Shown: one piece after another, positions 1 to 64,000 of the stretch
Layout: every line of letters begins with the position of its first letter
Position numbering within the stretch: the first letter of the stretch is position 1
Origin: an uncultured Planktomarina sp.
GTDB lineage: Bacteria > Pseudomonadota > Alphaproteobacteria > Rhodobacterales > Rhodobacteraceae
Direction: 5' to 3'
Assembly (NCBI GenBank): GCA_943788425.1
Contig: CALSQF010000006.1
Location: 248,001 to 312,000 of the forward strand
DNA length: 64,000 bases
Made by a program: the position numbers and the translations under genes
The notes under the pieces: generated by a model
What the model saw: the letters and a program-made list of their open reading frames with translations, nothing else
The model's database searches: none
What the model was told of the DNA's origin: nothing

Positions 1-234
1 CTCATATTTGACAGAGAGCCAAACCGTCTTTCGCAGCAAATCATTGCACAGCGTTTGCGTTCCTTGACGGAGCGCGAGCGCGAGGTTTTAGAACATCTCC
101 TTAAAGGAAAGCTGAACAAAGAGATCGCTGTGGACCTAAATGTGAGCCAGCGCACAATCGAAGCGCATCGTGCCCGCATACGCGAAAAGACACAGGCACG
201 CCGGATTGTAGATTTGGTCCGAATGTTTGGTTAA
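1..234 (+). CDS. LuxR/FixJ-type response regulator, C-terminal part
   Basis: The 5' end lies outside the window. The 77 visible residues are a LuxR/FixJ-type winged helix-turn-helix: LTEREREVLEHLLKGKLNK, then EIAVDLNVSQRTIEAHRARI, ending VDLVRMFG. This is the DNA-binding output domain of a two-component response regulator. The missing N-terminus would be expected to hold a receiver domain, but that is inference. It is co-directional with the B12-binding regulator 370 bp downstream and has its own stop (TAA). Its targets and partner kinase cannot be read from this fragment. FixJ, NarL and other LuxR-type regulators share this domain, so the subfamily is tentative. Confidence 0.85.
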   Translation, partial: LIFDREPNRLSQQIIAQRLRSLTEREREVLEHLLKGKLNKEIAVDLNVSQRTIEAHRARIREKTQARRIVDLVRMFG

Positions 235-602
235 GGGCAGAAACTAAGTATAATTACCTAAGTACTTTCCCTAATTATGCCACAGTCCGTTCTGTGCTCT
301 AAAGATTTTGTCGGTGTCGATGCGTTTGCTCGGACATTGGCAAAGAATACGAGCTTCTACTTAATAAATGAAAGCCTTATGATTTGGCCTTCAGCCTGAG
401 TTTATACGATAACGTGATTTTTTGGAGGATGAAATCGAGTTTTAACATGGAACCTGCTGTATGGGAGTATTGCTACAAAGGATTGTAGCCCCCAATTGAT
501 TTGAAATGAGCGGCCCTCTCGCCAAGGTAACCGTCATTTCGTAATCTGATGCAGCGTGAGTACCGGTCTCCATGTGGGTAACGAGTGATAGGGGACACAT
601 GA
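235..602. other. Intergenic region upstream of the AerR-like gene
   Basis: These 368 bases are AT-rich and hold no clear gene. There is a TTTTTTGGAGG sequence at about 418-428, followed by an ATG at 429 opening a 19-codon ORF that ends in TAG at about 486. A second in-frame ATG lies at 447 and would encode a 13-residue peptide, MEPAVWEYCYKGL. The Shine-Dalgarno-like sequence abuts the first ATG too closely for normal initiation and is far from the second. No TGT-N12-ACA PpsR palindrome was seen here, unlike the intergenic regions inside the cluster. The promoter of the downstream regulator gene presumably lies here. Confidence 0.4.
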
Positions 603-1442
603 ATGTCGAAACAACAAGGCTCCGCTTCAGGAGTGCAGTCGACAGATGCCTTCGAATGGGAAGTGTATCACAATAGCGAAACAAATATATTTGAACTCAG
701 CAAAAAGCTGCCGGAAGACCTAGTTGCCAGCCTGGCGCGAGAGGTAATTTTGCGCGTGGCATCAAGGACTGTAGCTGCCGGCGCGGCCGCGCGCCCAGTG
801 ACGCAAGAGGCGTTGCTGGCATTCAGCACGGCGCTCGCGTCCGACAGTCCCAAAAGCGCCGCAAAGATCATTGCTGCGGAACGCAAAGCTGGTCGTCCGG
901 TGGAGGACATCTACGTCAATTTCTTGGCGCCAGCTGCGCGACAATTGGGCGATATGTGGAACAGCGATCACATCACATTTGCGCAGGTGACGGTTGGCTC
1001 CGGTCGCATTTTTGCGATTATGCGATCAATGCGGCACATGTTTAAAACTGCTGCCCTACCCGATGAGCCGGAGGTTATTTTCGCCTCTGTGCCGGGCGAG
1101 ACTCACACGCTTGGGGTTCGTATGGCAGCAGATTTTTTCCGAAATGATGGATGGAATATTTCTCTACTGGTGGGCCTTTCCCATGATGATCTGCTTGCTG
1201 AAATCTCTCAGATTTCCAGCCACATCATAGGTCTTTCATTCAGCGGTGAACATTCGCTTGAAGCGCTGTCACAGCTGATTGTCGCGCTTCACATTTGCGC
1301 GCCGCATCTGTCAATTGTGGTTTGTGGCCATGAGGCCGAAGAGTTTCGCGCTATTTTGGACCTCATGGGTGTCGATGGGATCGCCGCAACCATAGAAGAG
1401 GCAAGGCTGCATTTCACGCGGTTGTCACAGGCTGAGGGGTAA
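603..1442 (+). CDS. Cobalamin-binding (AerR/PpaA-like) antirepressor-type regulator
   Basis: A 279-residue soluble protein with the two-part B12-binding architecture of AerR, PpaA and CarH. A helical cap (about residues 85-135) has the motif AARQLGDMWNSDHITFAQV. A Rossmann-like B12 domain follows, with GETHTLG at about residue 160 supplying the candidate lower-ligand His. There is no MerR-type DNA-binding domain, so it probably acts through a partner such as PpsR. It converges tail-to-tail on ppsR with only 9 bp between stops. PpaA/AerR proteins relieve PpsR/CrtJ repression of photosynthesis genes in Rhodobacter; applying this here is inference. A second relative lies on the other side of ppsR. 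The start follows an AGGGG ribosome site; another ATG overlaps just upstream. Confidence 0.8.
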   Translation: MSKQQGSASGVQSTDAFEWEVYHNSETNIFELSKKLPEDLVASLAREVILRVASRTVAAGAAARPVTQEALLAFSTALASDSPKSAAKIIAAERKAGRPVEDIYVNFLAPAARQLGDMWNSDHITFAQVTVGSGRIFAIMRSMRHMFKTAALPDEPEVIFASVPGETHTLGVRMAADFFRNDGWNISLLVGLSHDDLLAEISQISSHIIGLSFSGEHSLEALSQLIVALHICAPHLSIVVCGHEAEEFRAILDLMGVDGIAATIEEARLHFTRLSQAEG

Positions 1443-1451
1443 TTTAATCTC

Positions 1452-2861
1452 TCACACCAGGTCGTATTTCCGTAATTTTACATAGAGTGATTGCCGTGAC
1501 AATCCGAGCATCTCGGCTGCGGCGACGCGGTTGTTCGAGGTCATGCCAATCGCGGTTTCTATACACATTTTTTCAACCACATCGGTGCTGCGCGCGACAA
1601 TATCCTTGAGTGATTGGCTGCCAATTAGTTCAACAACGGAGTTAATCTCTTCTTTTGACATTTGACTGGAGGACGTCGAGACCGCCTCGACACGACGGGC
1701 ATTGCGCAGGAGCAGCACACAAATTGGTTCACGTTCTGTGCGGACTTGTGTGGTCGAAATGTCGACGGGGCGCTCGTCGCCATGTTCGTTTAAAATCTTT
1801 GTCGAATAAAGCCGCATCTTACCAGTGCGGCGCGCGCTTTCTAAAATTACATTGAGATCGACTGACCCACGGGAAAAGAATTCGGACATGCTGCGCCCAC
1901 TCAGTGTTTGCGGATGAGTCACATTGGCCAAGGAGACAAAGGCCTCATTCGCACTCATTATCTGGCCTGACATATTTACAAACACAATTGGGTCGACCCC
2001 CTTGTGGAAAAAACTGACCAAATGGGTTGCGAGTAAATCAACGGGCTCTAGGGTCGAATCCTCGGGCTCAATTTTACAAAGCAACATTTGCGAGGTTGCG
2101 CCGCGAAACAAAGTTGGATTGAGACGGTAGGACTGGCCACCCAGCGCTGATTTGGCCAAAATGGCAGTCATCGAGGAATCCGAGGCGGCGGTCACCATTC
2201 GGTCGATCAGCCCCGTAAGACCTTCGTCTTCAAACTCCAAAGCGAAAGCCGCATCAATAAATTCATTGCGGGACCGTCCGAGCAGAACCTCCGCGGCGCT
2301 ATTGCAAGATGAAATCAGGCCCGTTTCAAGTGCGATGAACACTGTTGCGACGTCTGATGATTCCATCAATACCCTTAGTCTGATTTCATGATCCCGACGG
2401 GCGTCATAATCGTTCTCAAGAGCAATTTGTGCTTCTACCAGCTGTTGCTGCATTTCTGCGACGGGCCGTAAATCCGATCCTAAAAGCAATGTAGACCCGT
2501 TTGCTGCGGCGCAATGATAGGTGTATCGGACGGGCAATTCGGCTTGCTGATCGGTGGCGCGATGGTTCAACTCGACGGGGCGCGTTTCTTGTTGGCCCTC
2601 TTTGAATTCTGCGAGCCGGGCCTCAAACTTTGGTACAGACTCTTTGGTCAGCGTGTCTTTAAATTGCTGACCATGCCACGTAGCCAAATCCAATCTGGGC
2701 GCCAAAAAAGGGCTGGACATGGTGTGGGTGATCTCGCCATCGCGGGAGATGACAAAAGCAAAATCGCACAGCCGCGAAATTACGTCCGCAGTGGCAGCCT
2801 GATCCAAATTTGGGATAAGGCGCTCGGACCATTCTGTTTTACCAAGCGACGTCATTTGCAA
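1452..2861 (-). CDS. ppsR: Transcriptional repressor PpsR (CrtJ) of photosynthesis genes
   Basis: A 469-residue cytoplasmic repressor that binds TGT-N12-ACA palindromes and shuts off bch, crt and puc-type genes under oxygen or light. The sequence shows an N-terminal region and two PAS domains (about 160-260 and 285-390). It ends in a Fis-type helix-turn-helix with AAAEMLGLSRQSLYVKLRKY. Cys262 and Cys433 correspond in position to the redox-active cysteines of Rhodobacter PpsR (Cys251 and Cys424). Cys433 sits in KMCIETAIGM just before the recognition helix. The gene is flanked by two AerR/PpaA-like genes. Eleven candidate target sites within this window fit its role. Initiation could be at M1 or M3. 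Confidence 0.95.
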   Translation of the reverse strand: MQMTSLGKTEWSERLIPNLDQAATADVISRLCDFAFVISRDGEITHTMSSPFLAPRLDLATWHGQQFKDTLTKESVPKFEARLAEFKEGQQETRPVELNHRATDQQAELPVRYTYHCAAANGSTLLLGSDLRPVAEMQQQLVEAQIALENDYDARRDHEIRLRVLMESSDVATVFIALETGLISSCNSAAEVLLGRSRNEFIDAAFALEFEDEGLTGLIDRMVTAASDSSMTAILAKSALGGQSYRLNPTLFRGATSQMLLCKIEPEDSTLEPVDLLATHLVSFFHKGVDPIVFVNMSGQIMSANEAFVSLANVTHPQTLSGRSMSEFFSRGSVDLNVILESARRTGKMRLYSTKILNEHGDERPVDISTTQVRTEREPICVLLLRNARRVEAVSTSSSQMSKEEINSVVELIGSQSLKDIVARSTDVVEKMCIETAIGMTSNNRVAAAEMLGLSRQSLYVKLRKYDLV

Positions 2862-2936
2862 AAGCCCTTCGTTCGATTTGCATTTCTAGATGCACCCACG
2901 TGGCAATCGTACTGTCAAATACCTGGAATTTAACTT

Positions 2937-3710
2937 TCAAAAGCATTGAGCAACCGCGGCTTTCCAATCGTTGGATATGTAATCTGCTCCCGTAACCGCA
3001 TCAATGTTAATTTGAGCGCTTAGAATGCCGCCCCCCAAAATAACCTTTGCTGTGCTCCAATTACATCTAACATTTGAAATTATTTCAGATAATTTTTCGG
3101 TACTGCTGTCTGCTGACGCAGAAATAAACACGCCGTCGAATTGCTCAATTGCCCCCACCTGATGAACTCGACTGGCTGTGACATCCATCTCCAGCTTAAC
3201 GCGCGCGCCAAGACATCTTAGTATCTTGCCTAGGATAATCGCACCTAATGTATGTTGTGTTCCTTCCGGAACGATAATTAACAAACTCAATTCCTTACGC
3301 AGCCGACTTATGCCGGCCGGAACCTCTGTTTCAGAAAGACCGTGCACCGCGATCTGTAGGCGACTTGCGCTGAGCGTCATGGAGAAGAAGGACAGGTCAT
3401 CTTCTTCCCAAGCGACGCCCAATTGTCGGACTGCAGCGGGTATAATCTCTGAAAATAGGATAAAGTCTGAAAAGCCCACGGTCTGTAGCTCATGAATGGC
3501 AATAGAAACGGCTGATCTTTTCGGATCAAGAGAAGCATCGACCAAACGTTGGGCCGCTTGGCTTGCGCTGATTGCAGGAACCAAGGGCGCAAGCCCGCCC
3601 AGCCTGCTGGCTTGACTTAAATTGCGCGCCAGAACCTTGATAGCAACTTGAGCGACCTGGGCAGCTTCATCCCCTATACTCACGAGATCTGTGTGTTGGT
3701 GATGAGTCAC
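2937..3710 (-). CDS. ppaA: PpaA/AerR antirepressor, B12/haem-binding
   Basis: A 257-residue regulator in the place where ppaA lies in Rhodobacter, between ppsR and bchF. The cap domain contains AAVRQLGVAWEEDDLSFFSM. The B12-type Rossmann domain contains EGTQHTLGAI (candidate ligand His) and ends in a Gly-rich loop, ILGGGILS. Family members bind cobalamin or haem and counteract PpsR. It has no recognisable DNA-binding domain. It is co-oriented with ppsR, 75 bp upstream of it, and divergent from bchF across a 255 bp region with two PpsR palindromes, so it may itself be in the PpsR regulon. It is only distantly similar to the relative at 603-1442. Confidence 0.85.
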   Translation of the reverse strand: MTHHQHTDLVSIGDEAAQVAQVAIKVLARNLSQASRLGGLAPLVPAISASQAAQRLVDASLDPKRSAVSIAIHELQTVGFSDFILFSEIIPAAVRQLGVAWEEDDLSFFSMTLSASRLQIAVHGLSETEVPAGISRLRKELSLLIIVPEGTQHTLGAIILGKILRCLGARVKLEMDVTASRVHQVGAIEQFDGVFISASADSSTEKLSEIISNVRCNWSTAKVILGGGILSAQINIDAVTGADYISNDWKAAVAQCF

Positions 3711-3796
3711 AATGACCTTCCGAATACTGCCAGCAGGCCACGATGACCTCAGTGCTTATCAAAGATGACAGAGATGCTCGGGTATCGCGGCCTAAA

Positions 3797-3814
3797 TGTC
3801 AATAATTTGTTACA
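3797..3814. promoter_or_regulatory. PpsR operator, TGT-N12-ACA, distal bchF site
   Basis: Perfect palindrome arms, TGTCAATAATTTGTTACA, in the ppaA-bchF divergent intergenic region. It pairs with the site at 3893-3910, centres 96 bp apart. Distal and proximal sites of this kind allow cooperative looping by PpsR/CrtJ. Its location suggests control of bchF and possibly ppaA. Confidence 0.85.
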
Positions 3815-3892
3815 TTTTGTGGGAAAACTTCGATAGATTCCGCAAATTTTTGAGAAAAGTAAAAATAATTAGACAGAATTTCTGACAATAAG

Positions 3893-3910
3893 TGTAAATC
3901 AAAGTTGACA
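3893..3910. promoter_or_regulatory. PpsR operator, TGT-N12-ACA, proximal bchF site
   Basis: Sequence TGTAAATCAAAGTTGACA, exact TGT-N12-ACA. It ends 55 bp before the bchF ATG. TTGACA at its right half could double as a sigma-70 -35 element, so bound PpsR would block RNA polymerase. Confidence 0.88.
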
Positions 3911-3965
3911 GACTGCGCCGCGCCTGCCAAATTTTGACCAGCCTATTGGCGAATTGGAAAACCGT

Positions 3966-7270
<3,305 letters not shown>

Positions 7271-7281
<11 letters not shown>

Positions 7282-10200
7282 GCTGATATATCCTTCGTAT
7301 AATGTCGTGCTAATGACATTGGACCGCCACGCGGCTGGTCCAGCAGCGCGGGCTTTGCCCAAGCTGGCGGCGGATTTTCCAGGCTTGCAGCTTAAAATAC
7401 ATGCCGCCGCGGAATGGGCCAAAGATCCAGCGGCCTTGGCCAGTGCTAAAGCTGATATCGAGACGGCGCATTTGATTGTGTCCTCCGTTCTATTTCTTGA
7501 AGATCATGTGCAGGCTATCTTGCCCGATCTAAAAGCGCGGCGTGCTGCTTGTGATGCTTTGGTGGGCATAATTGCCGATCAGGACATTGTGCAGCTGACC
7601 AAAATGGGCGACCTCGACATGATGCGGCCCGCTTCTGGCGTCATGGGGTTTTTGAAGAAGCTGAAACCAGCGAAGAAATCTACCAGCACAGGCGAAGGCC
7701 AGGCCAAGATGCTGCGCCGAATTCCCAAAATTTTAAAGCTTATTCCTGGTAAGAGTCAGGATCTGCGGGCGTGGTTCTTGACCATGCAATATTGGCTCGG
7801 CGGATCTGATGATAATATCGAAAGCCTCGTGCGCTTTTTGATTTCGCGCTACGCATCTCGGCTGGAATGGCGTGGTGTTGCGGCTCCGGCTCCGGTTGAA
7901 TACCCTGAAGTGGGTCTTTATCATCCAGACCTGCCCGGCCACCATATCACCACAGATATAGCTGATCTGCCACAAGCGGGTACTGGCCCAACCATTGGGC
8001 TGGCCATGTTGCGCAGTTACATTTTGGCCGGAGACACGGCGCATTTTGACTATGTCATTCGGCGCTTTGAAGCCGCGGGAATGCGGGTCATACCGGCCTT
8101 TGCTGGTGGGCTCGACAGTCGACCAGCAATCGAAGCCTATCACATGGGCAAGATCGACGCTTTGGTCTCTCTGACCGGATTTTCTCTGGTTGGCGGACCC
8201 GCCTATAATGACAGCGAAGCGGCGGTTGAAACCCTCAGCGGGCTCGACGTTCCCTATATTGCGGCGCAACCTTTGGAATTTCAAACCCTGTCGCAATGGG
8301 CCAATGGTGGCCAGGGGTTGAGCCCGATTGAGGCGACAATCCTAGTGGCTTTGCCCGAAATTGATGGCGCCACAAACCCAACAGTGTTTGCAGGTCGGCA
8401 CGGGCCGGATGGCTGTGACGGATGCGCTTATGCCTGCGCAGCGGCGGGCACCGTAAAAGCCATGGCGCCCTGCCCAGAGCGTATTGATGCTTTGGTGGAA
8501 AAAACTCGAAATCTTGCGGTTTTGCGCCGCAAAGAAAATTCTGAAAAAAATGTTGGAATCGTGCTTTTCGGCTTTCCGCCCAATGCAGGCGCGATTGGTA
8601 CAGCGGCCTATCTCTCGGTGTTTGAAAGTTTACATAATACTTTGCAGACAATGGCTGAAAACGGTTACGATGTGACCCCACCCGAAACTGTTGACGACCT
8701 GCGCAAGGTCATTTTGCAAGGGAATGCATCGATCTATGGGCAGGAGGCCAACGTCGCGGCCAAGGTTTCGGCCGATTATATCGTAACGCATACGCCTTGG
8801 TTAAACGAGATCGAAGAGATTTGGGGTCCCGCGCCAGGGCGCATTCAGTCCAATGGCAGCGACCTTTTCATTCTCGGTGCTCAGTTTGGAAAAGTTTTCG
8901 TCGGCGTACAGCCAACCTTTGGTTATGAGGGCGATCCCATGCGCCTTCTCTTTGAGCGCGGGTTTGCGCCTACCCATGCGTTCAGCGCGTTTTATCAATT
9001 CATGAAGCATCAGTATAAAGCCGATGTGCTATTGCATTTTGGCATGCACGGGGCGTTGGAATTTATGCCGGGCAAGCAAAACGGCTGCGGTGGCAAAGAT
9101 TGGCCAGATCGGTTGATTGGCAATATGCCCAATATTTATCTTTACGCAGCCAATAATCCGTCAGAGGCCACTTTGGCGAAGCGCCGCAGCAATGCGATTA
9201 CCATAACCCATCTGACGCCGCCGTTGCAGGCTTCCGGTCTTTATCGCGGTCTTGCTGATTTGAAAGACAGTCTCAGCAAGTGGCGAGCGTTGCCGCCGGG
9301 CGATGCAGCTGCCAAGCCCTTGGAGGCGTTGATTGCGGCTCAGGCTGAGATTGTGCATCTGGATGGCACAGATTTGAACCGGCTTTGGATCACTCTTTTG
9401 GAAACAGAAGATGCTTTGATCCCCGACGGGTTGCACATCATTGGTCAAAAATTGCCTGAGCATAAAATCGAAGCTCTGTTGGATTTGATGTGCTTTGACA
9501 CCCCACAAGCGCGCCAGATCGCCAAATCGCATTTGCAAGGCAGCGACGAGCTGGATGGATTGATGCGGGGCTTAAACGGCCAATTCATCAAGCCGGTTCC
9601 TGGCGGAGATGTGATCCGTGCGCCAGATATCCTGCCGACGGGTCGGAATATTCATGCCTTTGACCCCTTCCGAATGCCGACAGCTTTTGCCATGCAAGAC
9701 GGCGCGCAGCAGGCGGAAGAGTTGCTGCGAACTCATGAGGGGTTGCCCAAGACTGTTGCATTGGTGCTCTGGGGATCTGACAATATTAAATCTAACGGTG
9801 GGCCGATCGCACAGGCGCTGTCTTTGATGGGCGCCAAGCCGCGCTTTGATGCAAATGGCCGTCTTTGTGGCGCTGATCTGATCTCTCTTGAGCAGCTGGG
9901 GCGGGCGCGGATTGATGTGGTCATCACCCTCTCGGGAATTTTCCGGGATCTATTGCCGCTGCAAACTAAAATGCTGGCTGATGCCGCCTTGCAATGTGCG
10001 ATGGCCGATGAGCCTTTAGAGATGAATCCCATTCGCGCCCATGCTCTCGAGTTTGCCCAGGCACAAAACTGTAGCCTAGAAATAGCAGCGCTGCGGGTCT
10101 TTTCTAATTCCGAAGGCGCCTATGGTTCAAACGTGAACCAATTGGTCGACAGCTCCGCTTTTAAAGACGACAGCGACTTTGCAGATGCCTACCAGGCGCG

Positions 10201-10816
10201 TAAAAGTTTTGCCTATGGCAAGGATGGCGAGGCCAGTCAGCAATCGCAATTGCTACAAGACACGTTAAAGAATGTGGAACTTGCCTATCAGAACCTCGAA
10301 TCCGTTGAGCTTGGGGTCACCACTGTGGATCATTATTTTGATACACTCGGCGGCATTGCAGCGGCTGTGAAACGCGCCAAGGGCGGTGTCGAAACACCCG
10401 TCTACATCGGAGATCAAACCCGCGGTGGCGCGCAGGTACGGACCCTGCGTGAACAGGTGGCGTTGGAAACTCGCGCCCGCAGTTTAAACCCAAAATTTTA
10501 TGAACCGCTCTTGCAGCATGGTCATGAAGGCGTGCGTGCCATTGAGGCGCATATCACCAATACCGTCGGTTGGTCTGCGACGACAGGGAAGGTGGATGAA
10601 TGGGTGTATCAAGAGCTGTCTGAAACATTTGTTTTGGATGAAGACATGCGCAAACGCCTGTCCGCCTTGAACCCACAAGCCTCCATGCGCATGGCAAATC
10701 GCCTGCTAGAGGCGTCAGATCGTGCCTATTGGAAACCAGACGAAACCACTTTGGCCGCGCTGCAAAGTGCCGCGGATGCCATTGAAGATCAACTTGAGGG
10801 CATTGCAGCCGAATGA
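7271..10816 (+). CDS. bchH: Magnesium chelatase subunit BchH
   Basis: The 1181-residue porphyrin-binding subunit of Mg-chelatase, which with BchI and BchD inserts Mg2+ into protoporphyrin IX. It has the CobN/BchH family signature including [17 protein letters not shown], and [20 protein letters not shown] in the N-terminal third. The start at 7271 ([15 protein letters not shown]) is preceded by GCGAAGG and overlaps the bchB end by 11 bp; a longer in-frame ORF start upstream at 7208 lies wholly within bchB. Its partner genes bchI and bchD lie at the far end of the cluster (44735-47396). Confidence 0.97.
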
Positions 10817-10834
10817 CCCAAAACGCAGTTATAG

Positions 10835-12407
<1,573 letters not shown>

Positions 12408-12411
<4 letters not shown>

Positions 12412-13835
12412 TCCCAAAGAGTGCTGTCAAAACCCTGACCTTAAGGATGTTGCCTTTCGCCGATGCGGCCAGCGATGAGCTGCCGCTTGGGCAATTGTTG
12501 CGTCTATCCTTGTTTCAAATTTCTGTGGGCATGGCAGCGGTGATGTTGCTTGGCACCTTAAACCGGGTGATGATTGTTGAGCTGTCGGTGCCGGCCTTTA
12601 TCGTGGCGACGATGATTGCAATTCCCGTGCTGATCGCGCCTTTTCGTGCGCTTCTTGGGTTTAAGTCTGACAATTACCGCTCCGCAATCGGTTGGAAACG
12701 CGTGCCCTATTTGTGGTTTGGCAGCCTCTGGCAGTTTGGCGGATTGGCGATCATGCCGATGGCTCTTTTGGTTTTGGCCGGAGACTCAGCAATTGATGCG
12801 GGACTGTTTGGCGAGATTGCCGCAGCGCTGGCGTTTCTTTTGACTGGGCTTGGAATGCATATGACGCAAACCGCAGGGCTGGCTTTGGCCGCTGATCGCG
12901 CAACCGAACAGACTCGCGCAAAAGTCGTTTCAATGCTCTACGTTATGTATCTTGTGGGAATGGGGGTTTCAGCCGTTATCATTGGTACGTTGCTGCATGA
13001 TTACTCCTCGTTACTGTTGGTTCAAGTGGTGCAAGGCGCGGCGGTGTTCACCATGGTTTTGAATGTTATTGCTCTTTGGAAGCAGGAAAAAATGGCGCCG
13101 ATGAGCCAGGCTGCACGCCAGGCGCCGAAGGCCAGTTTTCAGACCGCTTGGGCGGACTTTACCGGTCAAACGACGGTGCGGCGGCTAATATTCACAATTT
13201 TCGCCGGCACGGTTGCTTTTAATATGCAAGATGTGCTGCTCGAACCCTATGGCGGCGAAATTCTTGGCCTTTCCGTTTCGGCGACAACGCAGCTTACCGC
13301 CATGTGGTCTTTGGGCGCTTTGATCGGTTTGGGCCTGTCGGCGCGATGGCTGTCGCGATCAATTGATCCCATTCGTATTGCGGGCCGGGGAGTTGTTGTC
13401 GGCATCTTCGCTTTTGCGGCAGTTCTTTTATCCTCTGTTTTTGGCTCGCCATTTTTGTTTTTTTCAGGTGCCTTTTTGATTGGGCTGGGTGGCGGTACCT
13501 TTGCAGTGGCGACCCTGACTGCCGCCATGACCATCAATGTGCCTGGAGCGGCTGGGCGTGGATTGGCGCTGGGCGTTTGGGGCGCTGCGCAGGCCACAGG
13601 CGCAGGCCTGTCCATTTTTTTAGGTGGCGCTATTCGCGATATGATCACGCAAGCGGCGCATAGCGGCATTTTGGGCGACGCCCTTAACACCCCGGTTGTT
13701 GGGTATTCGGTCGTTTATCAAATTGAGATCGCTCTACTCTTCATTACCCTCATCGCCCTTGGCCCGATTCTACGGACCAAAGGCATCAGTGCAAACACAC
13801 CGCAGCGCTTGGAGCTGACGGATTTTCCGACTTGA
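12408..13835 (+). CDS. lhaA: LhaA, PucC-family LH1 assembly protein
   Basis: A 475-residue, roughly 12-helix inner-membrane protein of the PucC/BCD subfamily of the major facilitator superfamily. LhaA aids LH1 and RC assembly, probably by delivering bacteriochlorophyll. Family motifs include LNRVMIVELSVPA near the N-terminus, LEPYGGEILGLSV mid-protein, and GRGLALGVWGAAQATGAG in the C-terminal half. The position between bchM and puhA is the standard one for lhaA. Its paralogue bch2 is at 23801-25093. No pucBA genes are in the window, so calling it PucC would be misleading. Confidence 0.93.
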
Positions 13836-13853
13836 TAGTCAAAGGAGACGACC

Positions 13854-14627
13854 ATGGTAGGCAATGAATTTTTCGGTAATTTTGATCTCGCAAGCGCTGC
13901 GATCTGGATGTTCTGGATCTTTTTTGCTTTGCTTGTTTATTATCTTCAAACAGAGAACATGCGCGAAGGATATCCGCTGGAGGCCGATGATCCCTCTGGA
14001 TCTGCCCATCGCGGCCTTTTTTCCCTGCCTGGTGACAAGACGTTTCACCTGCCCCATGGGCGCGGTGACGTGACTGTTCCCTCCGGTCAACGTGGGGATC
14101 GTTCAGATTTAGCACTTGAAGCCACCTCTGATGCGACTGGCTCGCCTTTTGTACCAATCGGCGACCCGATGCTCGCTGGTGTTGGGCCAGGCGCATGGGC
14201 TCCGCGTCAGGATCACGCCGAGTTGGACGCGCATGGTCATGCCAAGATCAAGCCCATGTCACAGCTCGATGATTTCCATGTTTCAGCTGGCCGTGATCCA
14301 CGGGGTAAACCTGTGGTGGCGGGCGACGGCGAGGTGATCGGCCGTATCAATGATATGTGGATTGATGTGCCAGAACAGATGGTGCGTTACCTAACTGTGG
14401 ATCTCAATCCAGAGGGCACGGGCCAGGCCCGCCTAATCCCAATCAATTTTTGCAAAATTAGCGAAGACCGGGTGACGGTTCGTTCAATTTATAGCGCCAA
14501 TTTTGCAGGAGTGCCTCAGCACAAGTCGACTTCAGAAGTCAGCTTGCTCGAGGAAGAAAAGATCATGGCTTATTACGGCGGCGGCACACTTTATGCCGAT
14601 CCTGAACGCTCAGAGCCAAAACTGTAA
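13854..14627 (+). CDS. puhA: Photosynthetic reaction centre H subunit PuhA
   Basis: A 257-residue RC-H subunit: one membrane helix near the N-terminus (about residues 14-32, AAIWMFWIFFALLVYYL) and a cytoplasmic beta-rich domain that caps L and M and helps deliver protons to QB. DVPEQMVRYLTV contains the Asp and Glu equivalent to the H-subunit proton-path residues Asp170 and Glu173. The ribosome site AAAGGAG precedes the ATG, 18 bp after lhaA. A strong hairpin follows the stop (14634-14663), which probably protects the puhA mRNA end. Confidence 0.97.
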   Translation: MVGNEFFGNFDLASAAIWMFWIFFALLVYYLQTENMREGYPLEADDPSGSAHRGLFSLPGDKTFHLPHGRGDVTVPSGQRGDRSDLALEATSDATGSPFVPIGDPMLAGVGPGAWAPRQDHAELDAHGHAKIKPMSQLDDFHVSAGRDPRGKPVVAGDGEVIGRINDMWIDVPEQMVRYLTVDLNPEGTGQARLIPINFCKISEDRVTVRSIYSANFAGVPQHKSTSEVSLLEEEKIMAYYGGGTLYADPERSEPKL

Positions 14628-14633
14628 ACGACC

Positions 14634-14663
14634 AACGCTGGGCCGCAGCCACGGCCCAGCGTT
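14634..14663 (+). terminator. Intercistronic hairpin between puhA and puhB
   Basis: A perfect 12 bp inverted repeat, AACGCTGGGCCG and CGGCCCAGCGTT, around a 6-base loop. It starts 7 bp after the puhA stop. There is no U-tract, so it is more likely an mRNA-stabilising or attenuating element that makes puhA more abundant than puhB, puhC and acsF. Confidence 0.75.
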
Positions 14664-14685
14664 CAGACGATAGGGGACTAAAGAC

Positions 14686-15324
14686 ATGAGCCACGACGAT
14701 TTTAATTTCGAACCGATCCGCGGATTGCCTGAAGCATTGCCCGCTGACGAACATATCCTCTGGCAAGGGCGGCCTAACAGCCTGCGGCTGGCCAAGGATG
14801 CTTGGGGCCTCAACTGGGTGGTTGGGTATTTCATCGCCCTGGCGGTGATCCGAGTTATTACCGTATCGGATATGATGAGCCTGACGTCTGCTATGGCGCA
14901 GGGCATTCCGTTTCTAGTGGCTGGCGCGTTGACGGCCTTAATCTTATTTGGGGTGGCAACGGTACAAGCTCGAAGCACGGTATATACGCTTACCAATAAA
15001 CGTGCATGTCTGCGCATCGGTGCTGCGCTGACGATGACATTGAACCTGCCATATGTGTGTATCGGAAATGCACAAGTGGCCTTGAGAAAGTCGGGTTTGG
15101 GCACAATCACTTTTGAGCTCATCGGTGAGACTCGCTTGTCGTATCTAATGACCTGGCCGCATGTGCGCCCATGGCACATGAGCCGCACCCAACCGGCCTT
15201 CCGATCCATACCAGATGCTGAACGGGTCGCAGCCCTTTTTGCAGAGGCCGCCGAGACACGAGTGTCAATGCCGAAGGTCGCTCAGCGCGACTATACCAAA
15301 ACAGACAGCATCGCTGCGGAGTAA
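14686..15324 (+). CDS. puhB: Photosynthetic complex assembly protein PuhB
   Basis: A 212-residue membrane protein needed for efficient RC assembly in Rhodobacter. Helices lie at about residues 42-62 (LNWVVGYFIALAVIRVI) and 75-90 (GIPFLVAGALTALILFGV). A PH-like domain follows (YTLTNKRACLRIGAA). The N-terminal LPADEHILWQGRPN is typical. It follows puhA after the hairpin, and puhC starts 5 bp after its stop. Confidence 0.92.
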   Translation: MSHDDFNFEPIRGLPEALPADEHILWQGRPNSLRLAKDAWGLNWVVGYFIALAVIRVITVSDMMSLTSAMAQGIPFLVAGALTALILFGVATVQARSTVYTLTNKRACLRIGAALTMTLNLPYVCIGNAQVALRKSGLGTITFELIGETRLSYLMTWPHVRPWHMSRTQPAFRSIPDAERVAALFAEAAETRVSMPKVAQRDYTKTDSIAAE

Positions 15325-15329
15325 AGCTC

Positions 15330-15797
15330 ATGCCCACCACCAACTCACTTGCCGCTCAAATGAAACACCGAGATCGGGACATGGTGCCCAAGGTCTTGGT
15401 TCAAGCGATGTTCACTTTGATGATCGCCGCAGTCGTTCTTGTCGCTTATGCCCGGCTTACGGACCGTCCTGTTATTGGCGTGGCCCCACACAGCGATATC
15501 GTGGCGGAAATTCCGATCACTTTGGTGGGTAATAGGAGTGATGGCGTGGCGGTTTTGGACGCGACGGGCAGACAGATTGCCCATTCCAATGATCATAAAT
15601 CTGGGTTTATCGATGTGATTTGGGTCACCACCACGCGCGAACGCATTGTGCACAACGCAGATACGCAAGCGCCCCTGCGCTTGGTGCGCAGAGCAAATGG
15701 GCATGTGGCCATTCTTGACGACACAACCGGCTGGTCGATCGAATTGATCGGATATGGCCAAGACAATGTCGCAGCTTTCGCCAAGCTGATCGACTGA
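15330..15797 (+). CDS. puhC: Photosynthetic complex assembly protein PuhC
   Basis: A 155-residue protein with one N-terminal membrane helix (about residues 24-42, VQAMFTLMIAAVVLVAYARL) and a periplasmic domain. PuhC promotes RC-LH1 assembly in Rhodobacter. A GGAG ribosome site overlaps the end of puhB, 8 bp before the ATG. Sequence conservation is low in this family, so position between puhB and the small orf98 is an important part of the call. Confidence 0.88.
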   Translation: MPTTNSLAAQMKHRDRDMVPKVLVQAMFTLMIAAVVLVAYARLTDRPVIGVAPHSDIVAEIPITLVGNRSDGVAVLDATGRQIAHSNDHKSGFIDVIWVTTTRERIVHNADTQAPLRLVRRANGHVAILDDTTGWSIELIGYGQDNVAAFAKLID

Positions 15798-15813
15798 ACC
15801 AAGGGGACAGAAG

Positions 15814-16110
15814 ATGGGATTATTTACGAGATCAAAAGAGACCGCACCCTGCACCGTGACGATTTCACATCGGTTTGAGGAGCTTTCTGCTCATGTGAAA
15901 TTTAACAATGGTGCCGTGGTGCATCCAGGAGACAGCGTTCAAGTGGAAGGGCCAGAAATCATGGCGCCCTATGGTGTCTGCGTTGAGGAACAACGCATCG
16001 CTACGATCACCCGGGCCTCAAAAATTGAACGGCTCTGGACGCGCTCGACGGGCGATTTTGAATTTATGGAGCTGTGCGAATTTTCTTTTTCGGAGGGAGT
16101 ATTGTCATGA
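15814..16110 (+). CDS. Conserved PGC protein of unknown function (orf98)
   Basis: A 98-residue soluble protein between puhC and acsF with no membrane helix and no catalytic motif I recognise. It has MGLFTRSKE at the start, then a beta-rich centre with [19 protein letters not shown], and ends [15 protein letters not shown] small ORF is often found at this place in Rhodobacterales PGCs. Its stop overlaps the acsF start (ATGA), which suggests it is co-expressed with the cyclase and might assist it. AcsF of this group needs or uses small partners in some lineages, but that link is speculation here. Confidence 0.8.
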
Positions 16111-17234
16111 ATGCGCCAACACATTCTGCTTTTGCCAATACCGCTGAAGAGGCAATTGCCGCACAAGATGCGCTTGATGATCCAATGACATCTGAAAAAG
16201 CCACAGAGGTGGCAATGCAAAACACGCTGCTCACGCCGCGCTTTTACACAACTGACTTTGCCGAAATGGATGCGGTTGATGTCAGCTCGGTGCGTGAAGA
16301 CTGGGACCGCTTGATTACGCAAATGAAATCCGATCCGAACAAGGGGCATTTCAAAAAGAATGAAGAGTGGGACACTGTTGATTGGGAGGGGATGGAGCCG
16401 GCGCTGAAGGCGGAGTTCATCGATTTTCTTATTTCATCTTGCACCGCCGAATTCTCTGGCTGCGTTTTGTACAAAGAGATGAAGCGTCGCGGTTCGAATG
16501 AGGACATCACAACCCTGTTTCAATTGATGGCACGGGATGAGGCGCGCCATGCTGGATTTATCAATGATGCACTGCGTGAAGCCGGGGTTCGGGTAAATTT
16601 GGGCTTTTTGACTCAGCAGAAGAAATACACGTATTTCCGCCCAAAATTTATCTATTACGCTACCTATTTATCGGAGAAGATTGGCTATGCCCGCTATATA
16701 ACCATCTACCGGCACCTCGAAGAGAACCCGGAACTGCGGTTTCATCCTATTTTCAAATGGTTTCGCGAGTGGTGCAACGATGAGTTTAGCCATGGGGAAG
16801 CCTTTGCGCTTTTGATGAAATCTGATCCTAAATTGACTGAAAGTTTTGGCAATAAACTGTGGATCAAGTTTTTCCTCACCGCGGTTTATTCCACCATGTG
16901 GGTGCGGGACCATCAGCGGCCGTTGTTTCATGAGGCTCTGGGCGTCGATGTCACCTGGTACGGCCAAGAGGTGTTTCGCAAAACCTCTGAGATATCCAAA
17001 CAAATTTTTCCAATGACATTAGATATCGATCACCCGCGCTGGCGTAAAAACCTCGATCGGATGGAGGCAGCATCTCGGCAAATTGCCGCCGCAAAAGCTC
17101 GTGGGGGCCTGGGTGGTATGATGAGCCGATTGGGCGGAATGGTTAAGGCTGCGACGGCTTTTGTCTCCGTATTCACCATCCCCGCTAAGACCCATAGGGT
17201 TCCGACCAGCACGCGGATGGAGCCGACTTACTGA
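16107..17234 (+). CDS. acsF: Aerobic Mg-protoporphyrin IX monomethyl ester cyclase AcsF
   Basis: A 375-residue diiron oxidative cyclase that forms the isocyclic E ring using O2, giving protochlorophyllide. Diiron ligand motifs are [21 protein letters not shown] and [11 protein letters not shown]. The start at 16107 ([10 protein letters not shown]) overlaps the orf98 stop; a longer frame from 16074 lies inside orf98. The anaerobic radical-SAM cyclase BchE is absent from the window, in keeping with an aerobic phototroph. Confidence 0.96.
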
Positions 17235-18040
17235 TGATCGGATCGCCCTGGATAGCAGCGCTCATCGCAATTTTTTCCTGGTGGTTCTTCACCGGGATTA
17301 TTTTGCTGATTGTGCGGCGCAAGGACGTGGCTGGTGCGACGGCCCATGGGGCGTCTGTCGTATGGGGCGTGCCACTCTTAGCGCTGGGCATTTTCGGAGC
17401 GGTGATCTCCGCCGCCTCTTTGACCGTGGCAAATATCTATATCTCATTTTTCTCAGTCTTGCTCATTTGGGGTTGGATTGAGCTGGCGTTTTTATCTGGG
17501 GTCATCACTGGCCCCTTGCGGAACTCTTGCCCGAAATCGCTTCGGGGCTGGGCCAGATTCCGGAGGGCCTGGCAGACCGTCAGCCACCACGAAGCCCTTT
17601 TGCTCAGCGGCCTGGTTCTCATGGCGTTCATCGCGTTTGATGCAGCAAATCCGCTTGGATTTTGGGCCTATTTTATCCTTTTTGCAGCGCGCATTTCCGC
17701 CAAACTTAATTTGTTTTTTGGCGTGCCGCGCATCAATCTTGAATTCATCCCCCAACCGCTGCTGCACCTCACATCATATTTCAAGCAAGGCCCGGTGACC
17801 ATGGTTTTTGGTCTTGGGATAACTGGGCTTAGTCTGGTCACTGCTGCCCTCGGTTTAGCGCTGTTTTCCGCCAGCACGGTGGAGGCACAGATTGGACATG
17901 CTTTGCTCTTTGCACTGTGTGCTTTGGCCACGCTGGAACATTGGTTGATGGTCATTCCATTGCCCGATGCAAAGCTTTGGCGCTGGATGCTTCCCGCACT
18001 TTCTACGAACACTAAGACAGGACAATCCCATGAACTTTAA
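17234..18040 (+). CDS. puhE: PuhE, DUF3623 membrane protein
   Basis: A 268-residue integral membrane protein with about seven hydrophobic helices, belonging to the PuhE/DUF3623 family. Typical stretches are [16 protein letters not shown] and [19 protein letters not shown]. Loss of PuhE in Rhodobacter alters pigment and RC-LH1 levels, but its biochemical role is not settled. The start ATG shares one base with the acsF TGA (TGATG), and its 3' end overlaps hemA by 11 bp. Confidence 0.92.
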
Positions 18041-19244
18041 CGCCCTTTTTCAAGCTCAAATCGACACGTTGAAATCTGAAGGCAATTATCGCTATTTTGC
18101 CGAATTAGAGCGCAAATGCGGCAAGTTTCCTCATGCAGCCAGTCACCACGGTGGCAAGGTGCAAGACGTGACGGTCTGGTGCTCCAATGATTACCTCGGC
18201 ATGGGACAAAATCCGGTGGTGATTGAGGCGATGTGCGAGGCTGTCACGCGCAGCGGCACCGGCGCCGGCGGCACACGCAATATTTCAGGGACAAATCATG
18301 ATCACCTATTGCTTGAGCGGGAATTGGCAGATCTGCATAACAAAGAAGCAGCCTTGCTGTTCACCTCTGGCTACGTCTCCAATTGGGCGGCGTTGAGCAC
18401 GCTGGGGAGCCGGCTTGAGGGTTGTATCATTTTGAGCGACGCCGGCAATCACGCCTCGATGATTGAGGGCATTCGCCATTCGCGTGCTCAAAAGGTCATT
18501 TGGAACCATAATGATGTGAAAGATCTTGAGGCCAAATTGGCGGCGCTTCCGGCAGATGCGCCAAAAATAGTGGCCTTTGAGTCGGTCTATTCGATGGATG
18601 GGGACATTGCACCAATACGTCAGATTGTTGAAGTGGCGGAGAAATATGGCGCAATGACCTATCTTGATGAGGTCCATGCGGTCGGGCTTTATGGACCACG
18701 GGGCGGAGGGATCGCCGAGCAAGAAGGTTTGATGGATCGGATTACACTGATCGAGGGCACTTTGGGAAAAGCCTATGGCGTGGTTGGGGGATATATCACC
18801 GGATCATCTGTCTTGTGTGATTTCATTCGCAGTTTTGCTTCTGGTTTCATCTTTACGACAGCTTTGCCCCCGGCTGTTGCAGCAGCGGCGCGGGTGTCTA
18901 TCAAGCATTTGAAGACATCCAACAATGAGCGTCAGCGTCAACGTCAACAGGTTGCTAAACTGCGGGCTGGCTTGAGTCGTGCTGGCATTCCACATTTAGA
19001 AAATCAAAGCCACATTGTGCCGGTGATGATTAAAGATCCGGTGAAGACCAAAATGCTCGCAGATTATTTAATGGATGAATGGGGCATCTACGTGCAGCCG
19101 ATCAATTATCCAACCGTTCCAAAAGGCACGGAACGTTTGCGCTTCACCCCATCACCGCTTCATTCAGACGCTGATATTGCCTATTTGGTTGAGGCACTTG
19201 AATCGTTATGGAAGCAATGCGCGATTGCCCATGCGGTTGCTTAA
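18030..19244 (+). CDS. hemA: 5-aminolevulinate synthase HemA
   Basis: A 404-residue PLP enzyme that condenses glycine and succinyl-CoA into 5-aminolevulinate, the committed step of tetrapyrrole synthesis in alphaproteobacteria. The PLP lysine is in [13 protein letters not shown]; substrate motifs include [10 protein letters not shown] and [15 protein letters not shown]. The start at 18030 ([10 protein letters not shown]) lies inside the end of puhE. Placement at the end of the bch-puh operon links precursor supply to pigment demand. It converges with bciA with a 4 bp overlap. Confidence 0.97.
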
Positions 19245-20212
19245 AAGACCGAGTGGTCTCCTCGAGGAACGTCGGCGCCAGAGCGCATGACTTTTGCATA
19301 GTGATCAAACAAATGTTCTGTTCCGGTTGAGGCCGTGTTCTCTTCCGAATAGCCCTGCTCTGGGCCGTTCCAGACCAGCATTGATTCGGTTGCGTAATAT
19401 AGCCCGATTTCGGCGAGATCGGCCTTTCGCTGTGCGACTGGAATCAAGACACCAGCTAGGCGCAACCCGCCGCTGATGATACGCAACAGGGCAACTGGCA
19501 CCCGGCGTAATTTTACAGGTCGCCCCAGTAAACCAAACAGGGCCTGTGCTTGATCGCGCGGCGTGATGGCAGGGCCGGGGCCGCCGATGGGCAGGATTTT
19601 ATTGTGTTTGGCCGGGTTGGTGATGCAATCGACCATGAAATTGCCCAGATCATCGTCGCTGATGGGTTTGCAGGCGGTGAGCTTACCATTCCCAAAGACC
19701 AAAAATGCCTTCCCATTGCGCAGCCGCGGGATTTGACCAGAGAGAGATTTGAAGAAAGCCGTCGGTCGTACGATGGAATAGGTGAGACCCGAGGCCATCA
19801 ATGCTTTTTCGAAGGTGAGCTTGGCGAATTGAAATGGCAGTTTTGGATTTTGGACGCATATTGCCGAGAGCAAAATAAATTGCTTCGCTTGCAACCTTTG
19901 CGCCACCTCTAGAATGTTCATCTGTGCGGTGTGGTCAATTGCCCAGGCATCTGCGCGGCCGCCACTGCGGGAGGCAACGCAGGAGATGACGGCATCGAAC
20001 TGGCCAAGTATTTGCGGCATAGGCTGGGTAATATCGGCATGCAAAGACTGTGCCGCATTGGGCGAACTCTGGCCGTCACGCAGAACGCAGGTGACCATAT
20101 ATCCTGCGCGATGCAGCGCGCGGCACACCCCTTGTCCCGCCGTGCCTGTCGCGCCGAAGAGCAAGACGTTTGGAGTGGGTTTAACTCTCTCGCCAGTCAA
20201 AGAATCCCTCAC
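19241..20212 (-). CDS. bciA: Divinyl (proto)chlorophyllide 8-vinyl reductase BciA
   Basis: A 323-residue NADPH-dependent short-chain/NmrA-type reductase that reduces the C8 vinyl group. The Rossmann motif is [20 protein letters not shown]; downstream are [10 protein letters not shown]-like and [11 protein letters not shown] stretches of the BciA/DVR family. The frame is open up to an ATG at 20263, but that start would overlap hemC by 83 bp; GTG at 20212 gives a 32 bp overlap and a family-like N-terminus. Neither start has a good ribosome site, so the start is uncertain. It is co-oriented with hemC and probably cotranscribed. No bchJ is present in the window. Confidence 0.85.
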
Positions 20213-21131
20213 CCGCTCGCTCAAGGAGCTTTGCCGCCATTTCTTGCCCGGCTTGCGCGCCATCTTCGATTGGCATGATCATATCGTCCTGAATGGCATC
20301 GGAACCATCGGGCCGAAGCACTTCGCCACGCAGCCTCATCGTGGTGCCCTGAAGTTCAGAAAGCCCGGCAATTGGTGTCTCACAAGAGCCGTCCAATGCT
20401 GCAAGAAATGCGCGCTCCGCAGCCAAACGCTGTCCGGTCTCGTGGTCATGAATAGCGGCGAGCATATCGGCCATGCGCATGTCATTGATGCGCCGCTCAA
20501 TGCCAATGGCTCCCTGCGCCACGGCGGGCAACATGTCGTCCACTTCAATCGCTTGGCGTGGCACCTCTTCCATTTTCAATCGCTTGAGCCCGGCCATGGC
20601 GAGAAAGGTTGCTTCTGCCACTTGATTTTCAAGCTTCTTGAGCCGTGTTTGCAAGTTGCCACGAAATTCTACGATCTGCAGATCTGGGCGCCGCAATTTG
20701 AGTTGTGCCTGACGTCTCAGGCTCGAGGTGCCCACCACTGCACCGGCAGATAAATCGCGCAATGCGCCGCCTGACAGGGAAATAAAGGCATCGCGTACAT
20801 CTTCGCGTGGCAAATAGGTGTCCAACACCAGACCTTCTGGTTGCTGAACCGGCATATCTTTCATGGAATGCACGGCGATGTCGATGGATCCATCCAGCAT
20901 GGCTTGCTCGATTTCGCGCGTGAATAGCCCTTTACCACCAATTTCCTTCAGTGGACGATCGGTGATTCGATCTCCCGTGGTCATGATGACGACAATCTCA
21001 AAGGCGTCCAGTGGCAGGTCAAAAGCCTTGGCCAGACGTGCGCGTGTTTCATAGGCTTGGGCCAGCGCCAAGGGGGAGCCTCGGGTGCCGATATTGAGCG
21101 GGGTCTTCGGAGTGGGTAATGTATAAGTCAT
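20181..21131 (-). CDS. hemC: Porphobilinogen deaminase HemC
   Basis: A 316-residue hydroxymethylbilane synthase that polymerises four porphobilinogens. The dipyrromethane cofactor Cys is in LDGSCETPIAG. Active-site stretches include GTRGSPLALAQA at the N-terminus, MKDMPVQQPEGL, and GTSSLRRQAQL. It is divergent from hemE over 97 bp containing a PpsR palindrome, which suggests that haem/bacteriochlorophyll precursor flow is also under PpsR control. Confidence 0.97.
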   Translation of the reverse strand: MTYTLPTPKTPLNIGTRGSPLALAQAYETRARLAKAFDLPLDAFEIVVIMTTGDRITDRPLKEIGGKGLFTREIEQAMLDGSIDIAVHSMKDMPVQQPEGLVLDTYLPREDVRDAFISLSGGALRDLSAGAVVGTSSLRRQAQLKLRRPDLQIVEFRGNLQTRLKKLENQVAEATFLAMAGLKRLKMEEVPRQAIEVDDMLPAVAQGAIGIERRINDMRMADMLAAIHDHETGQRLAAERAFLAALDGSCETPIAGLSELQGTTMRLRGEVLRPDGSDAIQDDMIMPIEDGAQAGQEMAAKLLERAGEGFFDWRES

Positions 21132-21147
21132 GTCCTATCCCTAAACA

Positions 21148-21165
21148 TGTAAACTTGGCCTGACA
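21148..21165. promoter_or_regulatory. PpsR operator between hemC and hemE
   Basis: Sequence TGTAAACTTGGCCTGACA, an exact TGT-N12-ACA. It lies 17 bp upstream of the hemC start and 64 bp upstream of hemE. It is a single site; no second palindrome was seen nearby. It could repress either or both divergent hem genes. Confidence 0.75.
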
Positions 21166-21228
21166 ACTCTTGCTTCTATGAACTGATGCTGTGCATAATG
21201 TTGCAAAGAAATATCTGGGAATACGACT

Positions 21229-22263
21229 ATGACATCAAGGAAAGTAATCTTGCGCGCTCTGGCAGGAGAAACACTTCCAACGGCTCCTATTTGGATGATG
21301 CGCCAAGCGGGCCGCTATCTTCCCGAATATCGTGCAACCCGCGCGCAAGCCGGCGATTTTCTTTCGCTGTGCTACAACTCAGAATTGGCAGCGGAGGTCA
21401 CTCTTCAACCTATACGGCGCTACGGTTTTGACGCCGCGATATTGTTTGCGGATATTTTGTTGCTGCCCCAGGCTCTGGGTGCGGACCTGTGGTTTGTAAC
21501 AGGGGAAGGCCCGCGTTTGTCGACCGTGACCACGCAAGAAGATTATGCAAAATTGAAACCGGCAACTGACATTCACGCACATCTGGCACCGATTTATAAG
21601 ACAGTGAAAATTTTGTCTGAAGAATTGCCAGAGGCCACTACATTGATAGGATTTGCTGGGTCACCCTGGACGGTGGCGACCTATATGATTGCGGGGCAAG
21701 GCACACCAGACCAAGGACCGGCGCATCGTTTGAAGACTGAAAATCCAGCTGTTTTTGTGGCGTTGATTGATTTGATCACCGAGGGCACAATCCACTACCT
21801 CAGCGCGCAGATTGATGCGGGTGCGGAAGTTGTAAAACTCTTTGACAGCTGGGCCGGATCGCTCAAGGGCGAAGATTTCATGAAATATTCCATCGAGCCC
21901 ATGCGTCGTATCACGGCCACATTAAAGGCCAAATTCCCCAATGTTCCAATCATAGCCTTTCCGCGAGGTGCCGGTGAGAAATATGCAGGTCTGCATCGCT
22001 TGATTGGTGCAGATTGTATTGCTTTTGACGATGGTATCGACGCTCAATGGGTTGCAGATAATTTGCAATCTGCGGGCTGCGTGCAGGGCAATCTTGCCTC
22101 CTCACACATGGTGACGGGTGGGGCGGCGCTGGTCGCCGAAACCAAACGTATTGCAGGCGCCCTATCCAAGGGCCCGCATATCTTTAATTTGGGCCATGGT
22201 ATCACCCCGGATGCGGATCCGGACAATGTTCAATTGATGATAGATACCGTGCGGTCCATGTAA
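21229..22263 (+). CDS. hemE: Uroporphyrinogen decarboxylase HemE
   Basis: A 344-residue enzyme that decarboxylates the four acetates of uroporphyrinogen III to give coproporphyrinogen III. The substrate-binding N-terminal motif is [16 protein letters not shown], and the catalytic Asp lies in [14 protein letters not shown]. Length is normal. It stands alone on its strand, divergent from hemC and convergent with cycA, with a terminator hairpin immediately after the stop. Confidence 0.97.
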
Positions 22264-22264
22264 C

Positions 22265-22292
22265 AAAAAGGCCCTTCAATGTTGAAGGGCCT
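22265..22292 (-). terminator. Rho-independent terminator of cycA
   Basis: A perfect 11 bp inverted repeat, AGGCCCTTCAA and TTGAAGGGCCT, at 22269-22292. On the minus strand it is followed by five T residues (A-run at 22265-22269 on plus), which fits an intrinsic terminator for cycA. It also lies right after the hemE stop and could act on both strands, although the plus side lacks a T-tract. Confidence 0.85.
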
Positions 22293-22318
22293 CAAGTCAT
22301 TCTGGAAATTAGGTCAGG

Positions 22319-22753
22319 CTATTCTGCGACTGACACAAGATAGGCCCAAACATTGGCCTGATCGTCTGCATCTTTCAGCTTGAAGGCCATTTTGGACTTC
22401 GCTTTTTTGTCGTCTAAATATGTCTTTAGAAACTTTTTGGGATCTGCAACGTAGGCGACAAAGTCGGCTTCATTCCAAATCAGGCCTTGAGCGCCAGCGG
22501 CGACCAATGATTTGCCGTACTTTTTGAAATCAGGATGCACGGCTGCCTGGCGGTCATAGATGCCATATAGGTTAGGCGCGTTCCTTCCGCCTTTGACAAT
22601 CACTGTTCCATCATCTGCGACGATCGCGTGACATGCTTTGCATTTCTTAAAAACCGTTTCACCCGCAGCAGCGTCCCCGGATGCGTGGCCGCCCGCAAGC
22701 GCTGGACCGGCTGTCATCAACAATCCCAGTAGGGCCATTTTCATTGTTTTCAT
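22319..22753 (-). CDS. cycA: Cytochrome c2
   Basis: A 144-residue periplasmic class I c-type cytochrome. It has a cleavable signal peptide (MKTMKMALLGLLMTAGPALA), a CKACH haem site at about residue 38, and the sixth-ligand Met in KSKMAFKLKD. It would carry electrons from cytochrome bc1 to the oxidised reaction centre; with no pufC in the puf operon it is the likely direct donor. The ribosome site AAAAGGAG precedes the ATG. It lies within the cluster between hemE and bchG. Confidence 0.95.
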   Translation of the reverse strand: MKTMKMALLGLLMTAGPALAGGHASGDAAAGETVFKKCKACHAIVADDGTVIVKGGRNAPNLYGIYDRQAAVHPDFKKYGKSLVAAGAQGLIWNEADFVAYVADPKKFLKTYLDDKKAKSKMAFKLKDADDQANVWAYLVSVAE

Positions 22754-22849
22754 TCGTTCTCACTCCTTTTCTCAACAAATACCTAGTGTGCTTCTAGTTT
22801 GGGTAAAGACCATTTGTCGCGAGTATTTAACGAAACAGAAACCCGCGTC

Positions 22850-22867
22850 CGTAAATATAACTTTACA
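22850..22867. promoter_or_regulatory. Degenerate PpsR operator upstream of bchG
   Basis: CGTAAATATAACTTTACA matches TGT-N12-ACA except for the first base. Its centre is 35 bp from the perfect site at 22885-22902, so it is a plausible weaker partner site. Confidence 0.5.
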
Positions 22868-22884
22868 CTTGATGTGGAGTTAAG

Positions 22885-22902
22885 TGTAAGTCTAAAATTA
22901 CA
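22885..22902. promoter_or_regulatory. PpsR operator abutting the bchG start codon
   Basis: TGTAAGTCTAAAATTACA, an exact TGT-N12-ACA, ends two bases before the bchG ATG at 22905. It therefore covers the space where a ribosome site would be, and no good Shine-Dalgarno sequence is visible there. Confidence 0.85.
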
Positions 22903-22904
22903 CT

Positions 22905-23804
22905 ATGACAGAATATATTCCCATAGAGCCACGGCGACTGCCTGAGCCGATGGCCATGTTGCGCTTGCTCAAGCCTATCACCTGGTTCCCGCCGATGTGG
23001 GCTTTCTTATGTGGAGTTGTCTCTTCTGGCACCTCTTTTTCGGGCCATTGGGTTTTGATCGTTTTGGGCCTTATTCTTGCGGGTCCTATTGTTTGCGGCA
23101 TGAGTCAGGCGGCAAATGATTGGTGTGATCGGCATGTAGACGCCATCAATGAACCCGATCGTCCCATCCCGTCCGGCCGCATTCCGGGAAAATGGGGATT
23201 GTGGATCGCTTGGGCGATGTCCGTGCTGTCACTTTTGGTTGGATATCAATTGGGGCCTTGGGGATTCTTGGCCACCGTCTTTGGCGTGCTTGCAGCTTGG
23301 GCCTATTCTGCAGAGCCCCTGCGGCTTAAAACTTCTGGCTGGTGGGGGCCCGGTTTGGTGGGGCTTTGCTATGAGGGATTGCCTTGGTTTACTGGAGCGG
23401 CGGTTTTATCGGCTGGCGCTCCCGATTGGCGGATTATTCTTCTAGCAGGACTTTATGCGTTGGGTGCCCATGGGATCATGACATTGAACGACTTTAAGGC
23501 AACCGAAGGGGACCGCCAATTGGGCATTAACTCATTGCCGGTGACGTTGGGTTCCGACCGCGCCGCGCGGCTGGCCTGTTGGATTATGGGCGGGCCCCAA
23601 GGGGCCATAATTGCTCTGTTGATCTTGTGGGAACGGCCTGTGTTCGCGGCAATCATTGCGGTGCTGCTTGCGGCGCAATTCTGGGCGATGCGGGTTATGC
23701 TGACAGATCCGAAGGCGCGTGCGCCATGGTATAACGCTACTGGCGTGTCTATGTATGTCTCGGGCATGATGATCAGCGCCATCGCCGTGCGAGGTTTGCT
23801 ATGA
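22905..23804 (+). CDS. bchG: Bacteriochlorophyll synthase BchG
   Basis: A 299-residue UbiA-family membrane prenyltransferase that attaches geranylgeranyl (or phytyl) diphosphate to bacteriochlorophyllide a. The catalytic Asp-rich motif is NDWCDRHVDAINEPDRPIPS, with a second Asp region at LNDFKATEGD. About eight helices are visible. The N-terminal sequence PRRLPEPMAMLRLLKPITWF fits BchG, which supports ATG 22905 even though a PpsR site sits directly in front. It overlaps bch2 by ATGA. Confidence 0.95.
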   Translation: MTEYIPIEPRRLPEPMAMLRLLKPITWFPPMWAFLCGVVSSGTSFSGHWVLIVLGLILAGPIVCGMSQAANDWCDRHVDAINEPDRPIPSGRIPGKWGLWIAWAMSVLSLLVGYQLGPWGFLATVFGVLAAWAYSAEPLRLKTSGWWGPGLVGLCYEGLPWFTGAAVLSAGAPDWRIILLAGLYALGAHGIMTLNDFKATEGDRQLGINSLPVTLGSDRAARLACWIMGGPQGAIIALLILWERPVFAAIIAVLLAAQFWAMRVMLTDPKARAPWYNATGVSMYVSGMMISAIAVRGLL

Positions 23805-25093
23805 GCCTGTCTTGGAGCCAAATTTTCCGCTTAGGATTGGTGCAAATGGCCCTGGGGTCCATCGTAGTTCTGACCACTTCCACACTCAATCGCTTAATGG
23901 TGGTTGAATTTTCGCTGCCAGCGCTGTTGCCGGGTGCTTTGGTCGGCTTGCATTATGGAATTCAATTGTCGCGCCCGCGTTGGGGATTCCGGTCGGATGT
24001 GGGCGGCAATCGGACTCGTTGGATTATTGGCGGAATGATGACCCTGGCGCTGGGCGGCGTTGGCGCCACTTATGCCGTGACCTTATTTGCTGTGCACTAT
24101 TGGCTCGCGCTTATCGCCTCGATTGTGTCCTATGGGCTGATCGGCATCGGTGTTGGAGCTTCGGGTACATCGCTATTGGCTCTTCTGGCCACTGCAACGG
24201 CTGCAGATCGACGCGCGGCTGCGGCGACGATCACTTGGCTGATGATGATTTTTGGCATAGCGCTTACGGCAGGTGTGGCGGGGCAGTTCTTGGATCCCTA
24301 TTCCCCTCAGCGGCTCATGACGGTCGTATCCGTGATCGCCCTACTGGCCATTTTGGTGACGGTTCTGGCCATTTGGAACATCGAGCGTGCGGTCAGTTCA
24401 CGAGCCTCAGAACCGAATAATACGTTTCAAGAAGCTTTGCGAGAGTTGTGGGCCGAATCCAAAACGCGGAATTTTACAATTTTCGTCTTTTTGTCTATGA
24501 ATGCGTATTTCATGCAGGAATTGATCCTTGAGCCTTACGCGGGATTGGTTTTTGGCTTCACACCGGGACAGTCAACATCTCTCAGTGGCGCGCAAAACGG
24601 TGGGGTCTTTGTTGGGATGCTCACCGTTGGCATCATGGCCACGGGTTTCAAAATTGGATCGCTGCGCAGATGGGTCATGAGTGGATGCTACGGGTCGGGC
24701 GCGGTTTTGCTGCTGATTTGTTTGTCAGGACTGATGTCGAAAGTGCTGAATTTTACGTATCTTGTGGTGGCCCTTGGGTTCTTTAACGGCATGTTCGCTG
24801 TATCGGCCATCAGTGCCATGATGGCACTTGCCTCCAGTTCAGAGGGCCGCGGTCAACGTGAGGGCACCCGCATGGGGCTGTGGGGTGCGGCGCAGGCTAT
24901 TGCCGCAGGTTTCGGCGGTCTTACGGGCGCAGTCTTGGTTGATATCACGCGCAGCTTTTTTGCGGATGGTCCCGCTTTTGGTGCGGTTTTCATCTTCGAA
25001 GCCGCTCTGTTTTTTGCCGCCGCCCTCATGGCGATGCGGGTTATTGAGCACAAAGGGCAGCCTTTGCCCCCCAATTTAGTCGCAGGAGAATAA
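23801..25093 (+). CDS. BCH2/PucC-family membrane transporter-like protein
   Basis: A 430-residue, 12-helix protein of the PucC/LhaA/BCH2 subfamily of the major facilitator superfamily, located between bchG and bchP as in Rhodobacter (orf428/bch2). Family motifs include TLNRLMVVEFSLPALLPG, LEPYAGLVFGFTPG and REGTRMGLWGAAQAIAAGFG. It is a likely pigment-delivery or LH assembly factor; substrate and exact role are unproven. It is clearly paralogous to lhaA at 12408-13835. ATGA overlap with bchG; bchP starts 2 bp after its stop. Confidence 0.9.
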   Translation: MSLSWSQIFRLGLVQMALGSIVVLTTSTLNRLMVVEFSLPALLPGALVGLHYGIQLSRPRWGFRSDVGGNRTRWIIGGMMTLALGGVGATYAVTLFAVHYWLALIASIVSYGLIGIGVGASGTSLLALLATATAADRRAAAATITWLMMIFGIALTAGVAGQFLDPYSPQRLMTVVSVIALLAILVTVLAIWNIERAVSSRASEPNNTFQEALRELWAESKTRNFTIFVFLSMNAYFMQELILEPYAGLVFGFTPGQSTSLSGAQNGGVFVGMLTVGIMATGFKIGSLRRWVMSGCYGSGAVLLLICLSGLMSKVLNFTYLVVALGFFNGMFAVSAISAMMALASSSEGRGQREGTRMGLWGAAQAIAAGFGGLTGAVLVDITRSFFADGPAFGAVFIFEAALFFAAALMAMRVIEHKGQPLPPNLVAGE

Positions 25094-25095
25094 CT

Positions 25096-26274
25096 ATGTT
25101 TGATGTTGTTGTGATCGGTGGAGGCCCGTCAGGGGCAACAGCGGCTGAAGATTTGGCGCGCTCAGGTCATAAGGTCGCTTTGTTGGATCGTGAAGGTCGC
25201 ATTAAGCCCTGTGGCGGCGCAATACCACCGCGCCTCATTGAGGACTTCTTAATTCCCAGCTCGCAAATTGTAGCGCGAATCAATACCGCACGGATGATCT
25301 CTCCAACGCAGCGCAGGGTCGATATTCCCATTGAGAATGGTTTTGTTGGCATGGTTGATCGCGAGCATTTTGACCCGTTTCTGCGCCACCGAGCGCAAGG
25401 GGCTGGGGCAATTTGGTTGACCGGCACCTTTTTGCGTATTGAGCGAAATGCGGACCATCCCTCTGTGATCTATCGCGATAAGGACAGTGGTGAGGAGCGG
25501 TCTTTGGCGTGCAAAATCATCATTGGTGCCGACGGCGCGCGCTCAAAAGTGGCCAAGTCAGAAGTCCCCAATGGTGATAAGATTCCCTATGTAATCGCCT
25601 ATCACGAAATCATCGAAGCCCCGCTTGAGGGCCTGACTTATAATCCGACAAGATGCGACGTTATCTATGACGGGGCTATATCCCCCGATTTCTACGGGTG
25701 GGTCTTTCCCCATGGAAAATCTGCCAGTGTTGGAATGGGCACCGGTATTGAGGGTGTGGATTTGAAACAGGCCACAGCGGAGCTGCGTGCTGCGCACGGA
25801 TTGAGCGATTGCAAGACGATCAGGCGTGAGGGAGCGCCCATTCCTTTGCGTCCTTTAGATCGTTGGGACAATGGCGCTGATGTGGTTTTGGCTGGGGATG
25901 CGGCCGGGGTGGTTGCGCCGTCTTCCGGTGAGGGCATCTATTACGCAATGGTTGGCGGTCGGGTGGCCGCTACGGCCGCCAGCGCCTTTTTGACCACCGG
26001 GCGGGCAAAAGATCTGCAATTGGCGCGCAAGCTGTTTATGCGCGAACATAAAAGCGTCTTCAAAGTCTTAGGCGCCATGCAAAATGCCTACTATCGCAGC
26101 GATGAGCGCCGTGAGCGTTTTGTGTCCCTGTGCCACGATATAGATGTGCAAAAACTGACATTTGAAGCCTATATGAACAAACGCTTGGTTGCGGCCCGAC
26201 CCATGGCGCATTTGAAGATTGGTTTGAAAAATTTGGCGCATTTGACCCGGCTTATTTCGGAAGATCGTGTCTGA
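25096..26274 (+). CDS. bchP: Geranylgeranyl reductase BchP
   Basis: A 392-residue FAD-dependent reductase that saturates three double bonds of the geranylgeranyl tail of bacteriochlorophyll to phytyl. The N-terminal dinucleotide motif is VVIGGGPSGATAAEDLARSG, with GDAAGVVAPSSGEGIYYAM as the second FAD motif. Length is normal. Its TGA overlaps the idi start by one base (TGATG). Confidence 0.96.
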   Translation: MFDVVVIGGGPSGATAAEDLARSGHKVALLDREGRIKPCGGAIPPRLIEDFLIPSSQIVARINTARMISPTQRRVDIPIENGFVGMVDREHFDPFLRHRAQGAGAIWLTGTFLRIERNADHPSVIYRDKDSGEERSLACKIIIGADGARSKVAKSEVPNGDKIPYVIAYHEIIEAPLEGLTYNPTRCDVIYDGAISPDFYGWVFPHGKSASVGMGTGIEGVDLKQATAELRAAHGLSDCKTIRREGAPIPLRPLDRWDNGADVVLAGDAAGVVAPSSGEGIYYAMVGGRVAATAASAFLTTGRAKDLQLARKLFMREHKSVFKVLGAMQNAYYRSDERRERFVSLCHDIDVQKLTFEAYMNKRLVAARPMAHLKIGLKNLAHLTRLISEDRV

Positions 26275-26792
26275 TGACGATCATGATCCCTGCATGGCAA
26301 GATGGTGCGCTGCAACCGGTTGAAAAATTGATGGCCCATAAAATGGGACTTAAACATCGGGCGGTGTCTATTTTTGTAATGGCAGAGGATCACATTTTGA
26401 TCCAGCAGCGGGCCTTAGGCAAATATCACACACCTGGTATGTGGGCGAATAGCTGTTGCACCCATCCACATTGGGAAGAAGATCCGCTGATCTGCGCGCG
26501 GCGGCGATTGAATGAGGAATTGGGCATTACAGGCCTTGATCTCGAGCCCCGTGGGGAGGTGGAATACCGTGCGGAGGTCGGGAATGGCTTGATTGAACAT
26601 GAAGTGGTGCAAGTCTATGTGGCCCAAGCCAATTTTTCACTGCCAATAGCACTCAACCCGAGTGAGGTTCAGGCGGTGAAATGGGTGACCCGCCAAGATT
26701 TGCGCCAAGAGCTGGATCGCAATCCGACCGCATTTACCCCATGGCTGCATATTTACATGACGCAACACAGTGATCTAATTTTTGATACATAG
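26274..26792 (+). CDS. idi: Isopentenyl-diphosphate delta-isomerase (type I)
   Basis: A 172-residue Nudix-fold enzyme that interconverts IPP and DMAPP for carotenoid and phytyl/geranylgeranyl synthesis. Active-site Cys and His lie in NSCCTHPHWEED, followed by the Nudix-like RRRLNEELGI; a catalytic Glu region is VEYRAEV. The position after bchP is the common PGC position. It converges with dxs, only 18 bp apart, so both isoprenoid supply genes meet here. Confidence 0.95.
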   Translation: MTIMIPAWQDGALQPVEKLMAHKMGLKHRAVSIFVMAEDHILIQQRALGKYHTPGMWANSCCTHPHWEEDPLICARRRLNEELGITGLDLEPRGEVEYRAEVGNGLIEHEVVQVYVAQANFSLPIALNPSEVQAVKWVTRQDLRQELDRNPTAFTPWLHIYMTQHSDLIFDT

Positions 26793-26810
26793 GCCTACAG
26801 CCCTTCATAA

Positions 26811-28703
26811 TCAGACTGAGATAGGCGTGCGTCTGAGGGCCTGTAAGGCCGTGGCTGCGATATCTGTCGCGGTTAATCCTGCATCCGCATACATCGCATC
26901 TGGAGCGGCCTGATCAATAAACCGATCTGGCAATGTCATGCTGCGCACGGCCAATGGCCCGTCGAGCAGGCCGGTATCGGCTAGATAGTGCAGCACCATG
27001 GCCCCAAAACCGCCCTGCGCGCCCTGTTCAATGGTGATGAGCACCTTATGGGTTTTGGCCAATTTGGAAATCAGCGCGTGATCTAAGGGTTTTGCGAACC
27101 TCGCATCCGCTACTGTCGCATTGATGCCCTGTGCCGAGATTAGGTCTGCTGCTTTCAGTGCCTCAGCCAGATGCCCGCCGAAGGACAGTAAAGCGATATC
27201 TGCACCCGGGCGAACAATGCGTCCTCTACCAATTTGCAGCAGTTCACCTTTTTCTGGAATGCTGACGCCCGTGCCTGTGCCGCGGGGGTAGCGAAAGGCG
27301 ATGGGACCCGTGTCATGGGCGGCGGCGGTTGTAATCATATGCACCAGCTCCGCCTCATCAGCTGCTGCCATAACCACCATATTAGGCAAGGCCGTCAAAA
27401 AGCCGATATCAAAGGCGCCGGCATGAGTCGCCCCATCCGCACCGACCAATCCTGCTCGGTCTATGGCAAAGCGCACGGGTAAATTTTGGAGCGCGACGTC
27501 ATGGACAATTTGATCATAGCCGCGCTGCAAAAAGGTTGAATAGATTGCGCAAAAGGGTTTGAGGCCACTGGCAGCCAAACCAGCAGCGAAGGTGACACCA
27601 TGTTGCTCGGCAATCCCCACATCAAACATGCGGTCTGCAAAATGCTGGGCAAAAATATCGAGGCCCGTACCGGAGGGCATTGCTGCCGTGATGCCAACAA
27701 TTTTGGAGTCTTTTTGTGCCAATTTAGTCAGAGTTTGACCGAAGACAGTGGTATAGCTGGGGGCATTGGCACCTGATTTCATTTGTGCGCCGCTGGCAAC
27801 GTCAAACTTTGCCACCCCGTGATATTTATCAGCAGAGGTTTCTGCTGGCGCATAACCCTTGCCCTTCACTGTACAGCAATGAATCAAAACTGGACCTTTG
27901 GCGCGGGTTCTTGCAGCTCGCAAAACGGATAGAAGTTGACTCATATCATGGCCATCAATGGGGCCGATGTATTCAAAACCTAGTTTCTCAAATATTGTGC
28001 CCTGTGATGCGGCTGCACCAGTCACCAATTGGCGGGCGCGACGTGCGTGATCACGCATAGGGCCCGGCAGAACGGTTTCGATGTCCTGGCCAAAGGCATT
28101 GAGCTGCGCGAGCGCAGTGTCCGCCAGTCCCGACATATACTTTGACATAGCCCCTACCGGAGGCGCGATGCTCATTTCATTATCATTGAGGATAACAAAC
28201 ATCCGCCGGCCTTCAGCCCCGGCGTTATTGAGCGCTTCATAGGCCATGCCAGCGCTGATCGACCCATCGCCAATGACGGCGATGGCGTCGCCGGTATCTT
28301 GTCCAAGATCACGGGCTACGGTGAAGCCGTGAGCGGCAGAGATGGAGGTCGAGGAATGGGCGGCGCCAAAGGGATCATAGGGCGACTCGCTCCGTTTGGT
28401 GAAGCCTGATAGCCCACCTTCTTGGCGCAGAGTTTTCATGCCTGCGCGGCGGCCTGTTAAAACTTTATGGGGATAGCATTGATGTCCCACGTCCCAGATC
28501 AACTTGTCCTGTGGGGTGTCGAATACGGCATGCAGCGCCACGGTCAGCTCGACCACGCCGAGCGACGACCCCAGATGTCCGCCAGTGCGTGATACGGCTT
28601 CGATCACATCAACTCTCAATTCATCTGCCAGCTGTGCCAGTTGTTGGTCGCTCAGGGTCTTGAGATCTGAGGGCGTTGTTATCTCGTCAAGCAAAGAGGG
28701 CAT
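26811..28703 (-). CDS. dxs: 1-deoxy-D-xylulose-5-phosphate synthase Dxs
   Basis: A 630-residue thiamine-diphosphate enzyme, first step of the MEP isoprenoid pathway (pyruvate plus glyceraldehyde 3-phosphate). The ThDP motif is [18 protein letters not shown] and the catalytic Glu is in [14 protein letters not shown]. It lies downstream of pufX in the same direction, separated by a 185 bp hairpin-rich region, so low read-through from puf could feed it. This puf-dxs linkage is known in Rhodobacter. Confidence 0.97.
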
Positions 28704-28730
28704 GGTTGATCCTTATCTTGGCGTGTTGGC

Positions 28731-28792
28731 CCTGTTGGCCAGGTGCAGGCGACTCTGAGTTCAGAAGTCACCTGCCCCCTGTAGCCAACAGG
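28731..28792 (-). terminator. Nested hairpin between pufX and dxs
   Basis: Outer stem CCTGTTGGC (28731-28739) pairs with GCCAACAGG (28784-28792). Nested inside, GCAGG-C-GACT (28745-28754) pairs with AGTC-A-CCTGC (28766-28775). There is no U-tract, so it is probably a processing or partial termination structure ahead of dxs. Confidence 0.55.
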
Positions 28793-28821
28793 AAATATCA
28801 GGATGCTGCATCCCGATGCTT

Positions 28822-28849
28822 CCAGATATTCAGGGACTGAGATATCTGG
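28822..28849 (-). terminator. Weak hairpin between pufX and dxs
   Basis: An 8 bp inverted repeat, CCAGATAT and ATATCTGG, with a 12-base loop, located between the two stronger stems. AT-rich and of uncertain function; it may belong to the same puf 3' structure. Confidence 0.4.
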
Positions 28850-28858
28850 AATTCGGAT

Positions 28859-28882
28859 CCCCAAGCGCCGGAGCGCTTGGGG
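28859..28882 (-). terminator. Strong hairpin at the 3' end of the puf operon
   Basis: A perfect 10 bp stem, CCCCAAGCGC and GCGCTTGGGG, with a 4-base loop, 6 bp downstream of the pufX stop. GC-rich with no following T-run on the minus strand. Rhodobacter puf transcripts also end in tandem hairpins that protect the 3' end, so a protective or partly terminating role is likely. Confidence 0.75.
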
Positions 28883-28888
28883 AAATTC

Positions 28889-29128
28889 TTATACTTGTTT
28901 GGTGTGGATATACGGCTGTTGCAAAAATGCCTGGCCAGGATCGGGCGTGTCGCGCGATTCTTCTGGCAAGGCTTGGCCGATCCAATACAGCACCATAAGT
29001 CCAAACCAGAGCACCAGACAAAACACAGCTGCGTATCCTGCGCCTTTCAACATCAGCATCAGCACATCTGCGCGCAGCCGAAATTTTGTGTCACTCCCAG
29101 TTCCGAGATAGTCTTGATGATCACTCAT
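28889..29128 (-). CDS. pufX: PufX-like RC-LH1 core polypeptide
   Basis: A 79-residue single-helix protein directly after pufM, where Rhodobacter has pufX. The transmembrane part (about residues 23-50) has LMLMLKGAGYAAVFCLVLWF with the Gly-rich KGAG motif, followed by a helix exit with Leu-Pro-Glu (IGQALPEES) and Pro-rich residues, as in PufX of Rhodobacter. PufX opens the LH1 ring for quinone exchange and organises RC-LH1. Overall identity is expected to be low, as is usual for PufX, so the call rests on position, topology and these motifs. The ribosome site AGGGGA precedes the ATG. It is not the tetrahaem cytochrome PufC: there is no CXXCH. Confidence 0.8.
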   Translation of the reverse strand: MSDHQDYLGTGSDTKFRLRADVLMLMLKGAGYAAVFCLVLWFGLMVLYWIGQALPEESRDTPDPGQAFLQQPYIHTKQV

Positions 29129-29152
29129 AATCCGTTTCCCCTATGCTTAAGA

Positions 29153-30076
29153 TCAATCCAGCGGCGCATAGCCGTGGTCTTGTGCCCAGACATACCAATT
29201 GTCGACCACGGTACCTGTGAGCAAAATACCAATACCGCCTGTTAAAGTTGTCAGGACTGCAAACCACCACGCCCAGCGGTGAATACCTTCCATGGTCGCG
29301 TTGAAGCCCATGGTCCAGCGCCAGAAGAGCGCCGCGCGTTCTGAGGCAGTACCCCGATCCACGATTTGTTCAATTTCCCGCTCGCCGCCGTAACGTGATA
29401 CGGCCAAGATTGTGGCGCCATGCATGGCGAACAATAGGGCAGAGCCGTATAGAAAGGCGATCGAGAGTGCGTGGAATGGGTTATAGAACAGGTTGCCATA
29501 GGTCAGTGAAAATAGGTTTGTCCAATCGAGATGTGAGAAGATCCCATAAGGCACCGCTTCTGACCAAGAACCCATCATAAGCGGGCGGATCAGACCTAGA
29601 ACCAAAAACAGCCAGATGGCAGAGGCAAAGGCCCAGCTGACATGTTTCCCAAGGCCCAGCTCTTCGGCGCGCAGATAGGTGCGGATCCACCAAGAGATGA
29701 CTGAGACCAGCAAGAAGAAGGAGGAAATTAACCACCAGCCACCTTCATTCAAAGGCGCCATGCCAAGACCATATTCTTCTGAAGGTGGTTCAAGTGAGAA
29801 CCAGAACAGATCGCGAATGAAGACAGCCGGAGAATAATCCGCTTGTGCCCAGAAATTCAGGCCAACAATAAAGAACCAAAGCAGACCGGTCGCCAGTGAT
29901 ACCACGCCGAACATGCCCAGATGCAGTGGACCCAATTGCGCATTGCCCAAAATGCCAGCTAATTTCGAAAAACTAGCCTTTTTTGTTCGTTCACGAGCGA
30001 TGTCTCCTGTAGGGTCCATGCCCATTTCGGGAGGACCTTGCACTTGAACCTGTGTGAAAATATTTTGATATTCCAT
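29153..30076 (-). CDS. pufM: Photosynthetic reaction centre M subunit PufM
   Basis: A 307-residue, five-helix RC subunit. Ligand-bearing stretches are seen: [20 protein letters not shown] (special-pair His), [22 protein letters not shown] (iron His), and [20 protein letters not shown] (C-terminal helix His). Length equals that of Rhodobacter. It follows pufL after 13 bp and precedes pufX after 24 bp. Confidence 0.98.
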
Positions 30077-30089
30077 GTTTCAGTCCCCC

Positions 30090-30920
30090 TTAAAGATCCG
30101 CCCACCAGGGCAATTCAGCGTACCAATCCCACCATGAGCTCCAGCTATCAAACCAAATCGTGCCGGAAATTACGATGCAGATTGCGCTCCAAATAACAGC
30201 ACTGAGTGCCAGCAAAAGACCAAGGCGGTGAATGCCTAAGGGCCCAATGGAGTAGCCAATTAAATCGCGGAAGTAGGTGTCTTCGTGATCAGGCGTGCCA
30301 ATTGTTTTGCCCTTGCCAGGGTTTACAGCCGATAGGACTAGCGAGCCATGCAGTGCCAAAGCAAAGCAGGTGGTGAAAAAGAAGGTGATCGCAATCATGT
30401 GCGCGGGGTTATAGTGGAAGTTGCCATAGGCGTATCCTACGTTATTAACCCAATCGAGATGGCTAAAGATGCCATAGGGAAATCCATGGCCCCAAGCGCC
30501 CAAGAGCACAGGCCGAATGATCACCAGAGTAACATAGGCAAGGATGGCAACACCAAAGGCGAAAGGCACATGCAAGCCCATGCCTAGTTTGCGGCAGATT
30601 TCTACTTCTCGCATCATCCAGCTCAGAAAAGCAAATGTCGCGCAGATGGTGATTGCTTGCCAAAGGCCGCCTTCTGCCAAAGGTGCGACGCCCAGGCCAA
30701 CTTCAATGGCGGGTGGATTGACTGAAATCAACCAAGGATTCCATGTGTCTCCCAAAGCGGCACTATAAAATATCAACAATGTGCCAAGCGCGGCGAAAAA
30801 GATCGTCGTGACACCGAAAAAGCCGACATAGAAGGGACCAATCCAGAAATCGAACAGATCACCCCCAACCAGCGTTCCACCTCGAACGCGGTATTTTCTT
30901 TCGAAGCTGAGCAATGCCAT
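30090..30920 (-). CDS. pufL: Photosynthetic reaction centre L subunit PufL
   Basis: A 276-residue five-helix RC subunit binding bacteriochlorophylls and QB. Special-pair and iron His residues lie in [20 protein letters not shown] and [13 protein letters not shown]. The QB proton-path Glu-Asp (equivalent to L212/L213) is in [16 protein letters not shown], followed by the iron-ligand His in GIHRLG. Its mRNA start is separated from pufA by a hairpin. A GGGAG-type ribosome site precedes the ATG. Confidence 0.98.
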
Positions 30921-30987
30921 CTTCTTTCTCCCTCTTAAACATTTGGGCTGCCTTAGATGCGCAGCTATGTTTCAATCTCATCTGTTT

Positions 30988-31022
30988 GCTTTGGCCGGAG
31001 GGATAAACACGCCGCCCAAAGC
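30988..31022 (-). terminator. pufA-pufL intercistronic hairpin
   Basis: GCTTTGG (30988-30994) pairs with CCAAAGC (31016-31022), and after one mismatch CGG pairs with CCG, giving a stem of about 10 bp plus loop. It lies between pufA and pufL. In Rhodobacter an equivalent hairpin blocks 3' decay and makes pufBA mRNA far more abundant than pufLM, which sets the LH1 to RC ratio. No T-tract is present. Confidence 0.75.
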
Positions 31023-31040
31023 GTTATTTTGAACAGCCCG

Positions 31041-31193
31041 TTAGCCGCCAAAAGCGAGGCTAAACCAGTTGGTTGCATCGTTGCTAAGCAGAACGAGGTG
31101 AATCATTGCTGCGAGCAAGAAAAGGAAAACACCCTGAGCCACGAAGACGCGACGCGGGTCGAATATCAGCCAGATTTTGTAAAACTGTGCCAT
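31041..31193 (-). CDS. pufA: Light-harvesting 1 alpha polypeptide PufA
   Basis: A 50-residue LH1 alpha chain translated from the minus strand: [20 protein letters not shown] at the start, then one membrane helix with the bacteriochlorophyll-ligating His in [10 protein letters not shown], ending FSLAFGG. The W-x-x-x-DPRR motif at the membrane edge is characteristic. It follows pufB after 16 bp. It was identified by reading the strand directly because of its small size. Confidence 0.97.
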
Positions 31194-31209
31194 GTTCTAT
31201 ACTCTCCCT

Positions 31210-31365
31210 TTACCAAGCAAACCAAGGCAGTTTTATGTACGTCAGCACGTGAGCTACGATAGCAACGGTCGCGAAGATCGTTAATCCGCTCATATAAACT
31301 GAGTGCAATTCCTGCGCTTGTTCATCTGTAAGACCTGTGAAACTTAGGTCATTTTTATCAGCCAT
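31210..31365 (-). CDS. pufB: Light-harvesting 1 beta polypeptide PufB
   Basis: A 51-residue LH1 beta chain on the minus strand: [20 protein letters not shown], then [20 protein letters not shown] with the His ligands, ending in the conserved LPWFAW. It is the first antenna gene after pufQ and is preceded by an AGGAGAAG ribosome site. LH1 alpha and beta rings surround the RC. Confidence 0.97.
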
Positions 31366-31392
31366 TTTCTTCTCCTGAAAATATGTACTGAC

Positions 31393-31411
31393 GCTGCAAG
31401 GCCCCTGCAGC
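31393..31411 (-). terminator. Short hairpin between pufQ and pufB
   Basis: A 6 bp stem, GCTGCA and TGCAGC, with a 7-base loop, about 28 bp upstream of the pufB start. It could mark a 5' processing site that separates stable pufBA mRNA from the pufQ and bch upstream part. No promoter is confidently read in the 145 bp pufB-pufQ interval. Confidence 0.4.
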
Positions 31412-31510
31412 CGGGTTACAACAAGGGCACACCCCCTGCCTTAATTCCACTGCCCCATGCGGAAGAGCGGATCTTTGACCCCGGGCCGTTGGGCGCGGAG
31501 AATCTCTTAC

Positions 31511-31744
31511 CTACGTTTGGAAAATACGTGGTGTGATGGTGCGCGCTTCGCTGATCGCGCTTTGAACCGGACCCAGCGTGGGCAGCGTCATGTGCCGGAT
31601 CAGGCGATAGGCCCAAATCACGGTGCAAAACGGCAAAGCGGCCAAAAAAATCAACGCAAGATAGACGCGGTATTCATTTTTTGAGTGCCGAAGACGTCTG
31701 GATTGCTTTGACAGTCCAGACATTTCATTTGCAAAGTCAGTCAT
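31511..31744 (-). CDS. pufQ: PufQ, bacteriochlorophyll synthesis-associated protein
   Basis: A 77-residue protein with one membrane helix (about residues 28-48) in the typical PufQ stretch [20 protein letters not shown]. PufQ influences bacteriochlorophyll formation in Rhodobacter and has been proposed to carry intermediates or bind haem-synthesis enzymes. Its ATG overlaps the bchZ TGA (ATGA), so the bchCXYZ and puf genes form one superoperon. Confidence 0.93.
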
Positions 31745-33201
31745 GATATTCCTCCTGAAATTGGCTGAAGGCTTTTTACGGTCTCCAGTAAAACCCGCTC
31801 TTCACCATTTTCGAGGGCGCTCTTTTCGGCAGCATCTCGCAGAGTTTTGGCGGCGGAAATTCTTGTAAGTATTGGGTGTGAGGCAACAATCGCGTCCAAG
31901 GCCGACTGCGCATCCGCATCCCATGGGAAATCGCGGCGCAGCGTGGTGGGTGTGGCCGGCGTGGCATCCATTTCTGTGCCCAGAGGCAGGATGTGAAACA
32001 AGGCATCAAACAGGCTGTTGCAAACTTCCTGCAACAGATAGGTCGCACCGGCATAACCCATAAAAGGTGTGCCAGTTGCCCGGCGAATGGCCGCGCCTGG
32101 AAAAGAGGCGGGAATGAACGAAGGCGCAGGACCAAAGCCGGCCTTCATTTCGGCCAGATACATTTTCTCATTGATCGAGCCCAAAACCAGCAGGGGTTTT
32201 TTCTCATGCATAAGGGCGCGCACTGAGTCATTATCTGTCTTCTGGCCGCGCTGTCGCGAGACGGCAAAGGCGCAGGGCAAGCCAAGATCGGTTTCAAGAT
32301 AGTTTTGAATGCCGCGTGTATAGGTGTCATTGGCCACAATGGCGAAAGAGGCGGTGGCGAAAAAGTCCTGTGTCACCGAGCGCCATAGGTCCCAAACTGG
32401 CTTGATGGTGGAATGCTTTTCCTGCTCTATAAAGGGTTCCGGATCCAGCTCCAGAAGTTCCCCCAAGCTGCGCAGAAATTTCGTGGTAGACTCAATTCCG
32501 ATAGGGGCTTGAAGATAGGGTTTGTTGAGCACCTCACAAAGCCCTCGGCCAAATTCCCTGTACATGCAAATATTTACATCGGCATTTACCAGACCGCGCA
32601 TTTCGGCGATATGTGCACCAAGTGGCATTACCATATTGATCTCTGCACCAATTCCTTCGACCAAGCGCCTTATCTCAGCAAGATCTGATGGCATATTAAA
32701 TGCACCATACATGGGCCCTAAGATATTGACCCTTGGCGCCGCACCTTCCTCGCGCTTTTTCTCGGGTGGCATTCGGCCTTTTGTCATACCAAATTCGCTA
32801 AAAATCCATGTCATCGCACGATCGGCTGTTTGCCATTGATCTTCATCAATCGTGCGGGGAAGGAACCTTTGAATATTGGTGCCTTGCGGTGTGACTCCGC
32901 CGCCAATCATCTCCGAAATTGAGCCGGTGACCACCACTGCAGGTAAGGCTGGATCCAGCACATCCCAAGCGCGCTTCATGGAGTCTTCGGTCCCTGACCC
33001 CATTTCTTCCTCGCCCAATCCAGTGACGACGATGGGCAATTCATGTGGGGGCAGTCCGTCAGTGTAATGAAGAACTGAGGTGACAGGTAGGTTTTCACAA
33101 CCGACCGGGCCATCGATGATGACTTGCAAGCCTTTGGTGGCGCAGAACGCATAAACAGCGCCCCAATAGCCTCCTGCACGGTCATGATCTTGCACCAGCA
33201 T
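31741..33201 (-). CDS. bchZ: Chlorophyllide a reductase subunit BchZ
   Basis: The 486-residue Z subunit of the nitrogenase-like chlorophyllide a reductase (BchX2-(BchYZ)2), which reduces ring B to make bacteriochlorin. It starts [19 protein letters not shown], with the cluster Cys in [20 protein letters not shown] 33201 overlaps the bchY stop by one base (TAATG), and its stop overlaps pufQ. Confidence 0.97.
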
Positions 33202-34778
33202 TAAATCATCTCCGCCGCTTTGGCCGCACGGGCTTTTTTCTCAAGCTTTTTGAGATTCACCGCTCGGAAATTAGGTTGCAGGTTGGGTTTGCCTTCCCAA
33301 ATTCCGCTGGTATCGCCTCGGCCCACACCCTCAAAGAAGGAACGCATGTGATCCATACGCGCTTTGTTCCCCATGGCTGCATTGATCACCTGCGCCAATG
33401 AGCCCGCGCCTGCAGCACCCATCAAGGGGCGTGCAGAAATCAAATTTGTGAAATAAAGCGAGGGTATTCCCAGCTCCTTACCCTTCTGGACAACCGGAGT
33501 TGTGCCAATGGCCAGGTCTGGATGAATGGCTTCCATGGCGGCGCAATCATCTTCCAATGAGGCGCGGAATTTGACTTTTACCCCGTGTGATTCCAGCCAT
33601 TCGGCATCCTGTGCCGACCAAGGTGTTTTTGGACAGGCCGTGCCCACATAGGGAACATCTGCGCCGCTTTCGATCAGCAGGCGGGCCACCAAAAGCTCAC
33701 TGCCCTCATAGCCTGATAGGGTTATTGTGCCTTTGATCTGTGCTTGTTTTAGGGCTTGGCGAATTTGAGGCACAAATTGGTTTTGTGCCGCTGCAATGAC
33801 ATCCGCTGGCAGCGCAAAAGCTGCGCCAATCGCCGCCAGCCAGGCAGCTGTGCCTTCGGTGCCGACGGGTGCTGAGCCTATAATAGGGCGACCTGCGGCT
33901 TCAAATTCACGGATGCTAGCGGTGTAAAATGGGTGAATGGCCGCCACCGCCCCGCAGTCCAAAGCGGAATAAAGTTCGCGCCATTCGCGACATGGAACAA
34001 CAGTGCCTGCGGCCAGACCGAGCGGCGCCAGCATTTGTCCAATGACCATAGGATCAGCTGGGAACATTTCACCCAGCAGGCTTACCGTGGGTCGATCCGA
34101 TTTGCCCATGGCAGGCATCGGCACGGGCCCAGCTGCAATCTCTTTGCGGGCATAGTTCAGCATAGCACCAGACAGCACATCCTTTGCCTCTGCATGGGTT
34201 GGAATGCCAAAGCCTGGCACATCAATGCCAACAATGCGCACGCCATTGATCTGTTCTGGTAAGAGACGTAATGGCACACCAGAGGCAGTCGGTACACATA
34301 AATTCGTGACAATGATTGCATCAAGCTTTTCGGGATCTGCGATGTCATGCACCGCCTCTCGAATGTCTTCAAACAGCTTGCCTGTGACCAGAGTTTCCGA
34401 ATTGAACGGCACATAGCCCACTGAGCGCCGTGCCCCATAGAAATGTGACACAAATGTCAAACCATAAACGCAGCAGGCTGATCCGCTTAATATTGTTGAC
34501 GTGCGTTTCATGCGCAGGCCGACCCGCAGTGACCCGAAGGCAGGGCACATGCTTTGTGGTTTTTCGTGAGGTCCCTGTGGGTAATCTTTAGCGTATTGGT
34601 CGAGAATTTCTGATTTGCCGGCTGCGCGCGCAGCCGCCTGAAGCGTATCTACCCCAGCGGAGCATCCGCCCTCGGCCGCCACAGCCTTGGACGCTGCGCT
34701 GGCTTCAATGACTTGCAGTGTGCCGGAGGCATCGAAACTGACGTCAAACCCCTGGCGATCGGCCTCAGACATCATCAT
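33201..34778 (-). CDS. bchY: Chlorophyllide a reductase subunit BchY
   Basis: The 525-residue Y subunit, partner of BchZ. Likely cluster cysteines are in [20 protein letters not shown] and [10 protein letters not shown]. Three consecutive ATG codons (34778, 34775, 34772) open the gene, and the first is used here by convention. The gene overlaps the end of bchX by 14 bp. No break or unusual length. Confidence 0.96.
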
Positions 34779-35769
34779 AGACCACTTCTAAACTAGCGCG
34801 AGGCGCGGCTTTTTTTCCGCGCATATCCATGTCTGTTGCGGGTACCAATTGGTAATCGCCACCCGTATCTTTGGCGTCAAACAGGCTCAAAAGACCATCT
34901 TGATCCAGAGGAGTTGGGCGCACGGGCGGCGCAAGGCCAACGGCCTCTCCCAACTGGCCAAACAAGCCACCCCATTGCGATTCAGCGGTTCCGACAATCT
35001 GATAGTTTGCCGATTTTTTACGCAGATCATCATCCTGGGGAATCGCTGCCAAAATCGGGATATCGACGGCTTTTGCAAAGGCCGCGGCTTCACCGCTGCC
35101 ATCATCCTTGTTGATAACCAACCCAGCGACACCGACGTTTCCGCCAAGTTTGCGGAAATATTCAACCGCTGAGCAAACGTTATTGGCCACGTAAAGAGAT
35201 TGCAGGTCATTGGATGCCACCAGGATGACCTTTTGTGCCATATCGCGGGCGATGGGCAGGCCGAATCCGCCACAGACAACGTCGCCCAAGAAATCGAGTA
35301 GAACATAGTCGAAGTCCCAATCGTGGAACCCCAATTTTTCCAGTAATTCGAATCCGTGAATAATCCCTCGGCCGCCGCATCCGCGCCCAACTTCTGGGCC
35401 GCCGAGTTCCATGGCAAACACGCCGCCACGTTTGAAGCACACGTCGCCAATTTTCACTTCTTCACCGGCAATCTTCTTTTGGCCGGAGGTTTCAATGATC
35501 GTAGGACAGGCCTTACCGCCGAAGAGCAGGGATGTTGTGTCTGATTTCGGATCGCATCCAATCAGCAATACCCGCTTGCCTTGCTCGGCCATCATATGGC
35601 TCAAATTGGCGAGGGTGAAAGATTTGCCGATGCCGCCTTTTCCGTAGATGGCGATAATTTGAGTTTTGCTAGTAGGTTCGCCCTGAGGCACCTCAAGAGA
35701 GATATCTTCATGGGCCTCATCTCGTAAACGCTGATCGAAATTCTTTAGATTTGGCACTTCATCTTTCAC
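34765..35769 (-). CDS. bchX: Chlorophyllide a reductase iron protein BchX
   Basis: The 334-residue NifH-like ATPase that feeds electrons to BchYZ. The P-loop is [15 protein letters not shown]; cluster cysteines are in [14 protein letters not shown] and [13 protein letters not shown]. The start is taken as GTG 35769, which forms a GTGA overlap with the bchC stop, has a GGGAG ribosome site 8 bp upstream, and gives the usual length. An in-frame ATG at 35805 would overlap bchC by 40 bp. Confidence 0.95.
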
Positions 35770-36707
35770 GACGGTTTCTCCCAATTGAGCATCATTTTCA
35801 AACATGACGAATCCTGAAAGGCTGATTGATAGGCCTCTGGCGCATCGGCTGCTGATGATGAATGCGTGATCAACCCGCCGAGGCTCAGAGCGCCGCTCTC
35901 AACCAATGCACGCGTTGCGGTTAGGTCATCGCGGTCCCATTCTGCGGTCACGCGAAATTTGGCTTCTTTCATAAAGGCTGGTGGAAAGGCAAAGCTTATA
36001 GGGTCGGTGTAAAAGCCAGCCAGGACAATCTCGCCACCTTTGGACAGGCGTCCAATCAATTGAGCCAGGACATCAGTGGAACCGGACGCATCATAGATAG
36101 ATTTGTAATCTTTTCTTGGATCATCTTCTGGTGCCACGACCTTATAGCCCTTGGCGCCCATGCGGCGGGCAGGGTCAATTTCCCAAACTGTTGGTGGCGG
36201 TGCGCCAGCGGCGACGGTGAGGCGGGCCAATAACCGCCCTAGGACCCCGTGACCTATGATTAAGTCTGGTACGGATTTTCCAGGTCCAGCCATAGCGTGC
36301 CGGGCAGTGGCAGCTAGGGCCAATAAAGCCCCTTCGGCGCCCATAGCCCCGTCCAATTTTGTAACGCGATCTTCATTGCTGACCAGATAACGTGCGGCAC
36401 CGCCAAAAAGTCCGAAAGCGCCATCATAGCAGTTGGCGCCCGGCACAAAGACCGTATCCCCGGCTTTAAAGGCGCTGGATTGCGGCGCTTCAACCACTTC
36501 TCCAGTTGCCTCATATCCTGGCACAAGGGGATATCCCATGCCTGGGAAAGGTGGCATTTGCCCGGACCAAAACAGTTTTTCAGTTCCTGTGGAGATGCCG
36601 GAATGCTTAATTTGCACAACCAAATCTCTCGCCTGTGGCGCAGCCACAGTGAGCGTATCGAGACGGATGTCTCTGGGCCCATTTAAGACGACAGCAGTTG
36701 TCTGCAC
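35766..36707 (-). CDS. bchC: Bacteriochlorophyllide dehydrogenase BchC
   Basis: A 313-residue medium-chain alcohol dehydrogenase that oxidises the 3-hydroxyethyl group to 3-acetyl. Typical stretches are [20 protein letters not shown] near the N-terminus and [17 protein letters not shown] in the cofactor fold. GTG 36707 is chosen: it has AGGGAG 7 bp upstream and begins at the conserved [13 protein letters not shown] codons at 36743 and 36731 would extend it without ribosome-site support. It heads the bchCXYZ-puf superoperon, behind two PpsR sites. Confidence 0.94.
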
Positions 36708-36767
36708 AATAAAACTCCCTTTGGATTTCATGACGGGGCACATGCCAGTCTGAAATTTCTCATATAC

Positions 36768-36785
36768 TGTACTTTAAAACTGACA
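36768..36785. promoter_or_regulatory. PpsR operator, proximal bchC site
   Basis: TGTACTTTAAAACTGACA, exact TGT-N12-ACA, 61 bp upstream of the bchC GTG. It is paired with the site at 36794-36811 with centres 26 bp apart, the tandem spacing typical for cooperative PpsR/CrtJ tetramers. Confidence 0.9.
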
Positions 36786-36793
36786 CATTTAAC

Positions 36794-36811
36794 TGTCAAC
36801 TAATATTGACA
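36794..36811. promoter_or_regulatory. PpsR operator, distal bchC site
   Basis: TGTCAACTAATATTGACA, exact TGT-N12-ACA. It ends 2 bp before the last base of the upstream crtF gene (stop at 36813), so the whole crtF-bchC spacer is occupied by operator sequence. Confidence 0.9.
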
Positions 36812-36812
36812 A

Positions 36813-37940
36813 CTATGGAAAGGCAAGCTTGCGGGCCTCTAAACAGCGCGTGACGAAGGGGCGAGCCGGTTTCGGAGTCTGGGTCACCTCAAAGCCGGCT
36901 TGACGACAAAGCGACGAAATTTCCTGAATTGAGCGCGTTTTTCCGGTGCGCATCGCCAATGTATACAGGGCGAAATAGACATCTCCCGCCGGTTCTGGGT
37001 GAGCGCCCCCTGACATGGGTTCAGAGATTAACAGTCGCCCAGCCAAAGGCAGGCTGTCCCAACATTTTGCCAAAAGCATCGCCACCGTCTCATCGGTGTG
37101 GTCGTACAAAACTCGGATCAGGCTGATAGAATCGGCCCCTTTGGGAATTGGGTCAGTTTTGAATGATCCACAGGTGATCTGCGCTCGGTCGTCCATGCCG
37201 GCGGCTGCGAATCTCGGTGCGGCGGTAGGTGCGACCTGCTCCAGGTCAAACAACATCAATTTCACATGTGGATGCGCCTGGCCGACCTGCTCCAGAAAAG
37301 CGCCAGAGCCGCCGCCCACATCAAGCAAGGTACCCACGGTGGAGAGATCAAGGCTGCGCATCGTATCTTCTGCGACCAATTCTTGGCTGCGAGCCATCAA
37401 GTCAGAATAGGTTTTGGCCGTTTGCGGTTCCATCTCGCCACCAAAAACATAAGGCCAAAAAACGGCCAGCTCTGTCTGCGTATCGCCTCTGAAAAAGGCC
37501 GCTGGATCACGCAGATCGCGATAGAGGACATCGTGGTGCCGGATCATATCACTTAGGCCTGGAACTCCGAGTAAGGCTGCGCTGGTCTTGCTGAGCGCAA
37601 AGCGCCCGCCGCGCTGCGAGCGCAGCAGTTTTAAGGCTACAGCCGCCCGCAGCAAAATCGTCATCCGATCCTGTGGCACCATGCAAGTCTCAGCGAGCTC
37701 TTCAAGTGTTTTCGGGCTCTTTAACAGGAGGTTGAAGATGTCGAATTGCACCAGTGCCATGAGCACTTGTGAATGGCAAAACCCCGCTAAAAGATTAAAC
37801 AAGGCAGCGCCTTCACGTCGCACCATCCGACGAGTCAAGAAGTTTTTCGCTGCCCATTTTTGGAATCTGCGCGAAGCAATCAGACGGTTTGACCAGCTGG
37901 AAATCCCATACCACGCGCCAGCCTTACGCTCACCGCGCAT
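36813..37940 (-). CDS. crtF: Demethylspheroidene O-methyltransferase CrtF
   Basis: A 375-residue SAM-dependent O-methyltransferase that makes the methoxy group of spheroidene. The SAM motif is LLDVGGGSGAFLEQVG, and the dimerisation and winged-helix part precedes it. ATG 37940 overlaps the crtE stop by one base (TGATG); a GTG three bases upstream is also possible. It is cotranscribed with crtE. Confidence 0.95.
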   Translation of the reverse strand: MRGERKAGAWYGISSWSNRLIASRRFQKWAAKNFLTRRMVRREGAALFNLLAGFCHSQVLMALVQFDIFNLLLKSPKTLEELAETCMVPQDRMTILLRAAVALKLLRSQRGGRFALSKTSAALLGVPGLSDMIRHHDVLYRDLRDPAAFFRGDTQTELAVFWPYVFGGEMEPQTAKTYSDLMARSQELVAEDTMRSLDLSTVGTLLDVGGGSGAFLEQVGQAHPHVKLMLFDLEQVAPTAAPRFAAAGMDDRAQITCGSFKTDPIPKGADSISLIRVLYDHTDETVAMLLAKCWDSLPLAGRLLISEPMSGGAHPEPAGDVYFALYTLAMRTGKTRSIQEISSLCRQAGFEVTQTPKPARPFVTRCLEARKLAFP

Positions 37941-38827
37941 CACTCACCAGGGTGAAGATTTGAGTGTTTGTTGCGCCATTTCACTGGCGTTAGCATCTCA
38001 GCCTGAGCATTGACCATTTTGGCCAACATGGCTTCGCCGGGGCAGCATGGTATCGAAGAGATTGCGCCGCCTAAAATATTTTTCATATGTGAAATCGCAC
38101 CTTCGATGCCATATTCTGCAACCGCGTTTGGCCGGCCATGCAGGTCGTCTTGCCCGGCGGGCTTGCCCAATTCGGCCTCACTATAAAGAGCATCGCGTAG
38201 GTCATCGGCCACCTGAAAGGCTTCGCCAATGCGCGATCCCAGCTCATCCCATTGCCCGCCATCTTGGCCAGCTGCAATTGCACCCATTTGTGTTGCTGCA
38301 ACGAAAAGGGCGCCAGTTTTTGCTCTGTGATAGGCACGCAAATCTATTTTCTGTTCACTTTCCCAGCCCTGTCCCGCGCATATGCCATTGGGCATTCCGG
38401 TCTGCTCGGCCAGGATGCTCATCAACCCAATCGCGCGCTCTAGATCTATGGACGCGTGGCGCGTGAGAATTTGAAAAGCCATGACAATGAGACTGTCGCC
38501 AGCCAAAATCGCAAGTGGCTCGCCATAGGCGCGATGGAGGGAGGGTTTGCCCCGCCGGGTTTCGGCATTGTCAAAGCATGGCAGATCATCATGCACCAAA
38601 GAGGCGCAGTGGATACATTCTAAGGCAGCTGCGGCCGCATTGGTCAATTCGGGACGATCATCGCCGCAGGCGGTGGCGACACTCATCAAGATGGTTGGGC
38701 GAATACGCGCGCCACCGGGGCTGACCGCATAATGCAATGCAGAGGCAAGTTTAGCAGGGGACGGGGCGGTTTGCCCCAAGTTTACGGCGTCAGATATCGC
38801 CGTTTCAATTCGGGTTTTAAACCCCAT
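37940..38827 (-). CDS. crtE: Geranylgeranyl diphosphate synthase CrtE
   Basis: A 295-residue trans-prenyltransferase that supplies GGPP for carotenoids and for BchG. The first Asp-rich motif is HDDLPCFDNAETRRGKPS, the second FQVADDLRDAL. The start at 38827 (MGFKTRIETA) matches the family; an in-frame ATG at 38854 adds nine residues. It is divergent from crtD over a spacer with two PpsR palindromes. Confidence 0.96.
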   Translation of the reverse strand: MGFKTRIETAISDAVNLGQTAPSPAKLASALHYAVSPGGARIRPTILMSVATACGDDRPELTNAAAAALECIHCASLVHDDLPCFDNAETRRGKPSLHRAYGEPLAILAGDSLIVMAFQILTRHASIDLERAIGLMSILAEQTGMPNGICAGQGWESEQKIDLRAYHRAKTGALFVAATQMGAIAAGQDGGQWDELGSRIGEAFQVADDLRDALYSEAELGKPAGQDDLHGRPNAVAEYGIEGAISHMKNILGGAISSIPCCPGEAMLAKMVNAQAEMLTPVKWRNKHSNLHPGE

Positions 38828-38861
38828 GATCTCGTCCTCACATTGAAAAGCCATTCAAAAA

Positions 38862-38879
38862 TGTAATCTCTTGATGACA
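38862..38879. promoter_or_regulatory. PpsR operator between crtE and crtD (crtE-proximal)
   Basis: TGTAATCTCTTGATGACA, exact TGT-N12-ACA, 34 bp upstream of the crtE start. Tandem with 38887-38904, centres 25 bp apart. The pair can repress both divergent carotenoid operons. Confidence 0.9.
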
Positions 38880-38886
38880 TATCTAA

Positions 38887-38904
38887 TGTAAACTAGAATG
38901 GACA
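38887..38904. promoter_or_regulatory. PpsR operator between crtE and crtD (crtD-proximal)
   Basis: TGTAAACTAGAATGGACA, exact TGT-N12-ACA, 46 bp upstream of the crtD ATG. Confidence 0.9.
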
Positions 38905-38950
38905 CATCAAGCGGATCTGTCAATCGAAAGCTGTGAAGGAGGCCTGTGAG

Positions 38951-40426
38951 ATGAAGCATGTCGCCATTATCGGAGCTGGCATCGGTGGCCTCGCGGCCGC
39001 AATGCGACTGGCCCATGGCGGGGTAAAGGTGACAGTTCTGGAAGGTCAGGCGACTCCTGGCGGCAAAATGCGCAGCTTGCCCTCCGCCCCAGGTATGATC
39101 GATGCTGGCCCAACTGTTTTAACGATGAAACCGGTTTTTGAGGTGCTATTTCGTGACGTTGGCTGCCAATTGGCAGATTACGCCACATTGACACAAGAAG
39201 ACATCTTGGCCCGACATTTTTGGCGTGATGGCACACGCTTGGATCTCATGCGCGATCCGCAAGCCAGTTTGGAAAATGTGCGGCACAGTTTTGGGGCGGC
39301 GGCGGCGGCTGAGTTTCACAGATTTTCGCGCGACGCCCAGCACCTGTTTGAGCAGCTCAATGATCCGATGATGCAAGCCGCAACGCCGGCTTTGTGGAGG
39401 ATGATCCCGGTGATTTTGAAATCTCCTGGAACCTTTATGAGGATGGATCCTCTGCGGTCTCTGGCCCAGTCCCTTGCGCATCGGTTTTCCGATCCGCGAC
39501 TGGCACAACTCTTTGCTCGTTATGCTACTTATATCGGTGGCCTGCCGCAGGCCTCGCCTGCGCTACTTGCTTTGATCTGGCATGTTGAAAGCCTGGGCGT
39601 TTGGCATGTGAAAGGAGGTATGAGACAATTGGCCTTTGGCATGGAGGCCTGCGCTCAGAATTTGGGCGCTGAATTTCATTATGAAAGTTTTGTCACAAAA
39701 TTTGAGCGCACAGAAAGCGGTAGATATCAACTTGAATGCAATGGCCGTTTCATTTCCTGTGATGCGGTTTTGTTCAACGGAGATCCAAATGCCCTGACCC
39801 GCGGTTATTTGGGGCCAGAGGCCAGCACCGCCACCACCACCCAGGCTACGATGCCGCGTAGTCTTTCGGCCCATGTCATGAGCTTTGCGGCACAAGTCGA
39901 AGGCCTGCCGCTTGCCGCGCATAACGTGCTTTTCGCAGCAGATCCAGATCAGGAGTATGGGCCATTGGCGCAGGGCACCCCCCAACATGATCCTACGCTC
40001 TACATCTGTGCCCAGGATAGGTTTGGATCCCAAACGCCCATCGGGCAAGAGCGATTTGAAATTATCCTAAACCATCCGCCCAGCGCTCAACCGGTGGTCC
40101 CCTCACAGAAGGTTCGCGAACAATGTCAGACAATATTTCTAGATCACCTCACGCGTCACGGGCTGAGATTCACACCGCGCCCACCGGCCGACACGCTGAC
40201 GATGGCCGAGGATTTCGCGCAGATGTTTCCGGGCTCGGACGGATCCCTTTACGGGCGATCCCCGCATGGCATGATGGCGGCCTTCGCGCGCCCAACCGCC
40301 AGAACCAAAACCAAGGGGCTCTATCTGGTGGGCGGAGGAGCGCATCCGGGGGCGGGGGTGCCGATGGCGACACTCTCCGCCAAGCATGCGGCCGCGGCGA
40401 TCTTGAACGACCTCACTTTGACATAG
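38951..40426 (+). CDS. crtD: Methoxyneurosporene/hydroxyneurosporene desaturase CrtD
   Basis: A 491-residue FAD-dependent carotenoid 3,4-desaturase of the CrtI/CrtD family. The N-terminal motif is AIIGAGIGGLAAAMRLAHGG; the C-terminal family signature is GLYLVGGGAHPGAGVPMA. ATG 38951 has AAGGAGG 8 bp upstream; the GTG at 38933 is an alternative without support. crtC starts 2 bp after its stop or overlaps its end. Confidence 0.95.
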   Translation: MKHVAIIGAGIGGLAAAMRLAHGGVKVTVLEGQATPGGKMRSLPSAPGMIDAGPTVLTMKPVFEVLFRDVGCQLADYATLTQEDILARHFWRDGTRLDLMRDPQASLENVRHSFGAAAAAEFHRFSRDAQHLFEQLNDPMMQAATPALWRMIPVILKSPGTFMRMDPLRSLAQSLAHRFSDPRLAQLFARYATYIGGLPQASPALLALIWHVESLGVWHVKGGMRQLAFGMEACAQNLGAEFHYESFVTKFERTESGRYQLECNGRFISCDAVLFNGDPNALTRGYLGPEASTATTTQATMPRSLSAHVMSFAAQVEGLPLAAHNVLFAADPDQEYGPLAQGTPQHDPTLYICAQDRFGSQTPIGQERFEIILNHPPSAQPVVPSQKVREQCQTIFLDHLTRHGLRFTPRPPADTLTMAEDFAQMFPGSDGSLYGRSPHGMMAAFARPTARTKTKGLYLVGGGAHPGAGVPMATLSAKHAAAAILNDLTLT

Positions 40427-40428
40427 AG

Positions 40429-41337
40429 GTGCCTCCCGGTGGGTATGCTTGGTGGTATATTGATGGGGTCAGTGATGATGGTCAGCGTGCGGTTTCTGTA
40501 ATCGGCTTTATTGGTTCGGTCTTCTCGCCGTGGTATGCTTGGTCGGGCCGTGGGGATCCCGGCAATCATTGCTGCATCAATGTTGCCACCTATGGTCGAG
40601 GTGGCCGCTTCGCCATGACGGACCGCGGACGCACAGCGTTGCGGCAAACTTCAGATACGCTCACCGTAGGTCCGTCGTCTCTGCATTGGACCGGAACGCA
40701 ATTGTTGATTGATGTGGATGAGATATCTTCATTGCCTATCATTTCCAGAATGCGGGGACGGATCACCTTAACCCCGCCGGCCCTTACAGACATTGAATTG
40801 CCGCTTACAGCTGATGGTGCCCATGTTTGGCGTCCCTTCGCTCCAATTGCCCGTATTTCCGTGGATCTAGAGGCGAAGGGCTGGCAGTTTGATGGGCATG
40901 GTTATTTTGACAGTAATTTTGGCACACGAGCTCTCGAGGAAGATTTCAGCTCTTGGACTTGGGCCCGCTATCCGACCCGATCCGGGGCAACTTGCTTTTA
41001 TGATGCCGAGCGTCGCGATGGCACGCGCTTAAATGCAGCCATCGGCTTTACCCCTGAAGGACAGGCCGCACAGGTTCCAGCCCCCGGATCTGCGTGCTTC
41101 AACCGAACGCTCTGGGCACTGCCTCGCACCACCCGTGCAGATCCGGGTTATCGACCAAAACAGATCAAATCCATGCTTGATGCGCCGTTTTATTCACGGT
41201 CTGTCGTCGAAACCATGTTGCACGGTGAGCGAGTGCAGGGGGTGCATGAATCGCTTGATCTCAACCGCTTTGCATCTCCGGTCGTCAAATCTATGCTGGC
41301 GTGCCGTGTGCCGCGTCGGGCGCGTTGGAAATTCTAA
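40429..41337 (+). CDS. crtC: Hydroxyneurosporene synthase (carotenoid 1,2-hydratase) CrtC
   Basis: A 302-residue enzyme that adds water to the C1,2 double bond of neurosporene. Typical stretches are FIGSVFSPWYAWSGRGDP, NHCCINVATYG, MTDRGRTALRQ and WRPFAPI. The start is uncertain. GTG 40429, two bases after the crtD TAG, is the only nearby standard start, but it lacks a good ribosome site. The in-frame residues before it (PHFDIEV) look family-like, and the next start upstream is ATG 40123, 300 bp inside crtD. Its stop directly abuts that of crtB. Confidence 0.88.
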   Translation: MPPGGYAWWYIDGVSDDGQRAVSVIGFIGSVFSPWYAWSGRGDPGNHCCINVATYGRGGRFAMTDRGRTALRQTSDTLTVGPSSLHWTGTQLLIDVDEISSLPIISRMRGRITLTPPALTDIELPLTADGAHVWRPFAPIARISVDLEAKGWQFDGHGYFDSNFGTRALEEDFSSWTWARYPTRSGATCFYDAERRDGTRLNAAIGFTPEGQAAQVPAPGSACFNRTLWALPRTTRADPGYRPKQIKSMLDAPFYSRSVVETMLHGERVQGVHESLDLNRFASPVVKSMLACRVPRRARWKF

Positions 41338-42378
41338 TTATTTTGCAAGCATAGCGCCGTTGGTCTGGCTACGTTCTTTGCGCTTGAGTTCGGCCATGGC
41401 GGCCATAAATGCCCCAGTATGCCCTTGGCCCCATGACATCGCATGGCGTTCATTGATGGCCACGGCATCAACCAAAAACTGAACCTCTGGCAGTGGCCGC
41501 GCGTAGAGCACGGGGGAGGTTGGCATGACCAAACCTGCGGTTGTTCGGAGCGATGATTTTGCCAGAAGCGCTAATTTTTGCGCTTTGCTTGTCCGACCGC
41601 GGTGGGTGATGGAATCATAATTATTGCGGGTCACAGCCTGGCCAATGGCGGCATAAATATAACGCGCGGCATAGATGCCAGTGCGGGCATTCAGCGGTAA
41701 GGCAGCAACGCCGGCTTCAGATCTCACATAGAGCGCATGGGCCTCGGATAGAAGCTTCTTCACCATTCGGCGCAGCTCTGGCGTTGCCTGAGTCGCGCTT
41801 AAAACTTGCTGTGGATCAAGTCCTTCAGCATGGATCCACTCAAATGGCAGGTAAATACGTCCCGCGCGGGCATCCTCGCCCACATCCCGTGCGATATTTG
41901 TCAGCTGCATCGCTACACCCAAATCGCAGGCCCGTGCCAAAGCGTCCGCATCGCGCACCCGCATCAAGACACACATCATCGCACCCACAGCAGAGGCCAC
42001 GCGGGCGCAATAGCCGCGTAGGTCAGACGGGCTGGCATAGCGGCGCTCCATTGCGTCCCATGCCAGACCCTCTAACAAAGCTTCGGGCAGAGCAGCCGGC
42101 ATTTCGAAATCCTCAACCACTGAAGCGAAGGCTCGGTCCTCTGGGGCATTGCGTGGCCGTCCCGCATAGACCAGTGCCAACCGCTCCTGCAATTCAATCA
42201 CGGCGTGGGTCTTGTTCTGCCCTTCATCCACCTCGTCATCGGCCAATCGGCAAAAGGCATAGAGCGCCAAGGCAGGATCTCGAACAGAGGCGGGCAACAA
42301 TTTCGATGCGGCATGAAAAGAGAGTGACCCGGTACGGATCACATTGCGGCAATGGTGCAGATCATCAGGGCGAATCAT
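41338..42378 (-). CDS. crtB: Phytoene synthase CrtB
   Basis: A 346-residue enzyme that joins two GGPP to 15-cis-phytoene. Substrate Asp motifs are RLADDEVDEGQ and QLTNIARDVGEDARAGR, followed by IYLPFEW. It overlaps crtI by ATGA and abuts crtC tail-to-tail with no spacer. Confidence 0.97.
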   Translation of the reverse strand: MIRPDDLHHCRNVIRTGSLSFHAASKLLPASVRDPALALYAFCRLADDEVDEGQNKTHAVIELQERLALVYAGRPRNAPEDRAFASVVEDFEMPAALPEALLEGLAWDAMERRYASPSDLRGYCARVASAVGAMMCVLMRVRDADALARACDLGVAMQLTNIARDVGEDARAGRIYLPFEWIHAEGLDPQQVLSATQATPELRRMVKKLLSEAHALYVRSEAGVAALPLNARTGIYAARYIYAAIGQAVTRNNYDSITHRGRTSKAQKLALLAKSSLRTTAGLVMPTSPVLYARPLPEVQFLVDAVAINERHAMSWGQGHTGAFMAAMAELKRKERSQTNGAMLAK

Positions 42379-43919
42379 TCAGCTGCCATCCGTGCTTTGC
42401 CCTGTGCAACCGGAGCATCGGCCACAAGTTTCGACAAGACTTCAGCGCTGGAGATGACGCCGGGCAACCCGGCGCCGGGATGGGTTCCTGCGCCGACAAG
42501 ATAGAGGCCGCGAGCCTCTTCGCTCACATTATGGGGTCGGAACCAAGCGCTTTGTAGGATGCGCGGCTCAATCGAAAACCCCGCGCCATGGGGGCTGAGG
42601 TAGCGATCCTTAAAGGTTTCGGGGGTGAAAATTGTTTCAGTTGAGATGCAGGTCTCGAACCCTGGCATCAATTTCTCCACCTCAGCTGCAACTTTGGCGC
42701 GATATGTTGGCATTTCCTTTTGCCAATCGACTTTTTTCTTCCAGCCCAAATGTGGAACGGGTGACAATACATAGAATGTATCATCGCCAGCGGGCGCAAC
42801 GCTTGGGTCGGTTACAGATGGCCGATGGATATAAAGGCTCATATCGTCGGACAAGCGACCTTTGATAAAGATGTCGTGTAACAGGCCCTTGTAGCGAGGT
42901 CCGTTGGCAATTGTATGGTGCCCGACATCGGTCCATTTCCCGGCGGTTCCCCGAGTTCCAAAGTACCAAACGAACAAGCCCATCGACCAGCGCTTGCGTG
43001 CAAGTTTCGGTGTCGTCCAACGTCGACGCCTGTGGTTGCGCAAGAGGTGATCATAAGTGTGACCGGCATCGGCATTGCTGACAATCAATGGTGCATCGAA
43101 TCTTTGGCCGTCGGTGAGAGTAACCGCTTTCGCCGCCCCGTTTTCAACAAGAATTTCATCTGCTACGGCCTCTTGGTGGATCTGCCCACCCTGGGCACGT
43201 ACAACTGTGGCCATGGCATTAGCAATCTGTTGCACCCCGCCCATCGCGTAATGCACGCCGTAAGTTTTTTCCAAATGCGCCACCAAGGCATAGATGGATG
43301 TGACATGCATCGGATCGCCTCCAATGAACAAGGGATGAAAGGAGAGGGCCATTCTGAGCCGCTCGTCTTTGACCCGCCAGGCAGCCAGGGCATAAATTGA
43401 ACGATCTGCCCGCAACATGGCAAATGTCGGCAAGACTTTTAGGGTTTCCCAAAGCCGGTGCATGGGTTCTGCCACCATGCCTTCATAGCCAACCACATAG
43501 CGTTTTTGCGAGTCTTTCAAAAAGCGTTTGTAACCGGACAGATCCGCAGGATTCAGCCTCTGGACTTCCGATTGCATCGCCTCGTCATCGCCGCTGGCAC
43601 GAAAATATGAGCCATCTGGCCAGCGAATCTCATAAAATGGTTCGAGGGGCCGTAGATCCACATCTGCGTGAAAATCTCGACCACAGGCGGCCCATAGGGA
43701 CTCAAACACCTTCGGCATGGTCACAATTGTTGGCCCTAAATCAAATCGGTGACCGTCTTGTGTGATTGAGGAGCCACGGCCGCCCACCCGATCGAGCTTA
43801 TCCAATACAGTGACCGCATAGCCCTTTGCGCCTAGCCGCATCGCTGCCGCCAACCCACCCAGGCCGGCGCCAATCACAACCGCGCGGTTGTCTTGGGTGC
43901 TGTGATCAGGGTTGGTCAT
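42375..43919 (-). CDS. crtI: Phytoene desaturase CrtI
   Basis: A 514-residue FAD-dependent desaturase that converts phytoene to neurosporene in this lineage. The dinucleotide motif is AVVIGAGLGGLAAAMRLGAK, and the C-terminal signature is LYLVGAGTHPGAGLPGVI. The start MTNPDHST at 43919 gives the usual length; ATG codons up to 44015 would add up to 32 residues but run through both PpsR sites. It is divergent from crtA. Confidence 0.96.
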   Translation of the reverse strand: MTNPDHSTQDNRAVVIGAGLGGLAAAMRLGAKGYAVTVLDKLDRVGGRGSSITQDGHRFDLGPTIVTMPKVFESLWAACGRDFHADVDLRPLEPFYEIRWPDGSYFRASGDDEAMQSEVQRLNPADLSGYKRFLKDSQKRYVVGYEGMVAEPMHRLWETLKVLPTFAMLRADRSIYALAAWRVKDERLRMALSFHPLFIGGDPMHVTSIYALVAHLEKTYGVHYAMGGVQQIANAMATVVRAQGGQIHQEAVADEILVENGAAKAVTLTDGQRFDAPLIVSNADAGHTYDHLLRNHRRRRWTTPKLARKRWSMGLFVWYFGTRGTAGKWTDVGHHTIANGPRYKGLLHDIFIKGRLSDDMSLYIHRPSVTDPSVAPAGDDTFYVLSPVPHLGWKKKVDWQKEMPTYRAKVAAEVEKLMPGFETCISTETIFTPETFKDRYLSPHGAGFSIEPRILQSAWFRPHNVSEEARGLYLVGAGTHPGAGLPGVISSAEVLSKLVADAPVAQGKARMAAE

Positions 43920-43938
43920 AAATTTTTCGCCCGCCATC

Positions 43939-43956
43939 TGTCTATAATTATTTACA
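43939..43956. promoter_or_regulatory. PpsR operator, crtI side
   Basis: TGTCTATAATTATTTACA, exact TGT-N12-ACA, 19 bp upstream of the crtI ATG. Its centre is 56 bp from the site at 43995-44012. Its TATAAT core could also be a -10 element for crtI or crtA. Confidence 0.8.
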
Positions 43957-43994
43957 ACCATAGGTCTTATGAGCTTCCCAATGCAAGGATAATG

Positions 43995-44012
43995 TGTCAA
44001 CATAATCTGACA
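43995..44012. promoter_or_regulatory. PpsR operator, crtA side
   Basis: TGTCAACATAATCTGACA, exact TGT-N12-ACA, 21 bp before the crtA ATG. It overlaps an in-frame upstream ATG (43992), which argues against that codon as the crtA start. Confidence 0.88.
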
Positions 44013-44033
44013 CATTTACCAGGTGCACAGGGC

Positions 44034-44738
44034 ATGACGCAAATCGTCACAATCAGTTTCTTTCGTTTTGGGTCCGTTCGCTCCCGACTTTGGGCCTTCG
44101 CCATGATGGGTTTGGCCAGAGGGCAAATGTCGCGCATTCCGGGTATTGGATTTTGGAAATTATTTGGATCAGGCTCCGATGAGGGCTTTACCCCCAAACC
44201 CAATGTGTCTGTCTACGCCGTGCTGGCAACTTGGCCGGATCGGCAAACCGCGGAGCACAGCTTGCAAGAAAGTACTATCTTCGCGCGCTACCGTCAGCAG
44301 GCCATCGAACATTGGACCGTGTTTATGGAAGCGGAGACAGTACGGGGCAAATGGTCGGGCGCAACGCCATTTTCAACGACGAATCAAAGTCAGAATGGCC
44401 CGCTTGCGGTGATGACCCGCGCCACGTTGCGACCGCGAAACCTCGTCCGATTTTGGCGGCGTGTTCCCAATATTTCGCAGGTGATCGGCCAAGATCCGAA
44501 TGTTGTTTTCAAGATCGGTATTGGTGAAGTGCCTTGGCTCCAACAGGTGACCTTCTCCATATGGCCCAGTATCGAACATATGAACAATTTTGCGCGCAAG
44601 GGGCATCATGCACGGGCCATTCAAGCGGTGCGTATGGAGGGATGGTTCAAAGAAGAACTCTATGCCCGATTTACCCTTATCGCGGACACCGGCACTTGGG
44701 AGGGCGACTCCCCTCTAAAACAACTGGATATCTCATGA
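44034..44738 (+). CDS. crtA: Spheroidene monooxygenase CrtA
   Basis: A 234-residue haem-dependent oxygenase that converts spheroidene to spheroidenone using O2. Family stretches: VTISFFRFGSVRSRLWAFAM at the start, and RATLRPRNLVRFWRRVPNIS in the middle. ATG 44034 is chosen; the frame extends upstream to 43893, but those starts lie in the operator or in crtI. Its stop overlaps bchI (ATGA), so it heads the crtA-bchIDO operon. Confidence 0.94.
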   Translation: MTQIVTISFFRFGSVRSRLWAFAMMGLARGQMSRIPGIGFWKLFGSGSDEGFTPKPNVSVYAVLATWPDRQTAEHSLQESTIFARYRQQAIEHWTVFMEAETVRGKWSGATPFSTTNQSQNGPLAVMTRATLRPRNLVRFWRRVPNISQVIGQDPNVVFKIGIGEVPWLQQVTFSIWPSIEHMNNFARKGHHARAIQAVRMEGWFKEELYARFTLIADTGTWEGDSPLKQLDIS

Positions 44739-45742
44739 AGCAGCCTTTTCCTTTCTCAGCCATTGTCGGACAGGATGATATGAAACTGGCCATGGTGCTA
44801 ACCGCCATTGATCCGTCGATTGCGGGGGTGCTCGTCTTTGGGGAACGTGGCACCGGCAAATCCACTGCGGTGCGGGCTTTGGCTGGGTTGTTGCCGCCGA
44901 TCATCGCTGTGAAAGCCTGTCCGGTGAACAGTGCTGACGTTAAAGACTGCCCTGCATGGTGCGATGTGTCCGATGCCAGTGTCCAAAGCATTGCCACGCC
45001 CGTTGTGGATCTTCCTTTGGGCGCGTCAGAGGATCGTGTCACCGGGGCGCTCGATATCGAAAAAGCCTTAACCAAGGGTGAGAAAGCCTTTCAGCCTGGC
45101 CTATTTGCGCAGGCGAACCGGGGATATCTTTATATAGATGAGGTGAATCTTCTTGAAGATCACATTGTGGATCTTTTGCTGGACGTGGCGCAATCGGGTG
45201 AAAATGTCGTGGAACGCGAAGGACTTTCCATCCGCCACGCTGCGCGTTTTGTACTGGTTGGATCTGGCAACCCGGAAGAAGGTGAATTGCGACCACAATT
45301 GATGGATCGCTTTGGACTGTCGGTCGATGTGCTATCCTCCACAGATATTGATGAAAGAATTGAAGTCATAAAGCGGCGCGACGCCTATGAGAACGATCAT
45401 GAGGCCTTTATCGCGCATTGGCAGTCAGAAGATGCCACCTTGCGGGCGCGCATTGTTGCCGCGCGCGCAGCTTTGGCAGATTTGCAAACTCCCGATAGCG
45501 CCCTGCGCCGCGTCGCTGAGCTTTGCATCGCTCTGGGTTCGGATGGGTTGCGTGGGGAGTTAACACTCTTGAAAGCTGCCCGGGCCTTTGCAGCATTTGC
45601 TGGTGATGCGGCCGTGACTGACGATCATATCCGTAAGACCGCTGTGCTGGCCCTGCGTCATAGATTGCGCCGGGATCCTTTGGACGACTCTGGATCAAGC
45701 AGTCGCGTTGCGCGGAAAATCTCAGAAATTCTAGGCGAATGA
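44735..45742 (+). CDS. bchI: Magnesium chelatase ATPase subunit BchI
   Basis: A 335-residue AAA+ ATPase that drives Mg insertion with BchD and BchH. Walker A is GERGTGKSTAVRALAG, Walker B is GYLYIDEVNLLEDHIVD, and the sensor/Arg-finger region is LRPQLMDRFGL. The start at 44735 (MKQPFPFSAIVGQDD) follows crtA by an ATGA overlap; the frame is open farther upstream only because of crtA. bchD starts 2 bp after its stop. Confidence 0.97.
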   Translation: MKQPFPFSAIVGQDDMKLAMVLTAIDPSIAGVLVFGERGTGKSTAVRALAGLLPPIIAVKACPVNSADVKDCPAWCDVSDASVQSIATPVVDLPLGASEDRVTGALDIEKALTKGEKAFQPGLFAQANRGYLYIDEVNLLEDHIVDLLLDVAQSGENVVEREGLSIRHAARFVLVGSGNPEEGELRPQLMDRFGLSVDVLSSTDIDERIEVIKRRDAYENDHEAFIAHWQSEDATLRARIVAARAALADLQTPDSALRRVAELCIALGSDGLRGELTLLKAARAFAAFAGDAAVTDDHIRKTAVLALRHRLRRDPLDDSGSSSRVARKISEILGE

Positions 45743-45743
45743 T

Positions 45744-47396
45744 ATGACCCGTTGGGAGAGGGCGCAGCTGGCGATTACGCTCCTGGCCATAGATCCCCAA
45801 AGGCTTGGGGGTTTGGTCATTCGCGCCCGCGCCGGCCCAGCTCAGGCCGTAATGCTTGCCGCTGTTCAATCGCTCGATATCCCCACGGTTAAGTTGCAGC
45901 ACCACATGACGCTTGAGGTTCTCAACGGCGATATTGATTTGACCGCCTCCTTGGCGTCACGCCGATTGGTGACACGCAAAAGTATCTTTGACTGTCCGTC
46001 GTCCTTGTTCGTTCTTCCTATGGCTGAGCGCTGCCCACCCCAATTTTCCGCGCGGATTTGTCAAGCTTTGGAGGCGGGTCTTGGGCATGGTTTGATCGCC
46101 TTAGATGAAGGTGCGGAGGAGGGGGATTGCCTTCCAGCTGCGCTGACAGATCGCCTGGCCTTTCATGTCATTCTTGAGGACGTGGCCTTGCAGGATTTAT
46201 CATCCATCACATTGCCCAGCTCATTGGAAAAAATCCGCGCTGAGGTCCTTGGCGTGACATTGCCCGCTGAATTGAGGGAGGCGGCCGTTATCTTGGCCGC
46301 ATCACTTGGCATTTCAAGCCTGCGTGCGCCGCTGCTTCTGGTATATGCAGCGCAGGCTCATGCTTCCCTTCACGCCCGCGATGCGGTGACGGAAGAAGAT
46401 TTAAAAGTGGCTGTGATGCTGGTCTACCCACATCGAGCCACGCGCTTGCCGCAGGATCCGGAACCCCAAGTGCAACCTGATGAGGCAAACCCACCTGAGG
46501 CGCCCCAAGATCCAACGCAAGCTATACCGCCCAATGATCTAATGATCGAAGCTGTGAAGGCTGTCCTGCCGGATGGTGTGTTGGCTCAGTTGCAAAGCAC
46601 GGTAAAGCAACCCGCGTCTGGCTCAGGATCTGGCACACGCCGCAAAGGAAATCATCGCGGGCGCCCCCTTCCGGCGAGGCTCGGCCCAAAAAACAGTGGA
46701 GCCCGGGTTGACCTCGTGGCCACCTTAAGGGCCGCAATTCCTTGGCAAACTCTGCGCAAGAGCTCAAACCCTAAGGCCATAGGGCCGATTTTTAAGGCAT
46801 CTGATTTGCGTCATAAACGCTATGAAATTCAATCAGATCGCCTGCTTATTTTCACAGTAGATGCGTCAGGCTCCGCGGCTGTTGCGCGTTTGGCTGAGGC
46901 TAAAGGCGCGGTCGAACTGCTGCTTGGCGAGGCCTATGCCCGAAGGGATCATGTTGCACTTTACGCATTCCGCGGAGCAGAATCCGAGGCATTATTGCCG
47001 CCCACAAGATCACTGGTGCAAACCAAAAAGCGGCTGGCCGCGCTCCCCGGTGGAGGGGCCACACCTTTGGCTGCTGGATTGGCGGCGGCGTTTAACCTTG
47101 CGTTGCAAGAACGGCGCAATGGTCTGACTCCAACTTTGGTTTTGCTCACCGATGGGCGTGCCAATGTTGCCCTTGATGGATCCAATGACCGGGTCCAAGC
47201 AGCGATGGACGCATTGATGTTGGCTGGAAAAATTGCTGAGGCGCAGATCCCGGCCTTGGTGATCGACACTACAATCCGGCCAGAAAAAACGCTGCAAGCC
47301 CTGGCTGGCAAAATGCGGGCCAACTACATTGCTTTGCCCCGCTCAGATGCAAAATCGGTGTCCGGTGCCGTCGCTTCAGCTTTGGCGCAATCGTGA
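45744..47396 (+). CDS. bchD: Magnesium chelatase subunit BchD
   Basis: A 550-residue subunit with a degenerate AAA+ domain (residues 1-230), an acidic Pro-rich linker (about 240-270, PEPQVQPDEANPPEAPQDP), and a C-terminal von Willebrand A domain. The metal-ion site is complete: DASGS, the Thr in GGATPLAAG, and the Asp in LTDGRANV. It platforms the BchI ring and contacts BchH. Overlaps bchO by ATGA. Confidence 0.96.
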   Translation: MTRWERAQLAITLLAIDPQRLGGLVIRARAGPAQAVMLAAVQSLDIPTVKLQHHMTLEVLNGDIDLTASLASRRLVTRKSIFDCPSSLFVLPMAERCPPQFSARICQALEAGLGHGLIALDEGAEEGDCLPAALTDRLAFHVILEDVALQDLSSITLPSSLEKIRAEVLGVTLPAELREAAVILAASLGISSLRAPLLLVYAAQAHASLHARDAVTEEDLKVAVMLVYPHRATRLPQDPEPQVQPDEANPPEAPQDPTQAIPPNDLMIEAVKAVLPDGVLAQLQSTVKQPASGSGSGTRRKGNHRGRPLPARLGPKNSGARVDLVATLRAAIPWQTLRKSSNPKAIGPIFKASDLRHKRYEIQSDRLLIFTVDASGSAAVARLAEAKGAVELLLGEAYARRDHVALYAFRGAESEALLPPTRSLVQTKKRLAALPGGGATPLAAGLAAAFNLALQERRNGLTPTLVLLTDGRANVALDGSNDRVQAAMDALMLAGKIAEAQIPALVIDTTIRPEKTLQALAGKMRANYIALPRSDAKSVSGAVASALAQS

Positions 47397-48277
47397 TGAA
47401 CTGGCAGCAATCAAAGCATTATTGGCCCTTTGCGCAATATTCTCAGTTTACGCTGCAAAAACCGCATCTGTGGCATATTCAAGATATCGGAACTGGCCCG
47501 GTGATATTGCTTATTCATGGAGCTGGCAGCACAACCCACAGTTGGCAACGTCTTGTGCCGTTTTTAACAGACAAATACCGGGTAATTATGGTGGATTTGC
47601 CCGGGCAGGGTTTTACACGGCTGGGCGCGCAGCAACGTTGCGGGTTGGATCATATGGCCGAAGACTTAACGAGCTGTTTGACCGCGCTTAATATCGAGCC
47701 CAAGGTCATTATTGGCCACTCTGCCGGCGCAGCAATTGCCCTGCGCCTTGCGGAGCTTGCGACGTTTGGCTGCAAAGTTATCGGGATCAATGCTGCGCTT
47801 GATCACTTCCGCGGTGTGGCAGGAGTTTTGTTTCCACTCTTAGCAAAGGCCATCGCGAACTTGCCGTTCTCAAGCAGTGTCCTGAGTAAAATTGCCGGTC
47901 ATGAAGACACAGTCGATCGTATTCTCAAAGGCACGGGTTCAGATCTCGTTGAGGCGGATTTAAAATTCTACAAAGAGTTGATGCGTAGCCGCTCTCATAT
48001 TGGCGCCACCATGCAAATGATGGCCCAATGGGATCTTGAACCGCTCTTGGCGCGGCTGCCGAACCTGCAAACTGAGACACATTTGATCGCCTCTTCCAAT
48101 GATCTTGCTGTGCCCTGCGCAACATCTCAAAGGGCTGCAGCCTTGCTGCCGAATGCAGATTACCGCGTTCTGTCCGATCTTGGGCATCTGGCGCATGAAG
48201 AGGACGCTGCCACCATTGCCGCTTGCATAGTTCCCTTGTTGGATTTCGGCAGCGCCTCAGTAAATAAAGCTGGCTGA
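47393..48277 (+). CDS. bchO: BchO, alpha/beta-hydrolase fold putative Mg chelatase accessory protein
   Basis: A 294-residue alpha/beta-hydrolase. The oxyanion-hole motif is LIHGAGSTTHSW, the nucleophile elbow is IGHSAGAAIALRL, and a catalytic His lies in LGHLAHEEDAA. It always accompanies bchID and is thought to aid Mg chelation, but its reaction is unknown. It is the last gene of the crtA-bchIDO operon. Confidence 0.94.
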   Translation: MMNWQQSKHYWPFAQYSQFTLQKPHLWHIQDIGTGPVILLIHGAGSTTHSWQRLVPFLTDKYRVIMVDLPGQGFTRLGAQQRCGLDHMAEDLTSCLTALNIEPKVIIGHSAGAAIALRLAELATFGCKVIGINAALDHFRGVAGVLFPLLAKAIANLPFSSSVLSKIAGHEDTVDRILKGTGSDLVEADLKFYKELMRSRSHIGATMQMMAQWDLEPLLARLPNLQTETHLIASSNDLAVPCATSQRAAALLPNADYRVLSDLGHLAHEEDAATIAACIVPLLDFGSASVNKAG

Positions 48278-48385
48278 GACGGGCAAGCCCACAGCTGGCC
48301 ACCGGTATCAACCTGAAGTTGCTAATGTCATCCAAACCCCAAAAAACCTTGTATGAAGGGAGATTTTTGCATAGGATTTCCGCCC

Positions 48386-48715
48386 ATGCGAAACATTGAT
48401 GTGACAGATCTAGATTTTGAACAGTTGGAGCCTCAAATCTTTGAGGCTGCGCGGTTAATGGAGATGCTGTCGCATCCTGCAAGGCTTCGGATCCTTTGCA
48501 CCATGCTGGGCGGGGAGAAAAGTGTTCAGGAATTGGCGATCAATGCCAGCCTGTCACAGCCGGCCATGTCGCACCATTTGCGCAAGCTGCGCGATTCGGA
48601 GTTGGTGAATACCCGGCGCGACAAACAAACCATATACTATTCACTGAAAGGCGAGCAGGTGGCTGCGGTGTTGGAAGTCTTGCATCGCTTATACTGCAAC
48701 GAGCTTATTCTTTAA
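48386..48715 (+). CDS. ArsR/SmtB-family repressor, BigR/SqrR-like
   Basis: A 109-residue winged-helix regulator. The recognition region is ELAINASLSQPAMSHHLRKL and the wing is RRDKQTIYYSLKG. Cys38 (ARLRILCTM) and Cys104 (RLYCNE) are 66 residues apart. That is the same spacing as Cys41 and Cys107 of Rhodobacter SqrR, a sulfide-responsive repressor that forms an intramolecular polysulfide link. Metal-site residues of classical ArsR proteins are not evident. It lies 108 bp downstream of bchO in the same direction, with an AGGA ribosome site before ATG 48386; an ATG at 48353 is an alternative. It overlaps the hemY-type gene tail-to-tail by 11 bp. Sulfide sensing here is inference from the cysteine pair. 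Confidence 0.85.
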   Translation: MRNIDVTDLDFEQLEPQIFEAARLMEMLSHPARLRILCTMLGGEKSVQELAINASLSQPAMSHHLRKLRDSELVNTRRDKQTIYYSLKGEQVAAVLEVLHRLYCNELIL

Positions 48716-50180
48716 GCGGCGCACGATCGGTAAATTCTTTTGCGGCTTTCTGATCTGGTTGGCCTAGATCCTCCGGCTTCAAGAGCGGCGGGAGATTGGT
48801 AGCGCCCTGAGCCATATGACCGACGATCAAAGGTAGCATATCGGGGCTTACTGCCTCCGACATTGGTGGGCGTTTCCAAGCAATGCTGTCGATGGCTTCA
48901 CAATTGAGACAGACAGGCTCCCAATCATGATCTACATGTCCACAATTTTCACAAATCCATTGTGGGTCGCGCTGGGCGGAAATGGCTTGGGTCAAGAGCT
49001 GGCGTACAGATTGGTCATCGGCGCCGTCGCCGCGCTCGATGGCGGCGAGAATGGTCAGCGCGCGCATGGTTGGATCCGTCTTTGCAAGTTCTCCAAGCGC
49101 CCGCCGGGCCGCCTCAAAATCAGCCAGGGCCACATAAAGTTCAGCCATTAGCATTTTTGTTTCCGGGTGCGAGTCTGTGCCCTTGGTGAATTGTTCAAAT
49201 CGCTTGAGGCGGGCCGTGGGCTCCTCATCTGGGGCAAGGGCGGCAAAACCGGAAGCGAGTTCTGGATGCGGCGCCAATTGCCAGGCTGCGCGCAGAATGC
49301 GGCTCGCTTGCTTCCCATTGTTTTGTTCCCGATGCCCTTCGGCGGCCATTAGGGCTGCGGGCACCAAGCTGGGCGCAAGCTTGTTGGCTTCAACCGCGTA
49401 GCTTTGTGCCTTTTGCAACTTGCCTTCAGCACGCAAATCACGGGCTTGGGAGAGGGCAAAAACCGCATCGCGGCGTTTGTGCACATCTTTTGGCAAAGTC
49501 CCATGTTTCAACTTGGCCGTCAGGGTTGCCCGTACCCCATGCCAATCTTTTTGGCTCGCTTGCAGCTTGAGTAAGACATCCTGCGTTTCGCCATGCTTCG
49601 GCTTGAGCGCAAAGGCATGTTCCGCCAATTTCAGCGCCAATTCTGTGTCGCCATCCTGCAAATGTTGTTGCAGCAAACCATAGGTGCCAACAAAACGGGT
49701 TTTATGGTCTTTTAGCAATTTTTTGTAGGTTGCCTTAGCGGTCTGTCGATCCCCATTGGCTACGGCGGCCTGTGCCACGATCAAATTGGTCAGGTCTGGG
49801 CGGTTCAGTAGGCGATCGGCTTTTTTTGCCTTCGCCATTGCGTCGCGGCCTTCACCACTGGCCAGAGCCATTAACCCATCGGAAAGCGCCTCAAATCCGC
49901 GGCGCTCACGATTGCGATCGAAATAGCGCGACAGCGCGGTTTCATCGCCATTGATGAACCGCAGAAGCGCAATCAATAAACCCAAGAGTTTGAGAAAAAG
50001 CCAAAGGCTTATCAGCAAACCCAGAACTAGTAGGGCAGCTTGCAGCGCACCGAAAGACAATTCAAAGCCAGAATATTGAATTGTGACGCCGCCTTTCGCT
50101 TCCATCAACCGGCCCGCGCCAAAGCTGATCAGCATCACCATGGCCACAAAACTTAAGATTTTTATGAGGGACCAAAGCAT
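48705..50180 (-). CDS. HemY-type TPR membrane protein
   Basis: A 491-residue protein with two N-terminal membrane helices (about residues 5-22 and 42-70, LLVLGLLISLWLFLKLLGLL) and a long TPR-repeat domain; this is the HemY_N family. A Cys-rich tail has CENCGHVDHDWEPVCLNCE, a rubredoxin-like zinc knuckle. In this family the role in haem synthesis is indirect or structural; it is not protoporphyrinogen oxidase. It forms a hemD-mitofilin-like-hemY group typical of alphaproteobacteria and marks the PGC edge. Confidence 0.88.
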   Translation of the reverse strand: MLWSLIKILSFVAMVMLISFGAGRLMEAKGGVTIQYSGFELSFGALQAALLVLGLLISLWLFLKLLGLLIALLRFINGDETALSRYFDRNRERRGFEALSDGLMALASGEGRDAMAKAKKADRLLNRPDLTNLIVAQAAVANGDRQTAKATYKKLLKDHKTRFVGTYGLLQQHLQDGDTELALKLAEHAFALKPKHGETQDVLLKLQASQKDWHGVRATLTAKLKHGTLPKDVHKRRDAVFALSQARDLRAEGKLQKAQSYAVEANKLAPSLVPAALMAAEGHREQNNGKQASRILRAAWQLAPHPELASGFAALAPDEEPTARLKRFEQFTKGTDSHPETKMLMAELYVALADFEAARRALGELAKTDPTMRALTILAAIERGDGADDQSVRQLLTQAISAQRDPQWICENCGHVDHDWEPVCLNCEAIDSIAWKRPPMSEAVSPDMLPLIVGHMAQGATNLPPLLKPEDLGQPDQKAAKEFTDRAPLKE

Positions 50181-50190
50181 TTTATTTTCC

Positions 50191-51306
50191 TCAATTGCCG
50201 CTTAGGGCGGCTGACAATTCTGCAAGCGCATCTTGCACGGCCAGGCGGTTCTGCGCCGCGACGATCCAATCTTGGAGGTGATCTTGGCCAAGTGGCGGCA
50301 GGGTCGACAGCTCTGAAAGAGCCGCCTTCAGATCCCCTTCGGTGACTGCCGCTTGCGCGCGCGACAGCACAGCCTCTGCTGATGTGCCCGCTTGCGGCTC
50401 CAAAGACCGGACCCCAAATTGGGCTTTCAGAAAGGCGAGCAGGCGGTTCTCCCCTGTCTGAGGCCCTTCGGCCAGGCGTATCGCCTTCAAAGCGGCCCGC
50501 GCGGCTTGGGTAAATTCATCTTGCAAGTCTCCCAATTGATTCACGCCATTTTTGGCATGGGCCTGTAGGGCTTTGGGCAGATCAAGATCTGTCGTGGCGA
50601 TCAAATCAGAGAGGGCAGCTTGATAGCCGGCGCCATTTTCGGCCGCGGCTCTGATGGCATTGAGCGCTGCGGTAATGGTGCCGACCCGCGCCTGGGTGTT
50701 GGTAGTTTTTTGCAGCTCTTCTGCTTTGGTTTTCGTTTGCTCTATCTGTGCGCTTGCTGATTGAGCCACCTCTGCCAGATCGCTGCGCAATTGCGCCAGT
50801 TCGCTTTCATAGGCTTCGATTGCTTGGGGAGAGACGTTTTGCGTTAACGGCTGCTTTTCCACCTCCACCAGTCGACCTGCCAGCGCTTGCAGCTGTGCTT
50901 CAATCGAAGCTTGCCTTTGGTCGATGTCACTGCGCAGCGCTTCAATGGCCTCTGTCATCGCAAAAATTGTGTCTGTGTGATCTTTCGGCACGGGCTTGGC
51001 TTCGATTTGTGTAATCCGTGCCCCCTGCTGCGCCAGTTGCTCCGACAGAGTGTCTTGCGCAGACAGGATGGGCGCCAGAGGATCTGATGGGTTGAGATAA
51101 GCGGGCAGGACAGCGGCGCTAAAGCCTATTCCGCCGGCTAAGACCCCACCGACCAAAAAGGGCAATATGCCCTCAAAATTCAGGTTACTGGAGGTGTTAG
51201 GTGCGGCCGAAGGCTCTGGCGGAACGGATGCAGGTTCTGAATGCTCCACCAGCTCAGCATCCTCAATGGGCTGCTTGGTTGCGTCTGTGGGATCTTTATC
51301 TGACAC
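50191..51306 (-). CDS. Mitofilin/Mic60-like membrane protein (COG4223)
   Basis: A 371-residue protein with an acidic Pro-rich N-terminus, one membrane helix (about residues 48-68, ILPFLVGGVLAGGIGFSAAV), a long coiled coil (about 85-200), and a C-terminal mitofilin-like domain. Such proteins are the alphaproteobacterial relatives of mitochondrial Mic60 and shape intracytoplasmic membranes, which is apt next to a PGC. It starts at GTG 51306 behind AAAAGG. hemY follows after 10 bp. Confidence 0.85.
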   Translation of the reverse strand: MSDKDPTDATKQPIEDAELVEHSEPASVPPEPSAAPNTSSNLNFEGILPFLVGGVLAGGIGFSAAVLPAYLNPSDPLAPILSAQDTLSEQLAQQGARITQIEAKPVPKDHTDTIFAMTEAIEALRSDIDQRQASIEAQLQALAGRLVEVEKQPLTQNVSPQAIEAYESELAQLRSDLAEVAQSASAQIEQTKTKAEELQKTTNTQARVGTITAALNAIRAAAENGAGYQAALSDLIATTDLDLPKALQAHAKNGVNQLGDLQDEFTQAARAALKAIRLAEGPQTGENRLLAFLKAQFGVRSLEPQAGTSAEAVLSRAQAAVTEGDLKAALSELSTLPPLGQDHLQDWIVAAQNRLAVQDALAELSAALSGN

Positions 51307-51364
51307 GATTTGTACCTTTTGTCTCTCGCCCTGTTTTCAAACCTATCCGCCCGGGCAAAATCTC

Positions 51365-52069
51365 TCAACCACTCTTCACACCCATGAGCGGTGTTATTAC
51401 TGCCATCATGGCTTGGCGGTTTGGATGGGCGGCTGTGGTGATCTGACCAAAGCCGGCCTCACGGCACAGCGCCGCGATGGCGGGGCTCAACGCCACAGCC
51501 CTGTGTCGGTGCCAATCCAATGCAAGTTTCCCCAGAAGTCTGGCGCTGCGGGCTGAGAAAATTGGCAGAATAACGGGTGAGGATTGACTCAATTTTTCAT
51601 GGGTTTCTGTCTGTAATGGAAGCGCGATTTGCTCATAGACCACGAGGTTTTCAACCCGCAAGGACGTGCTGCGAAAATGCTTCGCCATGTCGAGGGTGGT
51701 ATGGGTGCCGCGCAGATGTAGCAGCGGTCCCTTGTGGCTCCTTGTTGGCAGGGCGTCGCATAGGGCTTTGGCGGTATCGGCCAAATGGTGTGCCTTCAAC
51801 CCAAGAGCGCGCGCAGCTTGGCTGGTGGCGTGTCCAACGCAATAGCAAGGCAATTGCGACCCGCGCAGTGCGGCGGGCAAATATGACAGGGCGTTGGCGG
51901 AGGTGATGATCAACCCCGTGCTGGCTGTGATGTCGCAGTGTGCTTCGATCGGTGCAATTTTCAAGATTGGGTCAATGATGATTTGATCTGGCTGCACACC
52001 CTGCGCGATCAGCTCATCCGCAAGATGACGTGCCTGGGCTTGGGGCCGTGTGAGCAATATATTGGGCAA
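51365..52069 (-). CDS. hemD: Uroporphyrinogen-III synthase HemD
   Basis: A 234-residue enzyme that cyclises hydroxymethylbilane and inverts ring D. It begins NILLTRPQAQARHLADEL and has the HemD fold with LIITSANALSYLP and LHLRGTHTTLDMAK. Sequence conservation in the family is low, but its position ahead of the mitofilin-like and hemY genes supports it. It is divergent from gpsA across 99 bp. Confidence 0.9.
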   Translation of the reverse strand: MPNILLTRPQAQARHLADELIAQGVQPDQIIIDPILKIAPIEAHCDITASTGLIITSANALSYLPAALRGSQLPCYCVGHATSQAARALGLKAHHLADTAKALCDALPTRSHKGPLLHLRGTHTTLDMAKHFRSTSLRVENLVVYEQIALPLQTETHEKLSQSSPVILPIFSARSARLLGKLALDWHRHRAVALSPAIAALCREAGFGQITTAAHPNRQAMMAVITPLMGVKSG

Positions 52070-52168
52070 TCATCCACCGTAGGATTGAGCAGGAACTGCA
52101 AGGATGTTAGGCCTTGGGGCAAATTTGCGCAACAGGGGCCGAAGAATGATCAAATCAAAGGTTGTGTC

Positions 52169-53134
52169 ATGACTGTGTGCATTCTGGGGGCTGGTGCCTT
52201 TGGCACGGCACTGGCGGTTGCCCTGTCGGATCGCCATGACGTTCACCTCTGGGGCCGGGATGGGGTCGCACTTCGTGAGATGGCGCAGAGCCGAAAATCG
52301 TCTCGGTTGCCAAATGTGACCTTAGTAGAAAATATCACGGTGACCGCCGAAGCCAAAACAGCTTTGCAGGGCGCGGATTTCATATTGAGTGCTATTCCAT
52401 TGCAAGCGACCCATGCGGCCTTGAGCGCGCTCACGCCGCTGTTTGCCGGGCAACCTTTAATCGGGTGCAGCAAGGGGGTGGATTTGACAACCGGTCTCGG
52501 GGGCTACTCGGTGCTGCGATCGGTTTATAAGGCGGGCCCTTCGGGCGTGCTCACGGGTCCAAGCTTTGCCGTAGATATTGCCGGGGGTTTGCCAACAGCT
52601 TTGACCCTTGCCGCTGAGGCGCAAGAGGATGTCAGTGCGTGGCAAGCTGCTTTATCCACTGAAACCTTACGGCTTTATACCTCGGGGGATCCTCTTGGGG
52701 CTGAGCTTGGTGGGGCGTTGAAAAATGTCATTGCCATCGCCTGTGGTGCCACTATTGGAGCAGGGCTTGGGCAGAGCGCACGAGCGGCGCTAATCACCCG
52801 GGGGCAGGCCGAAATTATGCGCTATGCGGTCAAACTTGGCGCGCAGCCAGAAACTTTGGCGGGTTTGTCTGGCTTTGGCGACCTTTGCCTCACCTGCACA
52901 TCAGAAAAATCACGAAACTATCAATTTGGCCTGGCTCTTGGTCAGGGCCAGGCTTTTGATAACACCGTCACGGTAGAAGGCAGGGCCACGGCCTTGGCCC
53001 TTTTGCCGATCATGGAGCGGCTTGATATCGACATGCCGATCACAAAAGCGGTTGCGGGCCTGTGTTCGGGTACGATAACTGTTTCGCAAGCTTTGGCAGC
53101 GCTCATGGCGCGGCCCCTCAGAAAGGAAATATGA
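52169..53134 (+). CDS. gpsA: Glycerol-3-phosphate dehydrogenase [NAD(P)+] GpsA
   Basis: A 321-residue enzyme that makes sn-glycerol 3-phosphate for phospholipids. The dinucleotide motif is ILGAGAFGTALAVALSD; other motifs are LTGPSFAVDIAGGLPTA, GGALKNVIAIACG and the Lys-containing SGFGDLCLTCTSEKSRN. The start at 52169 (MTVCILGAG) is clear; the open frame upstream is antisense to hemD. It overlaps the next gene by 4 bp. In many Rhodobacterales tsaD comes before gpsA; here it does not. Confidence 0.96.
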   Translation: MTVCILGAGAFGTALAVALSDRHDVHLWGRDGVALREMAQSRKSSRLPNVTLVENITVTAEAKTALQGADFILSAIPLQATHAALSALTPLFAGQPLIGCSKGVDLTTGLGGYSVLRSVYKAGPSGVLTGPSFAVDIAGGLPTALTLAAEAQEDVSAWQAALSTETLRLYTSGDPLGAELGGALKNVIAIACGATIGAGLGQSARAALITRGQAEIMRYAVKLGAQPETLAGLSGFGDLCLTCTSEKSRNYQFGLALGQGQAFDNTVTVEGRATALALLPIMERLDIDMPITKAVAGLCSGTITVSQALAALMARPLRKEI

Positions 53135-53406
53135 TGCGTATTGCTGTTATCACCCGCGATAAACCAGGACATTTACACCTGCGTGTGGAAACGCGTGACG
53201 CGCATTTGGCCTATATCAAGGAGACTGGCATTGTTGAAATGGCGGGACCGTTTTTGGACGACGCAGAGCAAATGTGCGGCTCTCTGATTGTTTTGGAAGT
53301 TGAAACTATGGCCGCAGCACAGGCTTGGGCTGAGAACGATCCCTATAATAAAGCTGGATTGTTCGAAAGCGTGACCTTGAGCCAGTGGAAGAAAGTCATC
53401 GGCTAA
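53131..53406 (+). CDS. YciI-family protein
   Basis: A 91-residue YciI/DGPF-fold protein. It begins MMRIAVITRDKPGHLHLRVE, has the conserved His-x-Ala (DAHLAYIKETG), and ends FESVTLSQWKKVIG. The family has a ferredoxin-like fold and unclear function; a few are dehydrochlorinases. Two adjacent ATG codons open it, overlapping the gpsA stop, and its TAA overlaps the next ATG (TAATG), so it belongs to a gpsA-yciI-EVE operon. Confidence 0.9.
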   Translation: MMRIAVITRDKPGHLHLRVETRDAHLAYIKETGIVEMAGPFLDDAEQMCGSLIVLEVETMAAAQAWAENDPYNKAGLFESVTLSQWKKVIG

Positions 53407-53819
53407 TGGCCTATTGGTTGTTCAAATCAGAACCAGCCACCTGGTCTTGGGCAGATCAACAGGGGAAAGGGGCTGCCGGAGAAGAATGGGACGGCGTGCG
53501 TAATTATCAGGCACGCAATAATATGCGCGCGATGCAACTGGGCGATCAGGCGTTCTTCTACCATTCGCAAAGTGAGAAGGCGATTATGGGCATTGTGGAG
53601 GTCTGCGCGTTGTCGCATCAAGACAGCACAACCGAAGATCCGCGGTGGGAGTGTGTCGATATCCGCGCTATCAGATCATTGACCAAACCTGTCACCCTGA
53701 ACATTTGTAAAGCAGATCCTCGATTGGCGGATATGGCCTTGGTGAAATACACACGGCTTTCGGTGCAACCGGTTCGTGCTGAAGAGTGGGGGATTATTTT
53801 GGAGCTGTCGCAGCAGTGA
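53406..53819 (+). CDS. EVE-domain protein
   Basis: A 137-residue EVE/thymocyte nuclear protein 1-like protein. Family hallmarks are AYWLFKSEPATWSW at the start, then WDGVRNYQARNNMRAMQLGD and FFYHSQSEKAIMGIVEV. EVE domains read modified bases in DNA or RNA; the ligand here is unknown. It is translationally coupled to the YciI gene. Confidence 0.92.
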   Translation: MAYWLFKSEPATWSWADQQGKGAAGEEWDGVRNYQARNNMRAMQLGDQAFFYHSQSEKAIMGIVEVCALSHQDSTTEDPRWECVDIRAIRSLTKPVTLNICKADPRLADMALVKYTRLSVQPVRAEEWGIILELSQQ

Positions 53820-53957
53820 GACGCGGGATGTCGCGACCCTTTACTTATAATTTAATGTTTTTAACATAGGATTATTGTAATACGAAGATATATTAAAGAA
53901 ATTTTCAGTGTATTGGCGGCTGCGTCCGCGTAATTTATTTTTGGTGCCGTTTGGTAC

Positions 53958-54290
53958 ATGGTTTTGTCTGACCCATGGATGACCGCCCCTGGTGTGGCGC
54001 GAGATGCAGATGGCAAACCGTTGAATTCTTCAAACCCACGCCCCTATATTCTGAGTGCCATCTTGGCGATTGTGGTCGCAGGGATGATGCGCCATGTGCT
54101 CGCGGCCAGTGGCCTGACCTCAATTCCTTCAGGTGCGATTGCAGGGTTTGGCATTGGGGCGTTTTTGATTGTGCCATGGATGATGATGAACAATGAAATT
54201 GCAGGCAAGCCTTTTCAACTGACGGTTATTAATGGCGGCTATGCTGTGATCGGATGTACACTCATGGGCGCTGTCTTAATGCTGTTTTGA
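53958..54290 (+). CDS. DUF1761-type membrane protein, 5' end apparently lost
   Basis: A 110-residue protein from ATG 53958 with about three membrane helices (ILSAILAIVVAGMMRHVLAA, AIAGFGIGAFLIVPWMMMNN, GGYAVIGCTLMGAVLML). The same reading frame continues upstream as IFSVLAAASA, then TAA at 53931-53933, then FIFGAVWY, which reads like the usual first helix of DUF1761 proteins. A single stop codon and no ATG in that part suggest a damaged gene or a gene that now starts downstream. Function unknown. The 138 bp before it are AT-rich. Confidence 0.65.
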   Translation: MVLSDPWMTAPGVARDADGKPLNSSNPRPYILSAILAIVVAGMMRHVLAASGLTSIPSGAIAGFGIGAFLIVPWMMMNNEIAGKPFQLTVINGGYAVIGCTLMGAVLMLF

Positions 54291-54395
54291 TCCCGAGCAT
54301 GGTTTGGCGAAAGCGTGGGAATAATCTACGCCTAGCCCTTGATCTTTGGGGGCCATATCTCATATGCAAAGATCAAGCTAAAAGGAGCGCCAGAA

Positions 54396-55595
54396 ATGAC
54401 CAGAGCCCTATCCCGTATTCAGGAATTCCTTAAGCTGGAAGCCAGCGCCGGATTGGTGCTGATGGCTATGGCGATTTTGGCCATGCTCTTTGCCAATACC
54501 AACCTTGCTTCGATCTATTCTGGAATATTGGACACCAATGTTCGGATTGGGATCGCCAGTTTTGAGATATCAAAACCGGCACTATTATGGATCAATGACG
54601 GGTTGATGGCGATTTTCTTCTTCTTGGTCGGGCTAGAGATCAAGCGTGAAGTCCTCGCCGGTGAGCTGTCGAGCTTTGATAAGGCTGCCCTGCCCGTTAT
54701 AGCTGCACTCGGCGGAATGGCCGTGCCTGGTTTGGTTTATTATTTTATCAACTCTGGATCCCCGGAAACCCTTGTTGGCTGGGCTATTCCAACGGCAACA
54801 GATATTGCTTTTGCACTTGGAATTTTGGCTTTGGTCGGCAGCCGTGCGCCTTTGGCGTTGAAGGTTTTTCTCTTGGCCGTAGCCATCATTGATGACCTTG
54901 GCGCAATTGTCATTATTGCTGTATTCTATACCTCAGAACTGTCCACCAATGCGCTGACGCTTGCGCTGATTGGGTTGGCTATTGCCGTCGGTTTGAACCG
55001 AGCGGGGGTGAAGCGCGCGGCGCCCTATGTTTTGATTGGCGTCTTGATGTGGGTTTTTGTTTTGAAGTCCGGCGTGCATGCGACCCTGGCCGGAGTGATG
55101 ATCGCCCTCACCGTACCGATGAAGCGCGAGGACGGCGATCACTCTCTGCTGCACCATCTTGAGCATGCCCTGCACCCTTGGGTTGCCTATATGATTTTGC
55201 CGATTTTTGCATTTGCCAATGCGGGCGTCACACTCACGGGTCTGACCTGGGCCGATTTTGCACAACCTTTGACCTTGGGTATTGCCGCTGGACTGTTCAT
55301 TGGAAAACAGATTGGAGTCATGGGCGCGACAGTTCTTGCAGTCAAAACTGGCTTTGCGCGCTTGCCACAGGGTGTCACCTGGAGGCACATCTATGGCATT
55401 GCCGCGCTGACGGGAGTGGGTTTTACGATGAGCCTTTTCATTGGATCTCTGGCCTTCGGTGCGGATGACAAGATGAATGCTGTTCGCTTGGGGGTATTGC
55501 TTGGCTCTGTGGTTTCGGGCCTGTTTGGCTATGCGATCTTAAGAACTGCGCCGGCAAAAGCGTCGCTTGCAGAAGACAGCCCTGCTGAGGGCTAA
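54396..55595 (+). CDS. nhaA: Na+/H+ antiporter NhaA
   Basis: A 399-residue, 12-helix sodium/proton antiporter. The ion-site Asp pair region is AVAIIDDLGAIVIIA and an earlier conserved stretch is ATDIAFALGILALVGSRAP; LMAIFFFLVGLEIKRE is also typical. ATG 54396 follows AAAAGGAG; in-frame codons upstream lack support. A marine organism would use it for sodium and pH homeostasis. Monocistronic by context. Confidence 0.96.
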   Translation: MTRALSRIQEFLKLEASAGLVLMAMAILAMLFANTNLASIYSGILDTNVRIGIASFEISKPALLWINDGLMAIFFFLVGLEIKREVLAGELSSFDKAALPVIAALGGMAVPGLVYYFINSGSPETLVGWAIPTATDIAFALGILALVGSRAPLALKVFLLAVAIIDDLGAIVIIAVFYTSELSTNALTLALIGLAIAVGLNRAGVKRAAPYVLIGVLMWVFVLKSGVHATLAGVMIALTVPMKREDGDHSLLHHLEHALHPWVAYMILPIFAFANAGVTLTGLTWADFAQPLTLGIAAGLFIGKQIGVMGATVLAVKTGFARLPQGVTWRHIYGIAALTGVGFTMSLFIGSLAFGADDKMNAVRLGVLLGSVVSGLFGYAILRTAPAKASLAEDSPAEG

Positions 55596-55914
55596 GACGC
55601 TTAACATTGCATTTGATTTTGATGTTACAGCTCGCACCGATGTCGTGCTATGTTGCGATCTCTTTCTTAATAAGAGGCCTTGTATTTAAAATAGCGCCGT
55701 GGGGGCTACCCTTCGTCGATCAATGTGCCTGACAGGATATGATTGACGCAGACGGCCCCTTTCATATACAAAATCAACGAAAATTACCGAGATATTTTTT
55801 TAAAGCGTTAAAAAAGTATCACTCTTTGTGGCAATAATATTTGTGGCTGGATTATTAATAGCTCAAGCATTGAAGACTGGTTGAACGACCAACCGCGATT
55901 TCAGGGAGGAAAAC
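55596..55914 (+). promoter_or_regulatory. Promoter region of the mannitol/sorbitol operon
   Basis: This 319 bp spacer is AT-rich and gene-free. It contains a perfect 8 bp inverted repeat, TTTTTTAA-AGCG-TTAAAAAA (55796-55815), about 100 bp before the start, a possible operator or curved element. A strong ribosome site, CAGGGAGGAAAAC, immediately precedes the substrate-binding protein ATG. The AraC-type regulator at 59159-60052 is the obvious candidate to bind here; no binding site could be read with confidence. Confidence 0.5.
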
Positions 55915-57195
55915 ATGAAATCTCTATTTAACACAGTTGCTGCTGTTGCAGTTGCGACAACAGGGGCCACCGCGGTCTCTGCCCAAGATCTTACAATTGC
56001 GATCGTCAACAACGGTCACATGATCAACATGCAAAAAGTTGCTGAAGCATATACTGCCGAAACCGGCGTAAACCTGAACTGGGTTGCTCTGGAAGAGGGC
56101 GTTCTGCGCGAGCAGGTTACTTCTGACACAGCCACTGGTGGCGGTCAGTACGACATCATCAACATCGGCATGCAAGAAGCTCCAATCTGGGGGGCTGCTG
56201 GTTGGATCGAGCCGCTGAACTTTAGCGCCGAGTATGACGTAGACGATATCTTGCCTGCCATGCGTGCTGGTCTGTCCCACAACGGCACGCTCTACGCAGC
56301 GCCGTTCTATGGCGAATCTTCCATGGTTATGTACCGTAAAGATTTGGCTGATGCCGCTGGTGTGAAAATCCGCGACAATGATAGCTGGGCCAATGTAAAA
56401 GGCGCCGCAATGGCGATGCACGATCCAGACAATGGCGTTTACGGCGCATGTTTACGTGGCAAGCCAGGCTGGGGCGATAACGGGGCTTTCATCACGACTG
56501 TTGCCAACTCATTTGGTGCGCGTTGGTTCGATGAAAACATGAAGCCACAGCTGGATTCAGCGGCTTGGAATGAAGCTGTAAGCTTCTACGTTGATCTGTT
56601 GGCGAACTACGGCCCTCCAGGCTCCGAAGGTAATTCCTTCAATGAAATCTTGGCGCTGTACAACCAAGATAAATGCGGTCTGTGGATCGACGCGACTATC
56701 GCGGCCTCTTTCCTAGAGAACCCGAATGTCGCTTATGCACAGTCACCAAACGCTGGTAACCCAGTGGGAGCGAACTGGCTTTGGGCTTGGGCAATGGCAA
56801 TTCCTGCAGGTTCTCCAAATGCAGACGCAGCGCGTGACTTCATCGAGTGGGCAACTTCCAAAGACTATGTTCAGGCAGTTGGCAACCACCCAGACTTTGG
56901 TTGGGGTTCTGTTCCAACAGGTCAGCGTGCATCTACATATGACATACCTGAGTTCAAAGCTGTTGCAGGCTTTGCTGCCGCTGAAATGGCCGCTATCGAC
57001 TCTGCAGCTCCAGAAGCGACTGACCTGAAGCCATATGTAGGTGTTCAGTTTGTTGCGATCCCTGAGTTCCCAGAAATCGGTTCTGCATTCGGTCAAGAAA
57101 TGGCTGCTGCATTGTCTGGTGCTAAATCAGTAGAAGACGCTTTGGCTGCGGCTCAAGCGGCTGCTGTATCCATCATGGATGAAGCGGGCTACTAA
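55915..57195 (+). CDS. smoE: Sugar-alcohol ABC transporter substrate-binding protein (SmoE-like)
   Basis: A 426-residue periplasmic protein with a signal peptide (MKSLFNTVAAVAVATTGATA, cleavage after VSA). Family 1 solute-binding fold: QYDIINIGMQEAPIWGAAGW, AAPFYGESSMVMYRKD and NKCGLWID-like region (DKCGLWIDATIAASF). With the downstream permeases, ATPase and mannitol dehydrogenase it best matches the sorbitol/mannitol transporter SmoEFGK. Codon use is strongly biased, which hints at high expression, and a hairpin follows the gene. Confidence 0.88.
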   Translation: MKSLFNTVAAVAVATTGATAVSAQDLTIAIVNNGHMINMQKVAEAYTAETGVNLNWVALEEGVLREQVTSDTATGGGQYDIINIGMQEAPIWGAAGWIEPLNFSAEYDVDDILPAMRAGLSHNGTLYAAPFYGESSMVMYRKDLADAAGVKIRDNDSWANVKGAAMAMHDPDNGVYGACLRGKPGWGDNGAFITTVANSFGARWFDENMKPQLDSAAWNEAVSFYVDLLANYGPPGSEGNSFNEILALYNQDKCGLWIDATIAASFLENPNVAYAQSPNAGNPVGANWLWAWAMAIPAGSPNADAARDFIEWATSKDYVQAVGNHPDFGWGSVPTGQRASTYDIPEFKAVAGFAAAEMAAIDSAAPEATDLKPYVGVQFVAIPEFPEIGSAFGQEMAAALSGAKSVEDALAAAQAAAVSIMDEAGY

Positions 57196-57213
57196 TCGGT
57201 TCCTTCCGATGAA

Positions 57214-57248
57214 AGGGGAGGCGGTGTGCCCAGCATGCCGCCTCCCCT
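57214..57248 (+). terminator. Hairpin between smoE and smoF
   Basis: An 11 bp perfect stem, AGGGGAGGCGG and CCGCCTCCCCT, with a 13-base loop, 19 bp after the smoE stop. No T-run follows. Such hairpins keep binding-protein mRNA more abundant than permease mRNA. Confidence 0.75.
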
Positions 57249-57307
57249 GACATTTCCACTCTACCAAAGTATTAAAACCAATCCCCATATCCAAGGATAA
57301 CCCTCCC

Positions 57308-58246
57308 ATGGCTAACCGCACGCTTCCAAGATTGTTGCAAGCCCCCGCAGTTATAATGCTGCTGTTGTGGATGCTGGTACCATTGGGAATGACACTGTTT
57401 TTTTCGTTCATTCGTTACGTTCTGAATAGCCTGCGTCGGCCAGAATGGACCACCCCTTCCATCGAGAATTGGCGTGGCTTGGGAAACTATAAGTATGTGC
57501 TTGATGCCAAAGATTTTTGGTTCGCAATACAAAATAGTGTTTTCATCGTTGTCAGTATTTTGATCTTCACCGTTATCTTCGGGTTGTTGATCGCCGTATT
57601 GGTAAACCGCAGCTTCCCTGGTCGGGGCATTGTGCGGGTCTTGTTGATCTCGCCGTTTTTCGTCATGCCCGCTGTGAACGCGGTGCTCTGGATCAATATG
57701 ATCTTGGATCCAGTCTTGGGTCTCAATGGCCTCGCGGTTGCCGGAATCAACGATTTGGTTGCTGGTCTGCGAGAGTTTCCGGTCATTGGGCAATTTTTCT
57801 CGATGTGGCCAGAGCTAAAGCCAATCTCTTTCCGCGCCAGCCAGACCTCTGCTTATGCTGTGATAATGATGGTCACATGGCAGTGGACGCCCTTTGCGGT
57901 TCTTATTTTCATGACCTCCTTGCAGTCTGAAGATGAATCGCAAAAAGAGGCGGCCATGCTCGATGGTGCCAGCGCCTGGTCACAGTTCATCAATCTCACC
58001 GTTCCGCATTTGGCCCGTCCAATTGCCATTGTGGTGATGATACAATCAATTTTTCATCTGTCGCTCTATGCGGAGATTGAGATTGTTAGCCGCGGGAACG
58101 GGAACAAAAACTTGCCATATTTGATCGGTGAATTCACATCGAACAATATTGGTGCTGCGAGTGCCACGGGCATTTTCGCCGTAATTCTTGCCAATATCAT
58201 CGCAATATTCTTGTTGCGCATGGTTGGCAAAAGCTTGATGGATTAG
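57308..58246 (+). CDS. smoF: Sugar-alcohol ABC transporter permease (SmoF-like)
   Basis: A 312-residue permease with six membrane helices. The N-terminal helix is AVIMLLLWMLVPLGMTLFFS. The EAA loop is EAAMLDGASAWSQFINLTVP, which docks the ATPase. It is paired with the next gene. Confidence 0.92.
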   Translation: MANRTLPRLLQAPAVIMLLLWMLVPLGMTLFFSFIRYVLNSLRRPEWTTPSIENWRGLGNYKYVLDAKDFWFAIQNSVFIVVSILIFTVIFGLLIAVLVNRSFPGRGIVRVLLISPFFVMPAVNAVLWINMILDPVLGLNGLAVAGINDLVAGLREFPVIGQFFSMWPELKPISFRASQTSAYAVIMMVTWQWTPFAVLIFMTSLQSEDESQKEAAMLDGASAWSQFINLTVPHLARPIAIVVMIQSIFHLSLYAEIEIVSRGNGNKNLPYLIGEFTSNNIGAASATGIFAVILANIIAIFLLRMVGKSLMD

Positions 58247-58256
58247 GATATAGACC

Positions 58257-59093
58257 ATGGCTGCAGTTGCACAAACCACTCCCTTGAGCAGAATTCTTTG
58301 GCCGGCCTTGGCTTGGACTATTGCCCTGATCTTTTTCTTTCCGATTTTCTGGTTGGTTTTCACCAGCTTTAAGACCGATGCCGATGCGGTAAAGCCAGAA
58401 CATCTATTTTTCTTCACGCCAACCTTGGAAAACTACGCCAATATGACCGAAAACTATGACTATTGGCGCTTTGCGATCAATTCGGTCATCACGGCCACAT
58501 TTGCGACTGCTTTTGCGCTGGCTGTTGGCGTGCCGGCGGCCTATGCGATGGCGTTCGATCCAAGCCGCCACACTAAGGATATTTTGGTCTGGATGCTGTC
58601 GACCAAAATGCTCCCCGCGGCTGCGGTTCTGTATCCAATGACGTTTTTGACCAAAAATATACTTGGTCTGTTTGACACACATTTTCTGGTTATTGTGGTG
58701 CTTTGCTTGATTAACCTGCCAATCGTAATCTGGATGCTGTTCACCTATTTTAAGGAAATTCCAAAAGATATCATCGAAGCAGGCAAAATGGATGGGGTGA
58801 GCACCTGGGGCGAGATCAAGGACATTTTGATTCCTCTGGCTTGGGGCGGCATTGCCTCAACCGCTCTGTTGACGTTTATTTTTTGCTGGAATGAGGCCTA
58901 TTGGACCGTACGACTTACCACTATTGACGCGGCGACTTTGTCAAAACTCATTGAGGGCAACCGTGCGCCTGAGGGCTTGTTCTTTGGTCGCCTTTCGGCG
59001 GTATCGACGGCCGCTGTTGGTCCAATCGTTGTTTTAGGGTGGTTTTGCCAAAAACAATTGGTCCAAGGTCTTACCTTTGGGGCGGTTAAATAA
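58257..59093 (+). CDS. smoG: Sugar-alcohol ABC transporter permease (SmoG-like)
   Basis: A 278-residue permease with six helices. The EAA loop is EAGKMDGVSTWGEIKDILIP; the N-terminal helix is ALAWTIALIFFFPIFWLVFT. Ends QGLTFGAVK, typical of the family. It follows smoF after 10 bp. Confidence 0.92.
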   Translation: MAAVAQTTPLSRILWPALAWTIALIFFFPIFWLVFTSFKTDADAVKPEHLFFFTPTLENYANMTENYDYWRFAINSVITATFATAFALAVGVPAAYAMAFDPSRHTKDILVWMLSTKMLPAAAVLYPMTFLTKNILGLFDTHFLVIVVLCLINLPIVIWMLFTYFKEIPKDIIEAGKMDGVSTWGEIKDILIPLAWGGIASTALLTFIFCWNEAYWTVRLTTIDAATLSKLIEGNRAPEGLFFGRLSAVSTAAVGPIVVLGWFCQKQLVQGLTFGAVK

Positions 59094-59158
59094 TGCTTTG
59101 TGATTTGGCCATCATATCGGCGCTGGCTACAGACCGTAACGGTGGGCTGGGGTAAGCC

Positions 59159-60052
59159 ATGTCGATTATCCAGCCGGAAATTGAGTTCGTTGACAGATCC
59201 ACGAGGAGCATCCGCTATCTGGAGCACGGTTTGCCGACAGATTTGTGCCGCTGGCACAGTCACGAAGAATATGAGCTGCATTTCATCGCAGAAACTCGAG
59301 GCAAGGCCTTTGTCGGTGATTATATTGGCGATTTCGGACCGGGCGCGTTCTATCTTACCGGCCCGAATTTGCCACATAATTGGGTGACGGATGATGTCTG
59401 GACGCGTGAAGTTAAGATCCGCGATATGTTGGTTCAGTTTAATCAATCCAGCTTTGATGCGTTGAAAACGGCTTTTCCTGAATTTGCCGATATGCAGCGC
59501 ATGTTGACCCTATCGCAATCTGGCATTGAGTTTGTTGGGTTTAACCCAACGTTTGCACGTGGCCATATGGAAGCAATTCGTGATGCCCGTGGGCCAGATC
59601 GGATTGTGGCGTTTTTGCGCCTCATGGTGCGGGTGAATGAACATGCTGAAAAGAAGGTGCTTTCTGTCAGCAAGATGGTTCAAACGGATGGCAATGGTAA
59701 GCAGGCGCGTATCGGAGAAGCTATTGATTTTGTGGTGAATAACTTCGCTGAAGATATATCTGTTGAGCGCGCGGCTGCAATTGCACGCATGTCTCCCGCA
59801 GCGTTTTCGCGCAACTTTCAAGCGACCACAGGTCACAAATTTGTTGAATTTGTGACCCGCATCAGAATTGGACAAGCCTGCGGTATGCTCTACGCCACCG
59901 ATGCGCAGGTCTCGTCGATTTGCTTCGATGTTGGATTTCAAAACCTGGCTAATTTCAATCGCCATTTCTTAAAGATGAAGCAAATGACCCCCACGGAATA
60001 TCGGCAAACTGCTCAAGCTGATCTGGCCCCCAATTTAGGAGTTGTCTCATGA
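59159..60052 (+). CDS. AraC-family regulator of sugar-alcohol use
   Basis: A 297-residue regulator with an N-terminal cupin (about residues 25-75, LCRWHSHEEYELHFI) and two C-terminal AraC helix-turn-helix motifs (SVERAAAIARMSPAAFSRNF and ICFDVGFQNLANFNRHFLK). By position within the mannitol operon it is the likely activator, like pseudomonad MtlR, though that role is inferred. It overlaps mtlK by ATGA, so the regulator is embedded in its own operon. Confidence 0.88.
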   Translation: MSIIQPEIEFVDRSTRSIRYLEHGLPTDLCRWHSHEEYELHFIAETRGKAFVGDYIGDFGPGAFYLTGPNLPHNWVTDDVWTREVKIRDMLVQFNQSSFDALKTAFPEFADMQRMLTLSQSGIEFVGFNPTFARGHMEAIRDARGPDRIVAFLRLMVRVNEHAEKKVLSVSKMVQTDGNGKQARIGEAIDFVVNNFAEDISVERAAAIARMSPAAFSRNFQATTGHKFVEFVTRIRIGQACGMLYATDAQVSSICFDVGFQNLANFNRHFLKMKQMTPTEYRQTAQADLAPNLGVVS

Positions 60053-61470
60053 ACCGAATGTCTTCTCCTGCCTTATTTGAGACTCGCTATGATCGTTCCG
60101 CTTGCGACATCGGCATCGTGCATTTGGGCTTTGGTGCCTTCCATAGAGCGCATCAGGCGCTTTATGTCGATGATTACATGGATCAAACAGACGATCTGCG
60201 CTGGGGTATTGCAGCGGTCAATCTACGGGCTGCGGAATCACATAATTTTGCCCAATTTAACGAGGCAAGTCATGGCTATGTGCTGAAATCCATGTCCAGC
60301 TGCGGGGATGTAAATTTCCGCCGCGTGCGGTCGCATGTGAAATTCTCTGACTGGGCGGATGACGCTGAGCAAGCCGAAGCGCTCGTGGCGAGTCCTTCGG
60401 TGCATATGGTGACGATAACCGTGACCGAAAGCGGTTATTATATGGGCGAAACCGGGACGCTAAACCCTGAAGATCCCAGCATAGTTGCAGAGCTTGACGG
60501 CGGTGCACCGCGCACTGTTTATGCCTATTTGACACGCGCTTTGGCTCGGAGAAAAGCGGCGGGCTTGGGCGGAATTTCGATTTTGTGCTGCGATAACATT
60601 CGGCGAAATGGCAAAATGCTGCAGAGCAATCTTTTTGCCTATCTCGATTTGATTGGTGCCGGGGATCTTGGTGAATGGGTGCGCAACTGCGTTACGTTTC
60701 CTTGTTCCATGGTGGACCGGATCACACCGCGCAGTACGAAGGCTTTGCAAAGCGAAGTGGACGCCCTTTTTGGTCCTGGTCCCTTCTCTCCGGTGATGGC
60801 GGAAGATTTCACGCAATGGGTGGTAGACGATCATTTCGCCGCTGCGCGACCTGATCTCACGAAGGTGGGTGTGACTTTCACAAAGAATGTTGACCCCTAC
60901 GAGGAAGCAAAAATTCGCATTCTCAATGGGGGTCATACCTGTTTGGCGTATTTGGGGGCTTTGGCCGGGCATCACACTTTTGATCAGGCCATGGCCGATC
61001 CCCAGCTCTTTGCTCATTTTGAAGAATTTGAACGCAGTGAAGTCTTGCCTGCTTTGGTTGACGAGCTGCCGTTCGACAAAAACCTCTATCTAGATCAAAT
61101 CATCACGCGGTTCAAAAATGAATCCATTGGGGATACGGTTGAGCGGATTTGTGCGGATGGATATCTGAAGTTTCCAATCTTCATTCATCCAACCCTTGCG
61201 GGATGCCTGAAACAGGGAATTATGCCGCAGGCTGGTCTGCGCGCAATTGCGAGCTGGTATGTCTTTTGTAAGCATATCGAGGCTGGCACTCTGCCGATCG
61301 CATATGGGGAGCCATATTGGTACAACCTGCGCGAGCTGTTGCAGGACGGTCAAGTCGATCGTTTTGCCCAATCCGCTTCGCTTTGGGGCACCCTGCCGCA
61401 GGACCACCCAGAATTTATAACAGCTTTGATTGCTTCAATCACAGAAATGGAAAAAAAATGGCCAGTTTAA
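60049..61470 (+). CDS. mtlK: Mannitol 2-dehydrogenase MtlK
   Basis: A 473-residue polyol-specific long-chain dehydrogenase that oxidises mannitol (and perhaps arabinitol or sorbitol) to the ketose. The NAD motif is IVHLGFGAFHRAHQALYV, and the catalytic region AKIRILNGGHTCLAYLGAL contains the conserved Lys-Asn-His set. Length is slightly shorter than the usual 480-490. Its last 13 bases overlap the ATPase gene. Confidence 0.92.
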   Translation: MNRMSSPALFETRYDRSACDIGIVHLGFGAFHRAHQALYVDDYMDQTDDLRWGIAAVNLRAAESHNFAQFNEASHGYVLKSMSSCGDVNFRRVRSHVKFSDWADDAEQAEALVASPSVHMVTITVTESGYYMGETGTLNPEDPSIVAELDGGAPRTVYAYLTRALARRKAAGLGGISILCCDNIRRNGKMLQSNLFAYLDLIGAGDLGEWVRNCVTFPCSMVDRITPRSTKALQSEVDALFGPGPFSPVMAEDFTQWVVDDHFAAARPDLTKVGVTFTKNVDPYEEAKIRILNGGHTCLAYLGALAGHHTFDQAMADPQLFAHFEEFERSEVLPALVDELPFDKNLYLDQIITRFKNESIGDTVERICADGYLKFPIFIHPTLAGCLKQGIMPQAGLRAIASWYVFCKHIEAGTLPIAYGEPYWYNLRELLQDGQVDRFAQSASLWGTLPQDHPEFITALIASITEMEKKWPV

Positions 61471-62510
61471 AAATTCGTGACGTCAAAAAATCTTATGGTG
61501 ATCTTCAGGTCATGCATGGGGTGGACTTGGATGTTGAAGAAGGCGAATTTGTTGTTTTCGTTGGACCGTCAGGCTGTGGCAAGTCGACGTTGCTGCGGAT
61601 GATCGCAGGTTTGGAAGAAGCCACCGCCGGTGAAATTTCCATTGGTGACAACGTTGTAAATGACGTGGCGCCGGCCAAGCGCGGCGTGGCAATGGTGTTC
61701 CAATCCTATGCGCTCTATCCGCATATGACTGTTTTTAACAATATGGCTTTTGGTCTGAAGCAGGCGAAAACGCCGCCGAAGGAGATTGATCGCCGGGTGC
61801 GTGAAGCTGCGGAAGTGCTCCAGATCACGGATTATCTGGACCGCAACCCACGCAACCTATCGGGTGGGCAGCGTCAGCGTGTGGCGATTGGCCGGGCCAT
61901 TGTTCGGGATCCCGAGGTGTTTTTGTTTGACGAGCCCTTGTCCAATCTCGATGCCGCTTTGCGCGTGCAAACGCGCTTGGAAATTGCCCGTTTGCACGAG
62001 CGTTTAAAGTCTACCATGATCTATGTCACCCATGACCAGGTCGAGGCTATGACGCTCGCCGACAAAATTGTCGTCATGCGGGCCGGGCGGGTTGAGCAAA
62101 TTGGCTCTCCCATTGATCTTTATCGCAACCCTGCGAATGCTTTTGTGGCGCAGTTTATCGGCAGTCCGAAGATGAATTTTTTCACGGAAGCAGATTTGGC
62201 CAAAAACGGTAAAAAGTCTTTGCCAGCAGCGGCCAGTGGCGCGCATATTGGCATTCGTCCAGAGCATCTGACGGCCTGTACTGAGGCTAAGGCGATTGTT
62301 GGGGGGACATTGGATCTCGTGGAGCAATTGGGCGAATATGCTTTGGTTCACTTGGTGGGTGCCTCTGGAGAGGCCTTCATAGTGAAAATGGAGCATCCGC
62401 CGGCAGCCGTAAAAGGTGAAACCATGTGGTTTACGGCGCAAAGCGATATTCTGCACCTGTTTGACCAAAGCTCGGGTTTGCGCATCGACGCCGCTAGCAC
62501 ATCCAGTTGA
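61458..62510 (+). CDS. smoK: Sugar-alcohol ABC transporter ATPase (SmoK-like)
   Basis: A 350-residue MalK-type ATPase. Walker A is GPSGCGKSTLLRMIAG, the signature is LSGGQRQRVAIGRAI, Walker B is VFLFDEPLSNLDA, and a C-terminal TOBE/OB domain has IGIRPEHL. ATG 61458 (MASLKIRDVKKSYG) lies inside the end of mtlK; the open frame farther upstream is antisense noise. It closes the operon, so gene order is smoEFG-araC-mtlK-smoK. Confidence 0.94.
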   Translation: MASLKIRDVKKSYGDLQVMHGVDLDVEEGEFVVFVGPSGCGKSTLLRMIAGLEEATAGEISIGDNVVNDVAPAKRGVAMVFQSYALYPHMTVFNNMAFGLKQAKTPPKEIDRRVREAAEVLQITDYLDRNPRNLSGGQRQRVAIGRAIVRDPEVFLFDEPLSNLDAALRVQTRLEIARLHERLKSTMIYVTHDQVEAMTLADKIVVMRAGRVEQIGSPIDLYRNPANAFVAQFIGSPKMNFFTEADLAKNGKKSLPAAASGAHIGIRPEHLTACTEAKAIVGGTLDLVEQLGEYALVHLVGASGEAFIVKMEHPPAAVKGETMWFTAQSDILHLFDQSSGLRIDAASTSS

Positions 62511-62618
62511 TATAGGCGCATCGCGTCCTGTTATGCCTTTGAGGATGCACAGTCACCACGCCCCATGCGGGGAAATGACCTCCCTATGAGAGAGACAATC
62601 GGCGCCGGGCCTCAGGCT

Positions 62619-64000
62619 TTAGGCCTGCGCTAAAAGATCCTCGACGCGGGCAATTTTGCTGTCCCTATCATAGCTGTCAAAATAGACAGAGTTCATGATT
62701 TGCGGCGGACCGAAGAAGAAGCGCTCATACAGCGCTTGGCGATTGCCGAAGCCGGACACGGCAATGTCATGGGCCAGGCGATACAGGGCCACGCGATCGC
62801 GGCTGTCCATATGGGTCAGTTGGAAATATTTCTCCACATCTCCTGCCATGGCATTGCTGAAATCTGCCTCGGTTGGCGTCGCCATGAGGGAGGAGGAACC
62901 GAGGAGTTGCAGGATCTCCACCATCCGCGGGTACATTTTGGGAAAGAGATTGCGCGAGACGTCCAAAGGGCCGCGCAGGGGAATGAAATTGCCCCATTGA
63001 TCCTCATGGGCCTGTTGTTCCGCCGAAAAGAGCAAGGCGCGCACGGTTTCGGCCATCAACATCACTTCGGCAATCATACCCTTTGTGGCCAAATCCTTGT
63101 CGCGACCCGTCGCCTTGGCAATGGCGCACATGACGCCGACCATGAATTCTGCCTTGGCCAGCTTTCCACAGGCCACTTGATGCGCCATATGCACCACCGC
63201 ATTGGTTTGGGCGAAGGCTTGGTTGCATAGGTTTGGTTCGCCATACATGAAAACCCGCTCCCAGGGGACCAAGACATTGTCAAAAATGACCACCGCATCC
63301 ATCTCCTCATAGCGAGAGGACAGAGGGGCATCGAAATGTGATTTTCAATGGTCATAGCTGTCTCGACAAATCATCTTGAGACCCGGGGTGGCGATGGGAA
63401 TGGCAAAGGCGAAGGCAAAGGGAATATTGCTGTCATCGGCTCGTAAAAGCGTTGAGGGGAAGACCTCAATTTCGTCAGATAATGGCCCCAAAGTCGCCAA
63501 TAGCCTTGCGCCTTTCACGATGATCCCCACATCGGTTTCTTTGACGACATGCAGTGCAACCTCTTCGTCGAATTTGCCGCTAGTGGCCTGTGCATGTGAG
63601 ACAGATGGGTTCACCAAAGTATGGGTCAGAACGCGATCATTGAGCCGGACCTCATCATAAAACTGGGTAATATTTTGAACGAAATCCGCTTGTCCCTTGC
63701 TGCCCTGCGCTAGAAAACCTGGGGCGTGAGCAAAGGCCATAACGGAGGCGTTTTTATAATCGGGAGTACAGCCAAACATGCCATTGGATCATGTGGCCCA
63801 TTCATAGAACGCGCGGCCGCGCCGCACCACATCGTCCTTAGACTTGGGCACCAAGTGGGAAACGGCGCAGCGAATGCCCTGGCCGTCTTCATAGGTCACG
63901 ATATCGCGGTAGGCCGGTTCATATTGCCGATCCAAAAAACCCGCCAAAGAGGCCGCGCCTCCGGCCATGCCTGGTTCAGCGGTCACATCTTGAACCCGCG
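62619..64000 (-). pseudogene. 4-hydroxyphenylacetate 3-monooxygenase-like (HpaB) gene with two in-frame TGA stops
   Basis: The gene runs off the right edge; about 460 codons are visible. It belongs to the HpaB/PvcC flavin-dependent monooxygenase family, shown by HLVPKSKDDVVRRGRAFYEW, PDYKNASVMAFA, IIVKGARLLATLGPLSDEIE, FDAPLSSRYEEMDAVVIFDN and VLVPWERVF. One continuous reading frame is broken by TGA at 63789-63791 (between FYEWAT and SNGMFG) and TGA at 63345-63347 (between CRDSYDH and KSHFDAPL), with no frameshift. The usual Gly-Arg in GRSPDY/GRTPDY is Gly-Cys here. All three changes are explained by C-to-T type mutations, so this looks like a decaying gene. Confidence 0.8.

What the first reader, a model, noticed from the sequence alone, without database searches (positions are those of the whole stretch)
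48386..48715. SqrR/BigR-like sulfide-type repressor encoded at the edge of the photosynthesis cluster
The ArsR-family protein has Cys38 and Cys104 exactly 66 residues apart, the spacing of the two persulfide-sensing cysteines of Rhodobacter SqrR. SqrR is known there to repress sulfide-responsive and photosynthesis genes. Here the gene follows bchO directly. An aerobic phototroph with a reactive-sulfur sensor physically joined to its PGC would be an unexpected regulatory input.
Basis: partly seen in the sequence, partly recalled or inferred. Interest (0 to 1): 0.75.

Follow-up and report, generated by a model that had tools for sequence, protein, structure and literature searches.

The report
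Sulfur sensor split from its operon
A bacterial sulfur-stress sensor gene sits beside the photosynthesis genes most likely because that whole block of photosynthesis genes was inserted between the sensor and the sulfur-detoxification genes it controls, so it is probably an ordinary sulfur regulator and not a new switch for photosynthesis.

Summary
In detail: window 48386-48715 (+) encodes a 109-aa ArsR protein with Cys38 and Cys104, directly after bchO. The cysteines align without gaps on those of SqrR and HlyU and are conserved in relatives.

The interpretation mostly fails. The genome's closest SqrR relative is another gene (C1:1780-2070; 130 bits to SqrR against 65). This ArsR belongs to a separate clade whose members mostly lie near half-YeeE transporters and a Blh-type persulfide dioxygenase.

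In this Planktomarina-like lineage the same sulfur operon (yeeE1-yeeE2-blh-DUF442-sulP) lies about 49.5 kb away, just beyond the left edge of the photosynthesis cluster (PGC). Sister genomes without a detected PGC have the same outer flanks with nothing, or one gene, between. The simplest reading is one PGC insertion between two divergent promoters.

An operator-like element (TTGTATAT-N10-TTATATA) occurs exactly once per genome, at yeeE1, in 8 of 10 genus genomes searched; none is in the window. arsR keeps about 55 bp of ancestral upstream sequence and is under purifying selection.

Most likely this is a persulfide-sensing repressor still acting in trans on its old operon. Its linkage to the PGC is insertion history. 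No binding or expression data exist.

The parts
48386..48715 (+). arsR: persulfide-type ArsR repressor, 109 aa
48497..48499 (+). codon of Cys38 (helix 2)
48695..48697 (+). codon of Cys104 (just after the last long helix)
48557..48595 (+). putative recognition helix (residues 58-70), nearly identical in empty-site orthologues
48331..48385 (+). about 55 bp upstream of arsR homologous to the arsR upstream region of G002 and G003, which lack a detected PGC (ancestral arsR promoter region); right PGC junction near 48330
47393..48277 (+). bchO, last PGC gene on the right edge
45744..47396 (+). bchD
44735..45742 (+). bchI (longer ORF from 44534)
1..48330 (.). inserted block: PGC. Its left end (tspO, then a response regulator) begins left of the window, tspO at about genome C6:247081
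48705..50180 (-). HemY-like TPR gene, convergent with arsR; shared right flank of empty and occupied sites

Best explanation
The gene is a BigR/SqrR-class (reactive-sulfur-sensing) ArsR repressor. Its ancestral target is the divergently transcribed persulfide-detoxification operon yeeE1-yeeE2-blh-DUF442-sulP. In the ancestor of the phototrophic clade of this lineage a photosynthesis gene cluster of about 49 kb became inserted between the arsR promoter and the yeeE1 promoter/operator. The inserted block runs from tspO to bchO. Both promoters survived on their own sides. The protein most likely still works in trans: as a dimer it binds the single operator over the yeeE1 promoter, and persulfides link Cys38 and Cys104 by a polysulfide bridge and release it. 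Shown here by sequence: the gene, the cysteine pair, the ancestral locus, occupied and empty sites, operator conservation, purifying selection. Inferred: DNA binding, persulfide chemistry, repression, insertion rather than loss. Its place beside bchO is not evidence that it regulates photosynthesis.
For: (a) Ancestral locus: in the 39-row clade of this ArsR (SH-aLRT 99), which excludes the SqrR, HlyU, BigR, YgaV and NolR references and the own-genome paralogue, 25 of 38 relatives have yeeE1 and/or blh in the DNA fetched around arsR (1.5 or 6 kb each side). Of 80 genome-contig loci 33 have both yeeE1 and yeeE2, yeeE1 on the strand opposite to arsR in all 33; 3, all of this lineage, have bch genes. 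(b) Same operon on the far side of the PGC: blh C6:245220-245963 (-), yeeE1 match C6:246502-246900 (-), arsR C6:296386 (+); start-to-start gap 49,467-49,506 bp in G000, G013, G014 and G019. (c) Empty sites with the same outer flanks: G002 and G003. (d) TTGTATAT-N10-TTATATA occurs exactly once per genome, just upstream of yeeE1, in 8 of 10 genomes searched; weight-matrix score 44.7 at the own yeeE1 (40.4 leave-one-out) against at best -1.7 in the 64-kb window. (e) arsR upstream -55 to -1 is homologous to that of G002/G003 (at most 5 of 500 shuffles as good in each of 12 comparisons); -110 to -56 is not (37-384 of 500). (f) dN/dS 0.08-0.29 over 15 phototroph pairs. (g) The six phototrophs form one side of a 100/100 split on HemY, nine genomes. 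(h) Published inference that three Planktomarina species got their PGC horizontally (PMC10675870, section 15 read). (i) HlyU, NolR, SqrR and BigR are the nearest solved folds.
Against: No binding, expression or redox data. The operator rests on conservation only; the looser palindrome TATAT-N12-ATATA is not enriched genome-wide (5 sites against 7 for the reversed control), and of three sites kept out of the matrix one (L032) scores only 7 (the others 40.6 and 27.1). Five one-mismatch copies of the element lie elsewhere in the 10 genomes (reversed control 3). G002 has a 303-bp spacer and G003 an aldolase-like gene between arsR and yeeE1, so PGC gain followed by loss in the sister clade is not excluded; no clear PGC remnant was found there, but the test is weak. 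G002 is only 74% complete. No tRNA or long repeats were seen at the junctions, so the insertion mechanism is unknown. In three Hoeflea loci looked at the gene sits by another operon, so targets can change. A different SqrR-like palindrome lies at the pufB start (see rival 1).
Confidence: 0.8

Rival explanations
1. One reading: an SqrR-like sulfide sensor recruited to the PGC, repressing photosynthesis promoters and releasing them on persulfide.
For: Dithiol pair and ArsR fold; adjacency to bchO in six of six genomes that carry both this arsR orthologue and bchO; purifying selection. A pattern of my own, ATNTTC-N7-GAANAT, occurs twice in the window against 0.07 expected (0 of 100 shuffles reach 2): at 13942, inside an ORF, and at 31364-31382, over the pufB start codon and ribosome-binding region, where it is identical in G013, G014 and G019. 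The pattern was chosen after the fact, and that stretch may be conserved for translation.
Against: Best score of the clade's own operator in the window is below the mean of shuffled maxima; palindrome absent with up to one mismatch; the exact element is found only at yeeE1; a closer SqrR relative exists elsewhere in the genome; no such linkage in 28 other bchO loci. ATTC-N8-GAAT (SqrR motif recalled from memory) occurs twice, 1.79 expected.
Confidence: 0.07
2. The PGC insertion rewired arsR: it is now the last gene of a crtA-bchIDO-arsR transcript, so light and oxygen control of bch genes sets the repressor level and through it persulfide detoxification in trans.
For: Same strand, 108-bp gap, no terminator-like site found in 48000-49000 (shuffles give 1.1 on average, so the absence is weak evidence); same order in six genomes.
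Against: arsR keeps its ancestral upstream 55 bp; the terminator and promoter scans are crude; no transcript data.
Confidence: 0.15
3. The PGC was already between arsR and yeeE1 in the common ancestor and was deleted in the G001-G003 clade; the site records loss of phototrophy, not gain.
For: G002 and G003 share the arsR-proximal 55 bp with phototrophs and have enlarged or occupied spacers; G001 has lost arsR and yeeE1.
Against: Needs a gain and a loss; empty arrangement in G004, G258 and Rhizobiales; of 24 spacer comparisons with PGC edges one is just over and three equal their 95% shuffle level; published inference of late horizontal gain.
Confidence: 0.2

Closest known systems
BigR / blh operon (Xylella, Agrobacterium)
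   Same: Regulator near a Blh-type sulfur dioxygenase (NF040641, dioxygenase half, 369 bits) and YeeE-type membrane proteins (that the bigR operon has them is recalled); same cysteine pair.
   Different: Scores 83 bits on NCBIfam BigR NF040642, below its cut-off of 155; Blh is split into two genes; the operon lies about 49.5 kb from its regulator.
SqrR of Rhodobacter capsulatus
   Same: Fold and Cys41/Cys107 equivalents align.
   Different: Only 65 bits; the own genome has a closer SqrR relative (130 bits); separate clade.
HlyU of Vibrio
   Same: Best sequence and fold match among solved structures; cysteines at 38 and 104 as in V. cholerae HlyU (passage).
   Different: Neighbourhood in relatives is sulfur detoxification, not hemolysin.
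PGC acquisition in Planktomarina (PMC10675870)
   Same: Horizontal gain of the PGC in three Planktomarina species has been inferred in print (section 15 read).
   Different: That section does not give the integration site (supplement not read); here it is placed between arsR and yeeE1, with empty sites.

Membership tests
Reactive-sulfur-sensing ArsR group (SSN cluster 4 of PMC10509353, passages) | ArsR winged-helix fold | tested here: met
   HTH_5 51 bits; model and Foldseek matches to HlyU, SqrR, BigR
Reactive-sulfur-sensing ArsR group (SSN cluster 4 of PMC10509353, passages) | Cysteine pair in helices 2 and 5 | tested here: met
   Cys38 in helix 31-42, Cys104 one residue after helix 90-103; conserved
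Reactive-sulfur-sensing ArsR group (SSN cluster 4 of PMC10509353, passages) | Co-localisation with sulfur transfer or transport genes | tested here: met
   25 of 38 clade relatives; in the own genome about 49.5 kb away across the PGC
Reactive-sulfur-sensing ArsR group (SSN cluster 4 of PMC10509353, passages) | Polysulfide bridge on persulfide and loss of DNA binding | not testable with these tools
   needs purified protein
SqrR orthologue | Closest relative of R. capsulatus SqrR in this genome | tested here: not met
   65 bits against 130 bits for C1:1780-2070
SqrR orthologue | Equivalent cysteines superpose | tested here: met
SqrR orthologue | Represses sqr | not tested
   presence of sqr in this genome was not searched
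BigR (NCBIfam NF040642) | Score above curated cut-off 155 | tested here: not met
   83.4 bits
BigR (NCBIfam NF040642) | Linked to blh and half-YeeE genes | tested here: met
   near arsR in relatives, here separated by the PGC
PGC regulator | Its clade's operator in PGC promoters | tested here: not met
   operator defined by conservation only; a different palindrome at pufB noted

The most novel reading that the evidence does not exclude
Insertion of the PGC turned a local sulfur repressor into the tail gene of the crtA-bchIDO transcript, so that the phototrophic state (light, oxygen, PpsR) now sets how much repressor the cell makes and thereby couples persulfide detoxification in trans to photosynthesis, the reverse of the proposed sulfur-to-photosynthesis input.
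Probability: 0.15. Interest if true: 0.6.

Novelty: new member of a known kind. Interest (0 to 1): 0.38.

Why it matters
It explains an eye-catching linkage without a new regulatory circuit. It also pins the integration site of this lineage's photosynthesis cluster to within tens of bases on the right side, with natural empty sites in sister genomes. That makes the gain of phototrophy in a marine lineage testable at the junction, and gives a case where an insertion of about 49 kb separates a repressor from its only visible operator while both are kept. It is a caution against reading function from position at a cluster edge.

Tried and rejected
Rejected: SqrR orthology; PGC-wide conservation of the linkage; the clade's operator in the PGC. 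The first operator pattern had the wrong spacing (N11) and gave no match; corrected. Search for PGC remnants in the G002/G003 spacers: 1 of 24 comparisons over and 3 equal to the 95% shuffle level. Junction repeats and tRNA: nothing useful. Presence of sqr was not searched. Sites G005, L027 and L032 were left out of the matrix. The tree of 124 short proteins is poorly resolved inside groups; in the HemY tree G002 is a partial sequence. The names hemD and gpsA for the right flank are recalled; the mitofilin-like match is below Pfam's cut-off. Literature: SqrR with photosynthesis gene cluster, and photosynthetic gene cluster with ArsR and bchO, gave 0 papers in a library of open-licence papers only; one search listed nothing relevant by title. 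PMC6052148 was only searched for words, with no hit for Planktomarina.

Full report
Observation. Window 48386-48715 (+) encodes a 109-aa ArsR protein with Cys38 and Cys104. HMMER aligns these without gaps on the conserved cysteines of SqrR 6o8k (64.8 bits) and HlyU 4k2e (78.6 bits, the best solved match). Both cysteines are invariant in alignments of 18 and 31 sequences and present in 77 of 80 loci of genome contigs; L213, L218 and L220 are the exceptions. AlphaFold2 (mean pLDDT 87, pTM 0.77) puts Cys38 in helix 31-42 and Cys104 one residue after helix 90-103. Foldseek ranks HlyU first, with NolR, SqrR and BigR close behind. Upstream is bchO (TIGR03056, 320 bits), then bchD, bchI and crtA. The 66-residue spacing is shared with HlyU, whose two cysteines one passage of PMC10509353 names C38 and C104 (another prints Cys101).

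It is not the closest SqrR relative of this genome. The own genome carries a second reactive-sulfur-type ArsR at C1:1780-2070, beside a 354-aa Sulf_transp protein. It matches R. capsulatus SqrR at 130 bits, twice the score of the window protein. On NCBIfam the window protein scores 83 bits on BigR NF040642, below the cut-off of 155. In a tree of 124 ArsR proteins it falls in a 39-row clade (SH-aLRT 99) that holds none of the SqrR, HlyU, BigR, YgaV or NolR references nor the own paralogue.

The ancestral neighbourhood is a persulfide-detoxification operon. Of the 38 relatives in that clade, 25 have yeeE1 and/or blh in the DNA fetched around arsR (1.5 or 6 kb each side). Five, all from this genus group, have bch genes there. 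Eight have neither. Among 80 named loci, 33 have both yeeE1 and yeeE2, with yeeE1 on the opposite strand to arsR in all 33. A blh-type match is present in 34, of which 7 rest only on a 25-27% match, and 3 have bch genes. The usual order is arsR, then divergently yeeE1-yeeE2-blh-DUF442-sulP. Blh matches the dioxygenase half of NF040641 (369 bits), and the DUF442-type protein (G003 copy) matches TIGR01244 sulfur transferase. yeeE1 matches Sulf_transp and yeeE2 DUF6691.

The same operon lies beyond the other end of the PGC. In the own genome blh is at C6:245220-245963 (-) and the yeeE1 match at C6:246502-246900 (-), while arsR is at C6:296386 (+). The left edge reads sulP, DUF442, blh, yeeE2, yeeE1, then tspO and a response regulator, then the window. 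G013, G014 and G019 have the same order. The start-to-start distance between arsR and yeeE1 is 49,492 bp in G000, 49,467 in G013, 49,506 in G014 and 49,473 in G019. G005 and G011 agree as far as their contigs reach.

Empty sites. G002 and G003 lack bchO above the cut-off (G002 is only 74% complete). There the same right flank (gpsA-like, hemD-like, mitofilin-like, hemY-like, arsR; the first two names recalled) and left flank (yeeE1-yeeE2-blh-DUF442) lie close together: 303 bp between arsR and yeeE1 in G002, and an aldolase-like gene between them in G003. G001 has lost arsR and yeeE1 and joins hemY to blh. Of 20 genomes in the genus search, 9 have an arsR orthologue (at least 69% identity), 9 have bchO above the cut-off, and 6 have both, always adjacent. 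Three (G007, G008, G010) have a distant bchO (40-43% identity) and no arsR orthologue. In the wider family 164 of 394 genomes have bchO. Of the 30 bchO loci fetched, only the two from this genus show such an ArsR within the DNA held, up to about 1.5 kb each side. In a 10-kb view of one more right edge, G388, two ArsR-type genes lie about 3 kb on, but the one that matched lacks the first cysteine. On HemY the six phototrophs form one side of a 100/100 split and G001-G003 the other (nine genomes). Insertion once on the phototroph stem is the simplest history, because G004, G258 and Rhizobiales also show the empty arrangement. A published study infers horizontal gain of the PGC in three Planktomarina species; I read its section 15, which gives no integration site.

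Operator. The arsR-yeeE1 spacers hold a conserved element, CTTGTATAT-N10-TTATATA (first base not fixed), close to a 22-bp palindrome. I searched 10 of the 20 genus genomes: the 9 with an arsR orthologue, and G001. The exact TTGTATAT-N10-TTATATA occurs once each in G000, G002, G003, G004, G005, G013, G014 and G019, always just upstream of yeeE1, and not in G001 or G011 (the left edge of G011 was not seen). Five one-mismatch sites lie elsewhere, and the reversed control gave three. A matrix from nine sites scores the own yeeE1 site 44.7 (40.4 with that site left out). Three sites kept out of it score 40.6 (G005), 27.1 (L027) and 7.0 (L032). The best place in the 64-kb window scores -1.7, below the mean shuffled maximum of 1.8. 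The palindrome with up to one mismatch is absent from the window (0 found, 0.31 expected). The looser palindrome is not enriched genome-wide (5 sites against 7 for the control). So the visible operator stayed with yeeE1 and none of this kind is seen in the PGC.

A result on the other side. The SqrR motif ATTC-N8-GAAT (recalled) occurs twice in the window, 1.79 expected. A looser pattern of my own, ATNTTC-N7-GAANAT, also occurs twice, against 0.07 expected. One copy lies inside an ORF. The other, 31364-31382, covers the pufB start codon and ribosome-binding region and is identical in G013, G014 and G019, as is nearly all of the surrounding 60 bases.

arsR itself kept its promoter region. The 55 bp before its start are homologous to those of G002/G003 (at most 5 of 500 shuffles as good in each of 12 comparisons) and the next 55 bp are not (37-384 of 500), which puts the right junction near 48330. 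The gene evolves under purifying selection (dN/dS 0.08-0.29 in 15 pairs). The putative recognition helix is nearly the same as in empty-site orthologues.

Mechanism (inferred). A dimer represses the yeeE1 promoter. Persulfides bridge Cys38 and Cys104, as reported for SqrR and HlyU (passages), and release it, raising persulfide oxidation and sulfur transport. Control now works in trans across about 49.5 kb. Photosynthesis control by this protein is possible but has only the weak lead above. An open alternative is that read-through from crtA-bchIDO changes the repressor supply: no terminator-like site was found between bchO and arsR, though shuffles give only 1.1 per kilobase, so this is weak.

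Limits. No binding, transcript or redox data. The operator is defined by conservation. Gain against loss of the PGC is not finally settled. The presence of sqr was not searched. Some relatives are fragmented metagenome assemblies.

Noticed in passing
genome C1:1780-2070 (-), locus L021: The closest SqrR relative of this genome (130 bits to 6o8k) sits beside a 354-aa Sulf_transp protein near a contig end.
   Followed up: partly
window 31364-31382: Palindrome ATTTTC-N7-GAAAAT over the pufB start codon and ribosome-binding region, identical in three relatives; could be translational or a regulator site.
   Followed up: partly
L154, L156, L161 (Hoeflea): In these Hoeflea loci the arsR orthologue (67-74% identity) is followed not by yeeE/blh but by a 946-aa molybdopterin oxidoreductase and an Fe-S protein, looking like a sulfite dehydrogenase pair (name recalled; only the L154 protein was scanned): the regulator can change operon.
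   Followed up: partly
L142 (G001): A genus relative has lost arsR, yeeE1, yeeE2 and the operator but keeps blh next to hemY.
   Followed up: partly
L128 4123-4836: In G003 a transaldolase/fructose-6-phosphate-aldolase-like gene sits at the same arsR-yeeE1 spot where phototrophs carry the PGC; the spot may accept insertions repeatedly.
   Followed up: no
L132, L134, L136 (G010, G008, G007): Genomes grouped in the same genus carry a quite different PGC (BchO 40-43% identity) with other right-edge neighbours and no arsR orthologue.
   Followed up: partly
G011 contigs C108 and C164: Two bchO copies above cut-off in one assembly with 5% contamination; perhaps mixed strains.
   Followed up: no
window 48705-48715: arsR and the convergent hemY-like gene overlap by 11 bp; the same overlap is seen in G003 (L128 3717-3727).
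   Followed up: no
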